In this document: in pieces, positions 1 through 64,000 of the stretch
How positions within the stretch are numbered: position 1 is the stretch's first letter
Layout: the number at the start of each line of letters is the position of its first letter
Assembly (NCBI RefSeq): GCF_033097485.1
Contig: NZ_AP028634.1
Span: 1,665,126-1,729,125, forward strand
Origin: Pyrofollis japonicus
GTDB taxonomy: Archaea > Thermoproteota > Thermoprotei_A > Sulfolobales > Pyrodictiaceae
Reading direction: 5' to 3'
Length of the DNA stretch: 64,000 nucleotides
Program-made: the position numbers and the translations under genes
Notes under the pieces: model-generated
Databases searched by the model: none
What the model was told of the DNA's origin: nothing
The model's input: only the letters and a program-made list of their open reading frames with translations

Positions 1-274
1 AAAGGTCGCCTTCTTCACCGGCACCACGTCCAGCACGGCGCCAAGCCTCTCGGCAACCACGATGCCGACTGGGACGCCTCCAGCAGGAATAGCGTAGACG
101 ATGCGAGGCCTAGGCACAAGTCTCTCACTGATCAACTGTCTCAAGGAACGCGGCCAGCTTCTCCCCGGCATCCCAGCGGTCGCGGAACACCGGGGCACGC
201 CAAGAAGCCTCCTCACAGTAATAGACGCCGTCGATAACGGAGACGCTGCACTCCAGGGACACTATGCAACGCAC
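1..274 (-). pseudogene. Phosphoribosyltransferase-like fragment, frameshifted, cut by window edge
   Basis: Two minus-strand frames together resemble the N-terminal half of the COG1926 predicted phosphoribosyltransferases. The first frame, from a possible GTG at 274, contains VFRDRWDAGEKLAAF; it then hits a TGA at 127-125. The second frame, running to the window edge, contains PRPRIVYAIPAGGVPVG and ERLGAVLDVVPVKK, the usual continuation in this family (PRxGVPVG, then the xALGAxLDVxxVxK strand). A one-base shift near 142-148 would join them as one reading frame. The substrate is unknown for this family. Either a genuine pseudogene or a sequence error; the 3' end lies outside the window, so completeness cannot be judged. 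Confidence 0.6.
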
Positions 275-445
275 CCTAGTGGTAGCTAATATGAGAAGAG
301 TATGATAATCCTTGACGTAATTGTGTTCTTCTCCGTACGTCCTGCCAAGGAGCGAAGCAGTGATTATTCGGTGGAGTGCGGGAGGGGTTCCGTAATACCT
401 TACCAGCTATCTATAACCACTATTTACTTATGTAGTACCCAAAAG

Positions 446-677
446 GTATACATTAACGTTAGTACTCGAGTAAGAGTCCCGAGAACTTAAAGAGGAAATG
501 AATAAACTATGGGGGATCGGCTTGACTAAGGAAATAAGAGCATACGTGAGGAAGCGAAGACGCGCGTATAGGAAGCAGAAAGCGCTCGAAGAGATTAGCA
601 ACGGGCTCGAAAAGCTCCCTGAGAGCCCAAAGGGCTTAGGAACACGGCTCGTGAGGGAAGACCGTGACAATCACTAA
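446..677 (+). pseudogene. vapB: VapB-type antitoxin relic (one-base frameshift)
   Basis: The frame from about 446 reads VYINVSTRVRVP and then runs into a stop; the neighbouring frame from 481 reads RELKEEMNKLWGIGLTKEI and ends VREDRDNH. Joined, they give a typical crenarchaeal VapB: short beta strand (VRVP), ribbon-helix or AbrB-like N-terminus, basic helix, and the signature xREDRDxx C-terminus. The joint falls in a CCC run at 478-480, where one extra C restores the frame. No normal start codon is visible at the 5' end. VapB would bind and neutralise a VapC PIN-domain ribonuclease; here the partner is also damaged. A short translatable product starting at the ATG at 499 is possible but would lack the DNA-binding strand. 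Confidence 0.6.
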
Positions 678-820
678 TACATCTGACTCGGTGAAGCACA
701 TGATTATGGGTACAGGGCTTCTAAAAAGACCCAAGCGATAGTGTTATCAAGCTAGAGGACGAGGCTACTTAAGAGCAAGGCGCAGAGAAGCTAGGCATAA
801 GAACGATACTCGTCCCATAG
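664..820 (+). pseudogene. vapC: VapC (PIN-domain toxin) remnant
   Basis: A GTG at 664 overlaps the end of the VapB relic, the usual vapBC arrangement, and opens VTITNTSDSVKHMIMG, which resembles a PIN-domain start except that the catalytic Asp of the xDTS motif is Asn. The frame stops after 25 codons. Shortly after, another frame reads DSVIKLEDEAT, a stop, then EQGAEKLGIRTILVP and a stop, similar to the end of PIN proteins (a helix followed by a GIxTILV strand). The middle 80 or so residues of a normal VapC are missing. I read this as a deleted, inactive toxin gene. The match is weaker than for VapB, and the last 30 bases overlap an alternative reading of the gene on the other strand. Confidence 0.4.
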
Positions 821-828
821 CTTGCCTA

Positions 829-1752
829 TCAACTCCTGCAGGGTGGTGGGGGGCAAACCGTTACGCTGTAGGTCCAGCCGCATCTCCCGCACACCGTGCT
901 TATCCTTACCCCGCCGCATCCCGGGTTTCTCTCCTCCTTTGCCTCGAGCACCGCTCCGCACATGGGGCAGCGTCTCGGAACCACGAGTACTAGCTGGTGC
1001 CCATCCTCAATCCTCTCCTCTACGTCTACTAGGAGGCCCAGTCTCCGCATCTCTCCTATCTCGGAAAGAATAGTGTCTCTGAGTCTCTCGGAGAGTGTTC
1101 TTGCAATCCTCTTCGCCGTACGTGTCGAGACGAGGCAGTCCAGGTTAGCTATAGCGGTTAGCTGCCTAGAGGCAGCCTCTAGGAACGCGGCCAACACGTC
1201 CCTGCCCCTATTGAGCCTCGTTGCAGCCGACTCGAGGAGCCCGGTGAGCATTAGCTTGGCCAGCGCGTCGGCGTCGCCGAGTATCCTTTTCGACTCTCCG
1301 TCCTCCAGTACTCTGCGCACGCGCTTAGCCAGCTCCTCGGGGTAGCCAGACTTCTCCAGAGCCTCCTCAAGCAGCAAGGCTCTCCGCCGGGGGCATAGCT
1401 CTCCGGCTTTCTTCTCGAGCGCAGTCACAGCGTCACTGAGCAGGCTAGCAACAAACACGGCCTCAGCGTCAGCGCCCTCTCCAAGGGCTACCCGGTAAGC
1501 ATAGAGCGCCGCGAGGACAGCGTGGTTGACGAGGAGCCCGCTGCTCCCCCAGACCTCCTCCTCGACGCCCTTAACGGCCTCAATGAGCCTCCGATGCCTC
1601 TGGAGAAGCTCTTCGGGCCTAGCCACTTCTTTGCCGGCCTTACTCATTGCTGGCGCAGCCTCCGAGGGAATAGGGGTCGCTTGCGACGTAATTATCCTTA
1701 CTATCGAAAACACGGCACCGTGGGCGAGAATATGGAGCTTCGGCTCGCCCAT
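829..1752 (-). CDS. HD-domain-like helical protein with C-terminal zinc ribbon
   Basis: 307 residues. The central part is all-helical with the spacing of an HD phosphohydrolase domain (NHAVLAALYAYRVAL, then SLLSDAV, then GDADALAKL), but the metal-binding His-Asp pair is replaced by Ser-Asp, so catalytic activity is doubtful. The C-terminus carries CPMCG and CGRCGW, a four-cysteine zinc ribbon, suggesting nucleic-acid or protein binding. The ATG at 1752 follows a TATA-like TTCTTAAACC too closely, so the true start may be the ATG at 1647. The annotated C-terminus (VCPPPPCRS) looks artificial: one base added near 860 would instead give a helical tail, TLQELIGKLWDEYRSYA, ending at 791. No operon partner is seen. 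Confidence 0.5.
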   Translation of the reverse strand: MGEPKLHILAHGAVFSIVRIITSQATPIPSEAAPAMSKAGKEVARPEELLQRHRRLIEAVKGVEEEVWGSSGLLVNHAVLAALYAYRVALGEGADAEAVFVASLLSDAVTALEKKAGELCPRRRALLLEEALEKSGYPEELAKRVRRVLEDGESKRILGDADALAKLMLTGLLESAATRLNRGRDVLAAFLEAASRQLTAIANLDCLVSTRTAKRIARTLSERLRDTILSEIGEMRRLGLLVDVEERIEDGHQLVLVVPRRCPMCGAVLEAKEERNPGCGGVRISTVCGRCGWTYSVTVCPPPPCRS

Positions 1753-1832
1753 AGGTTTAAGAAGCCCTGGGGATTCGTCTTAAGACTAGTTGTTAACTGG
1801 AAAGGGTTTCGAATAGAGTAGGTGAACAAGGT

Positions 1833-2429
1833 ATGGGTAAGGCAATGAGTGCTTTGAAGGCAATATTCTACCTGGTAGTGATAGCGGGTATAGCGTTCTT
1901 CATCGTGGACCTCTACTATACTAGGAGCGGGTGGAGCACAAGCCTAGCAGAGAAGCCGGAGATACAGCCGCAGGGGACAAACATAAGGATAAACCTTGTC
2001 TTGGACATCTATAATCCGTCGCACAGCGAGGTTCGGGCGAAGCTCGTCTGGTACAGCATATACCTCGACAACGAGTACGTCGGGGAAGGGCTGAAGCCTT
2101 ATCTCGACCTCAAGCCTGGCCACAACAAGGTAAGGCTGAGCGTGACTATAGACACTCTGCGCCTCCCATGCGCGGTTGCGGAGGCGCTCTCGAAGGGTAA
2201 TGTAACGGTGAGCGTCAAGGGCTACGCGATAATAACGCTGATGCTCTTCGGCAAGGTGGGGTACAAGGACATAACGGTCCCGATTAACACGCAGCCCTAC
2301 AAGGAGGCGGTCAAGCTGGACCCAGTAACCAAGAGGGCACTGGGCATCGTTACAGCTATGTGTGAGCTGGCAAAGACAGGGAAGCCGGCAGCACAGTGGC
2401 CTCCAATACCCGGAACGGGCTCGCCATAA
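1833..2429 (+). CDS. Membrane-anchored LEA14/WHy-domain protein
   Basis: 198 residues. Residues 6-28 form one hydrophobic segment (LKAIFYLVVIAGIAFFIVDL) that should anchor the protein in the membrane. The rest has the beta-rich pattern of the LEA14/WHy (LEA type 2) fold, with the typical NLVLDIYNPS strand followed by IYLDNEYVGEG and a strand pair near TVSVKGYAIITL. In other organisms this fold is linked to desiccation or stress tolerance, but the archaeal members have no firm role. The gene stands alone on the plus strand between two minus-strand genes. The ATG at 1833 is preceded by GGTGAAC-type purine-rich sequence, so the start is reasonable; the second ATG four codons later is an alternative. 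Confidence 0.6.
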   Translation: MGKAMSALKAIFYLVVIAGIAFFIVDLYYTRSGWSTSLAEKPEIQPQGTNIRINLVLDIYNPSHSEVRAKLVWYSIYLDNEYVGEGLKPYLDLKPGHNKVRLSVTIDTLRLPCAVAEALSKGNVTVSVKGYAIITLMLFGKVGYKDITVPINTQPYKEAVKLDPVTKRALGIVTAMCELAKTGKPAAQWPPIPGTGSP

Positions 2430-2465
2430 AATATCGTGGGGCTTGATATTCTGTTATGCCGGTGG

Positions 2466-3029
2466 CTAGGAGGCCTCAACTTTCTCCACGACTATTTTAC
2501 AGCCTTTCTCGCCGTAGTCTTCGGCGTAGACGAGGTAGTCTCCGGGGCTGAGATACTTCCTTGACTCTGGATCGCGTGTCGCTACAGCTCTTGCGCCGAG
2601 CGCTCTCAACACGCCTACAACGACTCCTACAAATGCTGCAAGCTGTAGCCCCTTGGCACCGAAGGGGCATTGCTCGCTGACGAGTTCGAGCCTATTGTCG
2701 CTGATCCTCTTTGGCGTAAACAATCCGATACTCTCGTCGAGCGTTATGCTTCTCGCCGCCGAGTGGCATGAATAGTGAACCTCGAGTACTTTTAGGAAAT
2801 CGCCTTTAGGAATAGATACTATGTCCTTGGTAGCCTCTATGAGGCCGGGGAGAGCAGCGACAGTAGCCTCGGCTAATGCGTCTGCAACTACTCGGAACCC
2901 AGCTTCTCCGAGATACTTCTCAGCTATTCTTGGAAGCTGGTCGAAGGCAAGCTTGCGAAAATAAACCTGATATGCCCTTAGAATCATGGACAACTTGTCT
3001 CTATCTTCCAAAACTAGCACCATATACAC
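2466..3029 (-). CDS. V4R-like Cys/His protein, paralogue A, beside cooC
   Basis: 187 residues, not firmly recognised. It is homologous by eye to the protein at 4279-4911 on the other side of cooC: both have a helical N-terminal half, an HxxCH motif (His85, Cys88, His89 here), a CPF motif (Cys121), a hydrophobic helix AAFVGVVVGVLRAL, an SPGD turn and a final GC(K/R)I strand (Cys177). The last third resembles the V4R small-molecule-binding domain. The conserved His and Cys residues could bind a metal, haem or CO. It is transcribed away from cooC with a shared 150 bp promoter region. Likely roles are CO or nickel sensing, or maturation of CooS; both are inference. GTG 3029, ATG 3023 and GTG 3020 are all possible starts. 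Confidence 0.6.
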   Translation of the reverse strand: MYMVLVLEDRDKLSMILRAYQVYFRKLAFDQLPRIAEKYLGEAGFRVVADALAEATVAALPGLIEATKDIVSIPKGDFLKVLEVHYSCHSAARSITLDESIGLFTPKRISDNRLELVSEQCPFGAKGLQLAAFVGVVVGVLRALGARAVATRDPESRKYLSPGDYLVYAEDYGEKGCKIVVEKVEAS

Positions 3030-3120
3030 TACAGTAGCAAGTTATAGCAAATAAGCAAGCTACATGAAAAACCCATCAACAGTATTCATACGGCCTGCTT
3101 GGAGCGATATGGGTTGAAAA

Positions 3121-3178
3121 CTTAAACTACATAACCAGTGTTACACCCTTCCCGCCTGCCTCCATAAACACTGTTTAT
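3121..3178. promoter_or_regulatory. cooC upstream region with two inverted repeats
   Basis: The spacer between the divergent genes contains ATAAAC-ACT-GTTTAT at 3164-3178, a perfect 6-3-6 inverted repeat that overlaps the first possible start codon of cooC, and a looser ATAACCAGTGTTAC at 3131-3144. The latter resembles the TTAACC-GT-GGTTAA repeat upstream of cooF. These are possible binding sites for the helix-turn-helix protein encoded at 4908-5324, but this is inference from symmetry and position only. Confidence 0.3.
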
Positions 3179-4194
3179 TGACTTTCAACTACATATCTGA
3201 GAATAGGAATGACCAGCAACTACTATTCTCTTGGAGGGCAGCATACTCCTTGAATAGGATTGATTCTGAGCCTATAATTAAGCCTGAAACTAAGGAGGAG
3301 AAAAAGAAGAAAGAAGCCCTCTTCAAGCTCGCAGACAAGTTCCGAGAAGCTGCACGGGAGAGAAGAAAGTACCTGCGCGAAGAGGGCTTCAAGGTTGTTG
3401 TAACCGGTAAGGGTGGAGCAGGAAAGACGACAACTGCGGCCCTCCTTGCTCGGATTCTTGCACGCCGAGGCTACAAGGTCTTAGCCATTGATGAGGACCC
3501 GCAGATAAACTTACCCAACGCGCTCGGCCTGCCAAAGGAGGTAGCCGACAAGATTGTTCCGCTGAGCCGGAACGTGGACTACATAGAGGAGAAGACTGGT
3601 GCACGGCCTGGCGAAGAGTGGGGTGTCTTTCTAATAGTTAACCCGGACGTTAGCGATGTGATTGAGCGATTTGGGGTAAAGGGGCCCGACGGCGTAACGA
3701 TACTGGTCATGGGTACTGTTGTGCAGGCTGCCACTGGGTGCCTCTGCCCTGAGAACGCCTTGCTAGCAGCGGTTATGGACTACCTCGTCCTCCGAAAAGG
3801 CGAAGTAGTTATCATGGATACTCAGGCTGGCCTTGAGCACTTCGGCAGAGCAATAGCAAAGGGCTTCAAGCAGAGCATAGTGATAAGTGAGCCGACGCAT
3901 AACAGTATGCAGGTAGCTGCCCACGCAATGAGGCTGTCCCACGAGCTGGGTATACCCTACATACACCTGGTTCTGAACAAGGTTCGTAGCGAGAAGGAAG
4001 TCGAAAAGGCAATGAAGCTTGCAAAGGAGTTTGGTGCACCGGAGCCAACAAGCGTAGTATTAATACCCTATGACCCGACGGTGTTGGAGTACGAGCCTAA
4101 TGTGGGCCCACTACTCGACATGAACCCCAAGCCTCCTATAGTTAAGGCGGTCGAGGAGCTAGCCGATATCGTTGAAAAGTATGGGAACCTTTAA
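3178..4194 (+). CDS. cooC: CooC-type nickel-insertion ATPase for CO dehydrogenase
   Basis: 338 residues, MinD/Mrp-like P-loop ATPase of the CooC family, which supplies nickel to the C-cluster of CO dehydrogenase. Seen: deviant Walker A GKGGAGKTT at residues 77-85, IDEDP after the next strand, and the family-specific CLC motif (Cys187, Cys189), which in CooC dimers binds the metal ion; the DTQAGLEHF stretch is the switch II region. An N-terminal extension of about 70 mostly charged residues precedes the core. The listed TTG start at 3178 overlaps an inverted repeat; TTG 3250, 11 bases after GGAGGG, is an attractive alternative. The target enzyme CooS is encoded at 14213-16183 on the other strand. 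A T-rich stretch at 4231-4239 may terminate it. Confidence 0.85.
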   Translation: MTFNYISENRNDQQLLFSWRAAYSLNRIDSEPIIKPETKEEKKKKEALFKLADKFREAARERRKYLREEGFKVVVTGKGGAGKTTTAALLARILARRGYKVLAIDEDPQINLPNALGLPKEVADKIVPLSRNVDYIEEKTGARPGEEWGVFLIVNPDVSDVIERFGVKGPDGVTILVMGTVVQAATGCLCPENALLAAVMDYLVLRKGEVVIMDTQAGLEHFGRAIAKGFKQSIVISEPTHNSMQVAAHAMRLSHELGIPYIHLVLNKVRSEKEVEKAMKLAKEFGAPEPTSVVLIPYDPTVLEYEPNVGPLLDMNPKPPIVKAVEELADIVEKYGNL

Positions 4195-4255
4195 GTAAAC
4201 GCAATAGCATAGATACCTTTACGAGTACGCACTCTTTTTCACTCCATACTCCTAG

Positions 4256-4263
4256 TTTTTATA
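4256..4263 (+). promoter_or_regulatory. TATA box for paralogue B and regulator
   Basis: TTTTTATA lies about 20-28 bp before the GTG codons at 4279 and 4288. This matches the spacing seen before several other genes here and implies a leaderless transcript for the 4279-5324 pair. Confidence 0.45.
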
Positions 4264-4278
4264 GAGGATTAGGCCAGG

Positions 4279-4911
4279 GTGCGTCGTGTGCAAGATACCG
4301 AGAAACTGGTACCATTCGATAAGCTTCGGGAAAGGTGTGACCCTGCATGTATTACTAGGGTTAATGCATCGCTGAAAATGATTGAGGCCTTTAGGGCCTT
4401 CTTCGAGTCGCTAGCGTATTACGAGATTCCCAGCTTCTTTGACAGGATAGTGCCACGTGAGACCGCATTCTACATGATAGCCGAGATGATGGCCCGTGCC
4501 ACGGAGAGGGCGTTCCCAATACTGCTCCATATAATGGAGGAGTTGCATGGGAGACCTATTCCCTACTCCACTGCGAAAGGCCTTGATAGGCTACTTATAC
4601 ATAACCACTGTCATACAAAGATGGCAGAGATACTTGGCTACCCTGTAGTAGTGTTCCACGCCTCTAAGGAGAATAACAAGATCGTTTTCCGTACCTCGAG
4701 GTGCCCCTTCGAGAAGGAGAAGAGGGGGCGCCCCCTTATCTGCGCGGTGTGTCTCGGCGTTATACTTGGCTCGACGAGGTTCTTGCTAGAGAATCGCCCA
4801 GTCTACCTCGTGAGGACGCGCAAGGAGCTCAGCTCTATTCCTCCCGGGGCCATAGTTATTCAGCAGACTCGTCGAAGCAGGGGATGCCGTATAGAGGTGT
4901 TTGAGAAGTGA
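4279..4911 (+). CDS. V4R-like Cys/His protein, paralogue B, beside cooC
   Basis: 210 residues, related to the protein at 2466-3029. Shared features: helical N-terminal half, HxxCH (here HNHCH, His108 to His112), CPF (Cys142), a hydrophobic helix that here contains CxxC (Cys155, Cys158), a PPGA turn and a terminal GCRI strand (Cys203). Two more cysteines (20, 24) occur at the N-terminus. The C-terminal third has the pattern of V4R sensor domains. The stop codon overlaps the GTG of the following regulator gene (GTGA), so the two are almost certainly co-translated, pointing to a joint sensory role. With a TATA box at 4256-4263, the GTG at 4288 is an equally likely start. Function unknown; CO, nickel or redox sensing is inference. 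Confidence 0.6.
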   Translation: MRRVQDTEKLVPFDKLRERCDPACITRVNASLKMIEAFRAFFESLAYYEIPSFFDRIVPRETAFYMIAEMMARATERAFPILLHIMEELHGRPIPYSTAKGLDRLLIHNHCHTKMAEILGYPVVVFHASKENNKIVFRTSRCPFEKEKRGRPLICAVCLGVILGSTRFLLENRPVYLVRTRKELSSIPPGAIVIQQTRRSRGCRIEVFEK

Positions 4912-5324
4912 GCTTCAGGGAAGACGACTTTCACGAGGACAAGCTTATGGCTCCCTGTGAGCAGGCGGTACGCGACATTATACCCGCTATTAAGGCCGCC
5001 ATAGCCGTCCTACTCAAAGAGAAGCATGGCTACAGTATTACTCGAATAGCCCGGATACTAGGCGTGACCCCGACTGCTGCGCAGAACTATCTTAATGGTA
5101 AGCGCGGCGGAGCCTACCTTCACCTCCTACTAACCATACCGGAGCTCCGAGGCGAGGTCGAGGAGGCGGCAGAGGCGATAAACCTGCTCAGGGAGCGGGG
5201 GTATAGTGTGAGGGCGGCTTCTTTCCTTCTATGCAGGCTTTGCCGCGACATAAGGTACTATGTGGAAAAGAATAAGCTGGACTGCGGCCCAGTCAACACT
5301 GGAACACATTCGCGCTCTAGGTGA
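4908..5324 (+). CDS. HTH transcriptional regulator with three conserved-type cysteines
   Basis: 138 residues. Residues 41-67 form a clear helix-turn-helix (SITRIARILGVTPTAAQNYL) of the archaeal XRE-like COG2522 type. Cysteines flank it: Cys17 near the N-terminus, CRLC at 109-112 and Cys126. In this family a Cys pair after the DNA-binding domain suggests an Fe-S cluster or metal as signal. The GTG start overlaps the previous stop, so it forms a two-gene unit with V4R-like paralogue B. Its 3' end overlaps by 8 bases the end of the convergent nuoM gene. The obvious targets are the divergent cooC region and the cooF promoter, where inverted repeats are present; this is inference. Confidence 0.65.
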   Translation: MSFREDDFHEDKLMAPCEQAVRDIIPAIKAAIAVLLKEKHGYSITRIARILGVTPTAAQNYLNGKRGGAYLHLLLTIPELRGEVEEAAEAINLLRERGYSVRAASFLLCRLCRDIRYYVEKNKLDCGPVNTGTHSRSR

Positions 5325-6624
5325 AGGGCTCCACCATAATCGGGGCAACTCCTGTAACCACTAGTATGACTAGCGCTGCTACTATGCCGGCGAGCACGCG
5401 TAGCTCTACCCTGCTACTAGTGCCTAGCTCCGCGAGAGCCTTGTAGAGGATCCACGAGGCTGCGCTTATATTCAGCAGGCTCGAAGTCACTGCGAGTACA
5501 AGGCTCAGCGTACCGGCCTCGAAGAGCACGCTTAGCGCTAGCACTTCTGCTCCGAAGAATACTAGCCCTGGCAAGGGTAGGAGCCCTATAGCGGTGAACG
5601 CTACCAGCCTGCCATCGAGGCTGCTGGCTCCCCAAGAGGTGCTTATCACCGGTATTAGTGCAAACGTGTGAGCAATAGCGTATAGTGTTGCCGCGTTGGC
5701 TACCCTGTAGGGCTCTGTAGGGGTAAACATTGCTGCAGCGATGAGGCTCATATGTGCTACGCTTAGATATGCCACGGCGGAGGGAAAATCGTTTACAGCT
5801 ATGTGGCGATGGGCTACTAGGAGCGCGTAGAGTGCACCGATAAGAGCTATAGTGATGACTAGTTGTGAGCCTCCTAGTAGCCCGTATAGGCTCAACAAGG
5901 CCAGGCCGTAAAGCCCCATCTTCGTCATAATCACCGAGGATGCTGCGACAATCGGTGGATTCTCAGCATATAGTCGCGGGACCCATGAGTGGAAGGGAAA
6001 CACCGCACCCTTTATCATAAAAGCCAACACTAGAAGGGCTAGTACAAGGAGCCTCGTTTCTCCCCCCAGCTGTGCTAGGTCGCAGAGAGCATCGCTTCCT
6101 AGGCGGCTCAGGGCGAGCATTGAGGCTGCTGCCAAGAGTATGCCAGCAACCTGCGTATAGGCTAGGAATAGGAGTGCTTGTTCCACACGGCCCCTTCTCC
6201 TAGCCATGTAGTATAGTGGGAGCACTGTGGTTTCCCAGAAAATCAGCATCCATACAAGGTCCCCTGACGAGAAGAACCCTATTAGGCCTGCAACGATTAT
6301 CATTAATGCTGCATAGTCTATCCCATCATCTCTACTGCTCGTCAATACTGCTACTAGTGCACCCAGCGCCGCTACCAGTGAAAACACTGAGGAAAGCTTG
6401 GTGAAAGAAACTCTCAGCAACGGGATAAAGGGTGAAACACTGATACCGGTCCCAGCCCCCTTGGCACCGAGCACTCCTACGAGTAGCGCTACCAGGGAGA
6501 GCGCTATCACTGATACCGCTCTAGCATGCCTTCTGTAAACAGCACTGATTAGAGCAGATGCCAAGAGCACGGCGTAGACCAGGCCATATAGAGCCACATA
6601 CACGTACCCACCCATCTTCTTCAC
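5317..6624 (-). CDS. nuoM: Complex I antiporter-like subunit, NuoM type
   Basis: 435 residues, about 13-14 membrane helices, Mrp-antiporter-like. The key charged residues of an ion-pumping subunit are visible: Glu in WMLIFWETTVLPLYYM (helix 5), Lys in FMIKGAVFPFHSWVPRLY (helix 7) and Lys in SVIMTKMGLYGL (helix 8). FPFHSWVP is typical of NuoM. It is the last gene of the CO operon, starting 4 bases inside the end of nuoN. The order L-N-M differs from the usual L-M-N. It should translocate protons or sodium when electrons pass from CooF to quinone. Some shortening compared with the roughly 500-residue bacterial NuoM is evident. Confidence 0.85.
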   Translation of the reverse strand: MKKMGGYVYVALYGLVYAVLLASALISAVYRRHARAVSVIALSLVALLVGVLGAKGAGTGISVSPFIPLLRVSFTKLSSVFSLVAALGALVAVLTSSRDDGIDYAALMIIVAGLIGFFSSGDLVWMLIFWETTVLPLYYMARRRGRVEQALLFLAYTQVAGILLAAASMLALSRLGSDALCDLAQLGGETRLLVLALLVLAFMIKGAVFPFHSWVPRLYAENPPIVAASSVIMTKMGLYGLALLSLYGLLGGSQLVITIALIGALYALLVAHRHIAVNDFPSAVAYLSVAHMSLIAAAMFTPTEPYRVANAATLYAIAHTFALIPVISTSWGASSLDGRLVAFTAIGLLPLPGLVFFGAEVLALSVLFEAGTLSLVLAVTSSLLNISAASWILYKALAELGTSSRVELRVLAGIVAALVILVVTGVAPIMVEPFT

Positions 6625-7823
6625 CCCATGGGCGCGAATGGGAACAATGCGATGAGCATTATCGAGGCAACTGTCGAGACGAACAGTGCCTGCCTAGACG
6701 GATACCCGGCCGAGCGGATCATAAGCAGGGTCTCATAGTAGAAGTAGAAAAGCAGTGGAGAAGAGACAAGGAGGGCTCCAAGAGCTGCTATCATCCTTAG
6801 CATGCTATGGCTGCTCGCAAGAAGTACGAGGATCTTAGCCAGGAATGAGCCAGCCGGAGGTATACCCACCAGGCCTATTAGGAGCGCTGCGAACACAAGG
6901 TCTACTCCAAGCCCCCGTCGCTGACTCCCTGGAGCAGCCTCGGCAGAGTATATCAGGGCTATGAGGCCCGCCTCTCCTAGAACGTAGCAGGCCAAATAGT
7001 ACGATAGAATACTGGGCCCGAGCCCGGCGAGTGGTACGAGGAAGAGGAGTAGGGATAGGTGAGCTATTGAGCCGTAAGCTAGGCTCTTTCTCGGATGCCT
7101 CGGGTATGAGGCGCCTACAAGGCTAGCCCATATGGCGGCGAGAATAGCTACAATGTATAGTGAGGCATATATAGCTGAATACGAGTGGCCATTGCCATGC
7201 ACTGCGCTGACCAGCACGTATGCTACGGGTATCTTTGGCGCAGTGAAAGCTGCTAGAATACTGGGCAACGAAGCCTTGTATACTACATCAACACCCCATA
7301 GGTGGAAGGGCGCTATGGCAAGCTCCAATAGCGCTCCAATAACCACCAGGAGGTACGAGTATGGATTATTGCCTCCAAAGAGGCCAAGTGCTATAAATAC
7401 CACTGCAACCGAGCTCGCAACAAAGAACTCTAGTGCAGCCTCGTAGCCCTTACTGCTTTCCCCGAGCGCTATTGCAGCATACGATGCAGCCACGCTAGCC
7501 TCTAGCCCGAGAATAAAGAGAGCGAGGCTATGGCCTAGCCCTATCTGAGCAATAAGTGCGCCAGCAGCTATTGCTCCAGCGAGACTAGTAGTGGCTGGGT
7601 CTCCGAGAATCGCTGCCAGTGTTGGGCCTAGGAGTATCGTGTAGAGCAGTAGTGCCTTGTAGCCCTCTACAGGCACGGCGTAGAGTATTGTTGCCAGCCA
7701 AACGGATATGAGGGAGAGAGAGCCCAGTACGAGGGCGATCTCATGGTAGCGTTTGAGGCCGATAGCTGTGGCGGAAAGGAGTATTGCTAGTCCTGCTCCA
7801 AGATAGACTGCCCCCAGGCTCAT
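6621..7823 (-). CDS. nuoN: Complex I antiporter-like subunit, NuoN type
   Basis: 400 residues, entirely hydrophobic, about 12-13 helices. The segment LELAIAPFHLWGVDVVYKAS with the following APKIPVAYVLV is the NuoN pattern (PFHxWxPDVYxGAP, then a Lys-containing helix). Glu in LFILGLEASVAASY corresponds to the helix-5 glutamate. It follows nuoL with a gap of about 20 bases and overlaps nuoM by 4, so it is part of the same transcript. The sequence is more diverged than nuoL or nuoM, with the DVY loop kept but the usual Gly-Ala-Pro turn lost, so the assignment N versus M rests on that loop and on neighbours. Confidence 0.8.
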   Translation of the reverse strand: MSLGAVYLGAGLAILLSATAIGLKRYHEIALVLGSLSLISVWLATILYAVPVEGYKALLLYTILLGPTLAAILGDPATTSLAGAIAAGALIAQIGLGHSLALFILGLEASVAASYAAIALGESSKGYEAALEFFVASSVAVVFIALGLFGGNNPYSYLLVVIGALLELAIAPFHLWGVDVVYKASLPSILAAFTAPKIPVAYVLVSAVHGNGHSYSAIYASLYIVAILAAIWASLVGASYPRHPRKSLAYGSIAHLSLLLFLVPLAGLGPSILSYYLACYVLGEAGLIALIYSAEAAPGSQRRGLGVDLVFAALLIGLVGIPPAGSFLAKILVLLASSHSMLRMIAALGALLVSSPLLFYFYYETLLMIRSAGYPSRQALFVSTVASIMLIALFPFAPMG

Positions 7824-7842
7824 CTTCCTACACCTCTCATGC

Positions 7843-9603
7843 CTAACCCATTGGTACCATGAACGCGACTATGACTATGAGGGCGAAGACGCTAAAACCT
7901 AGGAGAAGCATGAACTGTATACCTTCTTCACGGATCTCGTCGGATCTGCTAAGCACTGGCGAGGCCGACGAGAGAGCTAGGTGAGATTGTATCAGCTTCT
8001 CGTCGGCCGTGCTAAGCTTATATGAGGAGCCGAGGATAGGGAGTGCTATCAGGTTTATGTACGTATAGTAGGCTGCTTTCTCGAGATAAGCTAGCGGCGA
8101 AACCGCTGCCTCCAATACCTTTGCCGAGGCACTGGCCGGCCTAGAACCATATATCAGTGCTGAAAAGAGGAAGCCCAGTAGCCCCAGGGCTGACGAAACG
8201 ATAACACCAATGTTACTGAGCCCGGTGATCTCCAAGCCCATAGTATACCTGTATACGAGTACCGAGCCCGGTATGAGCACCATGAAGGCCGCATAGACTG
8301 CTTTCTCCCACGGCTCCTCTCTCACAAGCTTCGCCAGCTGGCTCCTCTCCTCTCCGAGAAATGCTAGCCCAAGCCATCTACCGATATAGATTCCTGCAAG
8401 CAGGCTATCGGCGAGCAAAACGTACTCGACGGCTTTGCCAGCCCCGCTTTCCACGGCTAGTGTGTGGCTAAGCCACGACCCATAGTAGGGCAATCCTATC
8501 TGGGCGAGAGCAGCCATCACGGCAACAACGTAGGCTAGTGGCATGCGTCTCCGAAGCCCGCCCATAGCCTCGAGGCTCGTTGTCCCTAGGTAGTGTATTG
8601 CTGGCGCTATAGCTAGGAACAACGCGGCCTTGAACCACGCGTGTACGAAGAGGTGCGCAAAACTCGGGATAGGGCTAGGAAGTGCTGCGAGCAAGAACAT
8701 TATGCCTAGATTGCTTATAGTGCTATACGCTAGTACTCGCTTTGAATCACTCTCTCTTATCGCCAATAATGCGGCGTAGAGGGCTGTGAAAGCACCCAGG
8801 TACAGCAGTGCTTCAGGGAACGAGTCCTCCGCCACTATGGCTGAATGGATTCTCTCCAACAAGTATGCTCCAGCAGCCACCATTGTCGCTGAGTGGAGGA
8901 GCGCTGAAACCGTCGTAGGAGCCTCCATTGCCTCTAGGAGCCAGATGTGGAGAGGAAACTGCGCGGACTTAGTGGCTGCTGCAAACACTATGAGCGCGAC
9001 CACTATGGCTGGCAGGCTCTGGGCAGGAATACCGGCTGGGGCCCCATGGATAATTGAATAGACGAGTGCAACTACTAGGCCAAGATCCCCCGCCCCGGTT
9101 ATGAGGAGAGCGAGTCTGGCAGCTCTGCGGGCCCGCGGCTTCTCATACCAGTAGCCTATGAGTATGAACGAAGAGAATCCTAGGGCTACCCAGAAGAAGA
9201 TGAGCGTGAAGAGGTTGTGAGAGAACGCTACTCCTATCATGCTTGCTTCGAACAGGGCTAGTGCTGCATAGTATCTGCGAAAGCCCTTATCTCCCCTCAT
9301 ATAGTCCTTCGAGAACAATATTATCAGGAACGTTATCACGGATGTCAACAAGGCCATTGTAGCCGAGAACTCGTCAACAATGAAGGAGTAGCGTAGCTCC
9401 TCCCCACCTACTACCGCGAACAAGCCCATGTCAGCAGAGATACGTGTCTTAGACACAGCAATAACCAGCGTAGTGATGAGGGCTATGAGCGAGGACGCCG
9501 TGAGTGCTAGCCATGAGTGCTCCTCCCTCTTGCCTAGCAGGGCTATAGGTATCGATGCGTATAGTGCTAGTACACCTACGAGCGCCAAGCCTATGGGGCT
9601 CAT
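7843..9603 (-). CDS. nuoL: Complex I antiporter-like subunit, NuoL type
   Basis: 586 residues. The family signature is clear: SFILIGYWYEKPRARRAARL, then TGAGDLG, then ATKSAQFPLHIWLLEAMEAP and TTVSALLHSATMVAAGAYL. The Lys in ATKSAQFP and His in ALLHSATMV are the conserved pumping residues. The C-terminal 150 residues include an amphipathic stretch before a final helix, consistent with the lateral helix that spans NuoM and NuoN in complex I. The ATG overlaps the end of nuoK by four bases (ATGA), indicating translational coupling. It is the distal pump module of the CO-linked complex. Confidence 0.9.
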   Translation of the reverse strand: MSPIGLALVGVLALYASIPIALLGKREEHSWLALTASSLIALITTLVIAVSKTRISADMGLFAVVGGEELRYSFIVDEFSATMALLTSVITFLIILFSKDYMRGDKGFRRYYAALALFEASMIGVAFSHNLFTLIFFWVALGFSSFILIGYWYEKPRARRAARLALLITGAGDLGLVVALVYSIIHGAPAGIPAQSLPAIVVALIVFAAATKSAQFPLHIWLLEAMEAPTTVSALLHSATMVAAGAYLLERIHSAIVAEDSFPEALLYLGAFTALYAALLAIRESDSKRVLAYSTISNLGIMFLLAALPSPIPSFAHLFVHAWFKAALFLAIAPAIHYLGTTSLEAMGGLRRRMPLAYVVAVMAALAQIGLPYYGSWLSHTLAVESGAGKAVEYVLLADSLLAGIYIGRWLGLAFLGEERSQLAKLVREEPWEKAVYAAFMVLIPGSVLVYRYTMGLEITGLSNIGVIVSSALGLLGFLFSALIYGSRPASASAKVLEAAVSPLAYLEKAAYYTYINLIALPILGSSYKLSTADEKLIQSHLALSSASPVLSRSDEIREEGIQFMLLLGFSVFALIVIVAFMVPMG

Positions 9604-9890
9604 TTTCTACCACCTTTCCTTGGAGCTATTAGCCCAGTCTTGCGATGACCATGATAAACAATGACTAGGACAAGGCCCATGATCTCCTCTATAGCTGAGA
9701 GAATCATCACAATATAGGGCAACTTTGTCTCGCCAGGGAGGAGGGTGGAGTAAAGCATTAGCCCCGAGGTCATTAACAGGAAGTAGACTATTAGCTTGAC
9801 TAGATGCTTCACTGTGAGGAGGCCGTATATTGCTACCCCTATTATTATGCCCGCTGTTACCGCGTAGACCGCGTGAATCATTCTGCCCAC
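9600..9890 (-). CDS. nuoK: Complex I subunit NuoK
   Basis: 96 residues, three membrane helices, the right size for NuoK/MrpC (about 100 residues). The first helix begins VYAVTAGIIIGVAIYGLL; helix 2 has LIVYFLLMTSGLMLYS and helix 3 the conserved acidic pattern SAIEEIMGLVLVIVYH, with two glutamates in the middle of the membrane that belong to the proton path. It overlaps nuoJ upstream by 13 bases and nuoL downstream by 4. The C-terminus is short and basic, facing the cytoplasm. Confidence 0.85.
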   Translation of the reverse strand: MGRMIHAVYAVTAGIIIGVAIYGLLTVKHLVKLIVYFLLMTSGLMLYSTLLPGETKLPYIVMILSAIEEIMGLVLVIVYHGHRKTGLIAPRKGGRK

Positions 9891-10327
9891 CTTCGTGCTA
9901 GTAGATAGAGTCCAGCCAGTAGGGCGACGAGCATGATGAGCCCTGCTACAAGGGCTTCTTCTTCCGAGAAAAATACGGGCTTGGAGAACTGCTTGGCGTC
10001 GCTAAGCGAACAGTATATGGCCCAGGCTATGAGTCCTGCTGGAAGCAGGGCTGCAAGATATTCCCGAGGAGACGCCTTTGGCTCTGCAGCTGGCTCGACA
10101 ATGCTGGCAGCCAGTAGTATTAGGATTGCGAGACCTCCGACAGAGAGCATGAAGTAGGCTGCAGCTAGGCCTAAGCCCCATGCCCAGTAGAGAAGCACGC
10201 TTACAAGCGTGAGCACGTAGACGAGTAGGAGAACAGCCTTAGCAATCTCCCTAACATAGACTATGCCAAGCACGCCGGCCAACAATAGGCCGGCGACAAT
10301 GCTGACCGCTACCCCTGGTACCGCCAC
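9878..10327 (-). CDS. nuoJ: Complex I subunit NuoJ
   Basis: 149 residues, five predicted membrane helices in the order typical of NuoJ, including the third helix AAYFMLSVGGLAILILLAAS, which corresponds to the helix carrying a pi-bulge in complex I. Length agrees with archaeal and Fpo-type NuoJ (about 160). A charged loop (EPAAEPKASPRE) separates helices 3 and 4. The start overlaps the nuoI end by 19 bases and the end overlaps nuoK by 13, so expression is coupled. Sequence conservation of NuoJ is low everywhere; position between I and K is a main argument. Confidence 0.75.
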   Translation of the reverse strand: MAVPGVAVSIVAGLLLAGVLGIVYVREIAKAVLLLVYVLTLVSVLLYWAWGLGLAAAYFMLSVGGLAILILLAASIVEPAAEPKASPREYLAALLPAGLIAWAIYCSLSDAKQFSKPVFFSEEEALVAGLIMLVALLAGLYLLARRWAE

Positions 10328-10725
10328 CTTGTCTCACCCCGCTCCTTCTTCTCAGTCAACTCCTTGCTATGGTTAGGGAGGATAACTATGTCCGGGCTAT
10401 CCGAGACCAAGGCGATGATGGAGGAGAAGTCCAGTGCCGAGGTTGGGCAGACTTCTACGCAGAGCCCGCAAGCCATGCACATGTTTGCATGGAATACTGG
10501 TACCTCGCGGACTGAGCCGTTTATCTCGAAAGGTCTAAGCTCTATAACCTTGTTCGGGCATATGTCTCTACATGCTCCACAACTTATACAGCTCTCCGGG
10601 TGAGCAAGGTAGACAAAGCCGCGCAGCTGCTCCACATGGTCCCGTGGCAGCTCTTCCTCCGGGTAGCGTAGGGTCTCCGTAGGGCCAAGTGTGTCTCTAA
10701 GCATTCTCCTCAAGGGCTTCAACAC
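10309..10725 (-). CDS. nuoI: Complex I subunit NuoI, 2x[4Fe-4S] ferredoxin-like
   Basis: 138 residues with two full cluster motifs, CISCGACRDICPNKV and CMACGLCVEVCPTSA. NuoI carries clusters N6a and N6b, which pass electrons from the input module to NuoB. In this locus the input module NuoEFG is absent, so NuoI is the natural docking point for CooF or another ferredoxin. The N-terminal 35 residues contain the amphipathic piece TETLRYPEEELPRDHVEQLRG in a form that lies on the membrane in complex I. It follows nuoH by six bases. Confidence 0.9.
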   Translation of the reverse strand: MLKPLRRMLRDTLGPTETLRYPEEELPRDHVEQLRGFVYLAHPESCISCGACRDICPNKVIELRPFEINGSVREVPVFHANMCMACGLCVEVCPTSALDFSSIIALVSDSPDIVILPNHSKELTEKKERGETRWRYQG

Positions 10726-10731
10726 GGCAGA

Positions 10732-11694
10732 TCACCCAATCAAGGCGTAGATGAGGGCTAGGACAAAGTTGGCATAAGCCAGTGGAACCCACAGTTTCCA
10801 GCCCCTGAGCAGGGCTCCTCGGAGGCTGTAACGCGGATAAGATGCGACAATGTAGACTATGAGCAAGGCTAAGAGGAATGCCTTCACGAAGAGCCATGTC
10901 CCGTGCGGTAGTGGGGGGTAGCCCGAGTCGCCGCCGAGGTATAGGCTAGCAAGCAGGGTCATGAGTGCGAAGCCTTCCATGCGCTTGGCTAGGAATAGTG
11001 CAAGGAAACGGGGCCCGGTGTACTCTAGCCCCCATCCACCTACTACCTCGGTAGGGGCTTCGGGGATATCGAATGGCACTATTTCTAGCTCTGCGAGTAT
11101 TCCTACGAGTCCTGTTACAAAGCCTATTGGCATTAGTATTGCGTACCATATGCCGTGTATGCCGCGTGATATGTCTGAGATGTTGCTGCTGCGTGAAGCG
11201 ATTGCAGGCGCTAGTAGGCTCAGGGCTAGGACTATGTCGTAGCTAAGCATTTGTGCAAGGGCTCTATATGAGCCCAGAAAGGCGTACTTGCTTGAAACAT
11301 ACCACGTGGAGACTATGAGTACGACTATGTCGAGTGATAGCAGTAAGAGCACCCATATGAGCGCGTTGCTTAGCTCCTCGATCCCCTTAACGAGGTACGG
11401 GATTGGGGTAGCTGTGACTATTGCTAGGCTAAGCCCTAGTAGCAGGAAAGGTGAGATGCCATAGAGTATTCTCATGTATTTTGGCTCCATATCTGGAACT
11501 ATGTCCTCTTTGACCATAAACTTGAGTATGTCTGCGAATACCTGGAAGAAGCCCGATGGACCTACGTATTTGGGGCCTATTCTCCAAGATACGCGTGCCA
11601 TTAGCTTGCGCATCGTGTATACACAGAGGTATATGAAGAGTATTGACAGTGCTAGGCCTAGCTGTGATAATTCAAGATAAGGTGTAATATTCAT
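10732..11694 (-). CDS. nuoH: Complex I subunit NuoH (membrane docking subunit)
   Basis: 320 residues, eight or more membrane helices. Conserved NuoH features are present: RIGPKYVGPSGFFQVFADILK in loop 1 (compare GPNRxGPxGxLQxxADxxK), the acidic patch ELEIVPFDIPEAPTEVVGG, and EYTGPRFLALFLAKRMEGF. These surround the quinone entry channel and link the site to the pumps. Stop of nuoD and ATG of nuoH overlap (ATGA). The strong conservation of the quinone-cavity residues argues that this enzyme reduces a quinone and is not a hydrogenase. Confidence 0.9.
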   Translation of the reverse strand: MNITPYLELSQLGLALSILFIYLCVYTMRKLMARVSWRIGPKYVGPSGFFQVFADILKFMVKEDIVPDMEPKYMRILYGISPFLLLGLSLAIVTATPIPYLVKGIEELSNALIWVLLLLSLDIVVLIVSTWYVSSKYAFLGSYRALAQMLSYDIVLALSLLAPAIASRSSNISDISRGIHGIWYAILMPIGFVTGLVGILAELEIVPFDIPEAPTEVVGGWGLEYTGPRFLALFLAKRMEGFALMTLLASLYLGGDSGYPPLPHGTWLFVKAFLLALLIVYIVASYPRYSLRGALLRGWKLWVPLAYANFVLALIYALIG

Positions 11695-12860
11695 CTCTCA
11701 GTCCCCCCTATGCACATGTCCATAGAGTTTATGAACGCGATCGCATCGGATATGGTCATGCCTTTGATTTTCTCGGCTATTAGGTATATCATTTGGATAC
11801 ACGGATTGTTTACCTTGACCCTATAGGGAGTGCTCCCTTTCTTGCTGAAGCCGCCGGTAGAGACTATGAGAAACTGGAACCAGCCTCTCGAGCCCTCAAC
11901 GATGGAGTATGAGTATCCCCGGCGCAGACTTATCACCGGCTGATCAATGCCAAGGATTCTCCCATAGGGGAGAGTATCGAGAAGGTCTTCAACGATTCTT
12001 ATCGATTCTTCGATCTCCTTTATGCGGACAAGTACACGGTCATAGCTGTCCCCGTGCTTTCCAAGGGCTATATCGACTCCCACGGCTTCGTAGGGCTCGA
12101 GATACGGGTCCCTAGCGCGGAGGTCAAGGGGGACGCCGCTTGCACGGAGAACTGGGCCCGTTATCCCATATTTCATGAGTTCTTCTGGGCCTAGTACCCC
12201 GTTGCCTCTGGTTCGTTCCTCGAATATGCTGCTTGACAAGTAGAGGTCATAGTATCTCTTTATTCTCTTTCTTAGCTCGCGGAGATTTCTCTTTGCCTCG
12301 TTTATCCAGGAAGGCTTTGCGTCTCTTGCTACTCCGCCAACCCTTACATAGTTGTAGGTTATTCTGTGCCCGGCCAGTTTGTCTAAGAGGTTGATCGCAA
12401 GGTCGCGTTCACGAAATGCTAGCACCGGTGCGAGCATTAGGCCGAGGTCGTGGCCGTATGTTGCTAGGAATAGGAAGTGGCTAGCTATTCTGTTTAGCTC
12501 AGCTGCTATTGCTCGAAGCCACTCCGCTCTACGGGGAACAAGGTCTCTGACGCCGAGCAGGTTCTCGAGAGCAAGTACATAGGATAATTGCCAGTTAACA
12601 TTATCCATGAAGCAGACACGCTCTGCGAGTATGAGGCCTTGTTGTGGATTTCTCTTCTCGAAGAGCTTCTCAAGGCCTCTATGAATATACCCTGTTAGAG
12701 GCTCAGCATCAACGATGATTTCTCCCCGAAGCCTTACTCTGAACCCCCATGGCCCATGCATTGCGGGGTGCTGGGGCCCCATGCTTAGGTAGATTCCGTC
12801 TTCCTCGTCGTAGAGGAATAGTGTCGGTGGAGCCTCGTGCGTGACCCTGGGCTCACTCAT
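11691..12860 (-). CDS. nuoD: Complex I subunit NuoD with half-preserved [NiFe] cysteine motifs
   Basis: 389 residues, the 49-kDa-type subunit that with NuoH forms the quinone site. MGPQHPAMHG at 27-36 is the quinone-binding loop of complex I. Unusually, the places of the two [NiFe]-hydrogenase CxxC motifs are half kept: LAERVCFMD has Cys83 but Asp86 in place of the second Cys, and SMDMCIGGTER has Cys383 but Gly386 in place of the last Cys. In hydrogenases the second Cys of each pair bridges Ni and Fe, so a NiFe site cannot form. This looks like an evolutionary intermediate between group 4 hydrogenases and complex I. It overlaps nuoC and nuoH by four bases each. Confidence 0.9.
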   Translation of the reverse strand: MSEPRVTHEAPPTLFLYDEEDGIYLSMGPQHPAMHGPWGFRVRLRGEIIVDAEPLTGYIHRGLEKLFEKRNPQQGLILAERVCFMDNVNWQLSYVLALENLLGVRDLVPRRAEWLRAIAAELNRIASHFLFLATYGHDLGLMLAPVLAFRERDLAINLLDKLAGHRITYNYVRVGGVARDAKPSWINEAKRNLRELRKRIKRYYDLYLSSSIFEERTRGNGVLGPEELMKYGITGPVLRASGVPLDLRARDPYLEPYEAVGVDIALGKHGDSYDRVLVRIKEIEESIRIVEDLLDTLPYGRILGIDQPVISLRRGYSYSIVEGSRGWFQFLIVSTGGFSKKGSTPYRVKVNNPCIQMIYLIAEKIKGMTISDAIAFINSMDMCIGGTER

Positions 12861-13291
12861 CGCCCCCAGCCCCCAATCGGTGTCTCTTGTAGCTCGTACT
12901 CTTTGCGGAGTGGGTGCCCGAGTTCTTCTGGTGTGAAGTGGCGGCGAAGCCTAGGGTTGCCGCGGAAGACTATGCCAAACATCTCGTAGGCTTCGGCCTC
13001 GTAGAGGTATGCTCCAGGATAGAGGTCAACAATGCTATCCAGCTCCTCGTCTTCGGGAAAAATAACAGATATCATTAATGCTCCTTGCTCGAGGCTATAG
13101 AGTAAAACAATGACCTCGAATAATCCTCTCCAATGGATGGCTGAGAGCGAGACGAACATGTAGCCATTCTCTGAGAGAATCTCAATCACTTTATGATAAT
13201 AGTCTGGGTGCACGCGCAGCATAGGTATACCGCTGGCATCGTAGCCTCGTTCCACAATCGCCTGCTCGAGAATCCTCGGCGTCTCACTCAA
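12857..13291 (-). CDS. nuoC: Complex I subunit NuoC (30-kDa type)
   Basis: 144 residues. The C-terminal part has the family signature YPGAYLYEAEAYEMFGIVF followed by RHFTPEE (compare WxxAxWxEREVYDxFGIxFxGHPxLRRIL). The N-terminal half is the usual alpha/beta docking domain. NuoC stabilises the NuoB-NuoD-NuoI arm. Length agrees with archaeal forms, which lack the long bacterial fusion to NuoD. It starts two bases after nuoB ends and overlaps nuoD by four bases. Confidence 0.85.
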   Translation of the reverse strand: MSETPRILEQAIVERGYDASGIPMLRVHPDYYHKVIEILSENGYMFVSLSAIHWRGLFEVIVLLYSLEQGALMISVIFPEDEELDSIVDLYPGAYLYEAEAYEMFGIVFRGNPRLRRHFTPEELGHPLRKEYELQETPIGGWGR

Positions 13292-13293
13292 TG

Positions 13294-13803
13294 CTACTTC
13301 ACCTCTTTGCCGTAGATCTTCTTCTGTAGGAGCCGGATCGCTTCAACGACTGCTTCTGCACGGACAGGACAACCAGGCACATAAACGTCGACAGGGACAA
13401 TCTCGTCAGCTCTCTTAACAGAGCTATAGGAATCGTGGTATGGGCCGCCACCCATTGAGCACGCTCCAACAGCTATGACGTATTTCGGCTCCGGCATCTG
13501 CTCATAGATTCTCCTAATAACTTCGGCCACCTTGGCGTTGATAAGCCCAGTTATTACTAGTACATCAGCCCGCCTCGGCGACTCAGCCATCATCGCGCCG
13601 AAGCGCTCGAGGTCGAAACGGGTAGTGAAGGCCTCCATTAGCTCAAGAGCGCAACAGCCAGTGCCGAAGACGAGTACCCATAGGCTTCTGCTAACTGCCC
13701 ACTTAACCACCTTGTTGGCCTGGGGCCTAGAGGCCTCCTCGTCTTCGGGTCTGCGGAGCCTCTTACGCGGTATCGGGAGCAAGTAACGCGGCTTCTGAGC
13801 CAA
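13294..13803 (-). CDS. nuoB: Complex I subunit NuoB, terminal [4Fe-4S] cluster N2
   Basis: 169 residues. All four ligands of cluster N2 are present: adjacent Cys50-Cys51 in GTGCCALELMEA, Cys115 in AVGACSMGGGPYHDSY and Cys145 in YVPGCPVRAEA. The tandem Cys-Cys is characteristic of complex I and related membrane hydrogenases. NuoB hands electrons to quinone in the NuoD-NuoH cavity. A purine-rich GATAGGTGATG lies just upstream of the TTG start at 13803, supporting that start. The basic N-terminus (RKRLRRPE) is typical for archaeal members. Confidence 0.92.
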   Translation of the reverse strand: MAQKPRYLLPIPRKRLRRPEDEEASRPQANKVVKWAVSRSLWVLVFGTGCCALELMEAFTTRFDLERFGAMMAESPRRADVLVITGLINAKVAEVIRRIYEQMPEPKYVIAVGACSMGGGPYHDSYSSVKRADEIVPVDVYVPGCPVRAEAVVEAIRLLQKKIYGKEVK

Positions 13804-13832
13804 GCATTCATCACCTATCTCGGAGCTGATTA

Positions 13833-14180
13833 TCAGCTTACGAGCCTAGCTAATAGTGCCACAAAGAGCCCAAAGACGATGGGGAGGGAGAAGGCAAGCA
13901 AGGCGACGAGTACCTCGTTACCTAGCCCATAGTATAGGCTGGCTAGTACATAAGCGGAGAAAACATCGAAAGCAACATAGAGGACTATGAACGGGAAGTA
14001 TTGCATCGCGAAGTAGCGTAAGCGTGAGGGAAGAGGCTTAACACCAGACTCATAGACTAGTGTCTTATCGCCAACCCGCCTGGGGGGAGTGGCAAGCCTA
14101 CCTATAGCTAGAAATATGAGTCCGAGCACGAAGCCAATGGTAAAAGAGGTTAGAAAAACAAATGGGGGGTTAAGGCTCAA
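13833..14180 (-). CDS. nuoA: Complex I subunit NuoA
   Basis: 115 residues, three membrane helices. The loop YESGVKPLPSRLRYFAMQYF corresponds to the conserved YECGxxPxxxxxxxFxxxFY of NuoA, and the next helix ends in the acidic FDV motif; the usual second glutamate after FDVE is Phe here. It begins with TTG at 14180, 32 bases after the end of cooS, so CO dehydrogenase and complex I genes share a transcript. This tight junction is the main reason to treat the two enzymes as one system. Confidence 0.8.
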   Translation of the reverse strand: MSLNPPFVFLTSFTIGFVLGLIFLAIGRLATPPRRVGDKTLVYESGVKPLPSRLRYFAMQYFPFIVLYVAFDVFSAYVLASLYYGLGNEVLVALLAFSLPIVFGLFVALLARLVS

Positions 14181-14212
14181 ACCACTACAACCTCGCTGGT
14201 AAAGAATATTGA

Positions 14213-16183
14213 TTAAATTCCTAGCTTCTTCCTCTTCTCGTCGATTATGTCGAGCATTATCTTGGCGGCCGCGTGGGGGTCTGTCTCTATTATTAGCCTT
14301 CCAAGCCCGTATTTCTCCGCCTCTTTGGTCAATATGTTTGTTACAACATCGCTTCCATATATCGGCGGAATTACTCCGATGTGTACATCCACGCCTGCTG
14401 CGAGGAAGTAGGTGCCTATGCTTACTGCTTTCTCGCTGTACGCCTCTGGGGCGCTGCCTACTACTGGGAGCTGGTTGATATCTACTCCTAATGCGTCTGC
14501 TACAGCCCCGAGGAGTACAAGTATCCTGCTATTGTCAACACAGCTACCCATATGTATTACTGGTGGGAGCTTGAGTTCCTCGTAGACTTTTCTTAGGCCT
14601 GGCCCAGCCATTTCTGCCGCTTTCTCTGGGATGAGTAGTCCTGCCTTGCCAGCTGCTGTAGCCCAGCACCCGGTACCGACAACTAGTACATCGTTCTTTA
14701 TGAGCTCCTTGGTTATTGTCACGTGACTATAGTCGTGCTTGACCTTCGGGTTGTTGCAGCCAACTATGCCCACTACTCCCCTTATGTCGCCCCTCTTGAC
14801 GGCCTCGAGGAATGGGTCGAGAGTGCCTCCGAGATGCTCGAGGAGCGCCTCGACGCTGAAACCTGCCCATAGCTCCATCTTCTCCTTGGGTATCATTACC
14901 CTCTCTTTTGCGCGGTTGGGGAAGTTCTCTACGGCTATTCTGACTATTTCTCTGGCTACTTCGTCTGCCTTTTCAGGGGTGAACTCAATGTAGACGGAGC
15001 CCGGTATCTTTGCTATCGGTATGGTTGTGATCAGCTTGGTGTGGTAGCAGCGCGCCACGTTAGCTAGCGCTGGCATGATGCATTGTACATCGACAACTGT
15101 TGCCTCTACAGCCCCGGTGACTATGGCTAGCTCCTGCTGCAACATGTTGCCTGCCATCGGCACGCCGAGGCGCTGCAACACCTCTATACCCGTACAGCAC
15201 ATTCCGACAACATTGATGCCTTTGGCTCCTAGGTCCTGGGCTAGCTTGACGAGCTCTGGGTCCCTTGCGGCCTCAACTACCTTGGCTGAAAGGAGCGGTA
15301 TGTGTCCGTGCACTATTATGTTTACATAGTCTTCTTTGAGTACTCCTAGGTTTACGACAGATTTTATCGGCTTCGGTGTGCCGAAGAGGACGTCGCTGAA
15401 CTCGGTAGCGACCATGCTGCCGCCCCAGCCATCGGCGATGGCTAGCTTGATGCCGCCGAGGAGCAAGTTGAGCGGGTCAGCGTCTACGCCCATGTGTGTG
15501 CGGTGCATGACCTCTGTTACTTCCCTATCATATGCTCTCGGCAAGACTCCTAGCTTCTTCCATAGCTCTAGTCTGCGCTTGGTAGCATAGGCCTTGACAA
15601 AGGCTGGTACTTCGTCGTCTTGTTTACCGAAGTCTCTCAGAGCTATCTCTGCAACGTCTTTTGCTATCTCCATTATATCCCTGCCTTCGGTGGGCACGCC
15701 GAGGCGCTGGGCTATCGCTATTAGTTTCTTCTCGTCAGCTATCTTGTAGTACTTGTTCTTACCTGTCGCTACCTCGTAGAGGACGAGGGCTATCTCTCTG
15801 CCATGGTCTATGTGGGCTGCTGCACCTCCAGCAATCATCCTAATGAAGTTCCTTGCAACTATTGTGTCAGCTGTTGCACCACAAACGCCTCTCTGCGGAC
15901 CATAGCCGAAGGGATCGATGCGGCACGGGCCCATGAGGCAGTTGCGGCAACAGATTCCTAGAAGGCCGAAGCCACACTGGGGCTGCTGCGCGAGTAGACG
16001 GTGCCAAGCAGTCTCGATTCCCTCTGCCTCAGCCTTCTCTAAGAGCTGCCTAACCGTAGGGTCTATAGATACTTCCTCCTTGTTTTCTATAGTTCTAGGT
16101 CTCTCGTACACGGGGCCCTTCATACGGAACTTCTTGTTACGAGGGGGCCACTTATCGTCTATCCAGGAGGATTTTTCACCCAT
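14213..16183 (-). CDS. cooS: Ni-containing CO dehydrogenase, monofunctional CooS type
   Basis: 656 residues; oxidises CO with water to CO2, two protons and two electrons. All cluster ligands are visible: D-cluster Cys70 and Cys78; B-cluster Cys79, Cys82, Cys87, Cys101; C-cluster HGH at 292-294, Cys330, Cys368, Cys476, Cys506 and Cys548 (HMGSCVDNSR). The catalytic acid-base residues also appear: His124/His127 (AAHIDHGRE) and Lys585 (SEKAVSIG). There is no acetyl-CoA synthase gene nearby, so this is the energy-conserving or CO-scavenging type. AGGTGA lies eight bases before the ATG. The gene sits between cooF and nuoA in one operon; cooC maturation protein is encoded 10 kb away on the opposite strand. 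Confidence 0.96.
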   Translation of the reverse strand: MGEKSSWIDDKWPPRNKKFRMKGPVYERPRTIENKEEVSIDPTVRQLLEKAEAEGIETAWHRLLAQQPQCGFGLLGICCRNCLMGPCRIDPFGYGPQRGVCGATADTIVARNFIRMIAGGAAAHIDHGREIALVLYEVATGKNKYYKIADEKKLIAIAQRLGVPTEGRDIMEIAKDVAEIALRDFGKQDDEVPAFVKAYATKRRLELWKKLGVLPRAYDREVTEVMHRTHMGVDADPLNLLLGGIKLAIADGWGGSMVATEFSDVLFGTPKPIKSVVNLGVLKEDYVNIIVHGHIPLLSAKVVEAARDPELVKLAQDLGAKGINVVGMCCTGIEVLQRLGVPMAGNMLQQELAIVTGAVEATVVDVQCIMPALANVARCYHTKLITTIPIAKIPGSVYIEFTPEKADEVAREIVRIAVENFPNRAKERVMIPKEKMELWAGFSVEALLEHLGGTLDPFLEAVKRGDIRGVVGIVGCNNPKVKHDYSHVTITKELIKNDVLVVGTGCWATAAGKAGLLIPEKAAEMAGPGLRKVYEELKLPPVIHMGSCVDNSRILVLLGAVADALGVDINQLPVVGSAPEAYSEKAVSIGTYFLAAGVDVHIGVIPPIYGSDVVTNILTKEAEKYGLGRLIIETDPHAAAKIMLDIIDEKRKKLGI

Positions 16184-16224
16184 ACATATTCACCTAAACC
16201 ATGAGGTGAAATGGGTCAAGAAAA

Positions 16225-16893
16225 CTACCACCATCTCGAACTTGGGGCTGGAACAACGTCTTTGTATGTGGCCTTCTTTGCCTTCGGCTTCGGCTCTATA
16301 AGCTGGCGTAGAGCCTCGTGGAACTTCTTGCCAACCTCTTGCTCCTTGCCGCGAATAATTTCGCCTAGGTCACCGAACCTTAGCGCACCCGTCGGGCAGG
16401 CCTCGACACACGCCGGTGGGAGGCCCTCACGGAGCCTATCCTCGCACATATCACACTTGATGGCAACACCGCGATCGTAATCAAACAGCATTGCTCCAAA
16501 TGGGCAAACCCTTACACACTGCTTACACCCTATACATGCAGCCTCGTCTATGCGGACGATCCCATCCGGGCCCTTGTATATCGCGCCAACCGGGCACACG
16601 TTCATACATGGAGGGTCTTCGCAGTGCATACACTGGACTACATAGGGGAGACCAACTCTCGGAATTGAGAGAACGCGTAGCCTCGGCATCGGCTTTGGCA
16701 CTTCATGTATTGCTTGGAATAGGTCTTTGCTCTGACTATGCTCTACTGCGCATGCTAGATAACAGTTCCAGCAACCAAGGCACCGGTTAGGATCATAGAA
16801 GACGACATAGTTTTTCGGCTTCGCGGGTTCAACAGGGAATGATAGCCTTGATAACGGTGGCCTGGGAAAAGATAGCTGTGGTTGCTGTGCCAC
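16225..16893 (-). CDS. cooF: CooF-type ferredoxin with four [4Fe-4S] motifs
   Basis: 222 residues, HycB/DmsB-like electron-transfer subunit that accepts electrons from CooS. Four cysteine motifs are seen in order: CLGCWNCYLAC, CMHCEDPPCMNVCP, CIGCKQCVRVCP and CDMCEDR with CVEACP, giving sites for four cubane clusters. The N-terminal 30 residues are proline-rich, and the C-terminal 45 are basic with a KPKAKKA stretch that could mediate binding to an acidic partner or membrane surface. No Tat signal is present, so the enzyme is cytoplasmic. It is the first gene of the operon; a TATA box stands about 20 bases before the GTG start. It probably delivers electrons to NuoI/NuoB. Confidence 0.92.
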   Translation of the reverse strand: MAQQPQLSFPRPPLSRLSFPVEPAKPKNYVVFYDPNRCLGCWNCYLACAVEHSQSKDLFQAIHEVPKPMPRLRVLSIPRVGLPYVVQCMHCEDPPCMNVCPVGAIYKGPDGIVRIDEAACIGCKQCVRVCPFGAMLFDYDRGVAIKCDMCEDRLREGLPPACVEACPTGALRFGDLGEIIRGKEQEVGKKFHEALRQLIEPKPKAKKATYKDVVPAPSSRWW

Positions 16894-16910
16894 CTAGTTA
16901 CACCGCTTAC

Positions 16911-16919
16911 CTTATAGAG
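16911..16919 (-). promoter_or_regulatory. TATA box of the cooF-cooS-nuo operon
   Basis: On the minus strand CTCTATAAG is centred about 21 bp before the GTG of cooF, matching the leaderless pattern of this genome. The 280 bp between cooF and the divergent binding-protein gene hold no coding sequence that I can support; beyond this box and the inverted repeat at 16960-16973 nothing else stands out. Confidence 0.5.
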
Positions 16920-16959
16920 GGGCCTTGGTTCTGTTACGCTTAGTGCATTGCGAAAAACT

Positions 16960-16973
16960 TTAACCGTGGTTAA
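16960..16973. promoter_or_regulatory. Perfect inverted repeat upstream of cooF, candidate operator
   Basis: TTAACC-GT-GGTTAA is a perfect 6-2-6 inverted repeat centred about 52 bp upstream of the cooF TATA box, a position that suits an activator site. A looser relative occurs before cooC (3131-3144). The HTH protein encoded at 4908-5324 is the natural candidate to bind it. No second perfect copy was noticed elsewhere. Confidence 0.4.
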
Positions 16974-17173
16974 GACAGGGTAGTTCATCGGTTCTTCAGC
17001 GTCTTTTATACTAGATAAACCTCGTTTATTTGCCTCAGCGAGGGCCTTCTTTAAAGTCCATTATCGCTTGTTTCGTTCTTACATGGTATAGAAAGGTAAG
17101 TAGGAATAAAAAATCCCGCAATCCTTGTGCACTATTGGATGTACAACAGTACACTTAGAGAGGTGCACATGTA

Positions 17174-18925
17174 TTGGGTAATAGAGGATTAGTCATTGCC
17201 ATAATAGTCCTCATAGCTCTCGCAATCATCGCCGTATATTATGCCTCAGAGTCTAAGCATGAAACGAGCCCCGAGAAGCCCGTTGGCTCTTCCGCGTGGA
17301 GCCCAAGCACTAAAACAGAGAGTGCCAGTAAGGAGTCTAGAACAGTACAGGGAGCCCTCAATTCTGCAACTGCAAGATCTGTTCCAACAAGTACGGCGAT
17401 AAGTAGCTATAAGGGACACAAGCAGGTCCTAGTTATCGCTCTAGGCGACTGGGGTGCCCCGAGCCCGTTCCTGTTTTATCCCCGCGGCCCAGGCTACGTC
17501 TTAACGAGCTTCATCTTCGACACCCTTGTGTGGAAGGACGAGAAGGGAGTGATCCCGTGGCTCGCGGAGAGCTGGGAGCACCCAGACCCGTATACTTGGA
17601 TATTCCATCTCCGCCGCGGCGTGCGCTGGCAGGATGGCGCCCCCTTCACTGCCGGGGACGTGGTGTTCACGTTCAAGTATCTAGCTAAGAGGCATTGGGC
17701 GTGGAAGAACATAGATCCCTCGCTCATAAGGGAGGTGAGCGCGCCGGATAACTATACAGTCGTGATAAAACTCTCTAAGCCGTACGCGTTCTTTCTAGAA
17801 GACTATGCTGCGACTATTTTCATACTGCCAGAGCATGTTTGGAGAAACGTTGACAACCCTTATGTGTTCCGCTCAAGGGAGGCGTTCATAGGCACGGGGC
17901 CCTACATGCTTAAGGAGTATGAGCCCGGCAAGGGCTACGTGTTTATAGCCAACCGGAACTTCTGGGGAGGAGAGCCCCGCTTCGACGAGATAGATGTCGT
18001 TGCAACGGGGTTTACTAATCCACAGGCCGAGGCCACTGCTCTTCTACGGGGAGAAGTAGATACAGCCGTGTTTATGGGCAAGGCTTACCGCGTCGTAAAG
18101 ATGCTCAAACAGAGGATGCCGGACATAAGGGTGCAGAGCGGGCCCATGTACTGGGTGCTCTTCCTAGGCTTCAACCTAGACAAGTGGCCCTACAATGAGA
18201 CAGTGTTCCGGAGGGCAGTTGCCTATGCCCTCAACCTCACAGAACTCATCATAAAGGCGACTGGTAGCCTAGAGGCAGCTGTGCCGGGCTCACCCGGCTA
18301 CATACCGCCATATAGTAGCTTCTACAACCCAGATATACCAAGGTACCCCTATAGCCCCGAGAAGGCTGAGAAGCTGCTGGACAGCCTAGGCCTAGTAGAC
18401 CGGGATGGTGATGGATGCCGAGACCTGCCGGGAGGAAAATCCTGGCACCCATTGCTAGTAACAACTACACAGTATACTCAGGAAGCAATACTTGTGAAGG
18501 AGATGCTGAAGCACATAGGAGTATGCATAGAGATTAAGACGGTCAAGTCGTATGGTCAGCTAGACAAGCTCGTAAAGCAGGGAGCATACGACCTAGAGAT
18601 AAATGGTCACGGGGCTACGGGGAACACCCCCACAGCGTTTGTGTGGTTCTTTAGCGGACGCTTCGGCGCTAGATGGGACAACCAGACGTATTGGGAGATA
18701 GTGAGGAAGATCGTGTCGGCGAAGAGCATTGAGGAGGCTTACGAGTATGCCAGGGAGGCCCAACGGGTTGTGGCTGAGCAGCTGCCACAGATAGCACTCT
18801 ATTACCCCAATATATTCGTGGTGACGAGGCCCGAGGCAATCATTAGCTGGTTCTTCACGGCCAGAGGCATAGATGGTGGCATACCACTACCATACAATAA
18901 GATCCTGCTAATAGAGACTAAGTAA
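17174..18925 (+). CDS. ABC transporter substrate-binding protein, family 5 (peptide/oligosaccharide)
   Basis: 583 residues. Residues 5-23 form an N-terminal membrane anchor (GLVIAIIVLIALAIIAVYY) followed by a Ser/Thr-rich linker of about 60 residues, the usual layout of crenarchaeal extracytoplasmic binding proteins. The body has family 5 marks: FDTLVWKDEKGVIPWLAESW, WIFHLRRGVRWQDGAPFTA, GTGPYMLKEYEPG and the AVAYALNLTELI helix. Ligands in this family are di- and oligopeptides, sugars or nickel; the sequence alone does not decide. The TTG start follows GAGAGGTG by nine bases. Downstream permease genes (19519-21197) should be its partners, with a tRNA-modification-like gene between. Confidence 0.85.
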   Translation: MGNRGLVIAIIVLIALAIIAVYYASESKHETSPEKPVGSSAWSPSTKTESASKESRTVQGALNSATARSVPTSTAISSYKGHKQVLVIALGDWGAPSPFLFYPRGPGYVLTSFIFDTLVWKDEKGVIPWLAESWEHPDPYTWIFHLRRGVRWQDGAPFTAGDVVFTFKYLAKRHWAWKNIDPSLIREVSAPDNYTVVIKLSKPYAFFLEDYAATIFILPEHVWRNVDNPYVFRSREAFIGTGPYMLKEYEPGKGYVFIANRNFWGGEPRFDEIDVVATGFTNPQAEATALLRGEVDTAVFMGKAYRVVKMLKQRMPDIRVQSGPMYWVLFLGFNLDKWPYNETVFRRAVAYALNLTELIIKATGSLEAAVPGSPGYIPPYSSFYNPDIPRYPYSPEKAEKLLDSLGLVDRDGDGCRDLPGGKSWHPLLVTTTQYTQEAILVKEMLKHIGVCIEIKTVKSYGQLDKLVKQGAYDLEINGHGATGNTPTAFVWFFSGRFGARWDNQTYWEIVRKIVSAKSIEEAYEYAREAQRVVAEQLPQIALYYPNIFVVTRPEAIISWFFTARGIDGGIPLPYNKILLIETK

Positions 18926-19010
18926 GCAGGGAGGGAACAACCGCAGACTTGCATACCCGGCTCTTTTTGGACAAAATAGGCATAGGCCTTGGCCAAAGAG
19001 AGCTGATAGC

Positions 19011-19538
19011 ATGCCTACAGTGGGCACTAGTATACGTGGGTTAGGAGAACTATGCTGCAAACCCATAGGGCGTGTTGTGCGCGATGAGCCGGTCCCAGAG
19101 CAGGTGCCGCGCGGCAGGGAGGCCGTAATAGCTTATGGAGAGGAGCTGATGAAGAGGCGGGCTAGGATAGTATTGGAGAAAGAGTACTGTGAGGGCTTGA
19201 GGGGTGCGAGGAAGGGCATGCTCCTATGGGTTATATGGGTGGCTGATCGTGCTCCAGGGGGCGAGGATGCACCAATAACTGTTAGGCCTTTCATGGACGA
19301 GGCTCTCCCGGTTACCGGGGTATTCCTCACTCGTAGCCCTGCGAGACCCTGTCCCCTAGGCCTTAGCCTCGTCTACGTCGAGGATGTTGAGGAGTGCAGC
19401 CTCGTGGTTAGGGGTATTGACGCGTACCACAATACGCCGGTCCTAGACATAAAGGTGTACAGCCATGGCCTTGATTCGCCGCAGGAGGTGATGCGCCGCG
19501 CAAGGAGCGGCGAAGAGCTTGCCGAGACTGCTCGCTGA
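19011..19538 (+). CDS. trmO: TrmO-like tRNA (t6A37) N6-methyltransferase
   Basis: 175 residues with the UPF0066/TsaA beta-barrel motifs: KPIGRVVRDE at the start, KGMLLWVIWVADR, TRSPARPCPLGLS (compare RPNPIGLS) and IDAYHNTPVLDIKVY at the end. TrmO uses S-adenosylmethionine to methylate the N6 position of t6A37 in tRNA-Thr; archaeal members are assigned by similarity. The usual Asn in RPNPIG is Cys here. The gene lies between a peptide-binding protein and its permeases, which is odd for a tRNA enzyme, and its 3' end overlaps the first permease by 20 bases. Confidence 0.8.
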   Translation: MPTVGTSIRGLGELCCKPIGRVVRDEPVPEQVPRGREAVIAYGEELMKRRARIVLEKEYCEGLRGARKGMLLWVIWVADRAPGGEDAPITVRPFMDEALPVTGVFLTRSPARPCPLGLSLVYVEDVEECSLVVRGIDAYHNTPVLDIKVYSHGLDSPQEVMRRARSGEELAETAR

Positions 19539-20409
19539 GCTCGCGGCAGGAGTCCTCGTGGTCGCCTCAGTAGCCTATCTGTCCGCGAGAATAGGGCTAG
19601 GCAACCCCTTTGCAGGCCTCGGAGCCTCCCAGGGCCTAGACCCCGCCACTGAGACTGTTCTCCGCCGCGTATATGGGCTCGGCAAGCCCCCGTTGGAGGG
19701 ATTGCTCTACTTCCTTTCGAGCCTGGCTAGGGGCTCTACTGGGCCAAGCCTCGTCTACGGTAAGCCCGCACTACACATAGCGCTGGGCTACCTCCCCTGG
19801 ACCCTCCTAGGGATAACGTCGGGCTTCGTGATTGCACTACTCGCCACAGTCGCGTGGATAATCGTCATAGGCCCAAAGGTGCCTAGGCCTATACGTTCTC
19901 TCAGCTTCATACCCGGCTACTTCTACGCCGCAATACTGCTCCTCTCCGCGTGGTGGCTTGGCTGGCCCCATCCACTACCAAGCCACGACGCCGAGAAGGT
20001 GTCTGCCTACTCCCTCATAGTGTTCATGGCTTCCTGGCCTAGGCTCCTCCACGCACTCGCGGGCATTCTCAGCGACCCTGGAGCCGAGCTGAAGGGCTAC
20101 GTATCAGCCCTACGCGCCATGGGTGCGTCGGAGCACAGGGTTAACAAGCACTTGTTGCGCACAGTGGCAGCACCCTTCACCGCCTACATGCTCATGCTCC
20201 TCGCAATGATTCTTGAGAGGAGCGTGATCATCGAGCCGCTCATAGGGTATACTGGGCTGGGTCGTCTGCTCTACGAGGCAGTGGTCTCTGCTGACCCCAT
20301 TCTAGCAGCAACAGCGTTTACCACGATAGGCGCGATATCGTACACCATAGTGTTCCTCGGCAGGTTCCTCGAAAACATCCTCGACCCGAGAATGGTGAGG
20401 AGGACTTGA
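19519..20409 (+). CDS. ABC transporter permease, DppB type
   Basis: 296 residues with about six membrane helices. The cytoplasmic EAA loop is visible as YVSALRAMGASEHRVNKHLL, which contacts the ATPase; ILERSVIIEPLIGYTGLGRL is the conserved segment before the last helices (compare VIxETIFSxPGLGRL). It begins with TTG inside the end of the TrmO-like gene and overlaps the next permease by four bases. Part of the peptide-type importer with the binding protein at 17174. Shorter than many DppB proteins (about 330). Confidence 0.8.
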   Translation: MPRLLAELAAGVLVVASVAYLSARIGLGNPFAGLGASQGLDPATETVLRRVYGLGKPPLEGLLYFLSSLARGSTGPSLVYGKPALHIALGYLPWTLLGITSGFVIALLATVAWIIVIGPKVPRPIRSLSFIPGYFYAAILLLSAWWLGWPHPLPSHDAEKVSAYSLIVFMASWPRLLHALAGILSDPGAELKGYVSALRAMGASEHRVNKHLLRTVAAPFTAYMLMLLAMILERSVIIEPLIGYTGLGRLLYEAVVSADPILAATAFTTIGAISYTIVFLGRFLENILDPRMVRRT

Positions 20410-21197
20410 AGCCAGTGCCCTTAGCTATCGTTATCGCCGTCTCCCTAATAGTCATTGCCCTCGCCGCCCTTGCTCCACTCAGCTGCGAGGCCGGCAATCT
20501 CCCCCTTCAACCGCCTAGCCGGAGCCACCCCCTTGGCACAGACCCTGTCGGGCGTGACGCCCTCTGCCTCGTAGCCAAGGGCGCGGAGGCGAGCATTGAG
20601 GCCGGGCTCGCAGCACTCCTAGTCGCCGTGGCGGTGCTCGTGGGCTCCATGTTCGCCGCCGCCCATGCACTGGTCGCGGGAATAGTCGATGCCCTTGCCG
20701 CCCTTGTTGCGGGGTTGCCGCGCATGAGCCTACTACTCTTACTAGCCCTCTTCGCGAGGCTGCCTCCATGGGGCATCGGTGTACTAGTAGGGTTCTTGGT
20801 CTCGATGCAGGGCGCTAGGGCAGTGGCTGCCAGGGCTAGGCAAGTAGCCGCTATGCCGTACGTGGAGGCCGCTAGGGCCATAGGCGCTTCGCGGGCAAGG
20901 ATAGTGCTCCGCCACATAGCTCCTAATGCCTGGGCCTCTGCTGCCAGCTACGCGAGCATAGCAGCTACTGCAGCAGTGTACTCCGAAGCGGGGTTCAGCA
21001 TGCTTGGGCTAGGGGACCCCTCGGAGCCTAGCTGGGGCCTCATGATTGGTCTTGTGCTCTCGACGCCCGGGGCGCTGCTCACCGAGGCTGGGCTTATACA
21101 GGTACTAGTTGCGCTCGCCCTCGTAGCTGTTACAGCTGCCTTGCTGCACGCGGGTATTGAGAGGAGCGGGGAGGATTTCGAAACAATTAGGGGATAA
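20406..21197 (+). CDS. ABC transporter permease, DppC type
   Basis: 263 residues. The N-terminal periplasmic motif SHPLGTDPVGRDALCLVAKG is the DppC hallmark (HxLGTDxxGRDxxxR). The EAA loop is YVEAARAIGASRARIVLRHI, followed by the ASYASIAATAAVYSEAGFSM helix and LGLGDPSEPSWGLMI. Start TTG at 20406 overlaps the DppB stop (TTGA). No DppD/DppF ATPase gene follows; the next gene has its own TATA box. The transporter therefore borrows ATPases from elsewhere in the genome or they are encoded outside this window. Confidence 0.8.
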   Translation: MKPVPLAIVIAVSLIVIALAALAPLSCEAGNLPLQPPSRSHPLGTDPVGRDALCLVAKGAEASIEAGLAALLVAVAVLVGSMFAAAHALVAGIVDALAALVAGLPRMSLLLLLALFARLPPWGIGVLVGFLVSMQGARAVAARARQVAAMPYVEAARAIGASRARIVLRHIAPNAWASAASYASIAATAAVYSEAGFSMLGLGDPSEPSWGLMIGLVLSTPGALLTEAGLIQVLVALALVAVTAALLHAGIERSGEDFETIRG

Positions 21198-21201
21198 AGA
21201 C

Positions 21202-21240
21202 TTTATATATGGTTCCCGCTTCTCCTCTGCACAAGCAGAG
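21202..21240 (+). promoter_or_regulatory. TATA box and start-site hairpin before MetF-like gene
   Basis: TTTATATAT at 21202-21210 is a strong TATA box right after the permease stop. CTCTGC-ACAA-GCAGAG at 21225-21240 is a perfect 6-bp hairpin at or near the expected transcript start. A leader of about 70 bases with GAGGG ten bases before GTG 21305 follows, so this gene is not leaderless, unlike many neighbours. Confidence 0.5.
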
Positions 21241-21304
21241 AAAGGGGCTACAGTATTACCTAGGCGCTCGAAATCCTTGACGTAGCCGCCGAGGGTGACA
21301 AGCT

Positions 21305-22078
21305 GTGGAGAAGCGCAGGGTGCTAGAGGTCTGGGCCGAGATAGCACCCAGCAAGAACCCCGCGAAGATAGTGAGTGTTGCGAGGAGCATCCAAGGCCTC
21401 GCCGATGTGGTCAACGTGCCGGAGGCGCCCCTAGGGAAGCCCAGCGCTCACGCCATAGCAGTGGCATACCTGGCTGCCCGGGAGGCCTACGCCGAGGCAG
21501 TGGCCAACGTGAGGCTCCTAGACATCAACGCGAACGCATTGCTAAGCCTAGCTGGTGCGGCTAAGCTCCTAGGGCTACGCGGCCTCGTACTACTTCGCGG
21601 TGATCCGCCGAAGTATGGTAGGCCCGTGAACGAGTTAACGACCGAGGCTGCCGCGAAGCTCCTCCGCGGGAAGAACATTGACCTCGAGATAGGGGCTATA
21701 CTCAGCCTAGCTAAGCCCCCAGAGATGCTGGCCGTACGCCTAAGCCAGCCGATAGACGTGTTCCTAGCCACCCGGCTCTGGAAGCCTAGCCAGCTAGGAG
21801 GCGTGGTGCAAGAGGCGAGGCTTCGCCAGGGCAAAAAGATCATACCATACATAGTCGTAGCGGAGGCGGATAACAGGAAGCTGCTCTACAAGATGCTGGA
21901 GGGCCACCAGCCAGTCTACGAGCCAGAGGACGTCCCAAAGCTCCTAGCAGAAATCTCTAAGCTCGTAGACGGCATCCTTGTCTCGGCTCCTCTCTCTGAG
22001 AAAACTCTTCGAGAAGCACTGAGAGCCGCGAAAGAGGCCCGCGAAGAACTAATCATAGGCAAGAAGACGCTGGACTAA
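21305..22078 (+). CDS. MetF-like (methylenetetrahydrofolate/pterin reductase family) TIM-barrel protein
   Basis: 257 residues. The barrel motif LRGLVLLRGDPPKYGRPV matches the conserved LALRGDPP of methylenetetrahydrofolate reductases; LLDINANA precedes it and IPYIVVAEADNRK follows as later strands. N-terminal EVWAEIAPSKNP replaces the usual SFEFFPPK, keeping a glutamate. Size and divergence point to the archaeal short form acting on a modified pterin. It lies two genes upstream of core MetE, suggesting a methyl-group supply route to methionine, but the link is inference. FMN- and pterin-binding residues cannot be verified by eye. Confidence 0.6.
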   Translation: MEKRRVLEVWAEIAPSKNPAKIVSVARSIQGLADVVNVPEAPLGKPSAHAIAVAYLAAREAYAEAVANVRLLDINANALLSLAGAAKLLGLRGLVLLRGDPPKYGRPVNELTTEAAAKLLRGKNIDLEIGAILSLAKPPEMLAVRLSQPIDVFLATRLWKPSQLGGVVQEARLRQGKKIIPYIVVAEADNRKLLYKMLEGHQPVYEPEDVPKLLAEISKLVDGILVSAPLSEKTLREALRAAKEAREELIIGKKTLD

Positions 22079-22166
22079 GCCCTCGTTCTAGCCGTCCTTT
22101 CCCCTCTGCTCAGCTCGTTCTCCAGCCCTCTTGCAGACGAGAGATAGAAGCCATCTAACACCCAGC

Positions 22167-22214
22167 TATAAATATGCTCGATTATGCTAGCTAGACAGCC
22201 GGTGCAGCTAGCAT
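22167..22214. promoter_or_regulatory. TATA box and 9-bp inverted repeat across a start codon
   Basis: TATAAATA at 22167-22174 is followed by ATGCTAGCT (22184-22192), 13 bases, and AGCTAGCAT (22206-22214), a perfect 9-bp inverted repeat whose right arm includes the first two bases of the ATG at 22213. Such a site next to the expected transcript start suits a repressor, or a hairpin that hides the start codon. Confidence 0.4.
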
Positions 22215-23067
22215 GGGCTCTGACCCAGAGCTAGCCAAGGCACTGCTCATAGTAGTCGCAGCCGCCATACTATCCGCAGCCCTCATAGCTGCCTCCTACA
22301 TTTCTGCAGAGAAGACCCACAGCACCGCCTCGGAGCCAAAGAGCTTCTGCACAGCGCTCACAGTTCCTCCGGGAAGCTCAGTAGGAGCCAGTTCTTCCAA
22401 CGTTGCTATCTCGTGTACTTTTAGGATAAAGCTCCACTACCGAATGCCCATTGACAAGCTAGAGCTATTCATTGGTAATCTAGGAGAGCCCGTAGCTGCT
22501 ATCGGTCTTGGAAGTATACGTGCCGACGAGGCCACCATATTGCTCGTGATCGGGCCTTTCGAGAAGACAATCAGGGTCAACGCCTTATTGAGGCTCGTCA
22601 ACACTCGTGGCAGAATGGCTCAGAAGATATTCTACGAGAACAAGGCCGTCCGTGTAGACATGGATCTCTCCCATGTGCTTCGCTTCGAAGTACTCAACGC
22701 GAGCGGCAAAGACACTGTAGACGTAGAGATACCGAGGACGAAGGACCATCTCTACGCACTGGTAACGGTCCCTAAGTGCAGAGAGCTAGTGATAAGGCTT
22801 AGGTCGGACAAAGGTGACTGGCTCGTAAAATCCATACTTAGAGGGGAGACAGGTGACTGGAACCTCGTCTCCTTAGCCCTGCGCACGGATAAGCACAGTT
22901 TTGACGAGCTCTCTGCTACTTGTAAGGGCTCAGAGATAAGGGTTGAAGTAATGCGCTCAGTGTGGGCCAAGCTGCGCGTAGTATATGTTGACGGCAAGTA
23001 CGAGGATTATAGAGTAGAGGTGCTTCCAGCCGGCTATACTATTGCACAGACATTCCCGCTGCCATAG
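22213..23067 (+). CDS. Membrane-anchored protein of unknown function
   Basis: 284 residues, not recognised. Residues 10-26 (LLIVVAAAILSAALIAA) form an N-terminal anchor; the remainder is mostly beta-strand, consistent with an extracytoplasmic domain made of repeated strand pairs (IRVNALLRLVNTRG, VDMDLSHVLRFEVL, ELVIRLRSDKGDW). Cysteines at about 45, 66, 194 and 237 could form disulfides outside the cell. It stands alone with its own promoter between the MetF-like and MetE genes, in the same direction; no functional link can be drawn. Confidence 0.55.
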   Translation: MGSDPELAKALLIVVAAAILSAALIAASYISAEKTHSTASEPKSFCTALTVPPGSSVGASSSNVAISCTFRIKLHYRMPIDKLELFIGNLGEPVAAIGLGSIRADEATILLVIGPFEKTIRVNALLRLVNTRGRMAQKIFYENKAVRVDMDLSHVLRFEVLNASGKDTVDVEIPRTKDHLYALVTVPKCRELVIRLRSDKGDWLVKSILRGETGDWNLVSLALRTDKHSFDELSATCKGSEIRVEVMRSVWAKLRVVYVDGKYEDYRVEVLPAGYTIAQTFPLP

Positions 23068-23156
23068 CCTCCGGCCCTTGCTCAATTCCCCTTGCTGCGC
23101 GGGGAGGAACCATAACCAGCGCGGAGACAATAGTCTAAATAGTCCTCGTAGTTGTT

Positions 23157-24194
23157 GTGGTGAGAACTGAGGGTAAGGGAGACTTGACCCAGGAGTACCG
23201 TGTTCCGAGAGCGTTCCCGGTCACAGTGGTCGGTAGCTACCCGAAGATGCCGGAAGCCGAGGAGGCTATCAAGCTTCGGAGAAAGGGTGTTATCAGCGAA
23301 GAGGAGTTCCATGAGCGCGTGAAGCCCGCCATAAAGAAGGTTATTGAGGACTACTTGTGGGCTGGCGTCGATATTCTCAGCGATGGCGAGCAGAGCCGCG
23401 AAGATATGGTCGTCTATTTCGCTGAAAGGCTTGGAGGCTACCGCATAGGCGACTGGGTAAGGATATTCGATAACGTGTACTTCCGTAAACCAGTGGTCTA
23501 CGCCAAGGTCGAGTACAAGGGCCCCATGGCGGTCATGGACTGGGAGTACGCGCAGAGTATCTCCCAGGGCAGACCCGTCAAGGCAATCATCACCGGCCCC
23601 TACACTATGGTTGACTGGAGCTTCGACACATACTACGGCGATCGTCGCGAACTCGTACTCGAAATGGCGAAGGTGCTCCGCAACGAGATAGAGGAGTTCG
23701 TGAAGCGAGGCGCCAAGTACGTACAGGTTGATGAGCCCGCCCTGCCAGCCAGGCCGCGCAAAGAGGAGGCAGAGCTAGTGAAGGAAGCACTAGAGATAAT
23801 GCTCAAGGGGATCGATGCGAAGAAGATAGTACACATATGCTTCGGCCGAATAGAGAAGCTCATACCATACTTCCTCGAATTCCCCGTAGACCAGATAGAC
23901 CTCGAGTTCAAGAACTCCGAGTTCAAGCTACTACCATACCTCAAGGAGTACGGGTTCAACAAGGAACTAGGCTACGGAGTCGTTGACGTGCACAGCCTCC
24001 GGGTAGAGACCCCCGAGGAGATAATAGAGGCCGTAGAGAGGCTCATGAAGCTAGACATACTAGGCCCAGAGAAAATCTACCTAGACCCAGACTGTGGGCT
24101 GAAAAGACTGCCGAGAGAAATAGCTAGACAGAAGCTGCGCTCAATAGCAATAGCGGCAAAGCAGCTTAGAAAACAATATGGCTACGAAGAGTAA
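23157..24194 (+). CDS. metE: Core (short) cobalamin-independent methionine synthase MetE
   Basis: 345 residues, corresponding to the C-terminal catalytic barrel of bacterial MetE; the N-terminal folate-binding half is absent, as in other archaea. Zinc and substrate motifs are visible: [11 protein letters not shown] at the start, [34 protein letters not shown], the zinc ligands in HICFGR, then [16 protein letters not shown] and the second zinc cysteine in [10 protein letters not shown]. The product methylates homocysteine; short forms are thought to take the methyl group from a corrinoid protein or simple methyl donor and not from polyglutamyl folate. A TATA-like TCTAAATAG at 23134-23142 makes the GTG pair at 23157/23160 a leaderless start. 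Confidence 0.85.
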
Positions 24195-24397
24195 CCCCTT
24201 CCCCGTATCTCATGCCTTTTTCGACCCCCTTGCAGCACGTCAATAACCTCGCTAACTGGTTCTACCCGCTACATGTCTCCTAGCATAGCGAGCATAGTCG
24301 TGAATAGATAGACGCTGTAGAGGATGCTAGAGGGCTTGTAGGGATTGTATAAAAAGCTTTTAGAGAAAACTGGGGGCGATTATAGTCCTCCTTGCTC

Positions 24398-25303
24398 CTA
24401 AAGGTCTCCCTGTACTTTGAGTGTGCGTATGATTTCTTCCCAGTTGGTCTCTATCTCTTTCTGTATCATCTTGATGTCTTCTGGTTTTAGGTGGCGGAAT
24501 CTTCCCTGTAGCTTGAGGTACTCTTCTATTGGTTTTCTCTTCGATGGGTCTATGAGCCTGTTGCTTGGCGGGTTTAGCCTTAGCCTGCCGTTCTCGTACT
24601 CGTAGAGTATCCACGCCCCTGTCTCGACTGCTAGCTGGGCTATCTTGGCGGTTAGGGAGGGGTCGAATCTCCAGCCTACCGGGCAGGGGGCGTGGAGGTG
24701 TATGTACTTGAAGCCCCTTATGCTTGCAGCCTTCTTGAGCTTTGCTATGAAGTCCCAGGGGTAGCCAACGCTCGCTGTCGCTACGTAGGGTACGCGGTGC
24801 GCAGCCACTATCTGTGGCATTGGTTTCTTGAACTGCCTCTTACCGGTGTGCGTGGTGGTTGTCCAGGCGCCGTAGGGTGTTAGGCCGCTTCTCTGTATAC
24901 CGGTGTTCATGTAGGCCTCGTTGTCAACACATATGTATATGATGTCTTCTCCTCTCTCAGCTGCTGCGCTTAGGGCTTGGAAGCCTATGTCTGCCGTGCC
25001 TCCATCGCCGGCCCACACTACTACTTGTGCATCTACGCCTCTTCTCTTCAGGGCTCTTGCTAGCCCGCTCGCAGCTGATGCGCTCGCGGCGAAGACTATG
25101 TTGAGTATGGGTAGCCCGAATCCCTGCTTAGGCCATAGTCCCTGGATTACGGAGCTACAGCCTGCTGGTATGACTACCACTGCTTTATCGCCGAGAGCCA
25201 TTCCGAGGTACTTGAACCCCATTGACTCTGGGCATCCGGGGCACGCAGCGTTGCCCGGCATTACGTACTTCTTCTTGGGGAGCTGCTTGATGTTTATAGC
25301 CAA
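24398..25303 (-). CDS. porB: 2-oxoacid (pyruvate) ferredoxin oxidoreductase, beta subunit
   Basis: 301 residues; binds thiamine diphosphate and a [4Fe-4S] cluster. Seen: CPGCPES at 21-27 (two cluster cysteines), AGCSSVIQG, the ThDP/Mg motif WAGDGGTADIGFQALSAA followed by VDNEAYMNTGIQRSG, and HLHAPCPVGWRFDP, which supplies a further cysteine. The pattern fits pyruvate oxidoreductase, though related 2-ketoacid enzymes cannot be excluded. GAGGTGA precedes the TTG start by seven bases. It is the last gene of a G-D-A-B operon; a T-rich stretch (CTTTTTATAC on the minus strand near 24350) may end the transcript. Confidence 0.9.
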   Translation of the reverse strand: MAINIKQLPKKKYVMPGNAACPGCPESMGFKYLGMALGDKAVVVIPAGCSSVIQGLWPKQGFGLPILNIVFAASASAASGLARALKRRGVDAQVVVWAGDGGTADIGFQALSAAAERGEDIIYICVDNEAYMNTGIQRSGLTPYGAWTTTTHTGKRQFKKPMPQIVAAHRVPYVATASVGYPWDFIAKLKKAASIRGFKYIHLHAPCPVGWRFDPSLTAKIAQLAVETGAWILYEYENGRLRLNPPSNRLIDPSKRKPIEEYLKLQGRFRHLKPEDIKMIQKEIETNWEEIIRTLKVQGDL

Positions 25304-25332
25304 GAGGGTTTCACCTCACACATGCATAATCC

Positions 25333-26544
25333 TTAGTCTAGTTTTACGCCGCTCGAGGGATATGTGGGGAAAATCTTGCCTAGGTGGTACCACATTACTG
25401 GTATGTAGACTCTTCCGTTCTCCTCGATGAGCTGTATAGCCTTCTCGGCGAACAATGCTACATCGTCGTGCGATATGTCTACGCCTCCGATGCCAGCCGG
25501 TACACCGACCATGCTCGGCTTTCCTTCCAGAGCGCTGCTTATCTCTAGGAATAGTGGTCCTGCGTGGCCTGTTGAAAGGCTCCTATCCATCACTATTACG
25601 CCCTTCTTGCCCATGGCTATTTCTCTTAGGTCGTGCCAGGGGAAGGGCCTTATCCAGCGTAGCCTTGCCACGCCTACGCGGTAACCCTTCTCGCGTAGCT
25701 TGTCTGCAGCGATCTTTGCATCGCCCATCCACGACCCTATGCCTGCTATCAGGTAGTCTGCGTCGCTGCACCGATAGCAGTCTATCATGTTGCTGTAGTC
25801 CCTGCCGAAGTACTTGCCATATTCTGCGCCAACCTCCTTGATCACTTTGACGGCGTTCTCCATGCTCTGCTGCATATCCATTCTCAGCTCCTCGAAGAAC
25901 TCGTCGGGCACCAGGTTACCCATGGCCTTGGGCTCTCCGGGCTCCATCACGTATGGCTGTCGGCGCGGCGGCAGGAACTCATCAACGGTCTCCTGGTCGG
26001 GCAGTTCTACTGGCTCGACTGTGTGGCTCAGTATGAAGCCGTCAAGCCCAACAATGCCGGGCAGGTAGACCCTTGGGTCCTCCGTTATGCGGAACATCAG
26101 CAGGGTTAAGTCGAAGGCCTCCTGGTTGTTCTCAGCCATTGATACTAGCCAGCCAGTGTCGCGCGTCATTAATATGTCTTCGTGGCTTACATGGATATTC
26201 CACGGCGGGCCTATCGCCCTAGTAACCACGGCCATTACTACGGGTATCCTGCTGCCAGCCGTCCACCAGAGCATCTCGTACATGTATGCGAGGCCGTGGC
26301 TACTAGTAGCGGTGAATGCCCTCACGCCACCGCTTGCCGCGCCATACGTTGCTGCTAGGGCGCTGTGCTCGCTCTCAACGTGTATCATCTCTGCATCCAT
26401 TTCTCCCTTCGATATTAGCTCGTCAATCTTCTCGACGATTATCGTCTGCGGCGTGATTGGGTAGGCAGCAACAATCTCTACTCGTGCATACTTTGTCGCG
26501 TATGCTACTGCCTCATTACCTCTCATAGCTACGAGCTTCGGCAC
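25333..26544 (-). CDS. porA: 2-oxoacid (pyruvate) ferredoxin oxidoreductase, alpha subunit
   Basis: About 403 residues with the family start GNEAVAYATKYARVEIVAAY followed by PITPQT, the substrate-side loop ATSSHGLAYMYEMLWW and the NNQEAFDLTLLMFRI helix, then a C-terminal domain with IAGIGSWMGDAK and RPFPWHD. It oxidatively decarboxylates pyruvate or a relative to an acyl-CoA with PorB, reducing ferredoxin. I prefer GTG 26544 (VPKLVAMRGNEA) to the more upstream GTG 26562, because it follows GGTGAGG and starts after the porD stop. Reduced ferredoxin made here could feed the same complex I-like pump as CO. Confidence 0.88.
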   Translation of the reverse strand: MPKLVAMRGNEAVAYATKYARVEIVAAYPITPQTIIVEKIDELISKGEMDAEMIHVESEHSALAATYGAASGGVRAFTATSSHGLAYMYEMLWWTAGSRIPVVMAVVTRAIGPPWNIHVSHEDILMTRDTGWLVSMAENNQEAFDLTLLMFRITEDPRVYLPGIVGLDGFILSHTVEPVELPDQETVDEFLPPRRQPYVMEPGEPKAMGNLVPDEFFEELRMDMQQSMENAVKVIKEVGAEYGKYFGRDYSNMIDCYRCSDADYLIAGIGSWMGDAKIAADKLREKGYRVGVARLRWIRPFPWHDLREIAMGKKGVIVMDRSLSTGHAGPLFLEISSALEGKPSMVGVPAGIGGVDISHDDVALFAEKAIQLIEENGRVYIPVMWYHLGKIFPTYPSSGVKLD

Positions 26545-26551
26545 CGAGGCC

Positions 26552-26896
26552 TCACCCCTCACTCTCCTCTTGCTCTATGAACTTCGACTCATCAACCATT
26601 TCTATAGCCTTGACGGGGCAAACTGCTGCACATATGCCGCAGCCCTTGCAGTAATCATAATCTATTACCGGGATGTCCTGGCCCCTAGGCCCCTTCTTCG
26701 GAACCATCTCTATCACGTTCTCCGGGCAGTAGAGCCAACAGAGGTAGCAGCCAGTACACTTGTCGTAGTTAACAACTGGTCTCTCAGTTCTCCAGTAGCC
26801 CGTCCTACCCATAGAGCCTGGAGCAGCCATTGATAAGGGAAGCTTGTGCCCACCCGGGTCTATACGGGCTACAATACCCTTCTTGGACTCGGACAT
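26552..26896 (-). CDS. porD: 2-oxoacid ferredoxin oxidoreductase, delta (ferredoxin) subunit
   Basis: 114 residues from the ATG at 26896, which follows GAGGTG by seven bases; a GTG-like start 15 bases earlier is possible but lacks that site. Two [4Fe-4S] motifs are seen: CTGCYLCWLYCP and CKGCGICAAVCP. The N-terminal part (GSMGRTGYWRTERPVV) is the typical PorD lead-in. It carries electrons from PorB to external ferredoxin. Confidence 0.9.
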   Translation of the reverse strand: MSESKKGIVARIDPGGHKLPLSMAAPGSMGRTGYWRTERPVVNYDKCTGCYLCWLYCPENVIEMVPKKGPRGQDIPVIDYDYCKGCGICAAVCPVKAIEMVDESKFIEQEESEG

Positions 26897-26955
26897 AGAG
26901 TTACACCTCAACGATCAACTAGGACGTGGAAAAGAGCCGTGATAAGCGAGGCTTG

Positions 26956-27594
26956 TCACGCATGTGCCTTCACGGGTTCAAGGACAGCCTTCTTTACCTC
27001 CTCGTAGGCCCTTCTAGCAGACTCAGCGTTTGCCTCTGCCACGCGGGGCCTACCGCTCCAATACTCCTTGATCGCCTTGACAATGCTGTCTATTGATACC
27101 AGGCCCGTTACCCTGGCAAGTGCCCCAAGCATAGCCGTGTTCACTACTGGCCAGCCAGCAACGACCAGGCCGAGCTCCTTAGCTATCCTAGTCGCGTCGA
27201 CTATGTAGAGTTCTGCCTGGAATCCTCTAAGACTTATAGGGCGCGGGAGATTCGCGATAATCTTTACGCCAGGCTTTGCGCCCGCCAGTACCCTATCTCG
27301 CTCAACATGCATCAAGCCGGGATCAAGGACGACGAGAACATCTGGGCGACGCACACCACTATGGATAGGTACTGGCCTTGGAGCAACCCTCGCGAAAGCC
27401 AGTACGTGTGCGCCCCTACGCTCAGCACCGAAGCTCGGGATAGCCTGGCCCCACTTCCCCTCGAAGAGGGCAGCCTGTACGAGTATAGTAGCGGCGGTTA
27501 CTGCGCCCTGGCCGCCACGGCCGTGGAAGCGCAGCTCAGTGGTCTCTTGGAGCCCGCGGAGATGCAGAAGCTCGCTAGAAGAGCCGTGCGACAT
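26956..27594 (-). CDS. porG: 2-oxoacid ferredoxin oxidoreductase, gamma subunit
   Basis: About 212 residues. ELRFHGRGGQGAVTAATILV is the signature start, then SFGAERRGAHVLAFARV and VVLDPGLM; WPVVNTAMLGALARVTGL lies near the end. The reading frame is open further upstream to 27720, but the minus-strand TATA box AAATATAGT at 27611-27620 lies inside that extension and 22 bp before the ATG at 27594, so the shorter start is preferred. It is the first gene of the porG-D-A-B operon. Confidence 0.88.
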   Translation of the reverse strand: MSHGSSSELLHLRGLQETTELRFHGRGGQGAVTAATILVQAALFEGKWGQAIPSFGAERRGAHVLAFARVAPRPVPIHSGVRRPDVLVVLDPGLMHVERDRVLAGAKPGVKIIANLPRPISLRGFQAELYIVDATRIAKELGLVVAGWPVVNTAMLGALARVTGLVSIDSIVKAIKEYWSGRPRVAEANAESARRAYEEVKKAVLEPVKAHA

Positions 27595-27610
27595 TACAAG
27601 GACAGCCTCC

Positions 27611-27620
27611 ACTATATTTA
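27611..27620 (-). promoter_or_regulatory. TATA box of the por operon
   Basis: TAAATATAGT on the minus strand, centred 22 bp before ATG 27594. It fixes the start of porG and implies a leaderless mRNA. Confidence 0.5.
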
Positions 27621-27786
27621 TCGGGTTTTGTCTCCTTATTAACTTGGTTTCGCTGAAGCAGCCCAGCACTCTCAAAATAAGTTTTTGGGTTAAGCGGGGG
27701 ACTCTTTCCGCCGAGACCAATATTGATTAGGGGGCTAGCAGGACACAGTATGCTCCATAGCAGCGTGTTGGCTGGGAGAACGAGCT

Positions 27787-29340
27787 GTGCTACGAGAACA
27801 CGGCGTAGTCCTCAAGCGGTGTAGAGGCTGCCTGCGCGTCGCCTTGCTCTACCCTGCTGTCTATGAGGCTGCTGTTGCTAGCCTTGCCTATCAGAACCTC
27901 TACTACATGCTCAATAGCCTAGAGTACGTCTATGCTGAGCGATTCGTCGCCTCGAAGATGGCTGGGGAAGAGCCTCTTCCGAGGAGCTTGGAGACGGGCT
28001 CAGCGCTGAGGGACTTCGACGTAGTGCTTGTCCCGGTGAGCTACGAGCTAGACTACGTCACGTTGGCGCGTATGCTCCTGGCGGCGGGCATTGAGCCTCT
28101 GGCCGAGAAGAGACGGGGAGAAGGACCACTGCTGGTTCTTGGAGGCCCTGTTCCGAGCACTAATCCGCTGCCAGCCCTAGGTCTAGGAGACGTTGTGCTG
28201 GTGGGCGAGGCCGAGGGCCTTGTGGAAAAAATCGCGGAGAAGGTCTACGAGGAGGGCAGTAGAGGGGTCGAGGCCCTAGCGTGTACTAGTGGCGTGCTTG
28301 TAAAGGAGTGTACAAGCCCCGTTAGGAAGCACTATGTCGCTGACCTTGACTCGGCGTTCCACAGTACCATGCAGTTCCGTGTACCGGGTAGCGGGCAGCC
28401 ATGGGGGGAAGCATACATGGTTGAAGCAAGCCGCGGATGCCCCCACATGTGCCGCTTCTGCATGGAGGCGCACTTCCTTCTACCGACGCGTCACCGCAGC
28501 CTAGGGAGACTCACCGAGCTCATAGAGAAGGGCGTTGAGGCCAATGGTGTCTCGAGGGTAGCGTTCTACGCGCTAAGCTTCTTCGACCACCCGGACGCCG
28601 ATAGGCTCCTCGAGAAGGTCTACGAGATGGGCTTAGAGGCGAGTATTGGTAGCCTGCGAGCAGACACGTTGACCGAGGACCGGGTAGAGGTGCTTAGTAG
28701 GCTAGGCCAGAGCGTCGTCACGGTGGCGCCTGAGACTCTCAGCCCGCGGCTATGCAGGGTTATCGGGAAATGCATACTGGGCGACAAGGTAGAGGAGGTA
28801 GCATCGTGGGCCTGGAAGAGGAGGATGCACCTCAAGCTCTACCTGATGCTCGGCCTACCCGGCGAGAGAGATGAGGACGTAGAGCAGTATGCTGAGCAAC
28901 TCCGAGAACTATCGAGGAAAGCCCCCCCGCTGAGAGACGCGATAAGGGTCTCAGTGAACCCGCTCATACCGAAGCCGATGACACCCCTACAGTACCACTC
29001 CTTCATAGACAGGAGTACGTACGAGGAAAGGGTGAGGATCCTTAAGAGGGCGTCAAGCAAGGTGCTCAGCATAGAGTCGCTCAGCTACCGCTACGCATAC
29101 GCCCAGGCAGTAATAGCACGAGGAGACGATGCGATCCCAGCACTGGTCAGGGAGTGGGCCAGCATGGGCGGGAGACTAGGACAGCTATGGAGAGCAGCGC
29201 GCAGCCTTGGGATAAACCTAGAAAGATACACGGGAAGTCCTGAGCCTCTATGGCATAGATTTGTTTACTTAGGATACTCTGAGAAAACGCTTCAACTCTC
29301 GTACAAATATGCATACATATTGGCAGCGTCTCAGCACTAG
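27787..29340 (+). CDS. Radical SAM protein with B12-binding-like N-terminal domain
   Basis: 517 residues. The first 150 residues have the alternating pattern of a cobalamin-binding-like Rossmann domain (VALLYPAVYEAAVASLAYQN, then FDVVLVPVSYELDY, then LLVLGGPVPS). The radical SAM motif CPHMCRFC (CxxxCxxC) at about 218-225 binds the [4Fe-4S] cluster and S-adenosylmethionine; VTVAPETLSPRL and LYLMLGLPGERDEDV are the usual later barrel segments. No substrate can be named. The start is a GTG at 27787. It is divergent from porG. A second, distantly similar protein is encoded at 30479. Confidence 0.75.
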   Translation: MLREHGVVLKRCRGCLRVALLYPAVYEAAVASLAYQNLYYMLNSLEYVYAERFVASKMAGEEPLPRSLETGSALRDFDVVLVPVSYELDYVTLARMLLAAGIEPLAEKRRGEGPLLVLGGPVPSTNPLPALGLGDVVLVGEAEGLVEKIAEKVYEEGSRGVEALACTSGVLVKECTSPVRKHYVADLDSAFHSTMQFRVPGSGQPWGEAYMVEASRGCPHMCRFCMEAHFLLPTRHRSLGRLTELIEKGVEANGVSRVAFYALSFFDHPDADRLLEKVYEMGLEASIGSLRADTLTEDRVEVLSRLGQSVVTVAPETLSPRLCRVIGKCILGDKVEEVASWAWKRRMHLKLYLMLGLPGERDEDVEQYAEQLRELSRKAPPLRDAIRVSVNPLIPKPMTPLQYHSFIDRSTYEERVRILKRASSKVLSIESLSYRYAYAQAVIARGDDAIPALVREWASMGGRLGQLWRAARSLGINLERYTGSPEPLWHRFVYLGYSEKTLQLSYKYAYILAASQH

Positions 29341-29370
29341 TTCCAGGGATTAAGCGAGGGCTCTGCCTCA

Positions 29371-30381
29371 ATGTTGCGCGACAAGCCGGAGCTAATGGCA
29401 CTCAGCATTGCCGTGGCAATAATAATTGCTGGAATTCTTACGTGGATAAGATCTGAGAGCTTAGCAAACACGTTTCTTGCAGCAATTAGTGCAGCAGCAA
29501 CGGCTGCAGCCGCAATAATGATAAAGGAAATAGATATAGGTCTTAAGCAATTGAGATTTGAAGCCCTTGACAAGGCTTATGATGCTCTTGATAAAAAAGA
29601 GTTTAAGGAAAGTGTAGAAAAGGTTTGCAATTCTTATTCTCGATATTCTCAATCTAGAGACTCATTTGAAGCTTTACAAAAATGTCTTGAGTACTACGCT
29701 AGGGGTAGCGAGAACTCTGATACATCAAGTGCAAGAGCGCTCGTCCGTAGGCCTAGTATAGAGCTAAATAAAACTGGTTATTTAATATATAGGGGATTTC
29801 TTGATCACAGGTACTTGGCCGAAGAGTTTGGGGGCCTAGTTGTAAGAGCGTTCGCATGTATGCGCCCACTCCTGATATGCCTACGCAATACATCTGAGGA
29901 TTTAAGGGATAAACGTTGGTTTATGCGTAGGTTTGCCCTTTTAGCTGAGCTGATAGCGGAGTCCTTTTTGAAAAAGAGGTGGAAACAATATTTTGCAAAG
30001 CTTCTTACTGCCCAAACAAATCCTAAAGACGGTCCGGGATTATCTCTCCTAGCTTTGCAACTAGATGCCTATGTGAAGTGCGTAGAGAAGACAAGCCACG
30101 AGGAATTATGTACAGATTATCTTCCGGCCATAAGCTATTCGAAACAAAGTAGATGCGCTGAGAAGTATAACGAAGCACTATATGAACTACGTAGAAATAA
30201 CAAACTTGAACCCAGAAGACTTAATGAATTAGCAGAGGAGCTAGTAAAGGCATGCATCATTGAGGGAGAGAAAAAAGATGATTTATCCCTCGTATGGGAT
30301 GACTGGCTTGATGACGACTTAAGGAAGATACTCAAAAAGCTTTGTGGCTATAGACCTCCTAGGAAAGTAAATCAAAAGTAA
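29371..30381 (+). CDS. Membrane protein of unknown function, AT-rich (DUF4760-like pattern)
   Basis: 336 residues. Two N-terminal hydrophobic segments (ALSIAVAIIIAGILTWI and TFLAAISAAATAAAAIMI) form a hairpin anchor; the rest is helical and charged, facing the cytoplasm. The part LIYRGFLDHRYLAEEFGGLV followed by VRAFACMRPLLIC recalls the DUF4760 family, where a fly-weight membrane anchor precedes a helical bundle; this is tentative. The gene is visibly richer in A and T, with AAA/GAA/TTA-type codons, than the GC-balanced genes on both sides, a possible sign of horizontal transfer. It lies between two radical SAM genes without sharing their style. Confidence 0.5.
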   Translation: MLRDKPELMALSIAVAIIIAGILTWIRSESLANTFLAAISAAATAAAAIMIKEIDIGLKQLRFEALDKAYDALDKKEFKESVEKVCNSYSRYSQSRDSFEALQKCLEYYARGSENSDTSSARALVRRPSIELNKTGYLIYRGFLDHRYLAEEFGGLVVRAFACMRPLLICLRNTSEDLRDKRWFMRRFALLAELIAESFLKKRWKQYFAKLLTAQTNPKDGPGLSLLALQLDAYVKCVEKTSHEELCTDYLPAISYSKQSRCAEKYNEALYELRRNNKLEPRRLNELAEELVKACIIEGEKKDDLSLVWDDWLDDDLRKILKKLCGYRPPRKVNQK

Positions 30382-30478
30382 TGCTGCACATCTCAAGCGA
30401 CAAACGAGAAGAAGGTATCAGTGCTGCCTAAGCTCCGTGATACTTCATAGAAAATAATGGAGCTGGGAGGATAAGGCC

Positions 30479-31846
30479 GTGCCGGCAGGTAAGCTCGTTT
30501 TTGTTGCGCGTGCTGCTTATGGTGCTCGTAATGCTTTCGCGTTTATTGCTTCTGCTCTTCGTCGTAGCGGGTTACTAGGTAAGCGTGTTGGCCTGGTTTT
30601 CGTTGACGAGAATCCTCTCGGTGTCGCGCGCGAGTTGCGTGAGCGCGGTAGGGAGGCGGTGGTGCTTTATGGGCTTAGTAGCCCTGTCTTCCTCGAGCTC
30701 ATGGACGAGGTTGTTAGTGTTGCACGCGAGTTCCCCGTGGTTGTTGGGGGGCCTCATGCCGAGGGGGCTTATTGGCAGCTTCTCCGCCTAGGGGTTTACG
30801 CCGCTGTTGTCGGTGATGGGGAGAACGCTGTCATTGGTATCGCGGAGCACTTTCTCGGCGAAAGAGGGCTCGAGGACGTTCCCAATATCGCGTTTAGGTA
30901 TGGCAATGGGTTCCGCGTCACGCGTATAGAGCTGGTAGAGCTTGATGACTATGAGCCGTTTAGCAGGGAGTATGGGCTCTACCCGCCGATAGAGATTATG
31001 AGGGGGTGTTTCTACCGGTGCAAGTTCTGCCAGGTACCGTGGCTCTTCAAGGCCCGCGTCCGGTTCCGCAGCGTAGACTCGACTGTTAGTGCTGCTAGGA
31101 GCTACGTGGAGGCCGGTAAGAGGCTAATACGCTTCGTCGCCCCGATAGGGCTCGCCTACATGTCCCATAGGCCCGGGGAGCCCAACGTAGAGGCCATTGA
31201 GGCCCTGCTGAGGGGCGTAAGGAGTGTCGGCGGGAAGCCCTTCCTGGGAACATTTCCGAGCGAGACTAGGCCAGAGTACGTGAACCCCGATGTGCTCCAG
31301 GTGCTGAGGCGGTTCGCCGAGAACAAGAGGCTAGCAATAGGCCTCCAGAGCGGGAGCAACCGTGTACTAGAGAGGAGCATGAGGGACCACACCGTTGAGG
31401 AGGCAATGGAGGCTATAAGGCTCGCGGCGAGACACGGCTTCCAGCCCGTGGTAGACCTCCTCTTCGGGCTCCCCGGCGAGGAGGAGGAAGACGTAGAGAA
31501 GACCGTCGAGATCATGCGAGAGCTTGCACGGATCCAGGCGAAGATGAGGCTCCACGCCTTCATACCTCTCCCAGGCACGCCGTTCGCCAGGGAGCGGCCC
31601 AAGCCGGTACACCCGCGCTACAAGGAGGCCGCGCTACGCCTCACCGGGAAAGGGCTCATCGAGGGCGACTGGGAGTGGCAGGAGAAAATAGCGCCAGCAA
31701 TCTACTGCCTCACAGCCATAGACCCCGTGCCCAGCAAGGAGCCGAAGCCGAGCCCCCGTGACAAGGAGTACTGCGAGAAATACTGGAGCCAGTGGAGCCA
31801 AACGTTAAGCCCATACAAAGAAGTGCTACAAGCGGTAGACCGGTAA
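30479..31846 (+). CDS. B12-binding radical SAM protein (resembles the MJ_1487 family)
   Basis: 455 residues. N-terminal cobalamin-binding-like domain (RVGLVFVDENPLGVARELR, then EFPVVVGGPHAEGAYWQLL, then VVGDGENAV), followed by the radical SAM motif IEIMRGCFYRCKFCQVPWL (CxxxCxxC), RLAIGLQSGSNRVLERSM and DLLFGLPGEEEEDVEK. Archaeal relatives are widespread and uncharacterised. GGGAGGAT lies about ten bases before the GTG start. It may modify a small molecule or peptide; nothing in the context identifies which. Confidence 0.75.
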   Translation: MPAGKLVFVARAAYGARNAFAFIASALRRSGLLGKRVGLVFVDENPLGVARELRERGREAVVLYGLSSPVFLELMDEVVSVAREFPVVVGGPHAEGAYWQLLRLGVYAAVVGDGENAVIGIAEHFLGERGLEDVPNIAFRYGNGFRVTRIELVELDDYEPFSREYGLYPPIEIMRGCFYRCKFCQVPWLFKARVRFRSVDSTVSAARSYVEAGKRLIRFVAPIGLAYMSHRPGEPNVEAIEALLRGVRSVGGKPFLGTFPSETRPEYVNPDVLQVLRRFAENKRLAIGLQSGSNRVLERSMRDHTVEEAMEAIRLAARHGFQPVVDLLFGLPGEEEEDVEKTVEIMRELARIQAKMRLHAFIPLPGTPFARERPKPVHPRYKEAALRLTGKGLIEGDWEWQEKIAPAIYCLTAIDPVPSKEPKPSPRDKEYCEKYWSQWSQTLSPYKEVLQAVDR

Positions 31847-31879
31847 AGCGGAGAACAGCAGAGAAAAAGAGGCCTCTTT

Positions 31880-33112
31880 CTAGTCCCCTTGCCACCGCCT
31901 CGCCAGCAATACTGCAAACACGGCGATAGCTAATAGAACCAGCACCAAGACTGGGAGCACGATTCCAACTCCTTTGCTTCCGGAGCTGGTCGTGGCGGAG
32001 GCATTTGGCTCAGCGTTTTTCTCGGGCACTCTACTGTAGGGATATATTGTACTGGCTTCCTTGACGCTCTTAGTTTCATTACTTATTTGCTCACTTCTAT
32101 GTGTAAAGCTGTTGTATATTGAGCTAGTGGCTGTAGTTGTTTTTGTCTCGTTCATTGATTCCGTAGACGCTGTGTTGCTCTGATTAAGCGTCGCTTGATT
32201 AGCTGTCCCGTTATCTTTCCGGAGTTTGACAAGAGGCAGGGAGATAAGCGGGGTTTCTTGAGGTACTAGTTCAAAGGAAGTTGGAGGCCATATCTCTACC
32301 TCGACTATCCTCGTAGGGAACTCTGTCTCGGCAAGTGCCTCGGCCACGGCCTCTGCTATCTCCTTTGCTAGGTTTCTGTCCAGGCTCGCTACACGGTTGT
32401 AGATATGCTCGCTGGTCATTACTGGTATGACGACTGCGCCTAGAAACGGGTCAGCACCTACCCATCCGATAATGCTGAGGTTGAGTTTTCTGTATTTCTC
32501 GCGAAGCGTCTCGTTGAGCCGTGTAAGCAAACCGGTCTTACGGTCTTGCTCTATTAATGTCCAGAATGCCTCAGAGGCGCTTCCCGGCGTAGCGCATATA
32601 GCTATTTTATCCGCATTTCTACCTGTAAGGGGCAAAACAGCCTTGATGAAAATCTCGGCTTTCTCTACTTTCGAGGGATCATTAATTATCATGACCAGTA
32701 TGCCGCCTTCTTGACACATGAAGATATACTCTATTATGCCTCGAAGGTCTAACGGGACAAGGTCGCGGTGAAACCTCATCTCAACCAAGTCGCCGCACTG
32801 CTTGTGGAGCGCTTCAAAAACGTTTACAAAGTAGTGTACAGCCCCCTTTTCACTAATGTTGCCACCTTCGTGAAACGTCACGTAAACAGTATAGTTGCGT
32901 ACATGGACTTTCACAACGTATTCATAGATTATGCCGAACTCGTTCCTCAGCACATTGGTACAGTTGTCAATCACTACTTCTGGATCGCTATGGTTGCTAG
33001 CCGATAAGGCTATAGCGCTGAACAGTGTTGGCACGAAGAGCGCAACCAAGAACGCAAGGATGATGCCTGCCTCGGCGACTCCATGCGCAAAGTATTCGGA
33101 CACTCTCTTCAT
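31880..33112 (-). CDS. Surface membrane protein with C-terminal anchor and Ser/Thr-rich stalk
   Basis: 410 residues, not recognised. N-terminal hydrophobic segment (AGIILAFLVALFVPTLFSAIAL) acts as signal or anchor; then about 250 residues of mixed alpha/beta outside the membrane; then a Ser/Thr/Asn-rich stalk of about 80 residues with many N-glycosylation-type sites (NGT, NQS, NET); finally a single helix GIVLPVLVLVLLAIAVFAVL and a basic tail. This layout is that of an archaeal cell-surface protein tethered at its C-terminus. The middle contains AEALAETEFPTRIVEVEIWP and a VVIPVMTSEHIYN stretch without a family match. A TATA box (TTATATACAC, minus strand, 33139-33148) lies about 30 bases upstream. 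Confidence 0.55.
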   Translation of the reverse strand: MKRVSEYFAHGVAEAGIILAFLVALFVPTLFSAIALSASNHSDPEVVIDNCTNVLRNEFGIIYEYVVKVHVRNYTVYVTFHEGGNISEKGAVHYFVNVFEALHKQCGDLVEMRFHRDLVPLDLRGIIEYIFMCQEGGILVMIINDPSKVEKAEIFIKAVLPLTGRNADKIAICATPGSASEAFWTLIEQDRKTGLLTRLNETLREKYRKLNLSIIGWVGADPFLGAVVIPVMTSEHIYNRVASLDRNLAKEIAEAVAEALAETEFPTRIVEVEIWPPTSFELVPQETPLISLPLVKLRKDNGTANQATLNQSNTASTESMNETKTTTATSSIYNSFTHRSEQISNETKSVKEASTIYPYSRVPEKNAEPNASATTSSGSKGVGIVLPVLVLVLLAIAVFAVLLARRWQGD

Positions 33113-33285
33113 TCCCGTAGTATATACGCCGTTGGGGTGTATATAACGGCTTGTTACGGGGGTTGCAGAAGCATTTTAGAAAGCTAATCAAGGCTCTTTT
33201 ACTTCTTACCATATGTTCTGATAACAACCTTTGCGCTGAGCATATAGGGCGGCCTCGTAGTTATTTCTTCGGGGAAGCGGCGGCC

Positions 33286-35193
33286 ATGGCTGAGCTGAGT
33301 GGTTATGCTGGTCGCATCGCCTTCGTTGACCTAAGTAGTGGTGAGGTGCGTGTAGAGCAGCTTGATGAGCGGCTCGTGGACTTGTTTATCGGTGGCAAGG
33401 GGTTTCTCTACTATCTTGGCTACAAGATGATAGCGCCGAGTGCTGACCCGCTTAACCCCCGTGAGAACGTGCTGATTGTTGCGCCGGGCGCGCTCGCAGC
33501 CCATGCGCCTGGGGCTTCGAAGGTTGGGTTCTTGGCGAAGAGCCCGCTCACCAATATCCTTTGCGACACCTATGCCGGCCAAGTCTTCGGCTCCAAGATG
33601 AAGATGGCCGGGTTCGACGCCCTCGTGGTGACGGGTGCGGCGGAGGAGCCCGTCTACCTTTATCTCGAGAACGGCCGCGTCGAGATAAGGAGTGCTAAGC
33701 ACTTGTGGGGCTCGTCTACGTGGGACACGGCAGAGGCTATCCGGAAGGAGACGAGGCTCGGGGCCAGTGTCGCCGCTATTGGCCCAGCGGGGGAGAGGCT
33801 GGTCCGCTTCGCAAACATAATTGTTGACGGGTTCCGTGCCGCTGGGCGCTGCGGCCTAGGAGCAGTAATGGGTGCTAAGAAGCTTAAGGCCATAGCTGCT
33901 TGGGGGATTAGGCCTCCGAGGCGCTTCGACAACGATGCCTGGAGGGAGGCCTATCTCTCAACCTATCGCAGGATAGAGGAGGACGAGCCCACGAGGGCAT
34001 GGGCGCGCTACGGGACCAACGACGGCGTCTCCGTGTGTAGTAGGCTGAGCATGTGCCCTGGGTGGCACTGGAGGAGGCCGTGGCTGCCCGAGGAGGAGGC
34101 TAAGAAGCTCAGCGGAGACGAGGTCTTGGCGAGGCAGGTTAGCAGAGACGTGTACAAGAAGTATGCCGGCGTTCTCTGGGGGTGGGGCTGCCCGGTAAAA
34201 TGCAGCAAGCTCGTAGCCTCTAAGAGGAAGGGGCTGGAGCACATCATTGTTAAGCCGGAGTACGAGAATCTCTCAATGCTCGGCGTAGCCACCGGGGTAC
34301 TGGATCCCGACGAGGTCATATACATAGAGTGGCTCGTGAATAGGCTCGGCATGGACAGTATCAGCTTCGGCGAAACAGTCTCGTGGCTAATGGAGCTATA
34401 CGAGGACGGGCTCCTCACCCGCGAAGAACTGGACGGGCTCACCGCAGAGCCCAGGTTCGGCAACCCTGAGGCGGTGAAGCAGCTAGCCCAGCTAGTAGCA
34501 GCTAGGAAAGGGATAGGATCCATACTCGCCGAGGGCGTAGAGAAGGCCTCTAGGATCCTCGGGAGAGGAGAAGACCGCGCCGTACACGTCAAGGGCCTCG
34601 AAGCAGCAGCGTGGGACCCCCGCGGGCGCAGAGGCTTCGCAGTAAGCTACGCCACAGCAGACGTCGGCGCAAGCCACTTGCGCGGCTGGCCCAGACCGCA
34701 CCAGAGGCCTAGCCAGGGCCCCGCAAAGGAGATGGTGAAGAGCTTCGTGGAGGACCGTGACCACAAGGCGCTCCTCGACAGCCTAGGGCTGTGCGCCTTC
34801 GTCCCGTACAGCGACGAGGAGATAGAGAAGCTCTACGCAGCCGTAACGGGTAGAAAGAAGACGATAAGCGAGCTTAGACTAGTAGGTTGGAGAACAGAGG
34901 CCCTGGCACGCATACACGCAACGCTAGCCGGGAGAGTACCCGAAGGCGACACGGTGCCAAAGAGGTGGATGGAGCCAATACCAGAGGGCCCAGCTAAGGG
35001 CGAACGAGCCGCCCTCGACTGGGACGATCTCCGGGAAGCAATACGCGAGTTCTACAGGATACGCGGATACGACGAGGAATACGGCGTGCCACGCCCCGAT
35101 ACGCTTAGGAAGCTAGGCTTAGAGGAATTCATAGAGGATGCTCAGAGAGCCCTCATAGAGGCAGCTAAGAGGAACAAGCCGCACCTGGACTAA
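33286..35193 (+). CDS. Aldehyde:ferredoxin oxidoreductase family (tungstopterin) enzyme
   Basis: About 635 residues from ATG 33286 (MAELSGYAG), the natural family start; the frame is open back to 33151 but that part is not conserved. Family marks: GRIAFVDLSSGEV, GGKGFLYYLGYK, APGASKVGFLAKSPLT, AAGRCGLGAVMGAKKLKAIA (pterin binding), YENLSMLG and DSLGLCAF. These enzymes oxidise aldehydes to acids with ferredoxin, using tungsten. The [4Fe-4S] site appears incomplete: the motif is GWGCPVKC (Cys302, Cys306) where relatives have CxxCPxxC, so the first ligand is Gly299; the fourth Cys (in GLCAF) is present. Substrate is unknown. Confidence 0.85.
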   Translation: MAELSGYAGRIAFVDLSSGEVRVEQLDERLVDLFIGGKGFLYYLGYKMIAPSADPLNPRENVLIVAPGALAAHAPGASKVGFLAKSPLTNILCDTYAGQVFGSKMKMAGFDALVVTGAAEEPVYLYLENGRVEIRSAKHLWGSSTWDTAEAIRKETRLGASVAAIGPAGERLVRFANIIVDGFRAAGRCGLGAVMGAKKLKAIAAWGIRPPRRFDNDAWREAYLSTYRRIEEDEPTRAWARYGTNDGVSVCSRLSMCPGWHWRRPWLPEEEAKKLSGDEVLARQVSRDVYKKYAGVLWGWGCPVKCSKLVASKRKGLEHIIVKPEYENLSMLGVATGVLDPDEVIYIEWLVNRLGMDSISFGETVSWLMELYEDGLLTREELDGLTAEPRFGNPEAVKQLAQLVAARKGIGSILAEGVEKASRILGRGEDRAVHVKGLEAAAWDPRGRRGFAVSYATADVGASHLRGWPRPHQRPSQGPAKEMVKSFVEDRDHKALLDSLGLCAFVPYSDEEIEKLYAAVTGRKKTISELRLVGWRTEALARIHATLAGRVPEGDTVPKRWMEPIPEGPAKGERAALDWDDLREAIREFYRIRGYDEEYGVPRPDTLRKLGLEEFIEDAQRALIEAAKRNKPHLD

Positions 35194-35228
35194 CACCTCT
35201 CCACCCCATAGGAGGGCTGTGAGGAGGC

Positions 35229-35327
35229 TTAGAAGGGGCGAGCCCAGAGCACCCCAAGGGCTATGAGCGCAGCGGGGATGCCGAGCCCCATACCGAGGCC
35301 CCCTAGACCTGTCTCCGCACATCGCAT
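35229..35327 (-). CDS. Small single-helix membrane peptide (32 residues), tentative
   Basis: The frame from ATG 35327 gives one hydrophobic, Gly-rich helix (GLGGLGMGLGIPAALIALGV) with a short tail ending in ARPF. A TATA-like GATATTATT on the minus strand is centred about 23 bp before the ATG, the same spacing as other promoters here. Such mini membrane proteins are common in archaea but rarely annotated. It is convergent with the aldehyde oxidoreductase gene. Confidence 0.35.
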   Translation of the reverse strand: MRCAETGLGGLGMGLGIPAALIALGVLWARPF

Positions 35328-35388
35328 GTAGCGTCTGCGGCAATGAATAATATCACCGCATTGGTTCTCCCGCATATACCGAGAAAAG

Positions 35389-36105
35389 GTGATAGCTGTG
35401 AGTACATGTATAGACACCATATCTAGGCACGTCAGCATACGCAGGTTCAAACCCGACCCGGTACCCGAGAACGATCTCCGCACAATCCTCGAGGCCGCTC
35501 GCCGCGCTCCAACATCTTGGAACCTCCAACCAGTAACCATTATCGCCGTGACGGACCAGGGGCTCAAGCAGCAACTAGCAGACGCTGTCGGGGGGCAAGA
35601 GCACGTAGCAGAGGCTCCCGTCTTCCTCGTATTCGCCGCCGATTATCACAAGCTCTTAGAGGCCTCCAGGAGCGCTGGCGTAGAGGCCGCTGAGCCAGGG
35701 CTAGGACACCTAGTCACAGCGGCGATAGACGTTGGCATAAGTTCTGGCTGGGCCGCACTAGCCGCCGAGACGCTGGGCTACGGCATAGTCTTCATAGCGC
35801 TGTACTCTAACCCGTGCCGCGTAGCCGAGATACTCTCCCTACCAAAACATGTCATACCACTAGTAGGCCTAGCGCTCGGCAAGCCCGCAGAATCACCACA
35901 GCCCAGGCCAAGACAGCCCCCCGAGGTCTTCGCAAGCATCAACAAGTACCCCTCGCCGCCAGACCTCGCAGAGAAGGTTAGAAGCGCGTACCGCAGCGGA
36001 GGAGCAAAGCTCTTCCGCTACGTACTCGCACCCGGAGCATACTACGACCAAGTAACAAACGCGCTACTAGAATGCATGAAGAAACAAGGATACAGGGCAC
36101 CATAA
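35389..36105 (+). CDS. Nitroreductase-family FMN oxidoreductase
   Basis: 238 residues. N-terminal SIRRFKPDPVPENDLRTILE and AARRAPTSWNLQP are the classic nitroreductase flavin-binding start; LVTAAIDVGISSGWAALAAE is the dimer helix and LVGLALGKP the final strand. The C-terminal extension of about 50 residues (from PQPRPRQPP) is unusual. FMN-dependent reduction with NAD(P)H is expected; substrate unknown. Start GTG 35389 or GTG 35398. Confidence 0.75.
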   Translation: MIAVSTCIDTISRHVSIRRFKPDPVPENDLRTILEAARRAPTSWNLQPVTIIAVTDQGLKQQLADAVGGQEHVAEAPVFLVFAADYHKLLEASRSAGVEAAEPGLGHLVTAAIDVGISSGWAALAAETLGYGIVFIALYSNPCRVAEILSLPKHVIPLVGLALGKPAESPQPRPRQPPEVFASINKYPSPPDLAEKVRSAYRSGGAKLFRYVLAPGAYYDQVTNALLECMKKQGYRAP

Positions 36106-36126
36106 AGGCAGGGTAGACGGGGCTAT

Positions 36127-36468
36127 CTAGTGTCCTACAGCCTTCTCCCCTGCCACGTGGAGCACGGAGCCTTTCCTCGAATCAAGCTGGTACACGAGGT
36201 CCGCACGGAGACCGCGGGGAACCTCGCTGTCAACAACCACGGCCATGGTTGTGGACTTTTCCACGGCTTGGACACACTCAGCGTAGCCCAAGAGGGCGCA
36301 GATCCTCCTACTCCACCAGCTTGGCCCGACCTCGACACGCGCCACGTCGTGGCGAAGAGCCACTGAGTCCACTAGCTCTGCTCCCATGCTTAGAGCCCTC
36401 GTAACGGAGACCGGGAGACCCGTGGTGTAGAACCTAACTCTTAGCCCCCGCAAGGCTATCGCAGACAC
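36127..36468 (-). CDS. Small protein of unknown function
   Basis: About 113 residues from GTG 36468; the frame opens at TTG 36480, but a TATA-like AATATA at 36491-36496 (read on the minus strand) lies only 14 bp before that codon and 24 bp before the GTG. The sequence is mixed alpha/beta with strands VRFYTTGLPVSVTRAL, VARVEVGPSWWS and TTMAVVVDSEVP; no family is recognised. It has no TM segment or cysteine motif beyond two single cysteines. Convergent with the nitroreductase gene. Confidence 0.4.
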   Translation of the reverse strand: MSAIALRGLRVRFYTTGLPVSVTRALSMGAELVDSVALRHDVARVEVGPSWWSRRICALLGYAECVQAVEKSTTMAVVVDSEVPRGLRADLVYQLDSRKGSVLHVAGEKAVGH

Positions 36469-36645
36469 TCTGTGGAACAAGAGTGGGACTAATATAGGCT
36501 AGGACACATAGAGGGTGCGCAAAAAGAACCAGGGGCATAGAGCAGGAAACGAACCCTTGTTGCAACTAAGCTATGTACTCCGGGCATATGAGTGCTTAAT
36601 AATATAGGGATTATGGCCTTAGGCTACATATTTCATTAGCTTTAG

Positions 36646-37281
36646 TTATTTGAGAGATTCCTTCATTTCCTTCCTCCACTCCGCTATTATTTCGTATAGC
36701 TTGTCTATCCTCTTATTGGTCTCATCTATTCTTGAATCAAGCCTTCTAATTTCCTCCTTGAGCTCTTGCTTCACTGTATTGATGCTCTTCTCGAGCTCTT
36801 GCTTAACACTATTCATCTCTTCCTTCAGCTCGTTCTTCACATTATCTACCCTGTTACTAGTTTTCTCTATTTCACCTCTCAGCTCGTTCTTTGCCGCATC
36901 TATTCTCTTGTTTGCTTCGTCTATCCTTGTGTCTAATCTCCTAATATCTTCCTTAATCTCATGTTTAACACTATTTACCTCTTCTTTGAGCTCCTTCCTC
37001 GTACTGCTTATTTCTTCTCTTAGTTCTTCTTTGACGTTGCTTATTTCTTCCTTAAGCTCCTGCCTAGTATCTCTTATAGACTTATACGTGAGGTCTAGGT
37101 ATAGCAACAGTATGTCCTCGGTGCTGAGTTTCTTGCCTTTCTCCAGCTTCTCCAAGATCTTCTTAGAAACTTGTGACAAGACACTGGACAATACTGCTTC
37201 CTCGGCCAAAGCAAAGGCCCCGAAAAGAAATAGTAGAATATTAACGTATAAGGATTGCTGGCTCCATGTAGCTTGCTTCAT
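36646..37281 (-). CDS. Long coiled-coil protein with internal repeats
   Basis: 211 residues. Residues 12-28 are hydrophobic (VNILLFLFGAFALAEEA), then a short helical region (KGKKLSTEDILLLYLDLTY) and about 140 residues of continuous coiled coil built from an 11-residue unit of the form LKEEIxxVKxE. A longer unit occurs twice: RRLDTRIDEANKRID and RRLDSRIDETNKRID. Repeat DNA is visible on the nucleotide level. Such proteins are found near some archaeal membrane or surface loci; function is unknown. A-rich coding with GAG/AAG; the frame on the other strand is an artefact of this bias. Start ATG 37281; an internal start after the hydrophobic part is possible. Confidence 0.6.
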   Translation of the reverse strand: MKQATWSQQSLYVNILLFLFGAFALAEEAVLSSVLSQVSKKILEKLEKGKKLSTEDILLLYLDLTYKSIRDTRQELKEEISNVKEELREEISSTRKELKEEVNSVKHEIKEDIRRLDTRIDEANKRIDAAKNELRGEIEKTSNRVDNVKNELKEEMNSVKQELEKSINTVKQELKEEIRRLDSRIDETNKRIDKLYEIIAEWRKEMKESLK

Positions 37282-37478
37282 AATTTTTGGTAGAGGACTA
37301 GAACTATGTATACGGTCTAAGCTAATAGCTACAGATGTGTTGCGGCGCTTATCATAGCTCCCGCGTAGACCAGTACTCTAAACCACGAATATTACCTCAA
37401 TAAACTCAATGAGTGCAACGAAACCGCAGAGCGCCAAAAAGAATTCTACGCCTATATGCGACCGGCGTGCCCGGGGGT

Positions 37479-37862
37479 GTGACTGGCTTGTCGTTTATGT
37501 ATCCAGGTGGCTTCGTTATCACGCTTCCCTGTGACCGTGAGGCTGCTCTTGCTGCGCTTGACGCTGCTATCGCGTCTGCTAAGAGGTCTCTCCTCCTCAC
37601 CACGGTTACTGTCGTGTTGTTCGGGTTCATCGCGTTCGCCATGGTTGCATCCGTTGGCCCGTTGTTCGAGACCGGCGTGTTTGGCTTCGCTGTGCTATTG
37701 TTCCTGGTGGTTTTTCTCCTCATACCTGTGCTCGCATACTTGCAGGCTGCCCCCTGGATCCGGTATCTTGAGGAGCTTCGCCGCGGGATAGAGAGCGGAG
37801 AAATCGATGTTAGGGATGTTTGTGGGCAACCGATTTACTGGCGTAGCCCGCGGAGAACGTAG
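37479..37862 (+). CDS. Small membrane protein with two helices
   Basis: 127 residues from GTG 37479, chosen because the TATA-like CCTATATGC at 37451-37459 lies 24 bp upstream; the frame is open to 37413. Two membrane helices are visible (LLLTTVTVVLFGFIAFAMVA and FGFAVLLFLVVFLLIPVLAY) joined by a short loop, with a charged tail (EELRRGIESGEIDVRD). No family recognised. It lies upstream of asnS with about 185 bases between, in which a TATA-like ACTATATTAG at 37990 probably starts asnS. Confidence 0.5.
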   Translation: MTGLSFMYPGGFVITLPCDREAALAALDAAIASAKRSLLLTTVTVVLFGFIAFAMVASVGPLFETGVFGFAVLLFLVVFLLIPVLAYLQAAPWIRYLEELRRGIESGEIDVRDVCGQPIYWRSPRRT

Positions 37863-38047
37863 CAAGTCGGGAGGGCTGTGACGAGTATTCAGGCCTCTTA
37901 GCCCCTGTCGTCGTTCCTTGAGGGGGTGCTGAGGCGGTTATTCCCGCTGAGCCCTTGCCATGGGGGCTTGTCTGACGATTTCTTCCTTGGACTATATTAG
38001 GGGACATGCTTGCCTTGTTTCTACGAGGAAGAGGAGTCTAGTCAAGG

Positions 38048-39358
38048 GTGGCGCTTATGCCTAGAGATGGCTATCTCTACACGAGGGAGGTCCACGGCCT
38101 GGAGCCCGGTGCTAGGGCGAGGGTTCGTGGCTGGGTTTATCGCTACCGTGACCTGGGTAGCAAGGTTTTCATTGTTCTCCGCGACCCTGAGGGTATTTTG
38201 CAGCTCGTGGCCTCGGCCGAGTATTCGCCGAGAGAGGTCTTGGAGGAGGCTAGGAGGGCTGATATAGAGGCCAGCATTGTGGCTGAGGGGGTTGTGGCTA
38301 GGGATCCTCGTGCGCCGGGCGGCGTTGAGCTCCGCTTGGAGAAGCTAAGGGTTGTTGGAGAGTCTCGCGATTTCCCGATTAAGGGTGGCGAGGGCATTGA
38401 CTACCTTCTCGACAACAGGCACCTCTGGATTAGGAGTAGGAAGCTGACACAGGTGTGGAGGATAAGGCACACAGTGCTCAGGGCGTTCAGGGAGTACTTT
38501 GAGAGCCGAGGGTTCTGGGAGGTTAGCCCGCCGATACTCACCCAGGCAGCTGTGGAGGGCGGGGCGACGCTGTTCAAGGTCGACTTCTTCGGCGACGTCG
38601 CCTATCTGAGCCAGAGCGCCCAGCTATACCTTGAGGCACTCATATTCAGCCTCGAGAGGGTGTGGGCGCTCAGCCCGAGCTTCCGCGCAGAGAGGAGCAG
38701 GACGAGGAGGCACCTCTACGAGTACTGGCACCTCGAAGCCGAGGAGGCGTGGGCCCACATGGAGGACGAGATGAGGACCGTGGAGGAACTAGTAGCTTAT
38801 GCTACGAAGAGGGTTCTGGACGAGAGGCTCGAGGAGCTGGAGCAGTTGCGCCAGAAGCCGGAGCGCCTGGAGCCAGCGAAGAAGACGCCCTATCCTAGGA
38901 TAACCTACGAGGAGGCTATTGAGAGGCTGAGGAAGAAGGGCTTCGACATAAGCTACGGCGACGACCTCGGTGCTGACGAGGAGCGCGCCCTCGGAGAGGA
39001 CTACGAGACACCATTCTTCATAACCCACTTCCCGCTCCGCATAAAGGCGTTCTACATGAAGGAGGATCCCCAGGACCCGGAGAAGGCGCTAGCCTTCGAC
39101 CTACTCGTGCCCGGCGTCGGCGAGATAGTTGGCGGGAGCGAACGCGAAGACGATTACGAGAAGCTGGTACAGCACATAAAGATGCACAACCTGGATCCGA
39201 GGGATTACGAGTGGTACCTAGACCTACGCCGCTACGGGAGTGTGCCTCATAGCGGGTTCGGACTTGGAGTAGAGCGGTACATAATGTGGATTGCGGGCCT
39301 AGACCACATTAGGGACGCTATACCGTTCCCAAGGTTCCGTGACCGCCTCTACCCATAG
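38048..39358 (+). CDS. asnS: Asparaginyl-tRNA synthetase
   Basis: 436 residues, class IIb synthetase joining asparagine to tRNA-Asn. The OB-fold anticodon domain occupies about 1-120 (RVRGWVYRYRDLGSKVFIVL). Class II motifs: EYFESRGFWEVSPPILT (motif 1), SPSFRAERSRTRRHLYEYWH (motif 2) and GFGLGVERYIMWI (motif 3), ending in IPFPRFRDRLYP. The Arg-rich motif 2 loop and the FPR-x-x-DRLYP ending fit asparaginyl more than aspartyl enzymes; this separation is by pattern only, and an ancestral archaeal AspRS-like role cannot be wholly excluded. GTG 38048 or ATG 38057 may be the start. Confidence 0.85.
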   Translation: MALMPRDGYLYTREVHGLEPGARARVRGWVYRYRDLGSKVFIVLRDPEGILQLVASAEYSPREVLEEARRADIEASIVAEGVVARDPRAPGGVELRLEKLRVVGESRDFPIKGGEGIDYLLDNRHLWIRSRKLTQVWRIRHTVLRAFREYFESRGFWEVSPPILTQAAVEGGATLFKVDFFGDVAYLSQSAQLYLEALIFSLERVWALSPSFRAERSRTRRHLYEYWHLEAEEAWAHMEDEMRTVEELVAYATKRVLDERLEELEQLRQKPERLEPAKKTPYPRITYEEAIERLRKKGFDISYGDDLGADEERALGEDYETPFFITHFPLRIKAFYMKEDPQDPEKALAFDLLVPGVGEIVGGSEREDDYEKLVQHIKMHNLDPRDYEWYLDLRRYGSVPHSGFGLGVERYIMWIAGLDHIRDAIPFPRFRDRLYP

Positions 39359-39490
39359 CCTTGTCCGCGGAGAGCTGCCCGTATCGCCCGGCTATTTTCC
39401 CGCACACAACACGGGCTTGTATAGAGGCTATATAGCCGTGAAGTATCCCTTGGTGCTGCCTACTCTTTGGCTAGCATGCCTGGTAGATGA

Positions 39491-40432
39491 TTGGTGAGCA
39501 TAGCAGAGTTCATCGGCGAAGTGTTTACCGTACTGGGCAGCGCCGACCCAGTGTACCTTACAATATCTATCTTGCTCTATTACTTTGTCTCCCTTCTCTA
39601 CGCTATACGGCTTTACATAATCCTTGTACGACTTGATATTAGGGCATCGCTGCTAGACATATTTGTTGCGAACCTGTTCGCTGTAGCAGTTAACAACATA
39701 ACTACGAGCTTCAGAATAGTCGGCGAGGCTGCGCGCGCCGCCTACATCTACTTAAAGATAGGGGAGAGGGCCATAGGCGTCGTAGCGGGCATCATCTTCG
39801 ACAAGATCGTTGAAGCAGCTCCCTTGGCGGCTATGGCGTTGCTAATGATACCGGAGGCAGCTGGCTCCAAGAGCCTATTAGCATACCTTGTCGTCACCAT
39901 AGCCTTAACCGTTGCCGGGATAATTGTCGCCATAAAGTACTGGGACCGCGTAATCAGCTATATTGTTGAGTATGCTCGCAAGCGGGGACACGACCTAGAA
40001 GTCTCGGATAGCGAGCTCAGGGCCCTCGAAATACTAGCAAGCGACAAAATAGTCATTACTGCTACGACACTCATCAGCTTGTTCACTTGGATAGTTATAG
40101 CAATACGCCTCTATTTCACCGCGCTAAGCGTTGGCTGGAGCAGCAGCCTTGCCAGCTTCATCCTAGTAACCATAGCATATACCGTTATATCAATTCTGAC
40201 AATCACGCCGGGAGGCGTGGGGATTATTGAGGGCTCGTTGACGGCGCTCTTCATATCGCTTGGAGCACCACCGGAGAAGGCGTTGGCGATAACTCTTGTA
40301 GAGAGAATAGTATCCTACGTGATAGGCACTGTGACAGGGCTGCTTGCAGGGATTATTGGGGGTGGCTCGGTTATCCTAAAAAGGATTCAGAGAGACAAGC
40401 ATGGCTCTGGAAACAGGCCGGACAAGGTGTAA
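39491..40432 (+). CDS. UPF0104/LPG-synthetase-like integral membrane protein
   Basis: 313 residues, about eight membrane helices, related to the flippase-like part of lysylphosphatidylglycerol synthetase (UPF0104/YbhN). Motifs: NLFAVAVNNITTSFRIVGEA near 70, FDKIVEAAPLAAMALL, SILTITPGGVGIIEGSL (compare PTPGGLGxxE) and LVERIVSYVIGT. Role probably lipid or lipid-linked sugar transfer in the membrane. The neighbouring GT-B glycosyltransferase (40542) makes a lipid glycosylation role plausible. Start TTG 39491 or GTG 39494. GGCTATATAGCC, a perfect palindrome at 39426-39437, overlaps the likely TATA region. Confidence 0.75.
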   Translation: MVSIAEFIGEVFTVLGSADPVYLTISILLYYFVSLLYAIRLYIILVRLDIRASLLDIFVANLFAVAVNNITTSFRIVGEAARAAYIYLKIGERAIGVVAGIIFDKIVEAAPLAAMALLMIPEAAGSKSLLAYLVVTIALTVAGIIVAIKYWDRVISYIVEYARKRGHDLEVSDSELRALEILASDKIVITATTLISLFTWIVIAIRLYFTALSVGWSSSLASFILVTIAYTVISILTITPGGVGIIEGSLTALFISLGAPPEKALAITLVERIVSYVIGTVTGLLAGIIGGGSVILKRIQRDKHGSGNRPDKV

Positions 40433-40433
40433 A

Positions 40434-40490
40434 GTGATGAAGGGTAGCAATGCTGATCAACTACGCAGTGATGTGCCCTAGTGTGGCTGA
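40434..40490 (+). ncRNA. C/D box sRNA (2'-O-methylation guide)
   Basis: The gap between the UPF0104 gene and the glycosyltransferase has C box GTGATGA (40434-40440), D' CTGA (40453-40456), C' GTGATGT (40468-40474, one mismatch) and D CTGA (40487-40490). Both guide spacers are exactly 12 nt: AGGGTAGCAATG and GCCCTAGTGTGG. The flanks GTGT (40427-40430) and ACAC (40492-40495) can close a terminal stem. This is the canonical archaeal double-guide geometry. Methylation would fall on target bases paired five nucleotides upstream of D' and D; the targets were not identified. The C box begins one base after the stop codon of the upstream gene. Confidence 0.7.
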
Positions 40491-40541
40491 CACACAGCCC
40501 CCATACGTGAACAACACTCACATGTCCACGGGTGTAAGGAG

Positions 40542-41732
40542 GTGCCCCGCGTCCTCTTCCTGCCATCCCATGTAGGGCTGGGCCACGTCACACGCGACTA
40601 TGCCGTAGCGCTTGCACTGCGCCGCATGGTGCCGAGTATTCGGGTAGAGTGGTGCAGTGCTGAGCCTGTGAGGAGCTTTCTCCAGCTGCTTGGTGAAAGC
40701 GTGCGCGAAGAGTGCTTGGAGCTTGAGAGCTTCTCTAAGACCATAGAGGACCTGTATAACGGCGCTATACGTGGGCTCCGCGAACTCGGGGCCAGGCTCC
40801 AGGTTCTTCGGAGGAACTATGAGGTCGTAGAAAAACTCCTAGCCGAGGACTATGACCTAGTGTTCGCCGACGAGTTCTGGGAAGCCGTCTACTCTGCTCC
40901 CTTGGAGGTTAAGAAGAGAATAGTGTTCGGGACCGATATACTATACAAACCGTATAGCCTCAACCCTGTTGACTCCTTCATGAGCTTGATACTCAATAAT
41001 TATTTCAAAAAGACGCTCCCCCTCTTCAAAAAGCTGCTCTTCCTCAACGACCCGGAAACTCTCCGGGGCAAGCGCTGGTACGGGCTGTTCGGCGAGAGGC
41101 TTACGGACTGGATAGAGAAGAACACGATACCCACCGGGTACGTGACGAGCTTTCTACCAGAAGAGATTCCTTCGCGGAACGAGGCTAGGAGGAGACTCGG
41201 CGTAACAGGCGACGAACTAGTAGTGGTTATTAGTGTTGGAGGCACATCTACAAGGAGTAAGCCACTCCTAGACTGCATAGATGAGGGTGCAGAGACCGCA
41301 GCAAAGATGCTTAGAGAGCGGCTAGGCAGAGAGGTGCGCTTCGTCGCCGTGCCTGGGCCGCGCACCAAGTGGCGCCCGAGAAGCAGCTACATAGAGGTCC
41401 TAGAGGAGACTGCTCCGCGACTGCTCACATACTACGCGGCTGGCGACGTGTTCGTGACGCGTGCTGGGAGGACAACTACGGCTGACCTCCTTTGCCTCGG
41501 CAAGCCAGCTGTCCTCATACCTATAAGGAGGCATTTTGAGCAGGAAGAAATCGCCCGCGACATGGAGAGGCGCTTCGGCTACCCAGTGTTGAGAGAAGAC
41601 CGGTGCAACGGGGAGAGACTCGCCGGGGCAGTGCTTAGGGCTATTTCCTCGCCGCCTAGGCCTCCTACGGGCCTTTGTAACGGCGTAGAGAGGACTGCCT
41701 CTATACTGTCGGGAATGTTGGGCGAAAAATAG
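40542..41732 (+). CDS. GT-B glycosyltransferase, MurG/UGT-like
   Basis: 396 residues. N-terminal Rossmann domain starts with RVLFLPSHVGLGHVTRDYAV (the GxGH acceptor loop); C-terminal donor domain has VVVISVGGTSTRS and DVFVTRAGRTTTADLLCLG, then PAVLIPIRRHFEQEEIAR (the conserved xxPxxxxHxxQE of donor binding). Such enzymes transfer sugars from nucleotide donors to lipid or other acceptors. GGAGG overlaps the GTG start at 40542, so the upstream C/D RNA and this gene probably share a promoter region. The membrane protein upstream may be a partner. Confidence 0.75.
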   Translation: MPRVLFLPSHVGLGHVTRDYAVALALRRMVPSIRVEWCSAEPVRSFLQLLGESVREECLELESFSKTIEDLYNGAIRGLRELGARLQVLRRNYEVVEKLLAEDYDLVFADEFWEAVYSAPLEVKKRIVFGTDILYKPYSLNPVDSFMSLILNNYFKKTLPLFKKLLFLNDPETLRGKRWYGLFGERLTDWIEKNTIPTGYVTSFLPEEIPSRNEARRRLGVTGDELVVVISVGGTSTRSKPLLDCIDEGAETAAKMLRERLGREVRFVAVPGPRTKWRPRSSYIEVLEETAPRLLTYYAAGDVFVTRAGRTTTADLLCLGKPAVLIPIRRHFEQEEIARDMERRFGYPVLREDRCNGERLAGAVLRAISSPPRPPTGLCNGVERTASILSGMLGEK

Positions 41733-41737
41733 CGGCC

Positions 41738-44700
41738 TTAGCCCACTCGCTGATAATACTCTTTCAGCTCTAGCGCTTTGAGCTTGTCGGGGGTATAGAG
41801 CCTTATTGCTTTCGCAAGGTACTCGGCAAGCCACGCGTCAAGAACTACTGGCACGTTGAAGTCTATACTCGTCCTCCGGAGCCAGTAGTCCCGGTCTGGC
41901 GCGTACCCAGTCGTCGCTACTAGCTCCACTCTACCCTCTCTGACCATTTCCACGGCTTTTCCTAGGGGTATTTCCGGCAACGTATCGGTGTTCATGGACT
42001 CAACGGTGTAGACCTGGTACCCTGCCTCTAATAGGTGCATGGCAGCCCTTTCTAGGGCAGGCTCCTTTCTCCCCGTAGGATTATAGACTATTATCTTGCC
42101 TCCCCTCTTTGGGTACTTGTTTCCCTCTGCGCTCAGCCAGCTCTTGAGAAGAGCCTCTTCCAAGGTGTCTCCGAGCGATGCGACCTCTCCTGTACTCCTC
42201 ATCTCGGGGCCTAGGCCGGGGTATGCGCCTCGGAGCCTCTTCCAGCTAAACTGTGGAGACTTCACACCGTAGTAGCCTCTTGGCCTTAGCAGCTTGAAGT
42301 CCTCCCTTACGCCTATGCTCCCTCTTAGAGCCGCCCTAACGGCTGCCGACATGAGATTGTAGCCGGTAACCTTACTGGTAAATGGCATCGATCTGCTGGC
42401 CCTAAGGTTTAGCTCGACAACATAGACGCCGCCATTCTTCACAAGGAACTGTATGTTGAAGGGCCCCCTTATCCCCAGTACCTCGTTGAGCGTCGCCGCT
42501 ATCTTAACCATCTCGCCAACATGGCTCTCCCTTAGCCTAAACCACGGCAACACCATTGTTGAGTCGCCGCTATGGACACCGCCGGGCTCCACGTGCTCAA
42601 TAACGGCACCCACGGCCGCCTTTCCGTCGCCGACAGCATCGATCTCTGCCTCTATCGCTCCATCAATAACCTTTGAAATTACTACAGGGTAGCGCGGCGA
42701 CACCTTGGCAGCGCGCCGCAGGTAGCTTATTAGCTGCTCCTCGTTATAGGCAATGCTCATCGCGGCGCCGCTAAGCACATAGCTCGGCCTAACCAGTACC
42801 GGGAACCCCACCTGCTCGGCAAACAATAGAGCATCGCGGATACTCGTTGCACTAGTCCACTCGGGTTGCCTAATACCAAGCTTCTCCAACAGCTCCGAGA
42901 ACAATGCACGGTGTTCTGCGCGGTGCACGCTCTCCCCGCTTGTCCCGATGAGCCTTACACCTAGCTCCTCGAGCCGCTTAGCAATATTGTTAGACAGCTG
43001 CCCGCCCAGGAACGCTACAACACCCAGCGGCCTCTCAGCCTCATAGATATCTAGTACACGCTCTGCACTAATCTCCTCGAAGTAGAGCTTATCGTTCACA
43101 TCCCAATCAGTAGAGACCGTCTCCGGGTTATAGTTGACAACCACTACTCGGTAGCCCAGCTTCCGGGCCTCCTCGGAGAAGGTTGTGACAGCCCAGTCGA
43201 ACTCCACGGACACGCCTATCCGGAAGACACCGGCACCTAGGACAATTATCTTGTCTCCTTTGTCGCCGAGCGCCTCGTCGTCAAACGCGTTGTAGGTCGT
43301 GTAGAGATAGTTTGTCTCAGCAGGCCACTCTGCAGCCAACGTGTCTATCTTCCTTACCCGGGATCGGCCAACAATCCTCTTCCTGAACTCCCTTACCTCG
43401 TCCTCGCCGGCACCCATTAGGCTGGCTATCTGCTCGTCGCTGAAGCCAAGCCTCTTCGCCTCAGCTATGAGTTCGTCGATGCCCGGCTCCCCGGGCCTAT
43501 GTCTTCTCAGCTCCTCTGCTAGTCTCACTACGCGCCCAATCTCGTAGATGAAGTAAGGATCAACACCAGTTGCCTCGTGTATTTCCTCGGGCCGGGCACC
43601 GAGCCTCAGAGCCTTGGCTACGAGGATAGGCCAGTACGGCTCCCTCCTCTTGAGCCTGTCTAGGACTGATTCAAGACTCTCTTCCTCCTCGTACATGGGG
43701 CCAGCGACGAGGCCTGGCTCGCCTATATTGAGCATCCTTACTGCTTTCTGCAACGCCTCGGCAACGTTTCTGCCAATAGCCATTACTTCTCCGATACTCT
43801 TCATCTCGCTGCCAATGCTTTTCTCCGCGCCGAGGAATTTCTCTAGGTCCCAGCGGGGCATCTTGACCGCGACGTAGTCTAGGCTTGGCTCGAAGCAGGC
43901 ACATGTCCGACCAGTAACCTTGTTGAGGAGCTCGTATAGGCTGTAGCCTAGCGCGAGCTTCGCTGCGATATATGCAAGTGGATACCCCGTGGCCTTGCTG
44001 GCTAGTGCACTGCTCCTGCTCATACGCGGATTGGTCTCAATTATATAGTAGTCCCAGCTGTTTCTCGGATTAAGCGCTAGCTGTACGTTACACTCGCCTA
44101 CAAGGCCTATTGCCTCTGCAACGCGTAGAGAGGCTTGGCGAAGCAACTGGTACTCCTGATCCGTGAGCGTCTGACACGGAGCTATTACGACTGAGTCGCC
44201 AGTATGCACGCCCATTGGGTCGAGGTTCTCGAGGCAGGCTACTGCGACAGAGTTACCGTACTGGTCTCTCACAACCTCGTACTCTATCTCCTTCCAGTGA
44301 TGCAGATACCGCTCAACAAGCACCTCCCGTATCCCGCTCGAGGCGAAGGCGCGGTCGATTCTCTCCTCGAGCTCCCCGAGGCTCCAGGCCACGAAGCTGC
44401 CGCCACCACCAAGGTTGAAGCTAACACGCACTATTACGGGAAATCCTATCTTCTTTGCAGCCCTTATCGCTTCCTCCCTGCTCTTCGCGGCAACACTTGG
44501 AGGTATTGGGAGCCCAGCCCCCTCCATAGTTGCTCTAAACTTTGCCCTTGAAAGAGCCTTCTCGATACCCTCGACCGATGTGCCTAGGACTTTTACTCCA
44601 TAGCGCTGGAGGACGCCTCGCCGGTAAAGCTCTACTCCTAGGCTGAGAGCTGTTTGGCCGCCAAAGCCCAGTAGGACGCCGTCCGGCCTCTCACGCTCAA

Positions 44701-44932
44701 TGACTTTTTCGAGGAACCAGGGCTGCAGGGGGCCCAAGTAGACGTGGTCTGCGAGCTTGTAGCTGGTCTGTATTGTTGCGATATTCGGGTTTACGAGAAC
44801 GGTCTCGATGCCTTCCTCGCGCAGGGCTCGGAGCGCCTGGCTACCGCTATAGTCGAACTCTGCCGCCTCTGCTATCTTTATCGCACCGCTTCCTATCACG
44901 AGGACTTTTCTCACATCTATTCTCCTTGGCAA
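41738..44932 (-). CDS. carB: Carbamoyl-phosphate synthase large subunit
   Basis: 1064 residues, full length (usual 1050-1080). Two homologous ATP-grasp halves start KVLVIGSGAIKIAEAAEFDY and IIVLGAGVFRIGVSVEFDWA; each has the HxGDS loop (MGVHTGDSVV, GGVHSGDSTM) and the NLRASRSMPFTSKVTG / NPRMSRSSALASKATG motifs. The C-terminal allosteric domain is present (residues about 930-1064). It makes carbamoyl phosphate from glutamine ammonia, bicarbonate and two ATP with CarA. Here the second unit has GVF in place of GPI. It follows carA with a 7-base gap. Confidence 0.93.
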   Translation of the reverse strand: MPRRIDVRKVLVIGSGAIKIAEAAEFDYSGSQALRALREEGIETVLVNPNIATIQTSYKLADHVYLGPLQPWFLEKVIERERPDGVLLGFGGQTALSLGVELYRRGVLQRYGVKVLGTSVEGIEKALSRAKFRATMEGAGLPIPPSVAAKSREEAIRAAKKIGFPVIVRVSFNLGGGGSFVAWSLGELEERIDRAFASSGIREVLVERYLHHWKEIEYEVVRDQYGNSVAVACLENLDPMGVHTGDSVVIAPCQTLTDQEYQLLRQASLRVAEAIGLVGECNVQLALNPRNSWDYYIIETNPRMSRSSALASKATGYPLAYIAAKLALGYSLYELLNKVTGRTCACFEPSLDYVAVKMPRWDLEKFLGAEKSIGSEMKSIGEVMAIGRNVAEALQKAVRMLNIGEPGLVAGPMYEEEESLESVLDRLKRREPYWPILVAKALRLGARPEEIHEATGVDPYFIYEIGRVVRLAEELRRHRPGEPGIDELIAEAKRLGFSDEQIASLMGAGEDEVREFRKRIVGRSRVRKIDTLAAEWPAETNYLYTTYNAFDDEALGDKGDKIIVLGAGVFRIGVSVEFDWAVTTFSEEARKLGYRVVVVNYNPETVSTDWDVNDKLYFEEISAERVLDIYEAERPLGVVAFLGGQLSNNIAKRLEELGVRLIGTSGESVHRAEHRALFSELLEKLGIRQPEWTSATSIRDALLFAEQVGFPVLVRPSYVLSGAAMSIAYNEEQLISYLRRAAKVSPRYPVVISKVIDGAIEAEIDAVGDGKAAVGAVIEHVEPGGVHSGDSTMVLPWFRLRESHVGEMVKIAATLNEVLGIRGPFNIQFLVKNGGVYVVELNLRASRSMPFTSKVTGYNLMSAAVRAALRGSIGVREDFKLLRPRGYYGVKSPQFSWKRLRGAYPGLGPEMRSTGEVASLGDTLEEALLKSWLSAEGNKYPKRGGKIIVYNPTGRKEPALERAAMHLLEAGYQVYTVESMNTDTLPEIPLGKAVEMVREGRVELVATTGYAPDRDYWLRRTSIDFNVPVVLDAWLAEYLAKAIRLYTPDKLKALELKEYYQRVG

Positions 44933-44939
44933 TAAGCGT

Positions 44940-46124
44940 TCACCTCTCCTTGACTCTCAGAACGTTTTTCAAGAAGAGGTCGAAGACCCATGTGGAGTCC
45001 CATGGCCCGGGGCCCGCCTCTGGATGGAACTGGGTGGCGAGAACGAGGCCGTCTCTCGTCTTTACCCCCTCGAGCGTCCCGTCGTCGGGTTGGCGGAACC
45101 AGGGGACTAGCCCGGTTCCTTCGAGGCTTTCGACTCGCACCGCGTAGCCATGGTTATGGGTTGTTATGTAGCACTTCCCGGTCTCGAGGTCTATGACCGG
45201 CTTGTTTACGCCCCTATGGCCGTAGGGGAGCTTATACGTCTCTGCGCCTAGGCCGATGCTCAGCAGCTGCATGCCAAGGCATATCGCGAGTACCGGCTTG
45301 CCGCTGGTGGCGACCCTGGCGGCAGTCTCTGCTTGCTGTTTTAGCAGGACAGGATTACCTGGCCCGTTGCTCAGCAATACGCCGTCATAGTTCTCAACTA
45401 GCTCGTCGCTCCGTGCCCAGCAAGGATAGCGTGTGATCTCTATCCCGCGGAGGAGCAGTTGGCGCAGAATCCCATACTTTATTCCACAGTCGAGAACCGC
45501 GATGCGTGCGACTGGTTTCCTGCCTGGATGGTGCGTTATTGGCTTCTGCGGTGTAACGCTTAGCGCGTAGAGGTTCTCGTCGTACGTTTTGGATTCCCTA
45601 AGGGTCTCTGCTAGCTCCTCCCAGGAAACGGGGTTATCGCAGGGGAACGTGGCGAGGACTGCCATTACGACTCCGTGTTCGCGGAGAATCCTCACTAGGA
45701 GCCTTGTGTCTATGCGGTACATGCCTGGCTTGTCTTCGCTCCTGAACCACTCGTCTAGGCTCATTACTGAGGCGTAGTGACTGGGCTTGGGCAGCTCTGC
45801 TATGACGAAGCCTTCCACCTGGATACTGTCTGACTCGTAGTCGAGCGGTATGCCTGCCACATTTCTGCTACGTGATGGGACGCCATAGTTGCCTATCATT
45901 GGATGCGTCTCTACGAGTATTTGGCCCCGGTAGCTCGGATCCGTCAAGCTTTCAGGGTATCCGGTCATCGCGGTCGTGAATACTGCTTCTCCGACAACCG
46001 TGCGGGGAGAACCGAAGCCGCAGCCTTCGAAGCCGACACCATTGGCGAGGAGGAGGCGGGAACAAAGGCCTCGGGGGCATCGGAGGAAGGGGTACTTGTG
46101 GATTATTTTTGGAGCGGTGGGCAA
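44940..46124 (-). CDS. carA: Carbamoyl-phosphate synthase small (glutaminase) subunit
   Basis: 394 residues. The C-terminal class I glutamine amidotransferase domain has the nucleophile in LAICLGMQLLSIGLGAETY and the His-Glu pair in TQFHPEAGPGP; the N-terminal domain has TAMTGYPESLTDPSYRGQI. It releases ammonia from glutamine for CarB. The gene overlaps the 3' end of argH by 22 bases, so the operon argG-argH-carA-carB is probably translated in a coupled way. The N-terminus (first 25 residues) may be slightly over-extended; LANGVGFEGCGFG is the natural beginning. Confidence 0.92.
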   Translation of the reverse strand: MPTAPKIIHKYPFLRCPRGLCSRLLLANGVGFEGCGFGSPRTVVGEAVFTTAMTGYPESLTDPSYRGQILVETHPMIGNYGVPSRSRNVAGIPLDYESDSIQVEGFVIAELPKPSHYASVMSLDEWFRSEDKPGMYRIDTRLLVRILREHGVVMAVLATFPCDNPVSWEELAETLRESKTYDENLYALSVTPQKPITHHPGRKPVARIAVLDCGIKYGILRQLLLRGIEITRYPCWARSDELVENYDGVLLSNGPGNPVLLKQQAETAARVATSGKPVLAICLGMQLLSIGLGAETYKLPYGHRGVNKPVIDLETGKCYITTHNHGYAVRVESLEGTGLVPWFRQPDDGTLEGVKTRDGLVLATQFHPEAGPGPWDSTWVFDLFLKNVLRVKER

Positions 46125-47527
46125 CTGTTCGCCACCTCTTCGAGAAAGCTTTCAATTCTCTGCCTGGCTGAGTCGAGCACGGCCTCTAGCCTACCGATCT
46201 CCTCCTTGTCCATCGCTATCCGGGCCTCTAGCCTACCCAGGCTCATCTTCTTCATGCACCCAGTCTTCCTCTCCTCCAGGAGCTTCTCGGCCCAATCGCC
46301 CCCAAAGAACTCGGTAGCGAGCTGTACCTGCCCCTTCTCTCTAAGAAGCTTGGCTGCCTCTGCGTATGCCTCCCTAAAAGGCTTACCAGTCTCTAGTGTA
46401 ATCTTCTCAGCAACCTCAACACTAACCGCCCCGTACCTATCCACAAGCTCCCTTGCCCTCGCCTCGTCGAACACAAGCCCCTTGAATAGATCCGCGAGGA
46501 TCCTTGCAGCGCTTACCGCGTCGCTGAGTATCGAGTATAGGAGTGGATTGGCTTCCTGCAAGTCGAGGTTATAGATGTAGGGAAGCCCATGGCCTATCGA
46601 GAGCATTGCCGCTAGGTACCCGGCCGCCCGCGCACCATGTGCGCGTAGGACTTCGAGCGTAACAGGGTTACGCTTATGAGGCATTGCGCTACTCGTTGCC
46701 ACGTGGCTCGAGGGTAGGATCACTACCCTGATGTAGGGGGACGAGTAGGTTATAAGGTCTGCAGCTATACGGGATGCCTCTGCAAGGAAGAGTGCAGCAG
46801 CTGCCGCCACGGCTTCTATATCGAACCTGCTCCCTGCGCCATAGACGCTGTTGAGGGTGCCTTGCAGCCCTACTAGCTCCGAGAGCCTCTCCGGGTCTAT
46901 TGGTACAAGCGTGCCTGCCCCAGCACTCGCTCCGAGAGGAGACCTCGCTGCCAAGCCCAGGCTGGCAACCAAGAGCCTCGTGGCCGAGGCTAGTGCTTCT
47001 TCCCAGCCAAGCACTAGGCACGCGACATTGCCTATCTGGCTCGGTTGCTGATGAGTGTGAAGAACAAGGGGTACGTGTCCCTGCTTTTGCGCAATAGTGA
47101 GCAAGCCCCTCCTTGCCTCGAGGAGGAGACTTACGAGCTCTATGCCCTTCTCCAACGCATATAGGCGGAGAGCTGCCGAGACGTGGTCATTTCTACTCCT
47201 ACCCAGCCAGATGTACTTGGAAGCACCTCCGGTCTCCTTCTCGAGAAAGTCCTCAAGGGCCTCAAAGACGTCTTCAAACCCGTCGCTTGTAAGCATAGAT
47301 GTTTTCGAATCTAGGAGTCTTAGTAGGGCGGATGCTACGCGGCAGCTTGCTTCACGCGGCACGAGGCCTTTTTCGTAGAGGTGTGCGAAGTGCGCCGCCA
47401 CTACGAAGGCTACGTGTTTTTCTATGAACTTGTCGTGGCTGAGGCTGGAGGTATATTCGTATACAAGGCTGTCGCTGCCTATTCCTGTTAAGGCCCTATA
47501 CTTCGGCATAGCGTCCACATCGTCCAC
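46103..47527 (-). CDS. argH: Argininosuccinate lyase
   Basis: 474 residues, fumarase/aspartase superfamily. The signature SSAMPHKRNPVTLEVLRAHG (compare GSSxMPxKxN) is present, with SRNDHVSAALRLYALEKGIE earlier and LHTHQQPSQIG (the T-H-x-Q motif). It splits argininosuccinate to arginine and fumarate. Start probably at MPKYRALTGIG, six codons inside. Downstream of argG by 30 bases and overlapping carA at its 3' end. Confidence 0.92.
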   Translation of the reverse strand: MDDVDAMPKYRALTGIGSDSLVYEYTSSLSHDKFIEKHVAFVVAAHFAHLYEKGLVPREASCRVASALLRLLDSKTSMLTSDGFEDVFEALEDFLEKETGGASKYIWLGRSRNDHVSAALRLYALEKGIELVSLLLEARRGLLTIAQKQGHVPLVLHTHQQPSQIGNVACLVLGWEEALASATRLLVASLGLAARSPLGASAGAGTLVPIDPERLSELVGLQGTLNSVYGAGSRFDIEAVAAAAALFLAEASRIAADLITYSSPYIRVVILPSSHVATSSAMPHKRNPVTLEVLRAHGARAAGYLAAMLSIGHGLPYIYNLDLQEANPLLYSILSDAVSAARILADLFKGLVFDEARARELVDRYGAVSVEVAEKITLETGKPFREAYAEAAKLLREKGQVQLATEFFGGDWAEKLLEERKTGCMKKMSLGRLEARIAMDKEEIGRLEAVLDSARQRIESFLEEVANSCPPLQK

Positions 47528-47558
47528 AATATTGGCTTGTCGCTGATCCCCGGATGGA

Positions 47559-48752
47559 TTAGAGATTGTTTAGGCCTCGGGCCTTGGCGGCTGCTAGGCT
47601 ATGGAGCCCCCATATCTTTATGAAGCCCTCAGCCTCCTCGGCGCTAGGATACCACCCTGTGTCGTAGTCGATTAGTTTCTCGCTGTATCCGGTGTACTCG
47701 CTACTCCTGCCAATTATTCGGAGAGAGCCCTTGTACACCTTCATCACGACGTCGCCGCTGACCCACTTGTTTAGCTCATCAATGGCTTTCTCTATGACTA
47801 GCCTTAGCGGCTCTACCCAGAGGCCTTGGTAGACTAGGTCGGACCAGTACTGGTCAAGGAGCTTCTTGAATCTCAGCTCCTTAGGGGTATACACGAGCTT
47901 CTCGAGGTCCCTATGCGACTCTATGAGGGCTAGCGCTGCTGGCGCCTCGTAGACCTCCCTGCTCTTGAGCCCTACTACTCGGTTCTCTATGTGGTCTATC
48001 CTGCCGTAGCCGTGTAGACCCAGCAAGCGGTTGAGGAGCTTCACTATCTTCTCGAGATCCATCTTCTCATTGTTTATTGCAACAGGTATGCCGTTCCTAA
48101 ACGAGACCTTTAGGACCAAGGGTTCCTCGGGGGCCTTCTCGGGGGGAACGGTCCAGGCAAAAGCGTCTTCGGGGGGCTCGGCCGAAGGATCATCAAGCTC
48201 TCCGCCCTCAATGCTCCTACTCCAAAGGTTCTCGTCAATACTGTACTTCTTGTGGGCTCCTGGCGGTTCAAAGCCGTGTTTCCTCAGAATCTCGGCCGAC
48301 TTTGCCCTTGTTAGTCCAAGCTCTCTTACTGGCGCGATTATCTTGTAATCGTCGCCGAGGTAGTATTTGAGGACGAGGTCGAAGCGTACCTGGTCATTGC
48401 CCTTAGACGTGCAGCCATGCGCAACGGCGTCGGCGCCCTCCTTCTTAGCTATCTCGGCTACCTTCTCGGCTATCAGGGGCCTCGCGAGCGCCGTGCCGAG
48501 GGGGTACTTGTCCTCGTAGAGAGCGTTTGCCTTAATCGCCTTGCTCACATAGTTCTCGGCGAACTCCTTTACCGCGTTAATGGTGTAGTGTTTGTAGGCG
48601 CCGAGCTTGTAGGCCTTCTCCTCAACGCCCTCCATGTCGTCTTCTTGTCCAACATTGACTGTGACCGTTATTACCTCGTGGCCCTGCTCCCTTAGGAGTA
48701 AAAGAATAGCTGAAGTATCGAGGCCGCCGGAGTAGGCGAGCACTACTCTCAA
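47559..48752 (-). CDS. argG: Argininosuccinate synthase
   Basis: 397 residues; joins citrulline and aspartate using ATP. The P-loop-like start VVLAYSGGLDTSAILLLL, then HGCTSKGNDQVRFDL and the ENLWSRSIEGGELDDP motif are diagnostic. TTG at 48752 starts it close behind a TATA-like CATATAAG; a better-spaced box, GCTTTAACAATT on the minus strand near 48785, may be the real one. It is the first gene of the argG-argH-carA-carB operon. Confidence 0.93.
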   Translation of the reverse strand: MRVVLAYSGGLDTSAILLLLREQGHEVITVTVNVGQEDDMEGVEEKAYKLGAYKHYTINAVKEFAENYVSKAIKANALYEDKYPLGTALARPLIAEKVAEIAKKEGADAVAHGCTSKGNDQVRFDLVLKYYLGDDYKIIAPVRELGLTRAKSAEILRKHGFEPPGAHKKYSIDENLWSRSIEGGELDDPSAEPPEDAFAWTVPPEKAPEEPLVLKVSFRNGIPVAINNEKMDLEKIVKLLNRLLGLHGYGRIDHIENRVVGLKSREVYEAPAALALIESHRDLEKLVYTPKELRFKKLLDQYWSDLVYQGLWVEPLRLVIEKAIDELNKWVSGDVVMKVYKGSLRIIGRSSEYTGYSEKLIDYDTGWYPSAEEAEGFIKIWGLHSLAAAKARGLNNL

Positions 48753-48897
48753 CTTATATGCCCTGGCTGCACCGGCCTAATTCTAATTGTTAAAGCGCGC
48801 GACCCGTCTGGGACTAAAGACTCTTAAGTCAGAGACGTATCCGGTGCCTCCAGACCCAGATAGAACAGAGAAGAAGGGCCAAGAAGGTATAGGGGCC

Positions 48898-49587
48898 ATG
48901 TCTGCGCAGAACTTGTCAACAATTGTTAGGAGGATCGTTGACACCGACCCGGTTCTCCAGGAATGCCTTGCCAGGGGCATAGCCAATTACTCCGAAACCG
49001 CGAGGAGGATTAAGCCGCTCGTAGAGAAAGAGGCTGGCATGAGCGCCTCGGTTGACGCTATAAAGACTGCTCTTATCCGCTATGCTCAGCGCCTGCGCGG
49101 CCAGGCTGGCCTCGGCGCGGCTATACCTCAGCAAATCCTTGCTAGGAGCTCCATAGAGCTGAGGATGGGTGTGACAGTTGTAGTTGCTAGCCACGCTGCC
49201 CTCAGCAGGCTCATCAATATTCTTGGCGAGCTGTTGGGGAAGGCGAGGCTCTTGTTCATAATGCAGAGCGTTGCGGGGATAGTGATCATTGTTAGCAAGG
49301 AGTACGCTGACAAGGTCCTCAGCGGGCTCGGGGACACCGTTATAGAGGTTAGCAGGGACCGCGCCGTGATAGTGATAGCGAGCCCGAGGGACGTCATAAC
49401 TACCCCTGGGTTCCTCGCCTACATAACCGGGCTCTTTGCCAGGAACAAGATAAACATTGAGCAGATAGAGTCAGTGTATACGGATACAATAATAGTGGTG
49501 TCCCCGGACGATGCTTTGAAGGCGTTTCAGCTCCTAAACACGGCTATAGAGGAGGCTAAAATAATACAGGGTAGCGGAGGGGCCTAA
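48898..49587 (+). CDS. HTH plus ACT-domain protein, probable amino-acid-responsive regulator
   Basis: About 229 residues from ATG 48898 (MSAQNLSTI); upstream codons to 48787 are not convincing. N-terminal helices (NYSETARRIKPLVEKEAGM, then IKTALIRYAQRLRG) resemble a winged helix; the C-terminal half has an ACT-type pair, with LFARNKINIEQIESVYTDTI and IVVSPDDALKAFQLLNTAIE. ACT domains sense amino acids. It is divergent from argG and convergent with asd, so regulation of the arginine or threonine operon is plausible. Not an aspartokinase: no kinase domain. Confidence 0.6.
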   Translation: MSAQNLSTIVRRIVDTDPVLQECLARGIANYSETARRIKPLVEKEAGMSASVDAIKTALIRYAQRLRGQAGLGAAIPQQILARSSIELRMGVTVVVASHAALSRLINILGELLGKARLLFIMQSVAGIVIIVSKEYADKVLSGLGDTVIEVSRDRAVIVIASPRDVITTPGFLAYITGLFARNKINIEQIESVYTDTIIVVSPDDALKAFQLLNTAIEEAKIIQGSGGA

Positions 49588-50651
49588 AGCAAGCCTTTTG
49601 ACACGTAGTAGTGGTACAGCTCTGCTATGAGGACGCCAGTGCCAGCAGCTCCGCGAACCGTGTTATGGCCTAGCACTAGGTAGCGCAGCAGCCCTTTATC
49701 GTAGAGCTTAATCCTCCCTACTGTTATGCTCATGCCTCTGCCGTTGTCGCGGTCGAGTCGTGGCTGGGGCCTATCTGGCTCCCTGCGGACGACTATGGGT
49801 TGCTCGGGAGCTGTGGGGAGTCCCGCTTCCTGTGGAAGTGAGTGCCACTCGGAGAACACTTTCTCAACCTCCTCTACGCTTCCCGGCTCCCTTGCTAAGA
49901 CAGCGTGCACTGATTCTAGGTGCCCGTCGAGCACTGGTACGCGTGTCGTCGTCGGGTAAACCTCTATGTCCAGGGGCCTAACTTTGCCGTCTTCTAGCCT
50001 GCCTAGGATCTTTTTCGTCTCGTTAATCATTTTCTCCTCTTCGCCCCTTATATATGGCACAATGTTATCGGTGATCATATACCCTGGGACGCCTTTGAAC
50101 CCTGCACCGCTTATGGCCTGCATCGTGGTAACGAATACTTTCTCGACACCGTAGCTGTCTACGAGCGGCTTCAAGCTCAGTGTCAGTATTGCTGTGCTGC
50201 AGTTAGGGACCTTGAGTATCGCGCCGCTCCACCCCCTTCTCCGCCTCTGCTCTCTCAGCAAGAATATGTGGTCATGGTTTATCTCCGGGTTGAGCAGCGG
50301 GACATCCGGCTCTAAGCGGAAGTTGCTAGCATTTGAGACAACTATCTTGCCCCTCTTGGCCAGCAGGGGCTCTACCTCTGCCGCGACCTCTTTCGGGAGC
50401 GCTATGAACACTACTTCCGCCTCTTCAACCGCGTCCGGGTCAACCGGCTTGAGACGGATATCGGCAACTGGCTCCGGTACACTGCTCCCAAGAACCCAGT
50501 TGACAGTATCAGCGTAGCGCTGGCCTGCACGCTGCTTGCTCGCAGCGAGCTCCACTACCTCGAACCACGGGTGGTTTGCGAGAAGGGAGACAAACCGTTG
50601 ACCCACGAGACCGGTTGCGCCGAAGACTGCGACTTTTACCTTATCCACCAT
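49584..50651 (-). CDS. asd: Aspartate-semialdehyde dehydrogenase
   Basis: 355 residues. N-terminal NADP domain VAVFGATGLVGQRFVSLLAN; catalytic Cys in KVPNCSTAILTLSLKPL; the later GAGFKGVPGYMI and TRVPVLDGHLESV motifs are typical of the archaeal/fungal type. It reduces aspartyl phosphate, the second step to threonine, methionine and lysine. Overlaps the aspartokinase gene by 16 bases, consistent with channelling of the unstable intermediate. Last gene of the operon. Confidence 0.92.
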   Translation of the reverse strand: MVDKVKVAVFGATGLVGQRFVSLLANHPWFEVVELAASKQRAGQRYADTVNWVLGSSVPEPVADIRLKPVDPDAVEEAEVVFIALPKEVAAEVEPLLAKRGKIVVSNASNFRLEPDVPLLNPEINHDHIFLLREQRRRRGWSGAILKVPNCSTAILTLSLKPLVDSYGVEKVFVTTMQAISGAGFKGVPGYMITDNIVPYIRGEEEKMINETKKILGRLEDGKVRPLDIEVYPTTTRVPVLDGHLESVHAVLAREPGSVEEVEKVFSEWHSLPQEAGLPTAPEQPIVVRREPDRPQPRLDRDNGRGMSITVGRIKLYDKGLLRYLVLGHNTVRGAAGTGVLIAELYHYYVSKGLL

Positions 50652-52012
50652 TTTTGGACCACCTCCTCGTGGAGCCTACGAGCTATGGGCCAGGTATACG
50701 AGGGTTCTACGAGGATTGATAGGAGGGGGCTACCAGGGCTCCATATTGCACCACGCACCCCGTTCAGCCTAGAGGCCTCGGAGAGAAATGATGCACTTAT
50801 CTCTGGCTCTTTTACGCCGTAGCCTACTATCCCTATAACTGAGACGTTTGTTGTCTCAACTCTTACACCGAGGCTCGACAACTCCGCCTTAAGTGCCTTA
50901 GACAAGGCCTCAGCCTTATCTCGTCGCACTATTAGGGTTATCCTGGTCTCTGTCGGAGGCTGCATTATCGCCTTAATGTTTACCCCAAGCTTAGCAGCAA
51001 CCGAGGCTATATGCGCCGCAATACCGACTTTCTCCACAAGGCCGCCTCCACTAACACTCACAGCCGCCATGTTTTCGAGAGCTGCAACCCCCTTAACGGG
51101 CGGAGGCTCCTGGTTATCGGCAACAATCGTCGCCTTACTCGCGCCAGGCCTAGTGATCACAACCTTGATCCCAGTATTGTTGACTGGCTCAAATGTGCGT
51201 GGATGCATCTTCTTTGCGCCGAGGAGGGCGAGCTCCATTGCCTCCTCATAGCTCAGCCTCGGTATGTGGTTCGCTCCCCGGATATAACGCGGATCCCCCG
51301 AATAGACGCCATCCACGTCAGTGTAAAGCCTAGCTTCTTCCGCGCCTAGGAAGCGGGCCAGAAGCGTCGCCGTATAGTCGCTACCGCCCCTCCCTAGGAG
51401 AACGAGTCTACCCTCCTTATTCCTAGCAGTAAACCCCATGACGACCGGGACTACGTTTTTCTCAAGCAGCTCACCGATAACCGATGGAACGTTCTTGGCG
51501 GATTCCTCATAGTCTATGACTGCGTCGAAGTAGTCGTTCCCGCTAGAGACGAGGCCGGCCTCGCCGCCGCTGAGCCACTTTGAGTCCATTCCTTGGTCTC
51601 TTAGCACGGCTGAGGCCAGGGCAGCTGAGAGCCTCTCGCCGAAAGCTATTATCGAGGCCTTGGCGTGGGGCGTTGCCTCGCCTATCACCTTGACCGCCCA
51701 GACTAGCTTGAATAGTTCGTCGAAGAGCCTTGTTAGCTCGCCAAGGGCCTGGGACAGTATAGCAGGGTTCCTAATGGCTCCGCGGGCGGCGGAGAGGTAC
51801 ATTGCGAGGATTTCTTTGAGCCGCTGCTCCCAGCCCCACTCGGCCTCCACAACCCTTATTAACGAGTCGGTTACACCCTTCATCGCCGACACTACGACGA
51901 CGACCCGCCTACCTAATCCTAGTAGCTTCTTAACCTCATCGGCCACTATTAGGAAGCCCTCACTCCCCTTGAGCAGAGAGCCACCGAACTTAGCAACGAC
52001 TACTCCTCGCAC
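50636..52012 (-). CDS. lysC: Aspartokinase
   Basis: 458 residues. VVAKFGGSLLKGSEGF opens the amino acid kinase domain, with LLGRGGSDYTATLLARFLGA and EEARLYTDVDGVYSGDPRYI as later motifs; two C-terminal ACT domains follow (from about 300, e.g. VSVSGGGLVEKVGIAAHIAS), expected to bind an end product such as threonine. It phosphorylates aspartate, the first committed step. Overlaps hom at its start by 13 bases and asd at its end. Confidence 0.92.
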   Translation of the reverse strand: MRGVVVAKFGGSLLKGSEGFLIVADEVKKLLGLGRRVVVVVSAMKGVTDSLIRVVEAEWGWEQRLKEILAMYLSAARGAIRNPAILSQALGELTRLFDELFKLVWAVKVIGEATPHAKASIIAFGERLSAALASAVLRDQGMDSKWLSGGEAGLVSSGNDYFDAVIDYEESAKNVPSVIGELLEKNVVPVVMGFTARNKEGRLVLLGRGGSDYTATLLARFLGAEEARLYTDVDGVYSGDPRYIRGANHIPRLSYEEAMELALLGAKKMHPRTFEPVNNTGIKVVITRPGASKATIVADNQEPPPVKGVAALENMAAVSVSGGGLVEKVGIAAHIASVAAKLGVNIKAIMQPPTETRITLIVRRDKAEALSKALKAELSSLGVRVETTNVSVIGIVGYGVKEPEISASFLSEASRLNGVRGAIWSPGSPLLSILVEPSYTWPIARRLHEEVVQKWWIR

Positions 52013-53049
52013 CCAGCGTCACCTCGGAGAGCCCTTATCGCGAGCACTAGGTCGCTGAGCAAACTACTCGCAGTAGCCAAGGGGCCTGCACCAGGCCCAT
52101 AGACTGTGATGGGCTCAGCCTCCTCTGTCTCGACATGCGCCACGTTTAACGCGCCGCTAGTGGCTGCGATAGGGTCGCTTGGCTCCAGCTCTGCTAGGCG
52201 GACAACGGGTCGTTGACCCCGCTGTACTTCGAGCACATAGCGTATCTTCTTGCCCTTCTCGGAAGCCCTGCGGACGAGGTCCTCGGCCTCCGCGCTTATC
52301 TCATCAGCTATCACTACATCGTCGAAGGTATAGCCTAGCCCGATGGTACACGCCACTATGGCCGCCTTGGCCGCGAGGTCGAAGCCCTTGAGATCCGTTG
52401 ACGGGTCTGGCTCTGCGTAGCCCTTCTCCTGCGCGTCCTTAATGGCTTCGCTGAGCGAGTACCCCTTCTCTAACATGCTCAATACGTAGTTGCTTGTACC
52501 GTTAAGCGCACCCCGTACTCGGGTTATTCTCCTAGCAACGAGGCCTACTCGGAGTAAGTCTATGAGAGGTGTACCAGCCATTACGGTGGCCTTGTAGAAT
52601 AAGCGGCAACCATTCTTCCGGAGCAGCTCGGGGCCCCTTAGGGCTATGGGTGCCTTATCGGCTGTGACTACTGCTCCTCCAGCGCCTAGTACGCGGAGAT
52701 ACCATTTGAGCTGAGGCGGATCGCCGCGATACGTGCTCGGAGTAATATCTACGAGGATATCTACGCCTGGCTCCTCGAGAATCTCGTCTATGCTTACACC
52801 GGGCAAGCCTATGCCCTGAAGGGAAGAAACTTTTCCTCGTGGGAGACCCAGCATTTTCTCCAAATCCTTGCGGCTGAGGCCATCTGGGCTGACAGCTGCT
52901 CCGCGGCTATCCGCAACGAAGACTATACGTGCCTGGCTCCAGAGGCCGAGCTCGTCTCCTCGCTCCAGGACTAGTTTCACAAAGGTTCTCCCAACATTAC
53001 CAAAGCCTGCTACACCTATTCGGAGCAAGCGGGCCAATGCATTGCCCAC
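52000..53049 (-). CDS. hom: Homoserine dehydrogenase
   Basis: 349 residues, monofunctional without an ACT domain. Start RIGVAGFGNVGRTFVKLVLE (NAD(P) site), then VVTADKAPIALRGPELL, GALNGTSNYVLSMLEKGYSL and AYAEPDPSTDLKGFDLAAK-like segment (EPDPSTDLKGFDLAAKAAI), the substrate motif. Lys in TADKAP and Asp/Lys in DLKGFD are catalytic in this family. Reduces aspartate semialdehyde to homoserine, feeding ThrB and the methionine branch. Confidence 0.92.
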   Translation of the reverse strand: MGNALARLLRIGVAGFGNVGRTFVKLVLERGDELGLWSQARIVFVADSRGAAVSPDGLSRKDLEKMLGLPRGKVSSLQGIGLPGVSIDEILEEPGVDILVDITPSTYRGDPPQLKWYLRVLGAGGAVVTADKAPIALRGPELLRKNGCRLFYKATVMAGTPLIDLLRVGLVARRITRVRGALNGTSNYVLSMLEKGYSLSEAIKDAQEKGYAEPDPSTDLKGFDLAAKAAIVACTIGLGYTFDDVVIADEISAEAEDLVRRASEKGKKIRYVLEVQRGQRPVVRLAELEPSDPIAATSGALNVAHVETEEAEPITVYGPGAGPLATASSLLSDLVLAIRALRGDAGCEE

Positions 53050-53059
53050 CTCACTGAAC

Positions 53060-54337
53060 TTATCGAGTTAACAGACTCGTCACTATTCTGACTGCCTCAC
53101 CCGGATTCCTAGCTATAAGTCTTGTAGCTCCAGCAGCCATCATCGAATCCGGGTCTTTGAGGCCGTGGCCGGTGAGCACTATTACTGCCTTCTCGCCCTT
53201 CTCGATAATCCTGTCTTTTCTCAGCTTTAGTAAACCAGCCAAGCTAGCAGCGCTAGCTGGCTCAACTGCCAAGCCTTCGTGCCTCGCTAAGAGCCTCTGG
53301 GCGGAGAGTATCTCGTCGTCATCCACATCGATGAATAGGCCCTTGCTCTCCCTCACAGCCCTCATCGCTTTCGGCCAGTTAATAGGCCTACCAATCCTTA
53401 TAGCCGTGGCAACGGTCTCCGGGTGGTCGAAGAACACGGGCTCAGAAAGGCCTCTTCTCCAAGCAGATGCGAGCGGCGAGGCGCCCCTAGCCTGTACCCC
53501 CACCATTCGAGGCAGCTTGTTGATTAACCCGTAGCGCTTCAGCTCTAGGAAGCCCTTCCATATAGCAGATATGTTGCCAGCATTACCTACTGGGACCACG
53601 ACCCAGTCGGGTACACCGCCAAGCTGCTCAACGATCTCAAAAGCAATGGTTTTCTGGCCTTCGAGCCTCCACGGGTTAAAGCTGTTAAGAGGATAGAGCC
53701 TCGGATCTTGCCTAACAGCTTCCAGAACCGCCTCTAGGGCCTGGTCAAAGCTGCCCTCGATCTCAACTATTACTGCACCGTATAGGATGCTCTGAGCCAG
53801 CTTGCCGAGAGCAATCTTACCCCTAGGAACAACTATGATAGCCCTCATAGAGGCCTTTGCGGCATACGCTGCCGCACTCGAAGCAGTATTACCAGTACTA
53901 GCGACTATGACTGCATGAGCCCCACTGGCCTTAGCCACCGTAACAGCAACCGTCATGCCGCGGTCCTTGAAGCTCCCAGTGGGATTAACTCCCTCGTTTT
54001 TAGCATAGACGTTTACACCGTGCAAGTCACCAATGTTTGTTATCCTCGTTAACGGTGTCCATCCCTCGCCAAGGCTTACTGGCTCAACTCCGCGAGGCAG
54101 TGGCAGTAGCTCAAGATATCTCCACACGCCGGGGCTTCGGAGAGCCCACTTACTCCACGATGGATACTCGTATGGCTCTACCTCGACTTCGAGCAAGCCT
54201 TGACACATAGGGCAGAGAAGGAGGCGCGGGTGGGGATCATAGGTTCTGCCGCACTGTATACAGCGCAGCTTTACATCCGCATAGCTAAACGCGATACTAT
54301 AGGGGGGTTTGCTTACTTGTTTCTCGTATCCAAGCAC
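53060..54337 (-). CDS. thrC: Threonine synthase with N-terminal zinc ribbon
   Basis: 425 residues. CIQCGRTYDPHPRLLLCPMC at 27-46 gives a four-cysteine zinc ribbon of the archaeal type. The PLP lysine is in NPTGSFKDRGMTVAVTVAK, followed by VIVASTGNTASSAAAYAAKA and VVVPVGNAGNISAIWKGF. It converts phosphohomoserine to threonine. Placed between hom and a cystathionine synthase-like gene, in the order of a full threonine/methionine operon. Confidence 0.9.
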   Translation of the reverse strand: MLGYEKQVSKPPYSIAFSYADVKLRCIQCGRTYDPHPRLLLCPMCQGLLEVEVEPYEYPSWSKWALRSPGVWRYLELLPLPRGVEPVSLGEGWTPLTRITNIGDLHGVNVYAKNEGVNPTGSFKDRGMTVAVTVAKASGAHAVIVASTGNTASSAAAYAAKASMRAIIVVPRGKIALGKLAQSILYGAVIVEIEGSFDQALEAVLEAVRQDPRLYPLNSFNPWRLEGQKTIAFEIVEQLGGVPDWVVVPVGNAGNISAIWKGFLELKRYGLINKLPRMVGVQARGASPLASAWRRGLSEPVFFDHPETVATAIRIGRPINWPKAMRAVRESKGLFIDVDDDEILSAQRLLARHEGLAVEPASAASLAGLLKLRKDRIIEKGEKAVIVLTGHGLKDPDSMMAAGATRLIARNPGEAVRIVTSLLTR

Positions 54338-54389
54338 TTCACCGAAAAGGGCGTAGGGCTCTTGCTAAGGTATTAAAGTGTTCCCCTAC

Positions 54390-55505
54390 TTAGCCCTCCG
54401 TTTTCAGCACCCTCTCAAGCTCGCTCCATAAAGCCTCCACATCATCAACTCCAACGCTCAACCGTATGAGCCCCGGCGTTATCCCTAGGCTTTCCTTCTC
54501 CTCAGAGCTGAGTCCGCGATGGCTGCTCTCGTAAGGGTAAGAGGCTATGGAGTCGACGGCTCCAAGGCTAGGCGCAGGAACTATGAGCCTTATCTTCCTC
54601 AGTAAGCTCAGCGCCTTCTCTCTGCTACCAGTGTCGAATGCCAATACGCCACCAAAGATGCTGCCGAAGAGCCTTTTAGCGTTCTCGTGGTCAGGGTGGC
54701 TCTCTAGGCCGGGATAGTATACTCTTTCTACGAGGCCACTCTCCTCAAGCCGGCGGGCAATCTCTAGGGCTGTCTCCGAGGATCGACGGACGCGTAGCTC
54801 GAGTGTTCGTAGCCCTCTTAGGACAAGGTAGGCATCAAGGGGCTGGATTATGCTGCCTAGGAGCTTGCGCCACTCCCAGAGCTCTCTGTAGAGCTTCTCG
54901 TCGCTTAACCCAATAAATCCTCCTAGGACATCGTTGTGCCCTGCTATGTATTTCGTAAGGCTCTCAACAACTATATCAGCGCCTCGTTCCAGTGGACGAT
55001 AGATCACAGGCGAAGCAAACGTATTGTCAACTATGAGGATGCAATCCCTGCCACTACAAGTCTTAGCGAGCTCACTTAGCGGGGGAACACGCAGAGTAGG
55101 GTTAGCAATGGTTTCAACTAGTATTGCATCAACCTTGTCCGCTAAGGATAGGAGTTCATCCCAGGGAGGCCCGGCAAGGAAGAGAGCATTGCCTAGGAGA
55201 CGCTCTGCTAGCTGGCGTGTAGACCCATAAACCAGGCGAGCCATGGCAACCTTTTTGCCGTGGCGACGAAGCTCGTGGAGAATGGCCGAAAGCGATGCCA
55301 TACCCGTGTTGAATACAAGGCCATAGCCGGCCCCCTCCATGCACGACAGCGTCTCTTCGAGCAATTTGGCTGTCGGATTGTTTTCACGCCCATACTTTAT
55401 CTCCTCTACAGGGTCCCACCTCTCGCCGCGATAGGCATAAATCACCGAGATATGAATGGGCGGTACAACATCATCCCAATGCCGGGGAATACACTCTTCA
55501 AACAA
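54390..55505 (-). CDS. Cystathionine gamma-synthase/lyase-type PLP enzyme
   Basis: 371 residues, Cys/Met metabolism PLP family. The PLP lysine is in VVESLTKYIAGHNDVLGGFI, preceded by LIVDNTFASPVIYRPLERGA; the C-terminal substrate part has RLSVGVDDVEALWSELERVL. Within this family synthase, gamma-lyase and O-acylhomoserine sulfhydrylase cannot be told apart by eye. Its place after thrB and next to hom suggests a methionine branch from phosphohomoserine or O-acylhomoserine. Confidence 0.85.
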   Translation of the reverse strand: MFEECIPRHWDDVVPPIHISVIYAYRGERWDPVEEIKYGRENNPTAKLLEETLSCMEGAGYGLVFNTGMASLSAILHELRRHGKKVAMARLVYGSTRQLAERLLGNALFLAGPPWDELLSLADKVDAILVETIANPTLRVPPLSELAKTCSGRDCILIVDNTFASPVIYRPLERGADIVVESLTKYIAGHNDVLGGFIGLSDEKLYRELWEWRKLLGSIIQPLDAYLVLRGLRTLELRVRRSSETALEIARRLEESGLVERVYYPGLESHPDHENAKRLFGSIFGGVLAFDTGSREKALSLLRKIRLIVPAPSLGAVDSIASYPYESSHRGLSSEEKESLGITPGLIRLSVGVDDVEALWSELERVLKTEG

Positions 55506-55507
55506 TA

Positions 55508-56560
55508 CTATGCACCACCTTCGCCAATTTCCTCAACTAGCTCAAGAGCACCGGGAGCAAGTGATGCAACTACAGCTTCAGCTTTACCACACCCCAAGTA
55601 CGCTTGGCGCATAGCCTCCGCTATCCGGCGCGCCTTGGCCTCATTCTCTGCCAACGCTATCATGCTTGGCCCAGCACCACTTAGCGCTACTCCCAGTGCT
55701 CCATATGCAAGGGCAGCTTCGCGTACACGGCTGTAGCAAGGCACGTGCCTAGCCCTGGCCTTCTCAACTATACTGTCACCCATCATGGCTTCTCCTACGA
55801 GGCCTAGGTCTCCCTCAATAAGCCCTGCTATGAGGAGCGCGGTTCCCCCGCCAAAGTTTCTTGCAGCACTTGATGTAGGAACACTTTTTGGGACGACGGA
55901 TCGCATGAATTTCGTCTTGTGCTTCTGGGGCATAGCGTCCTCGGGCACGAGTATGGCGAACACGGGCTCAGCGCCAGGCACTATTCGCTTAGCCACAAGC
56001 CTCTCGCCGAGCTGGCCCACTATGACGAAGCCTCCGAGGAGGCTAGCCGAGACATTATCATAGTGCGGAGACCCAGCAGCTGCCGCTTCGCCTTCGCCAG
56101 CCGCCTCCACGAGCTCTCCAAGGTGTACACGCTGATTTAGCACCTCGGAGAAGGCTGCAACAGCTGCTGCAGCGCTAGCACCGCTACTACCGAGTCCGCG
56201 TCCAGGAGGAATACCCTTGTAAACCCTGATCTCAACAAGTCCGCCAATACCGAGCCTCCTCATGAGCGCTTCTATCGCCTTTTTAGCTGTCTCAGCTCCT
56301 CCACTTTCCCTACTATATGGGCCCTCAACCTCTACGACCTCTACCGATGAGTCTCGCGACTCCGAAAAACAGACAACAACCTCGTCGTAGAACGCCGTAT
56401 GCGCTACTGCTAGTACGTCGAAGCCGGGCCCAAGGTTGGCACTACTAGAGTATGCCCTCGACTTGGCGCAACTAGCCCCAGGTTTGCGGAGCAACATGTG
56501 TCTACCTAGGTATGCCGGACAACATGGAAGAAGCGTATATTTGTTCACTACTGCTGCCAC
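55508..56560 (-). CDS. thrB: Homoserine kinase
   Basis: 350 residues, GHMP kinase. SRAYSSSANLGPGFDVLAVA is the start motif and GRGLGSSGASAAAAVAAFSE the ATP loop. The frame runs to GTG 56560; the first 30 residues (with CCPAY) are atypical, and ATG 56497 (MLLRKPGASCAK) is a good alternative. It makes phosphohomoserine for ThrC. First gene of the operon; only two bases separate it from the next gene. Confidence 0.88.
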   Translation of the reverse strand: MAAVVNKYTLLPCCPAYLGRHMLLRKPGASCAKSRAYSSSANLGPGFDVLAVAHTAFYDEVVVCFSESRDSSVEVVEVEGPYSRESGGAETAKKAIEALMRRLGIGGLVEIRVYKGIPPGRGLGSSGASAAAAVAAFSEVLNQRVHLGELVEAAGEGEAAAAGSPHYDNVSASLLGGFVIVGQLGERLVAKRIVPGAEPVFAILVPEDAMPQKHKTKFMRSVVPKSVPTSSAARNFGGGTALLIAGLIEGDLGLVGEAMMGDSIVEKARARHVPCYSRVREAALAYGALGVALSGAGPSMIALAENEAKARRIAEAMRQAYLGCGKAEAVVASLAPGALELVEEIGEGGA

Positions 56561-56729
56561 ACCACTTAAGCATTGTGAAGCGCTCCTGTCTCTACGTCAC
56601 ATTATCTAAACCAGTGCTTCACAACCCCGATAAACACGTACAATACATGTTTGACTTGATTTATGTGCTTTAATTTATTTAAACCACCCGCCCTAAACTG
56701 AGTGGCCAGTAAACTAGGGTCCTGTAACT

Positions 56730-57923
56730 ATGAACACGAAGGAACTCGTTAACCGAATAAGGAATATGAGTGTAACATGGTTCTCATTTAACCTAGCAAC
56801 ATCAGCTATTATACTCTCAAGCTTCGCGCTCGCTAATCTAGAGCACATAGCGCTACTAAAAGACCTGGCAATGATCTTAGCCTATATCAACACGGCAACA
56901 TACATTGTAATATCGATTTTTTACGCGATACGCATAGCCATAGGCTGGGAATCGTTTACAAAAATGCTGCGACACCCCGTCCAAGGACCATTCTTGTCAG
57001 TAATACCAATAGCTACTATGCTGCTCTCACTCGACTGGAGCCTCGTCTTAAATAACATAATGGTTGCGGCACTACTCTTCTATATCGGCCTTGTAATCCA
57101 CACAGTGCTCTTCATCATCATAACTTATAGGCTGGAAAGGCACCCCGGGATAGAAGTCCGTTATATGAATCCAGGATGGTATATGCCGGCAGTAGGAAAC
57201 GTGCTGGTACCATATGTTGGTGCTGTCCTCAGTGTGCACGGCATACACGTCTCTAAGAGCCTTATGGGGATATACCTAGGCACCGGGACAGTCATGTGGA
57301 TAGCACTCTTCACGATATGGCTCTACCGCGCGATCTTCTACTCCCCGCCGCCTCCAAGACTAATGGCGACAACATGGATTAACCTTGCACCACCAGCCGT
57401 CATACCACTCTCCTATGAGGCCCTCCTCGGCTTCACACCCGATATATACAGAGTACTAATCGGTACAAGCAAGGAAGTACAACAAAGCCCCGTAGTATTG
57501 AAGCTATTGACCAGCTTCTTTGACTTCTTCTACTACACGTTCTGGGGAGTAGCGGGACTACTACTAGCAGTAATAATCGTAATAACAGTTGACTATCTAG
57601 CAAAGCGACAAGTAGAGTTCGCTGAAAGCTGGTGGGCATTCGTATTCCCACTTGCAGCCTACACCATATCTACTATACACTTGTACCTTCATCACACCGA
57701 GGACAAGTGGCTCGTATACTATGCCTGGTTCCTGTACATACTGACATGGATATCGTACCTCGTTACAACAATCCTTAGCATCTATTACGGTATAGAAGAG
57801 CTAAAAGGTGTCCCTGAAGAGAAACTGCCAGCAATACTTCACCCACTAGAACATGATATCGAGAAGACCGGCAACGGCGTCAGCAACAAGGATAGCAAAA
57901 AGACAGCTAGCCCTAAATCCTAG
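56730..57923 (+). CDS. TehA/Mae-type (TDT family) anion or malate transporter
   Basis: 397 residues, about ten membrane helices, voltage-dependent anion channel/TDT family. NPGWYMPAVGNVLVPYVGAV is the signature loop; a long helix-rich run and a charged hydrophilic tail of about 40 residues follow. Family members carry malate, C4-dicarboxylates, sulfite or tellurite. The next gene encodes malic enzyme, so malate uptake is the best guess, by context. A TATA-like TTTATTTAAACC at 56677-56688 lies about 45 bases upstream. Confidence 0.7.
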   Translation: MNTKELVNRIRNMSVTWFSFNLATSAIILSSFALANLEHIALLKDLAMILAYINTATYIVISIFYAIRIAIGWESFTKMLRHPVQGPFLSVIPIATMLLSLDWSLVLNNIMVAALLFYIGLVIHTVLFIIITYRLERHPGIEVRYMNPGWYMPAVGNVLVPYVGAVLSVHGIHVSKSLMGIYLGTGTVMWIALFTIWLYRAIFYSPPPPRLMATTWINLAPPAVIPLSYEALLGFTPDIYRVLIGTSKEVQQSPVVLKLLTSFFDFFYYTFWGVAGLLLAVIIVITVDYLAKRQVEFAESWWAFVFPLAAYTISTIHLYLHHTEDKWLVYYAWFLYILTWISYLVTTILSIYYGIEELKGVPEEKLPAILHPLEHDIEKTGNGVSNKDSKKTASPKS

Positions 57924-58037
57924 AGGTGCAGCCCTCCAAGTACAAGCAATAAATAGCGGCTGGACATGCCTGGCACAACATGTTTTACCTAATCCTTGCA
58001 CATCTCATACACGGAGTTCCGAGGTGTCTATTTATTC

Positions 58038-59441
58038 ATGACAGAAGAGCACAAGACTCTAGATTGGTATGAGATTGCTCGCCGCCTACACAAGTACTAT
58101 GAGGGCAAGATAGAAGTCCTCCCCAAGGTTCCCATAGGAAAGCAGGAGTATTACTCGATCTGGTATACGCCCGGAGTAGCAGGACCCGCCAAGGACGACG
58201 CTGAGAACCCGGATGAAACATTCCATAACACGTGGAGATGGAACGCAATAGCAGTCGTCAGCGACGGTACGCGCGTACTAGGCCTTGGCAAGATTGGGCC
58301 CGAGGGAGCCCTTCCCGTTATGGAGGGCAAGGCTCTCCTATTCAAGGCTCTCGGCGGCGTAGATGCCGTGCCACTCGTCCACCGTGCTCGTGATCCCGAG
58401 AAGTTCCTAGAGCTACTCGAACTCGTTGAGCCGAGCTTTGGCGGCATAAACCTCGAGGACATTGAGAGCCCTAAGTGCTTCTACATACTCGATGAGGCGA
58501 GAAAGCGCCTCAATATAGCCGTTTGGCACGATGACCAGCAGGGTACAGCAACAGTAACGCTTGCAGGACTAATAAACGCGGCCAAGCTAACGGGTAGGGA
58601 TCTGAGAAAGGCGAGAATAACGCTGATAGGCGCGGGTGCAGCAAACATCGCTCTCTATAGGCTTCTGAAAGCCTATGGAGTACCGCCCAAGAACATAACT
58701 GTCGTTGACTCTAAGGGGATCATTCATTCAGGCCGCCCAGATATCGAGAAGCTGAAGAAAGAGCATCCATGGAAGTACCAGATAGCAGTGGAGACCAATG
58801 GTGGCTGGAAGGGCCCAGTTAACGGAGGCATACCCGAAGCGCTCGACGGTGCAGAGATAGTGGTCGCGGCGTCGAGGCCAGGGCCTGGTGTCATAAAGAA
58901 GGAATGGGTCGCCAAGATGGCTAAGGATGGTATATTGTTCGCAGAGGCCAACCCGGTGCCGGAGATATGGCCCTGGGAGGCAAAGGAGGCAGGTGTTAGG
59001 ATAGTCGGCACGGGTAGGAGCGACTTCCCCAACCAGGTGAACAATAGCCTAGCGTTCCCACCGATATTTCGCGGAGTGCTAGACGTGAGGGCAAAGACGA
59101 TAACCGATGAGATGGCTATTGCTGCTGCAGAAGAGCTGGCAAAATTCGCGGAAGAGAAGGGCCTCCACGAAGACTACATACTACCAACTATGGAGGAGTT
59201 CGACGTCTTCCCAAGAGTTGCTGCAGCCACTGCCGCGAAGGCCGTGGAGCAGGGCGTCGCCAGGCTCAAGAGGACATATGAGGAGGAGCTCGAGATCGCC
59301 GAGAAGATAATCAAGTCCACGCTCGAAAAGTACGAGGCCCTGCTAAGAGCCGGGCTCATAAAAGAGATGCCCGAGGATGTTGAAAGAGCCATAGAAGGGC
59401 TAAGACAAAAGAAAAAGGAAGAAGCAGCCCACGCACATTAA
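58038..59441 (+). CDS. Malic enzyme (malate dehydrogenase, decarboxylating)
   Basis: About 467 residues from ATG 58038; GAGGTG lies at 58021-58026 and a TATA-like AATAAATAG at 57948-57956. Motifs: YTPGVAGPAKD, GLGKIGPEGALPVMEGKALL, SFGGINLEDIESPKCFYI, VWHDDQQGTATVTLAGLINA (metal-binding acidic residues) and ITLIGAGAANIALYRLL (NAD(P) site). It converts malate to pyruvate and CO2. With the transporter upstream it forms a malate utilisation pair; pyruvate may then go to the por enzyme encoded 30 kb away. Confidence 0.88.
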   Translation: MTEEHKTLDWYEIARRLHKYYEGKIEVLPKVPIGKQEYYSIWYTPGVAGPAKDDAENPDETFHNTWRWNAIAVVSDGTRVLGLGKIGPEGALPVMEGKALLFKALGGVDAVPLVHRARDPEKFLELLELVEPSFGGINLEDIESPKCFYILDEARKRLNIAVWHDDQQGTATVTLAGLINAAKLTGRDLRKARITLIGAGAANIALYRLLKAYGVPPKNITVVDSKGIIHSGRPDIEKLKKEHPWKYQIAVETNGGWKGPVNGGIPEALDGAEIVVAASRPGPGVIKKEWVAKMAKDGILFAEANPVPEIWPWEAKEAGVRIVGTGRSDFPNQVNNSLAFPPIFRGVLDVRAKTITDEMAIAAAEELAKFAEEKGLHEDYILPTMEEFDVFPRVAAATAAKAVEQGVARLKRTYEEELEIAEKIIKSTLEKYEALLRAGLIKEMPEDVERAIEGLRQKKKEEAAHAH

Positions 59442-59521
59442 GGCTTCTTTGCCTACCTATCCTTTTTCGCAAACCACGTCTTCGGCTAGACTCATACCGT
59501 TTACCTTTTCTCCAAAGAGTG

Positions 59522-60283
59522 TCAGCTTAGATCCCCACACCCACAGCCCATCTCCAATACGAGTCTATGTAGATCCTCGATGCCTTCACCGGTTATTGCG
59601 GAGACCTTTGGAACAGCAACGCTCCTGTTATACTTTAGGAGCACCCTCAGCGTCTCCCTAAGCATTTCTGCGTAGAGGCTCCTAGCCTCACGTAGCTGTC
59701 TAGCTACCCTCCCAAAGTCGCGAGTAATATCGCCTAGCAGCTCGGTATTAGGGGCCAAGTCAGCCTTATTGAGCACAGGAGCCGTTATGAGGCCTAAGCG
59801 CAGCTGAACCGCAGTAGCAAGGACGGCTAAGAACGCGTAATCGGCGGGATCCCTTATCACCGAGGCGTCTAGGACGAAGAGAGCATATGTCTCTGGACTA
59901 ATTTTCTGCAATGCCTCCGAGAGTCGCCACGCTAGGTCCCTGAACAAGAAGACCTCCATCTGTCCCGGCGTATCGACCAATACGTAGTCGGCGTCAGCGC
60001 CCGCTATCGCACCCACAATGTCGCTCAAACGCTCAGCCATAATCTCCATAGATTTCACGAGGGCACCGTTAGGTCCTAAGCCATACTTTCTAGCAACCTC
60101 GCGCGCATCGACAATCCTGCGTACGTCGAAGTCAGGCTCGTATGGAAGAGTCTCGGCTGCGGGGTCAAGGCTCACCGTATAGACGGGAATCTCCCCCTCA
60201 CGGAGCCACTTAGAATATGCAGCAACAAGCGAAGACTTACCGGAACCCGCCGGGCCGACGAAAACAACTATCAGCTTACCCAT
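59522..60283 (-). CDS. GPN-loop GTPase
   Basis: 253 residues. Walker A VGPAGSGKSSLVAAYSKWL; the GPN insertion LGPNGALVKSMEIMAERL, which is diagnostic; VDTPGQMEVFLFRDLAWRL as switch II; NKADLAP as the NKxD base motif. Eukaryotic relatives assist RNA polymerase II assembly; the archaeal role is not settled. Ends in a CGCG-type cysteine pair (MGCGCGDLS). Alone on the minus strand. Confidence 0.88.
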   Translation of the reverse strand: MGKLIVVFVGPAGSGKSSLVAAYSKWLREGEIPVYTVSLDPAAETLPYEPDFDVRRIVDAREVARKYGLGPNGALVKSMEIMAERLSDIVGAIAGADADYVLVDTPGQMEVFLFRDLAWRLSEALQKISPETYALFVLDASVIRDPADYAFLAVLATAVQLRLGLITAPVLNKADLAPNTELLGDITRDFGRVARQLREARSLYAEMLRETLRVLLKYNRSVAVPKVSAITGEGIEDLHRLVLEMGCGCGDLS

Positions 60284-60401
60284 GGCCAGCCCCTCCCCAG
60301 CCTCCCTGTTAAAATTCTATAGTAATCAACACGAGGCTCAATAAAAACAGAGATACACATCGTTCACAGCGATGGGCCGCTTGTGCCACCACGTGTATCT
60401 A

Positions 60402-60627
60402 TTGCCCCGGGGCAAGGCTTAATCCAGCCCCGCAGATAAAAGAAAATAACAATGGAGCTACGGGGCTCCCCCAGGCAAATGGGGCTCCACCCCGCCGACG
60501 GGGCCGTAGAAACCGGCCCTCGTGGGAGGAGGCGGGGCCCGTCGGGCGCCACCGTTCTCTTATTACGAAAAGTGCTCTGAGGGGCACTACGCTGAAGAGG
60601 AGTTGTACGGAACGCCTCAAGGCGTTC
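60402..60627. other. GC-rich structured tract upstream of tmcA (possible RNA or leader)
   Basis: The 350-base gap between the GPN GTPase and tmcA contains no convincing separate protein gene. It starts with a 14-bp palindrome TTGCCCCGGGGCAA (60402-60415), then an A-rich TATA-like ATAAAAG at 60436-60442. Then come several stems: GGAGC/GCTCC (60454-60469), CCCCG/CGGGG (60490-60503), GGGCCG/CGGCCC (60501-60519, 7-nt loop), GTGCTC/GGGCAC near 60570 and GAACGCC/GGCGTTC (60610-60627). It is clearly GC-richer than the flanking genes, typical of structural RNA in hyperthermophiles. Not matched to RNase P, SRP or 5S RNA by eye. The part after about 60550 may instead code for the TmcA N-terminus. Confidence 0.35.
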
Positions 60628-60636
60628 AAGAAGCAC

Positions 60637-62772
60637 TTGGAGAGAACTGGGCTACGAGGCCTCTTCGTCCTAAATACTAGGAGCATTGAAGACGCTGCAC
60701 AGAGCCTGGCGAGCTTCCTGCACCGCGACGGCTGCGTGGCCGCTGTTGAGCATTTTCTCGTAAAGGATCTCAAAGGGGCAGGATGCATAGCTAGGCCCTT
60801 TAGCGGCGTCGGGGAGCTTCTAGGCTTCGAGGCGGGTAACGCGATAATCGTTACCTCTGGGCTTCTTTCTCCGAACACTGCGGCCGCACTGGCTGGCCTC
60901 GTCAAGGCCAGCGGCGTTCTAGCCATAGTTGCTCCTGTGCTCAGTGAGTGGAATCCAGGCCCGCGAGGGGGCAGAGGAGGTTATCGTAGATACCTATTGG
61001 GTTCTTTTCCCGAGGCAGAGTCGCTGCTATGGCTAAGCGATGAAGACGAGTGCCGCGTGGTCGCAGAGCATTTGCCAAGGCCTAGGGCGACGGGTTCTCA
61101 GATAAGAGGAGCACCCAGGACTAGCAATGTGCCTAAGAGGCTTGCCGCGCTCCTGACAGAGGACCAGTTGAGAGCCTTCTCCCAGTACCTCGGGGCCCAG
61201 CGAAGTCTTAGATCACTGCTCGTGGTCGGTGACCGTGGTAGGGGGAAGAGCTTCCTACTAGGAGCAATAGCCGCCTATGAGGCGTATAGAGGTCTTGCGG
61301 GCGAGGCTGTACTGGTTGCTCCCAGCATCTACTCCGCCCAAAGCTTCTTCCGCGGATTCACAGCGGCCTCCAAGGCCTTAGGCCTAAGGCTTGTCACGGA
61401 GAGGAGAAAGCAGCTCGTAGAACGTGTCAGCACGCGCAACTTATCCATAGCCCTGCGTAGACCCGATGAGAGTGTTCGCCAACCAATAGTATTTGTTGAC
61501 GAGGCAGCTGCTGTAGGTGTTGCTAGGCTTCGAAGATACAGTAAAACAGCTTCACGCATCTATGCAGCCACAACACTCCACGGCTACGAAGGAGCTGGGC
61601 GTTACCTTGCACACTATGCCGAGAACATTCTCCCTAAGCCGCTTCTCCGAGTAGAACTACAGAGCCCAGTACGCTACGCGCCAGGAGACCCCCTTGAGGA
61701 ATGGGTCAACAAGGTCTTCGTGCTTAAGCCCCAGTACCCGGAGCCGCCTCGGGGCACAAACACTTCTGACATCCACGTAGAAGTTGTTGACCCGAATAAG
61801 CTCTCGGAGAACAAGGTGCTTGTTCGCAACATAGTATCGCTTCTATGGGAGGCACACTACCGCACCGAGCCCGACTATTTGCTAACACTATTAGAGTCGT
61901 CGACACACGAGATCGTGGCCGCGAAGATCAACGGCAAACTGGTAGCAGTAGCTGATGTAGCCTACGAGGAGCCCGGGCTCCCCGAGAAGGGCAGAATAAC
62001 GCTGCAGCTCATCAACCAGCAACTGGCAAGGAGCGAGGAAAACCTACGGGCCGCGAGGATAGTCAGGATAGCTGTTCACCCAGTGCTTCAGCGCCGCGGA
62101 ATAGGCTCAAGGCTCCTAGCATTCATAGAAAGCAGGGCCGCTGAGAGAGGATACCCCATTGTAACAACGATATATGGTAGGCATGATGTGCTCGGCTTCT
62201 GGCTTCGCAACGGCTACAAGGTGTTCTACATTAGTCCGCGCTATAACAAGGTCACGGGCGAGAAGAACATAGCTATGGTGAAGCCGCTTAGCGGGACAGC
62301 AAGCAACGTGGTCAAAGAACTCGTTGAAGCATTTACTAGGGAGCTTCTCCTTGCTGCACACATTCTCTACCGAGACGTATCGGCCGAGAAAATAGCTAGC
62401 ATACTAGAATCGATAAAAGAACAAGAACCCATACTATCAATACCTATAACCAGCGATGATGAGGCGAGGCTCCAGAAGGTTCTCAGAGACCCCGAGAAGC
62501 TTGAACACGCGGCTTATGCTGCCTATGCTTTACTAGTATCGCTGCTTCCGAGAGCAGCATCCATGCTAGGACTTGACGAACTAGTATCTCTCGTCGCCTA
62601 CCTTCTCCAAGGGAAACCGCTTAACGAGGTAGCCGATATACTGGGCGCAAGCATCGTGGAGACGAGAGCAAAGATAGTAAAAGCGCTTAGGAAGCTCCTA
62701 TCTTTCGGAGAAACAGCCGGGTCTATGAGGAGGCATCTCCACCGGGACAAGGGCTTAGCTCAAGCGCCGTGA
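60637..62772 (+). CDS. tmcA: tRNA(Met) cytidine acetyltransferase TmcA
   Basis: 711 residues from TTG 60637. An RNA helicase-like ATPase module has VVGDRGRGKSFLLGAIAAYE and IVFVDEAAAVG (the DEAA box); a GNAT acetyltransferase module has VRIAVHPVLQRRGIGSRLLA; the C-terminal helical part is the tRNA-binding region. It acetylates C34 of elongator tRNA-Met and, in thermophilic archaea, many other RNA sites. The frame is open and looks coding upstream (ERLKAFKKHL just before the TTG matches the usual first helix), but no ATG or GTG is found there, so the start is uncertain. Confidence 0.88.
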   Translation: MERTGLRGLFVLNTRSIEDAAQSLASFLHRDGCVAAVEHFLVKDLKGAGCIARPFSGVGELLGFEAGNAIIVTSGLLSPNTAAALAGLVKASGVLAIVAPVLSEWNPGPRGGRGGYRRYLLGSFPEAESLLWLSDEDECRVVAEHLPRPRATGSQIRGAPRTSNVPKRLAALLTEDQLRAFSQYLGAQRSLRSLLVVGDRGRGKSFLLGAIAAYEAYRGLAGEAVLVAPSIYSAQSFFRGFTAASKALGLRLVTERRKQLVERVSTRNLSIALRRPDESVRQPIVFVDEAAAVGVARLRRYSKTASRIYAATTLHGYEGAGRYLAHYAENILPKPLLRVELQSPVRYAPGDPLEEWVNKVFVLKPQYPEPPRGTNTSDIHVEVVDPNKLSENKVLVRNIVSLLWEAHYRTEPDYLLTLLESSTHEIVAAKINGKLVAVADVAYEEPGLPEKGRITLQLINQQLARSEENLRAARIVRIAVHPVLQRRGIGSRLLAFIESRAAERGYPIVTTIYGRHDVLGFWLRNGYKVFYISPRYNKVTGEKNIAMVKPLSGTASNVVKELVEAFTRELLLAAHILYRDVSAEKIASILESIKEQEPILSIPITSDDEARLQKVLRDPEKLEHAAYAAYALLVSLLPRAASMLGLDELVSLVAYLLQGKPLNEVADILGASIVETRAKIVKALRKLLSFGETAGSMRRHLHRDKGLAQAP

Positions 62773-62807
62773 AGAATGGGCAAGGTGCCGAGACCCCTCT
62801 CTCGCCC

Positions 62808-63392
62808 CTAATCGCCCGGCAGCACGCGGCTCGGAGATACAACGACTCCTTTCTCTCTGAGCCTTGAGGCGCACCTAGTGCAGTAGGCTGCCTCCTTGCG
62901 GTCAACTTCTACTATACTGTTACTGAAGCTCATCACGCATAACGGGTTAGAGCAGTGCTCTAGGCCGAAGGCGTGGCCGAGCTCATGCATACTCTCCTTC
63001 AGCAACCTCTCCATGAATAACTCGTTGCTCGGTGGAGCACCATAGAACTCTGGGCGGAGACGAGGAGTATAGACCACCGCAGCACCTCTGCCGAGAAGAG
63101 CCTCTCCGAAAACAAAGTTGAGCCCATCAGCGTAGGCGTCTATGCCAGCAACAACGAGCACAGCATCAGCCTCGGCGGCCTCTCGCAGCCCGGCCGCAAG
63201 GTAGAGAATGTGCTCGCTCCTATACTGGCCCCTAGCAGCGTCATAAGCCTCCAGCGGGGGACTCAGAACCTCATCAGCTAGAATGACTTCAGCGTTCACA
63301 TAGACGGTTGAAAGAAGGCGGCCAAGCACTCTAAGAACATCCATGTCCTCCTTCATAGAGACGAGTAGGAGCCTTAGTAGACGAGACGACAA
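62808..63392 (-). CDS. amzA: Archaemetzincin (zinc metalloprotease)
   Basis: 194 residues. The catalytic motif HELGHAFGLEHCSNPLCVMS is exactly the archaemetzincin form (HExxHxxGxxHC with a following CxMxF methionine turn), and CTRC follows shortly as the second zinc site. Expected to cleave peptides in the cytoplasm; no signal peptide is seen. Archaeal AmzA roles are unknown. The convergent tmcA gene ends 35 bases away. Confidence 0.88.
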   Translation of the reverse strand: MSSRLLRLLLVSMKEDMDVLRVLGRLLSTVYVNAEVILADEVLSPPLEAYDAARGQYRSEHILYLAAGLREAAEADAVLVVAGIDAYADGLNFVFGEALLGRGAAVVYTPRLRPEFYGAPPSNELFMERLLKESMHELGHAFGLEHCSNPLCVMSFSNSIVEVDRKEAAYCTRCASRLREKGVVVSPSRVLPGD

Positions 63393-63409
63393 CGTCCCTC
63401 ACCATACTC

Positions 63410-63535
63410 CTAGTGCTGGCCAAGATAAGCCAACAAGTGTAGCAGAAAAGCTAGCAAGAATAAACCAGCACCAATAACCGCTGCAATAAAACGCCGAGAA
63501 CCCCTAACAGAAGCATACATAGCAGCATAGCCCAA
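63410..63535 (-). CDS. Small membrane peptide (41 residues), tentative
   Basis: A minus-strand frame from TTG 63535 gives a basic start (YAAMYASVRGSRRFI) and one strong helix (AAVIGAGLFLLAFLLHLLAY). Positive-inside charge placement makes it look like a real single-span protein. No RBS or TATA box was identified, and a second frame here is also hydrophobic, so support is weak. It sits between archaemetzincin and the terminal gene, all on the same strand. Confidence 0.25.
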   Translation of the reverse strand: MGYAAMYASVRGSRRFIAAVIGAGLFLLAFLLHLLAYLGQH

Positions 63536-63603
63536 TAGAGAGACAGGACAGAGACAAACAAAAAAAAGTTGAGGAATAGTCCGATGGCGCTAGAACCCCT
63601 CTA

Positions 63604-63996
63604 CTAACCTGCCTGCTGATCCTTCTCAGTCGGCAAATATGGTGGCTGAGGCGGTGGCCCACCACTTGTTGGGTTAAACTTAATTTCATACGTTATCACA
63701 AACGGTGGATGAGAGTATGTAACATCAGCAGTACTATCGTAGCCTAAGTACTGCTCATACTTGTAAATAACTACGTGTACTTGTTCACCGGGATAAGTCT
63801 TGCTAGTTCTTTCAAGTTTAATCGTTGTTGCCTCGGCATTCATATTTGTATATGCATAGCTCAGTACAACACTAGCAGTACTTAGTAGCTTGTTAAGAGC
63901 CTTCGGAGCTATAGTGGTTATTACTTTCTTTATGATGGGTGCAACACCCGTGACAAGACCTGCCATTGCATCGGAGTTAAAGGAGCTAGAAGCCAC
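63604..63996 (-). CDS. Unknown protein, possibly continuing beyond the window
   Basis: 130 residues to a GTG at 63996, but the frame stays open to the window edge, so the true start may lie outside. The N-terminal helical part (GLVTGVAPIIKKVITTIAPK) is followed by beta-rich sequence (VHVVIYKYEQYLGYDSTADV, FVITYEIKFNPTSGG) and a Pro/Gly tail (GGPPPQPPYLPTEKDQQ). No cysteines and no family match. A secreted or structural role is possible but not supported further. Confidence 0.4.
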   Translation of the reverse strand: MASSSFNSDAMAGLVTGVAPIIKKVITTIAPKALNKLLSTASVVLSYAYTNMNAEATTIKLERTSKTYPGEQVHVVIYKYEQYLGYDSTADVTYSHPPFVITYEIKFNPTSGGPPPQPPYLPTEKDQQAG

Positions 63997-64000
63997 CTTA

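Follow-up and report, generated by a model that had tools for sequence, protein, structure and literature searches.

Thirteen genes run head to tail on the minus strand, from 16893 to 5317, in the order cooF-cooS-nuoABCDHIJKLNM within the window, the whole stretch of 64,000 nucleotides analyzed here (Table 1). Open reading frames and family matches bear out the arrangement described in an earlier note, with cooF and cooS directly upstream of nuoA-B-C-D-H-I-J-K-L-N-M, and the claimed 32-base gap between cooS and nuoA is confirmed. The overlaps said to follow that gap are found in part: from nuoC on, most neighbors share 4-19 bases, but several short gaps also occur (nuoA-nuoB, 29 bases; nuoB-nuoC, 2; nuoH-nuoI, 6; nuoL-nuoN, 19). 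The genes cooF and cooS are 41 bases apart. A scan of the region for terminator-like sites gave 10 versus 8.0 expected, with none in the cooF-cooS or cooS-nuoA gaps. We infer that the block is co-transcribed from cooF to nuoM. The 11-subunit set of complex I is complete (NuoA, B, C, D, H, I, J, K, L, M, and N), with NuoJ recognized by position and by homology to its sister only.

Table 1. Features of the cooF-nuoM block and its surroundings, in window coordinates
Feature	Position	Strand	Basis
ABC transporter block (SBP_bac_5, TsaA-like, two permeases), divergent	17174..21197	+	family matches
TATA-like element TATAAAA, upstream of cooF	17004..17010	-	within block TCTAGTATAAAA, kept in sister MAG (window/L028 upstream alignment)
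cooF, ferredoxin-like subunit, 222 aa	16225..16893	-	16 Cys = four [4Fe-4S] motifs
cooS, Ni-CO dehydrogenase catalytic subunit, 656 aa	14213..16183	-	TIGR01702, 752 bits (cut-off 478)
cooS-nuoA gap, 32 bases	14181..14212	-	no terminator-like site
nuoA	13833..14180	-	PF00507; D79 equivalent retained
nuoB, N2 cluster subunit	13294..13803	-	NF005012, 207 bits (cut-off 116); Cys 50, 51, 115, 145
nuoC	12857..13291	-	PF00329
nuoD	11691..12860	-	HPxMHG retained; NiFe motifs reduced to RVCFMD and DMCIGG
nuoH	10732..11694	-	PF00146; complex I clade in tree
nuoI, 8 Cys = two [4Fe-4S]	10309..10725	-	TIGR01971
nuoJ	9878..10327	-	no family match; position and 63% identity to L257 copy
nuoK	9600..9890	-	PF00420, weak match; E72 equivalent retained, E36 equivalent lost
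nuoL	7843..9603	-	PF00361, NF005141; K229 and H254 equivalents retained, E144 equivalent lost
nuoN, short (400 aa)	6621..7823	-	TIGR01770, 50 bits, weak match; E133 retained; K217 equivalent is Glu
nuoM	5317..6624	-	TIGR01972, 93 bits; E144, K234, K265, and E407 equivalents retained
Helix-turn-helix protein, possible regulator	4908..5324	+	PF13384
MetOD1-domain protein, possible sensor	4279..4911	+	PF18546, barely over cut-off
cooC-like P-loop ATPase (KGGAGKTT, CLC), CODH maturation	3178..4194	+	PF01656

CooS is predicted to be an intact Ni-CO dehydrogenase from its family score and its cluster motifs; those of the B, C, and D clusters are all kept, at 70-88, 99-101, 293, 327, 366, 475, 503, and 546. 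Its closest solved structure is 6t7j, which we take to be a Thermococcus structure. CooF is 39-51% identical to the CooF proteins of archaeal CODH loci, which are mostly hydrogenase-linked, and CooS-CooF is the sole electron donor encoded in the operon. In the CooS tree, the protein is sister to a hydrogenase-linked clade (support 92/75) and not nested within it; nesting would prove that a hydrogenase had been replaced, and the swap may have gone in either direction. No CdhC/acetyl-CoA synthase is found in the genome, ruling out CooS as the CODH of such an enzyme, and there is no genomic match to CdhA.

The claim that complex I stands here in place of a hydrogenase is borne out by features of NuoA, NuoB, NuoD, and NuoH and by the trees of the last two. 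NuoB carries an adjacent cysteine pair (50 and 51) of the complex I type, an arrangement at the proximal cluster that MBS lacks (PMC7684303). NuoD contains the sequence GPQHPAMHG with the equivalent of His38 of the quinone site. The Tyr87 equivalent is Phe in the window and its sister alike, and this tyrosine is also not conserved in the other complex I of the genome. NuoD has neither the NiFe L1 and L2 motifs nor the Glu that hydrogenases carry in HEP. Of the four ancestral NiFe cysteines it retains two, the first of each motif; the second of both is gone. The NuoD and NuoH trees agree and place both proteins among complex I sequences, apart from the hydrogenases (support 100/100 and 97/99). 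At the level of sequence, these data support the assignment of the membrane module as complex I and not a group 4 hydrogenase. No group 4 NiFe hydrogenase is found elsewhere in the genome, and NuoD is without the two CxxC motifs.

The genome holds a second, ordinary 11-subunit complex I (L027). The NuoD and NuoH of the operon are far from their counterparts there, indicating that the operon encodes an extra, specialized complex I, and their trees rule out its derivation from the other copy. A search with PF01512, on which the absence of NuoEFG rests, finds no NuoF in the genome. The other complex I lacks NuoF as well, and many anaerobes are known to have 11-subunit forms (PMC11238625, PMC6759336), so the earlier note overstates the usual need of complex I for NuoEFG or FpoF. 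The genome also encodes molybdenum enzymes (PhsA-like, NapA-like, and formate dehydrogenase-like, two of them with NrfD), a group 1 type hydrogenase with cytochrome b, and four UbiA-family proteins.

A same-genus MAG (L028) keeps the gene order from cooF to nuoL, together with the promoter region and the divergent neighbor. As L028 is independent, chance adjacency and mis-assembly are ruled out. Between the window and L028, synonymous differences occur at 56-75% of sites and nonsynonymous differences at 2-21%, with dN/dS of about 0.02-0.13 where dS is estimable. With synonymous sites near saturation, the block is unlikely to have been transferred recently within the genus. A third species (G001) has the part of the block from the end of nuoD through nuoH-I-J-K-L, and neither cooS nor this nuoD is found in a 99% complete genome of the same genus (G004). 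In a search for the donor of the nuo cluster among 398 Thermoproteota genomes, the nearest NuoD is about 40% identical. The combination of cooS with this nuo block occurs in two genomes only; all other readable large subunits adjoining a cooS in the survey are NiFe hydrogenases.

Because the membrane module has the identity of complex I, CooS-CooF is the only donor in the operon, and the genome is without NuoF, a group 4 hydrogenase, or an acetyl-CoA synthase, the genes are most economically read as moving electrons from CO to quinone, and we consider a CO:quinone oxidoreductase the likely product of the 13 genes. CooS would oxidize CO to CO2 and pass the electrons to CooF, from which they would travel through the two NuoI clusters to the N2 cluster of NuoB and on to a quinone bound at the interface of NuoD, NuoB, and NuoH. 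Reduction of the quinone would drive ion translocation via the membrane arm, and the quinol could be reoxidized by NrfD-anchored reductases (PhsA/Psr-like). We infer that CooF docks on NuoI, that quinone is the electron acceptor, that electrons flow from CO to quinone, and that CO is used for growth. Quinone as the acceptor would fit the His38 equivalent of NuoD, but the Tyr87 equivalent is replaced by Phe.

The further claim that the complex pumps ions is not supported as written. Charged residues of the proton path are replaced at the equivalents of NuoL E144 and K399, NuoK E36, and NuoN K217, whereas NuoM is intact. Given the loss of NuoL E144, NuoK E36, and NuoN K217, full proton pumping should not be assumed, and fewer ions are probably moved per electron pair than in textbook complex I.

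CooS-CooF was also proposed to be a dedicated input. It is the sole donor in the operon, but CooF could instead feed soluble ferredoxin. CooS-CooF would then reduce a ferredoxin pool, both copies of complex I would draw on ferredoxin from any source, and the operon would reflect co-expression only. Neither copy has NuoF, operation of Fpo/Fqo on ferredoxin is known or has been proposed (PMC4543118), and the CODH of the analogous Thermococcus complex is loosely bound and mostly cytoplasmic, with ferredoxin transfer not excluded there (PMC4731540). We nevertheless regard this route as rather unlikely, though it deserves serious consideration: the operon carries a dedicated CooF rather than a small ferredoxin, a general complex I is already present in the genome, and the extra complex I is missing together with cooS from the best assembled same-genus genome.

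Sulfur respiration occurs in other members of the family, and CO oxidation might be coupled to sulfur reduction without a quinone, with sulfane sulfur or polysulfide reduced at the proximal cluster as in MBS. NuoD resembles MbsL of the MBS sulfane sulfur reductase in keeping the same two of the four NiFe cysteines, which in MbsL are non-catalytic; MBS, however, has neither equivalents of His38 and Tyr87 nor the cysteine-pair arrangement of complex I (PMC7684303), whereas the NuoB pair and the NuoD His38 equivalent are present here. As NuoD and NuoH also cluster with complex I, and the block includes NuoA/J/K, this coupling appears improbable. In principle, both complex I and Ni-CODH can run backward, and quinol and membrane potential might then drive the conversion of CO2 to CO for carbon fixation, yet with no CdhC and no CdhA match, CO would be without a known anabolic use in this genome, making reverse operation very improbable. 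The retained first cysteine of each motif might point to an unnoticed NiFe site and hence to a CO-dependent hydrogenase, but this reading can be dismissed: the loss of both second cysteines and the catalytic Glu and the placement of NuoD and NuoH with complex I rule it out at the sequence level.

The favored CO:quinone oxidoreductase would resemble Mrp-Mbh-Codh of Thermococcus onnurineus (PMC4731540) and CODH/ECH of Carboxydothermus and Rhodospirillum, in which related CooS and CooF form the input module and are encoded in the operon of a membrane machine related to complex I. Those systems have a NiFe hydrogenase with Mrp, whereas the acceptor module here is a quinone-type NuoD with NuoA/J/K/L/N/M, no H2 is expected, and cooC is separate and convergent. 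The 11-subunit complex I of Desulfitobacterium hafniense (PMC11238625) and Hydrothermarchaeota (PMC6759336) has the same subunits and likewise no NADH module, but its donor is unknown or shared, whereas here a CODH module lies in the operon; CODH-CooF of D. hafniense is a co-expressed candidate donor (PMC11238625). In the Archaeoglobus fulgidus model of CO respiration, CO electrons are likewise proposed to reach menaquinone via a complex I homologue, Fqo, but the route, derived from transcript data, runs via ferredoxin/F420, and CODH and Fqo are not described as one block (PMC4543118). Nuo-annotated genes also lie near CODH in Ni-CODH clusters with NADH:quinone oxidoreductase-like genes (PMC6344411, PMC13240472). 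Those of PMC6344411 are NuoE/F/G-type COGs, the NADH module missing here; L036 is a case of such genes near CODH. Entry of CO electrons into complex I has thus been proposed before, and their hard-wiring in one operon appears to be new.

A search for one donor common to 11-subunit complex I was unsuccessful, and it was suggested that the complex serves as a platform on which various partners dock (PMC11238625). With one partner written into the operon, the donor question becomes testable. If the assignment is correct, anaerobic CO oxidation by Ni-CODH has a direct respiratory outlet to quinone. With potentials of -520 mV for CO/CO2 and -80 mV for menaquinone (PMC4543118), about 0.44 V would be available, far above that for H2 production. 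The data suggest that the heat-loving archaeal host and at least one close relative respire CO through the membrane without forming H2 gas. More tentatively, a CODH module docked directly on an 11-subunit complex I, with a NuoD bearing the quinone His and two leftover NiFe cysteines and with partly discharged proton channels, might be a respiratory enzyme of a new kind and, at the same time, a living intermediate between hydrogenase and complex I.

Several neighboring features accompany the block. An inverted repeat, TTAACCGTGGTTAA, at 16960 upstream of cooF is not claimed as an operator, since L028 does not keep it. The helix-turn-helix gene overlaps the MetOD1 gene at its 5' end and nuoM at its 3' end, and the cooC-like ATPase is at most 59% identical to the cooC adjoining many cooS genes. 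The divergent ABC transporter block perhaps serves nickel uptake for CooS. It is also present near cooS-cooC-hypB in L202, and in L028 the SBP gene is likewise divergent from cooF.

The 13 genes cooF, cooS and nuoA, B, C, D, H, I, J, K, L, N and M lie in this order on the minus strand. The window covers positions 1665126-1729125 of the complete genome, a single contig of 2,005,174 bases. The earlier note described this head-to-tail arrangement, which the gene families, the 32-base cooS-nuoA gap and the sister locus L028 in a same-genus MAG confirm. No terminator-like site was seen in that gap. L028 has the same order (divergent transporter-cooF-cooS-nuoA-B-C-D-H-I-J-K-L) and shares the TCTAGTATAAAA block upstream of cooF. 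Because the two loci show synonymous differences at 56-75% of sites and nonsynonymous differences at 2-21%, the cooF-cooS-nuo arrangement is old and subject to purifying selection. In G001, a third species, a 3.3 kb contig carries nuoD(end)-H-I-J-K-L. G001 has no cooS, but the contig breaks within nuoD and the rest of nuoD is also missing from the assembly, so this absence says little. Another genome of the genus (G004, 99% complete) lacks both cooS and a window-type nuoD and has a hydrogenase-type cluster.

Locations of individual genes, flanking genes and related loci
Feature	Location	Orientation or remark
cooF	window 16225-16893	minus strand
nuoD	window 11691-12860	minus strand
ABC transporter block, peptide/nickel-type	starts upstream of cooF	divergent
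Genes of this ABC transporter block (SBP_bac_5-TsaA-like-permease-permease)	window 17174-21197	
Same four genes, another genome of the order	L202:964-4830	near cooS-FNOR-cooC-hypB-hypA
cooC-like maturation ATPase, MetOD1-domain protein, helix-turn-helix protein	past nuoM	opposite strand
Cys/His protein flanking cooC	window 2466-3029	
Cys/His protein flanking cooC	window 4279-4911	weak MetOD1 match; overlaps helix-turn-helix gene
Other complex I (L027)	C1:697241-707766	
nuoC of L027	L027:8365-8958 (C1:698364-698957)	opposite strand, between nuoB and nuoD; remaining nuo cluster co-oriented

CooS, at 752 bits, exceeds the 478-bit cut-off of the CO dehydrogenase model, matches solved CODHs (best, 6t7j) and is 97% identical to that of Pyrodictiaceae MAG JALVKZ010000228, which places the organism among the hyperthermophilic Thermoproteota. 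The D/B cluster Cys block and every C-cluster motif are present, with ligands assigned after those of Carboxydothermus CODH II. The 16 Cys of CooF fall into four groups. The protein's C-terminal tail ends in a Trp motif (VSWR, VKWY or SRWW) that is common to CooF of L109, L180, L194, L031 and L038, occurs in both hydrogenase-linked and complex I-linked CODH, and is possibly a docking element. The recurrence of the ABC transporter block near cooS in L202 suggests uptake of nickel or a nickel chelate. The two proteins flanking cooC have similar Cys/His patterns and possibly act together as a switch that responds to redox state or CO and replaces CooA.

The membrane module had been read as a complex I, not a hydrogenase, and this assignment holds. 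A tree of 39 NuoD-like proteins puts NuoD on the complex I side, at a branch with 100/100 support, and NuoH groups with complex I (support 97/99). NuoB, with its adjacent Cys pair, exceeds the cut-off of its model, and NuoI contains 8 Cys. At the quinone-binding His38 site, NuoD reads GPQHPAMHG, where hydrogenases in the same alignment read HPALHEP, and both NiFe motifs are broken (RVCGIC to RVCFMD; DPCISC to DMCIGG). The window complex I is an additional, divergent copy, since it is distant from the genome's other complex I, which groups with those of other members of the order (L216-L218).

We surveyed 80 CooS loci of public genomes; true CooS occurs in 37 of 398 Thermoproteota genomes. A NuoD-like large subunit adjoins cooS in more than 12 of the neighborhoods read. 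Among the sampled genomes, every readable one beside cooS has NiFe hydrogenase motifs except those of the window and its sister; two contigs ending ahead of the motif were left out. In one bacterial locus (L036), the neighbors are genes of a NuoF/NuoE-like NADH module and a group 1 hydrogenase. Deep-branching CooS proteins of about 610-620 aa in other Thermoproteota (L203, L204, L207, L208 and L209) are likewise paired with subunits of NiFe group 4 hydrogenases.

The genome has one cooS copy, and searches of it found neither NuoF nor acetyl-CoA synthase. Its sole true NiFe hydrogenase, 10.6 kb outside the window, is of the group 1 type with a signal peptide and cytochrome b. Three molybdenum enzymes are present (PhsA-like, NapA-like and formate dehydrogenase-like), two with NrfD membrane subunits. 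Four UbiA-family proteins are compatible with quinone synthesis, without proving it. By the simplest path, electrons would pass from CO through CooS, CooF, NuoI and NuoB to quinone, and the step from CO to menaquinone spans a large energy difference (PMC4543118).

Proton-path residues are given in E. coli numbering. NuoM keeps E144, K234, K265 and E407. In NuoL, E144 is Val (Ala in the sister) and K399 is His; NuoK has lost E36 in both genomes; K217 of NuoN is Glu in one genome only; and E157 of NuoH is Asp. In E. coli NuoL, the changes E144Q and K229A are reported to lower activity severely (PMC4938563), and E36K/E72K and K217N-E133N belong to a proposed coupling path (PMC13324432). With these NuoL, NuoK, NuoN and NuoH residues replaced, pumping like that of textbook complex I is doubtful, and a lower stoichiometry is a clear prediction.

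Transfer of CO electrons to quinone by way of a complex I homologue is a known idea, already proposed for Fqo of Archaeoglobus fulgidus (PMC4543118); a candidate CO-electron donor to complex I was proposed for Desulfitobacterium hafniense (PMC11238625). In the open-access literature searched, we found no description of a CODH operon with a complex I of the window type. Since NADH:ubiquinone oxidoreductases close to some CODHs are listed, with no further detail, in a survey of 2026 (PMC13240472), the pairing was possibly sighted earlier, unnoticed. Two known modules are joined here, and the earlier CO:quinone interpretation, partly supported, is mostly plausible.

Of both former NiFe motifs, NuoD retains the first Cys, together with His38, and Phe replaces Tyr87. 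First Cys and HPxTHG are also combined in two further complex I-like groups of the phylum (L178/L214 and L212/L213). Because these proteins mix Cys with the quinone-site motif, the stepwise-loss picture is less neat than published, and the scheme did not foresee HPxxHG combined with the first Cys of both NiFe motifs.
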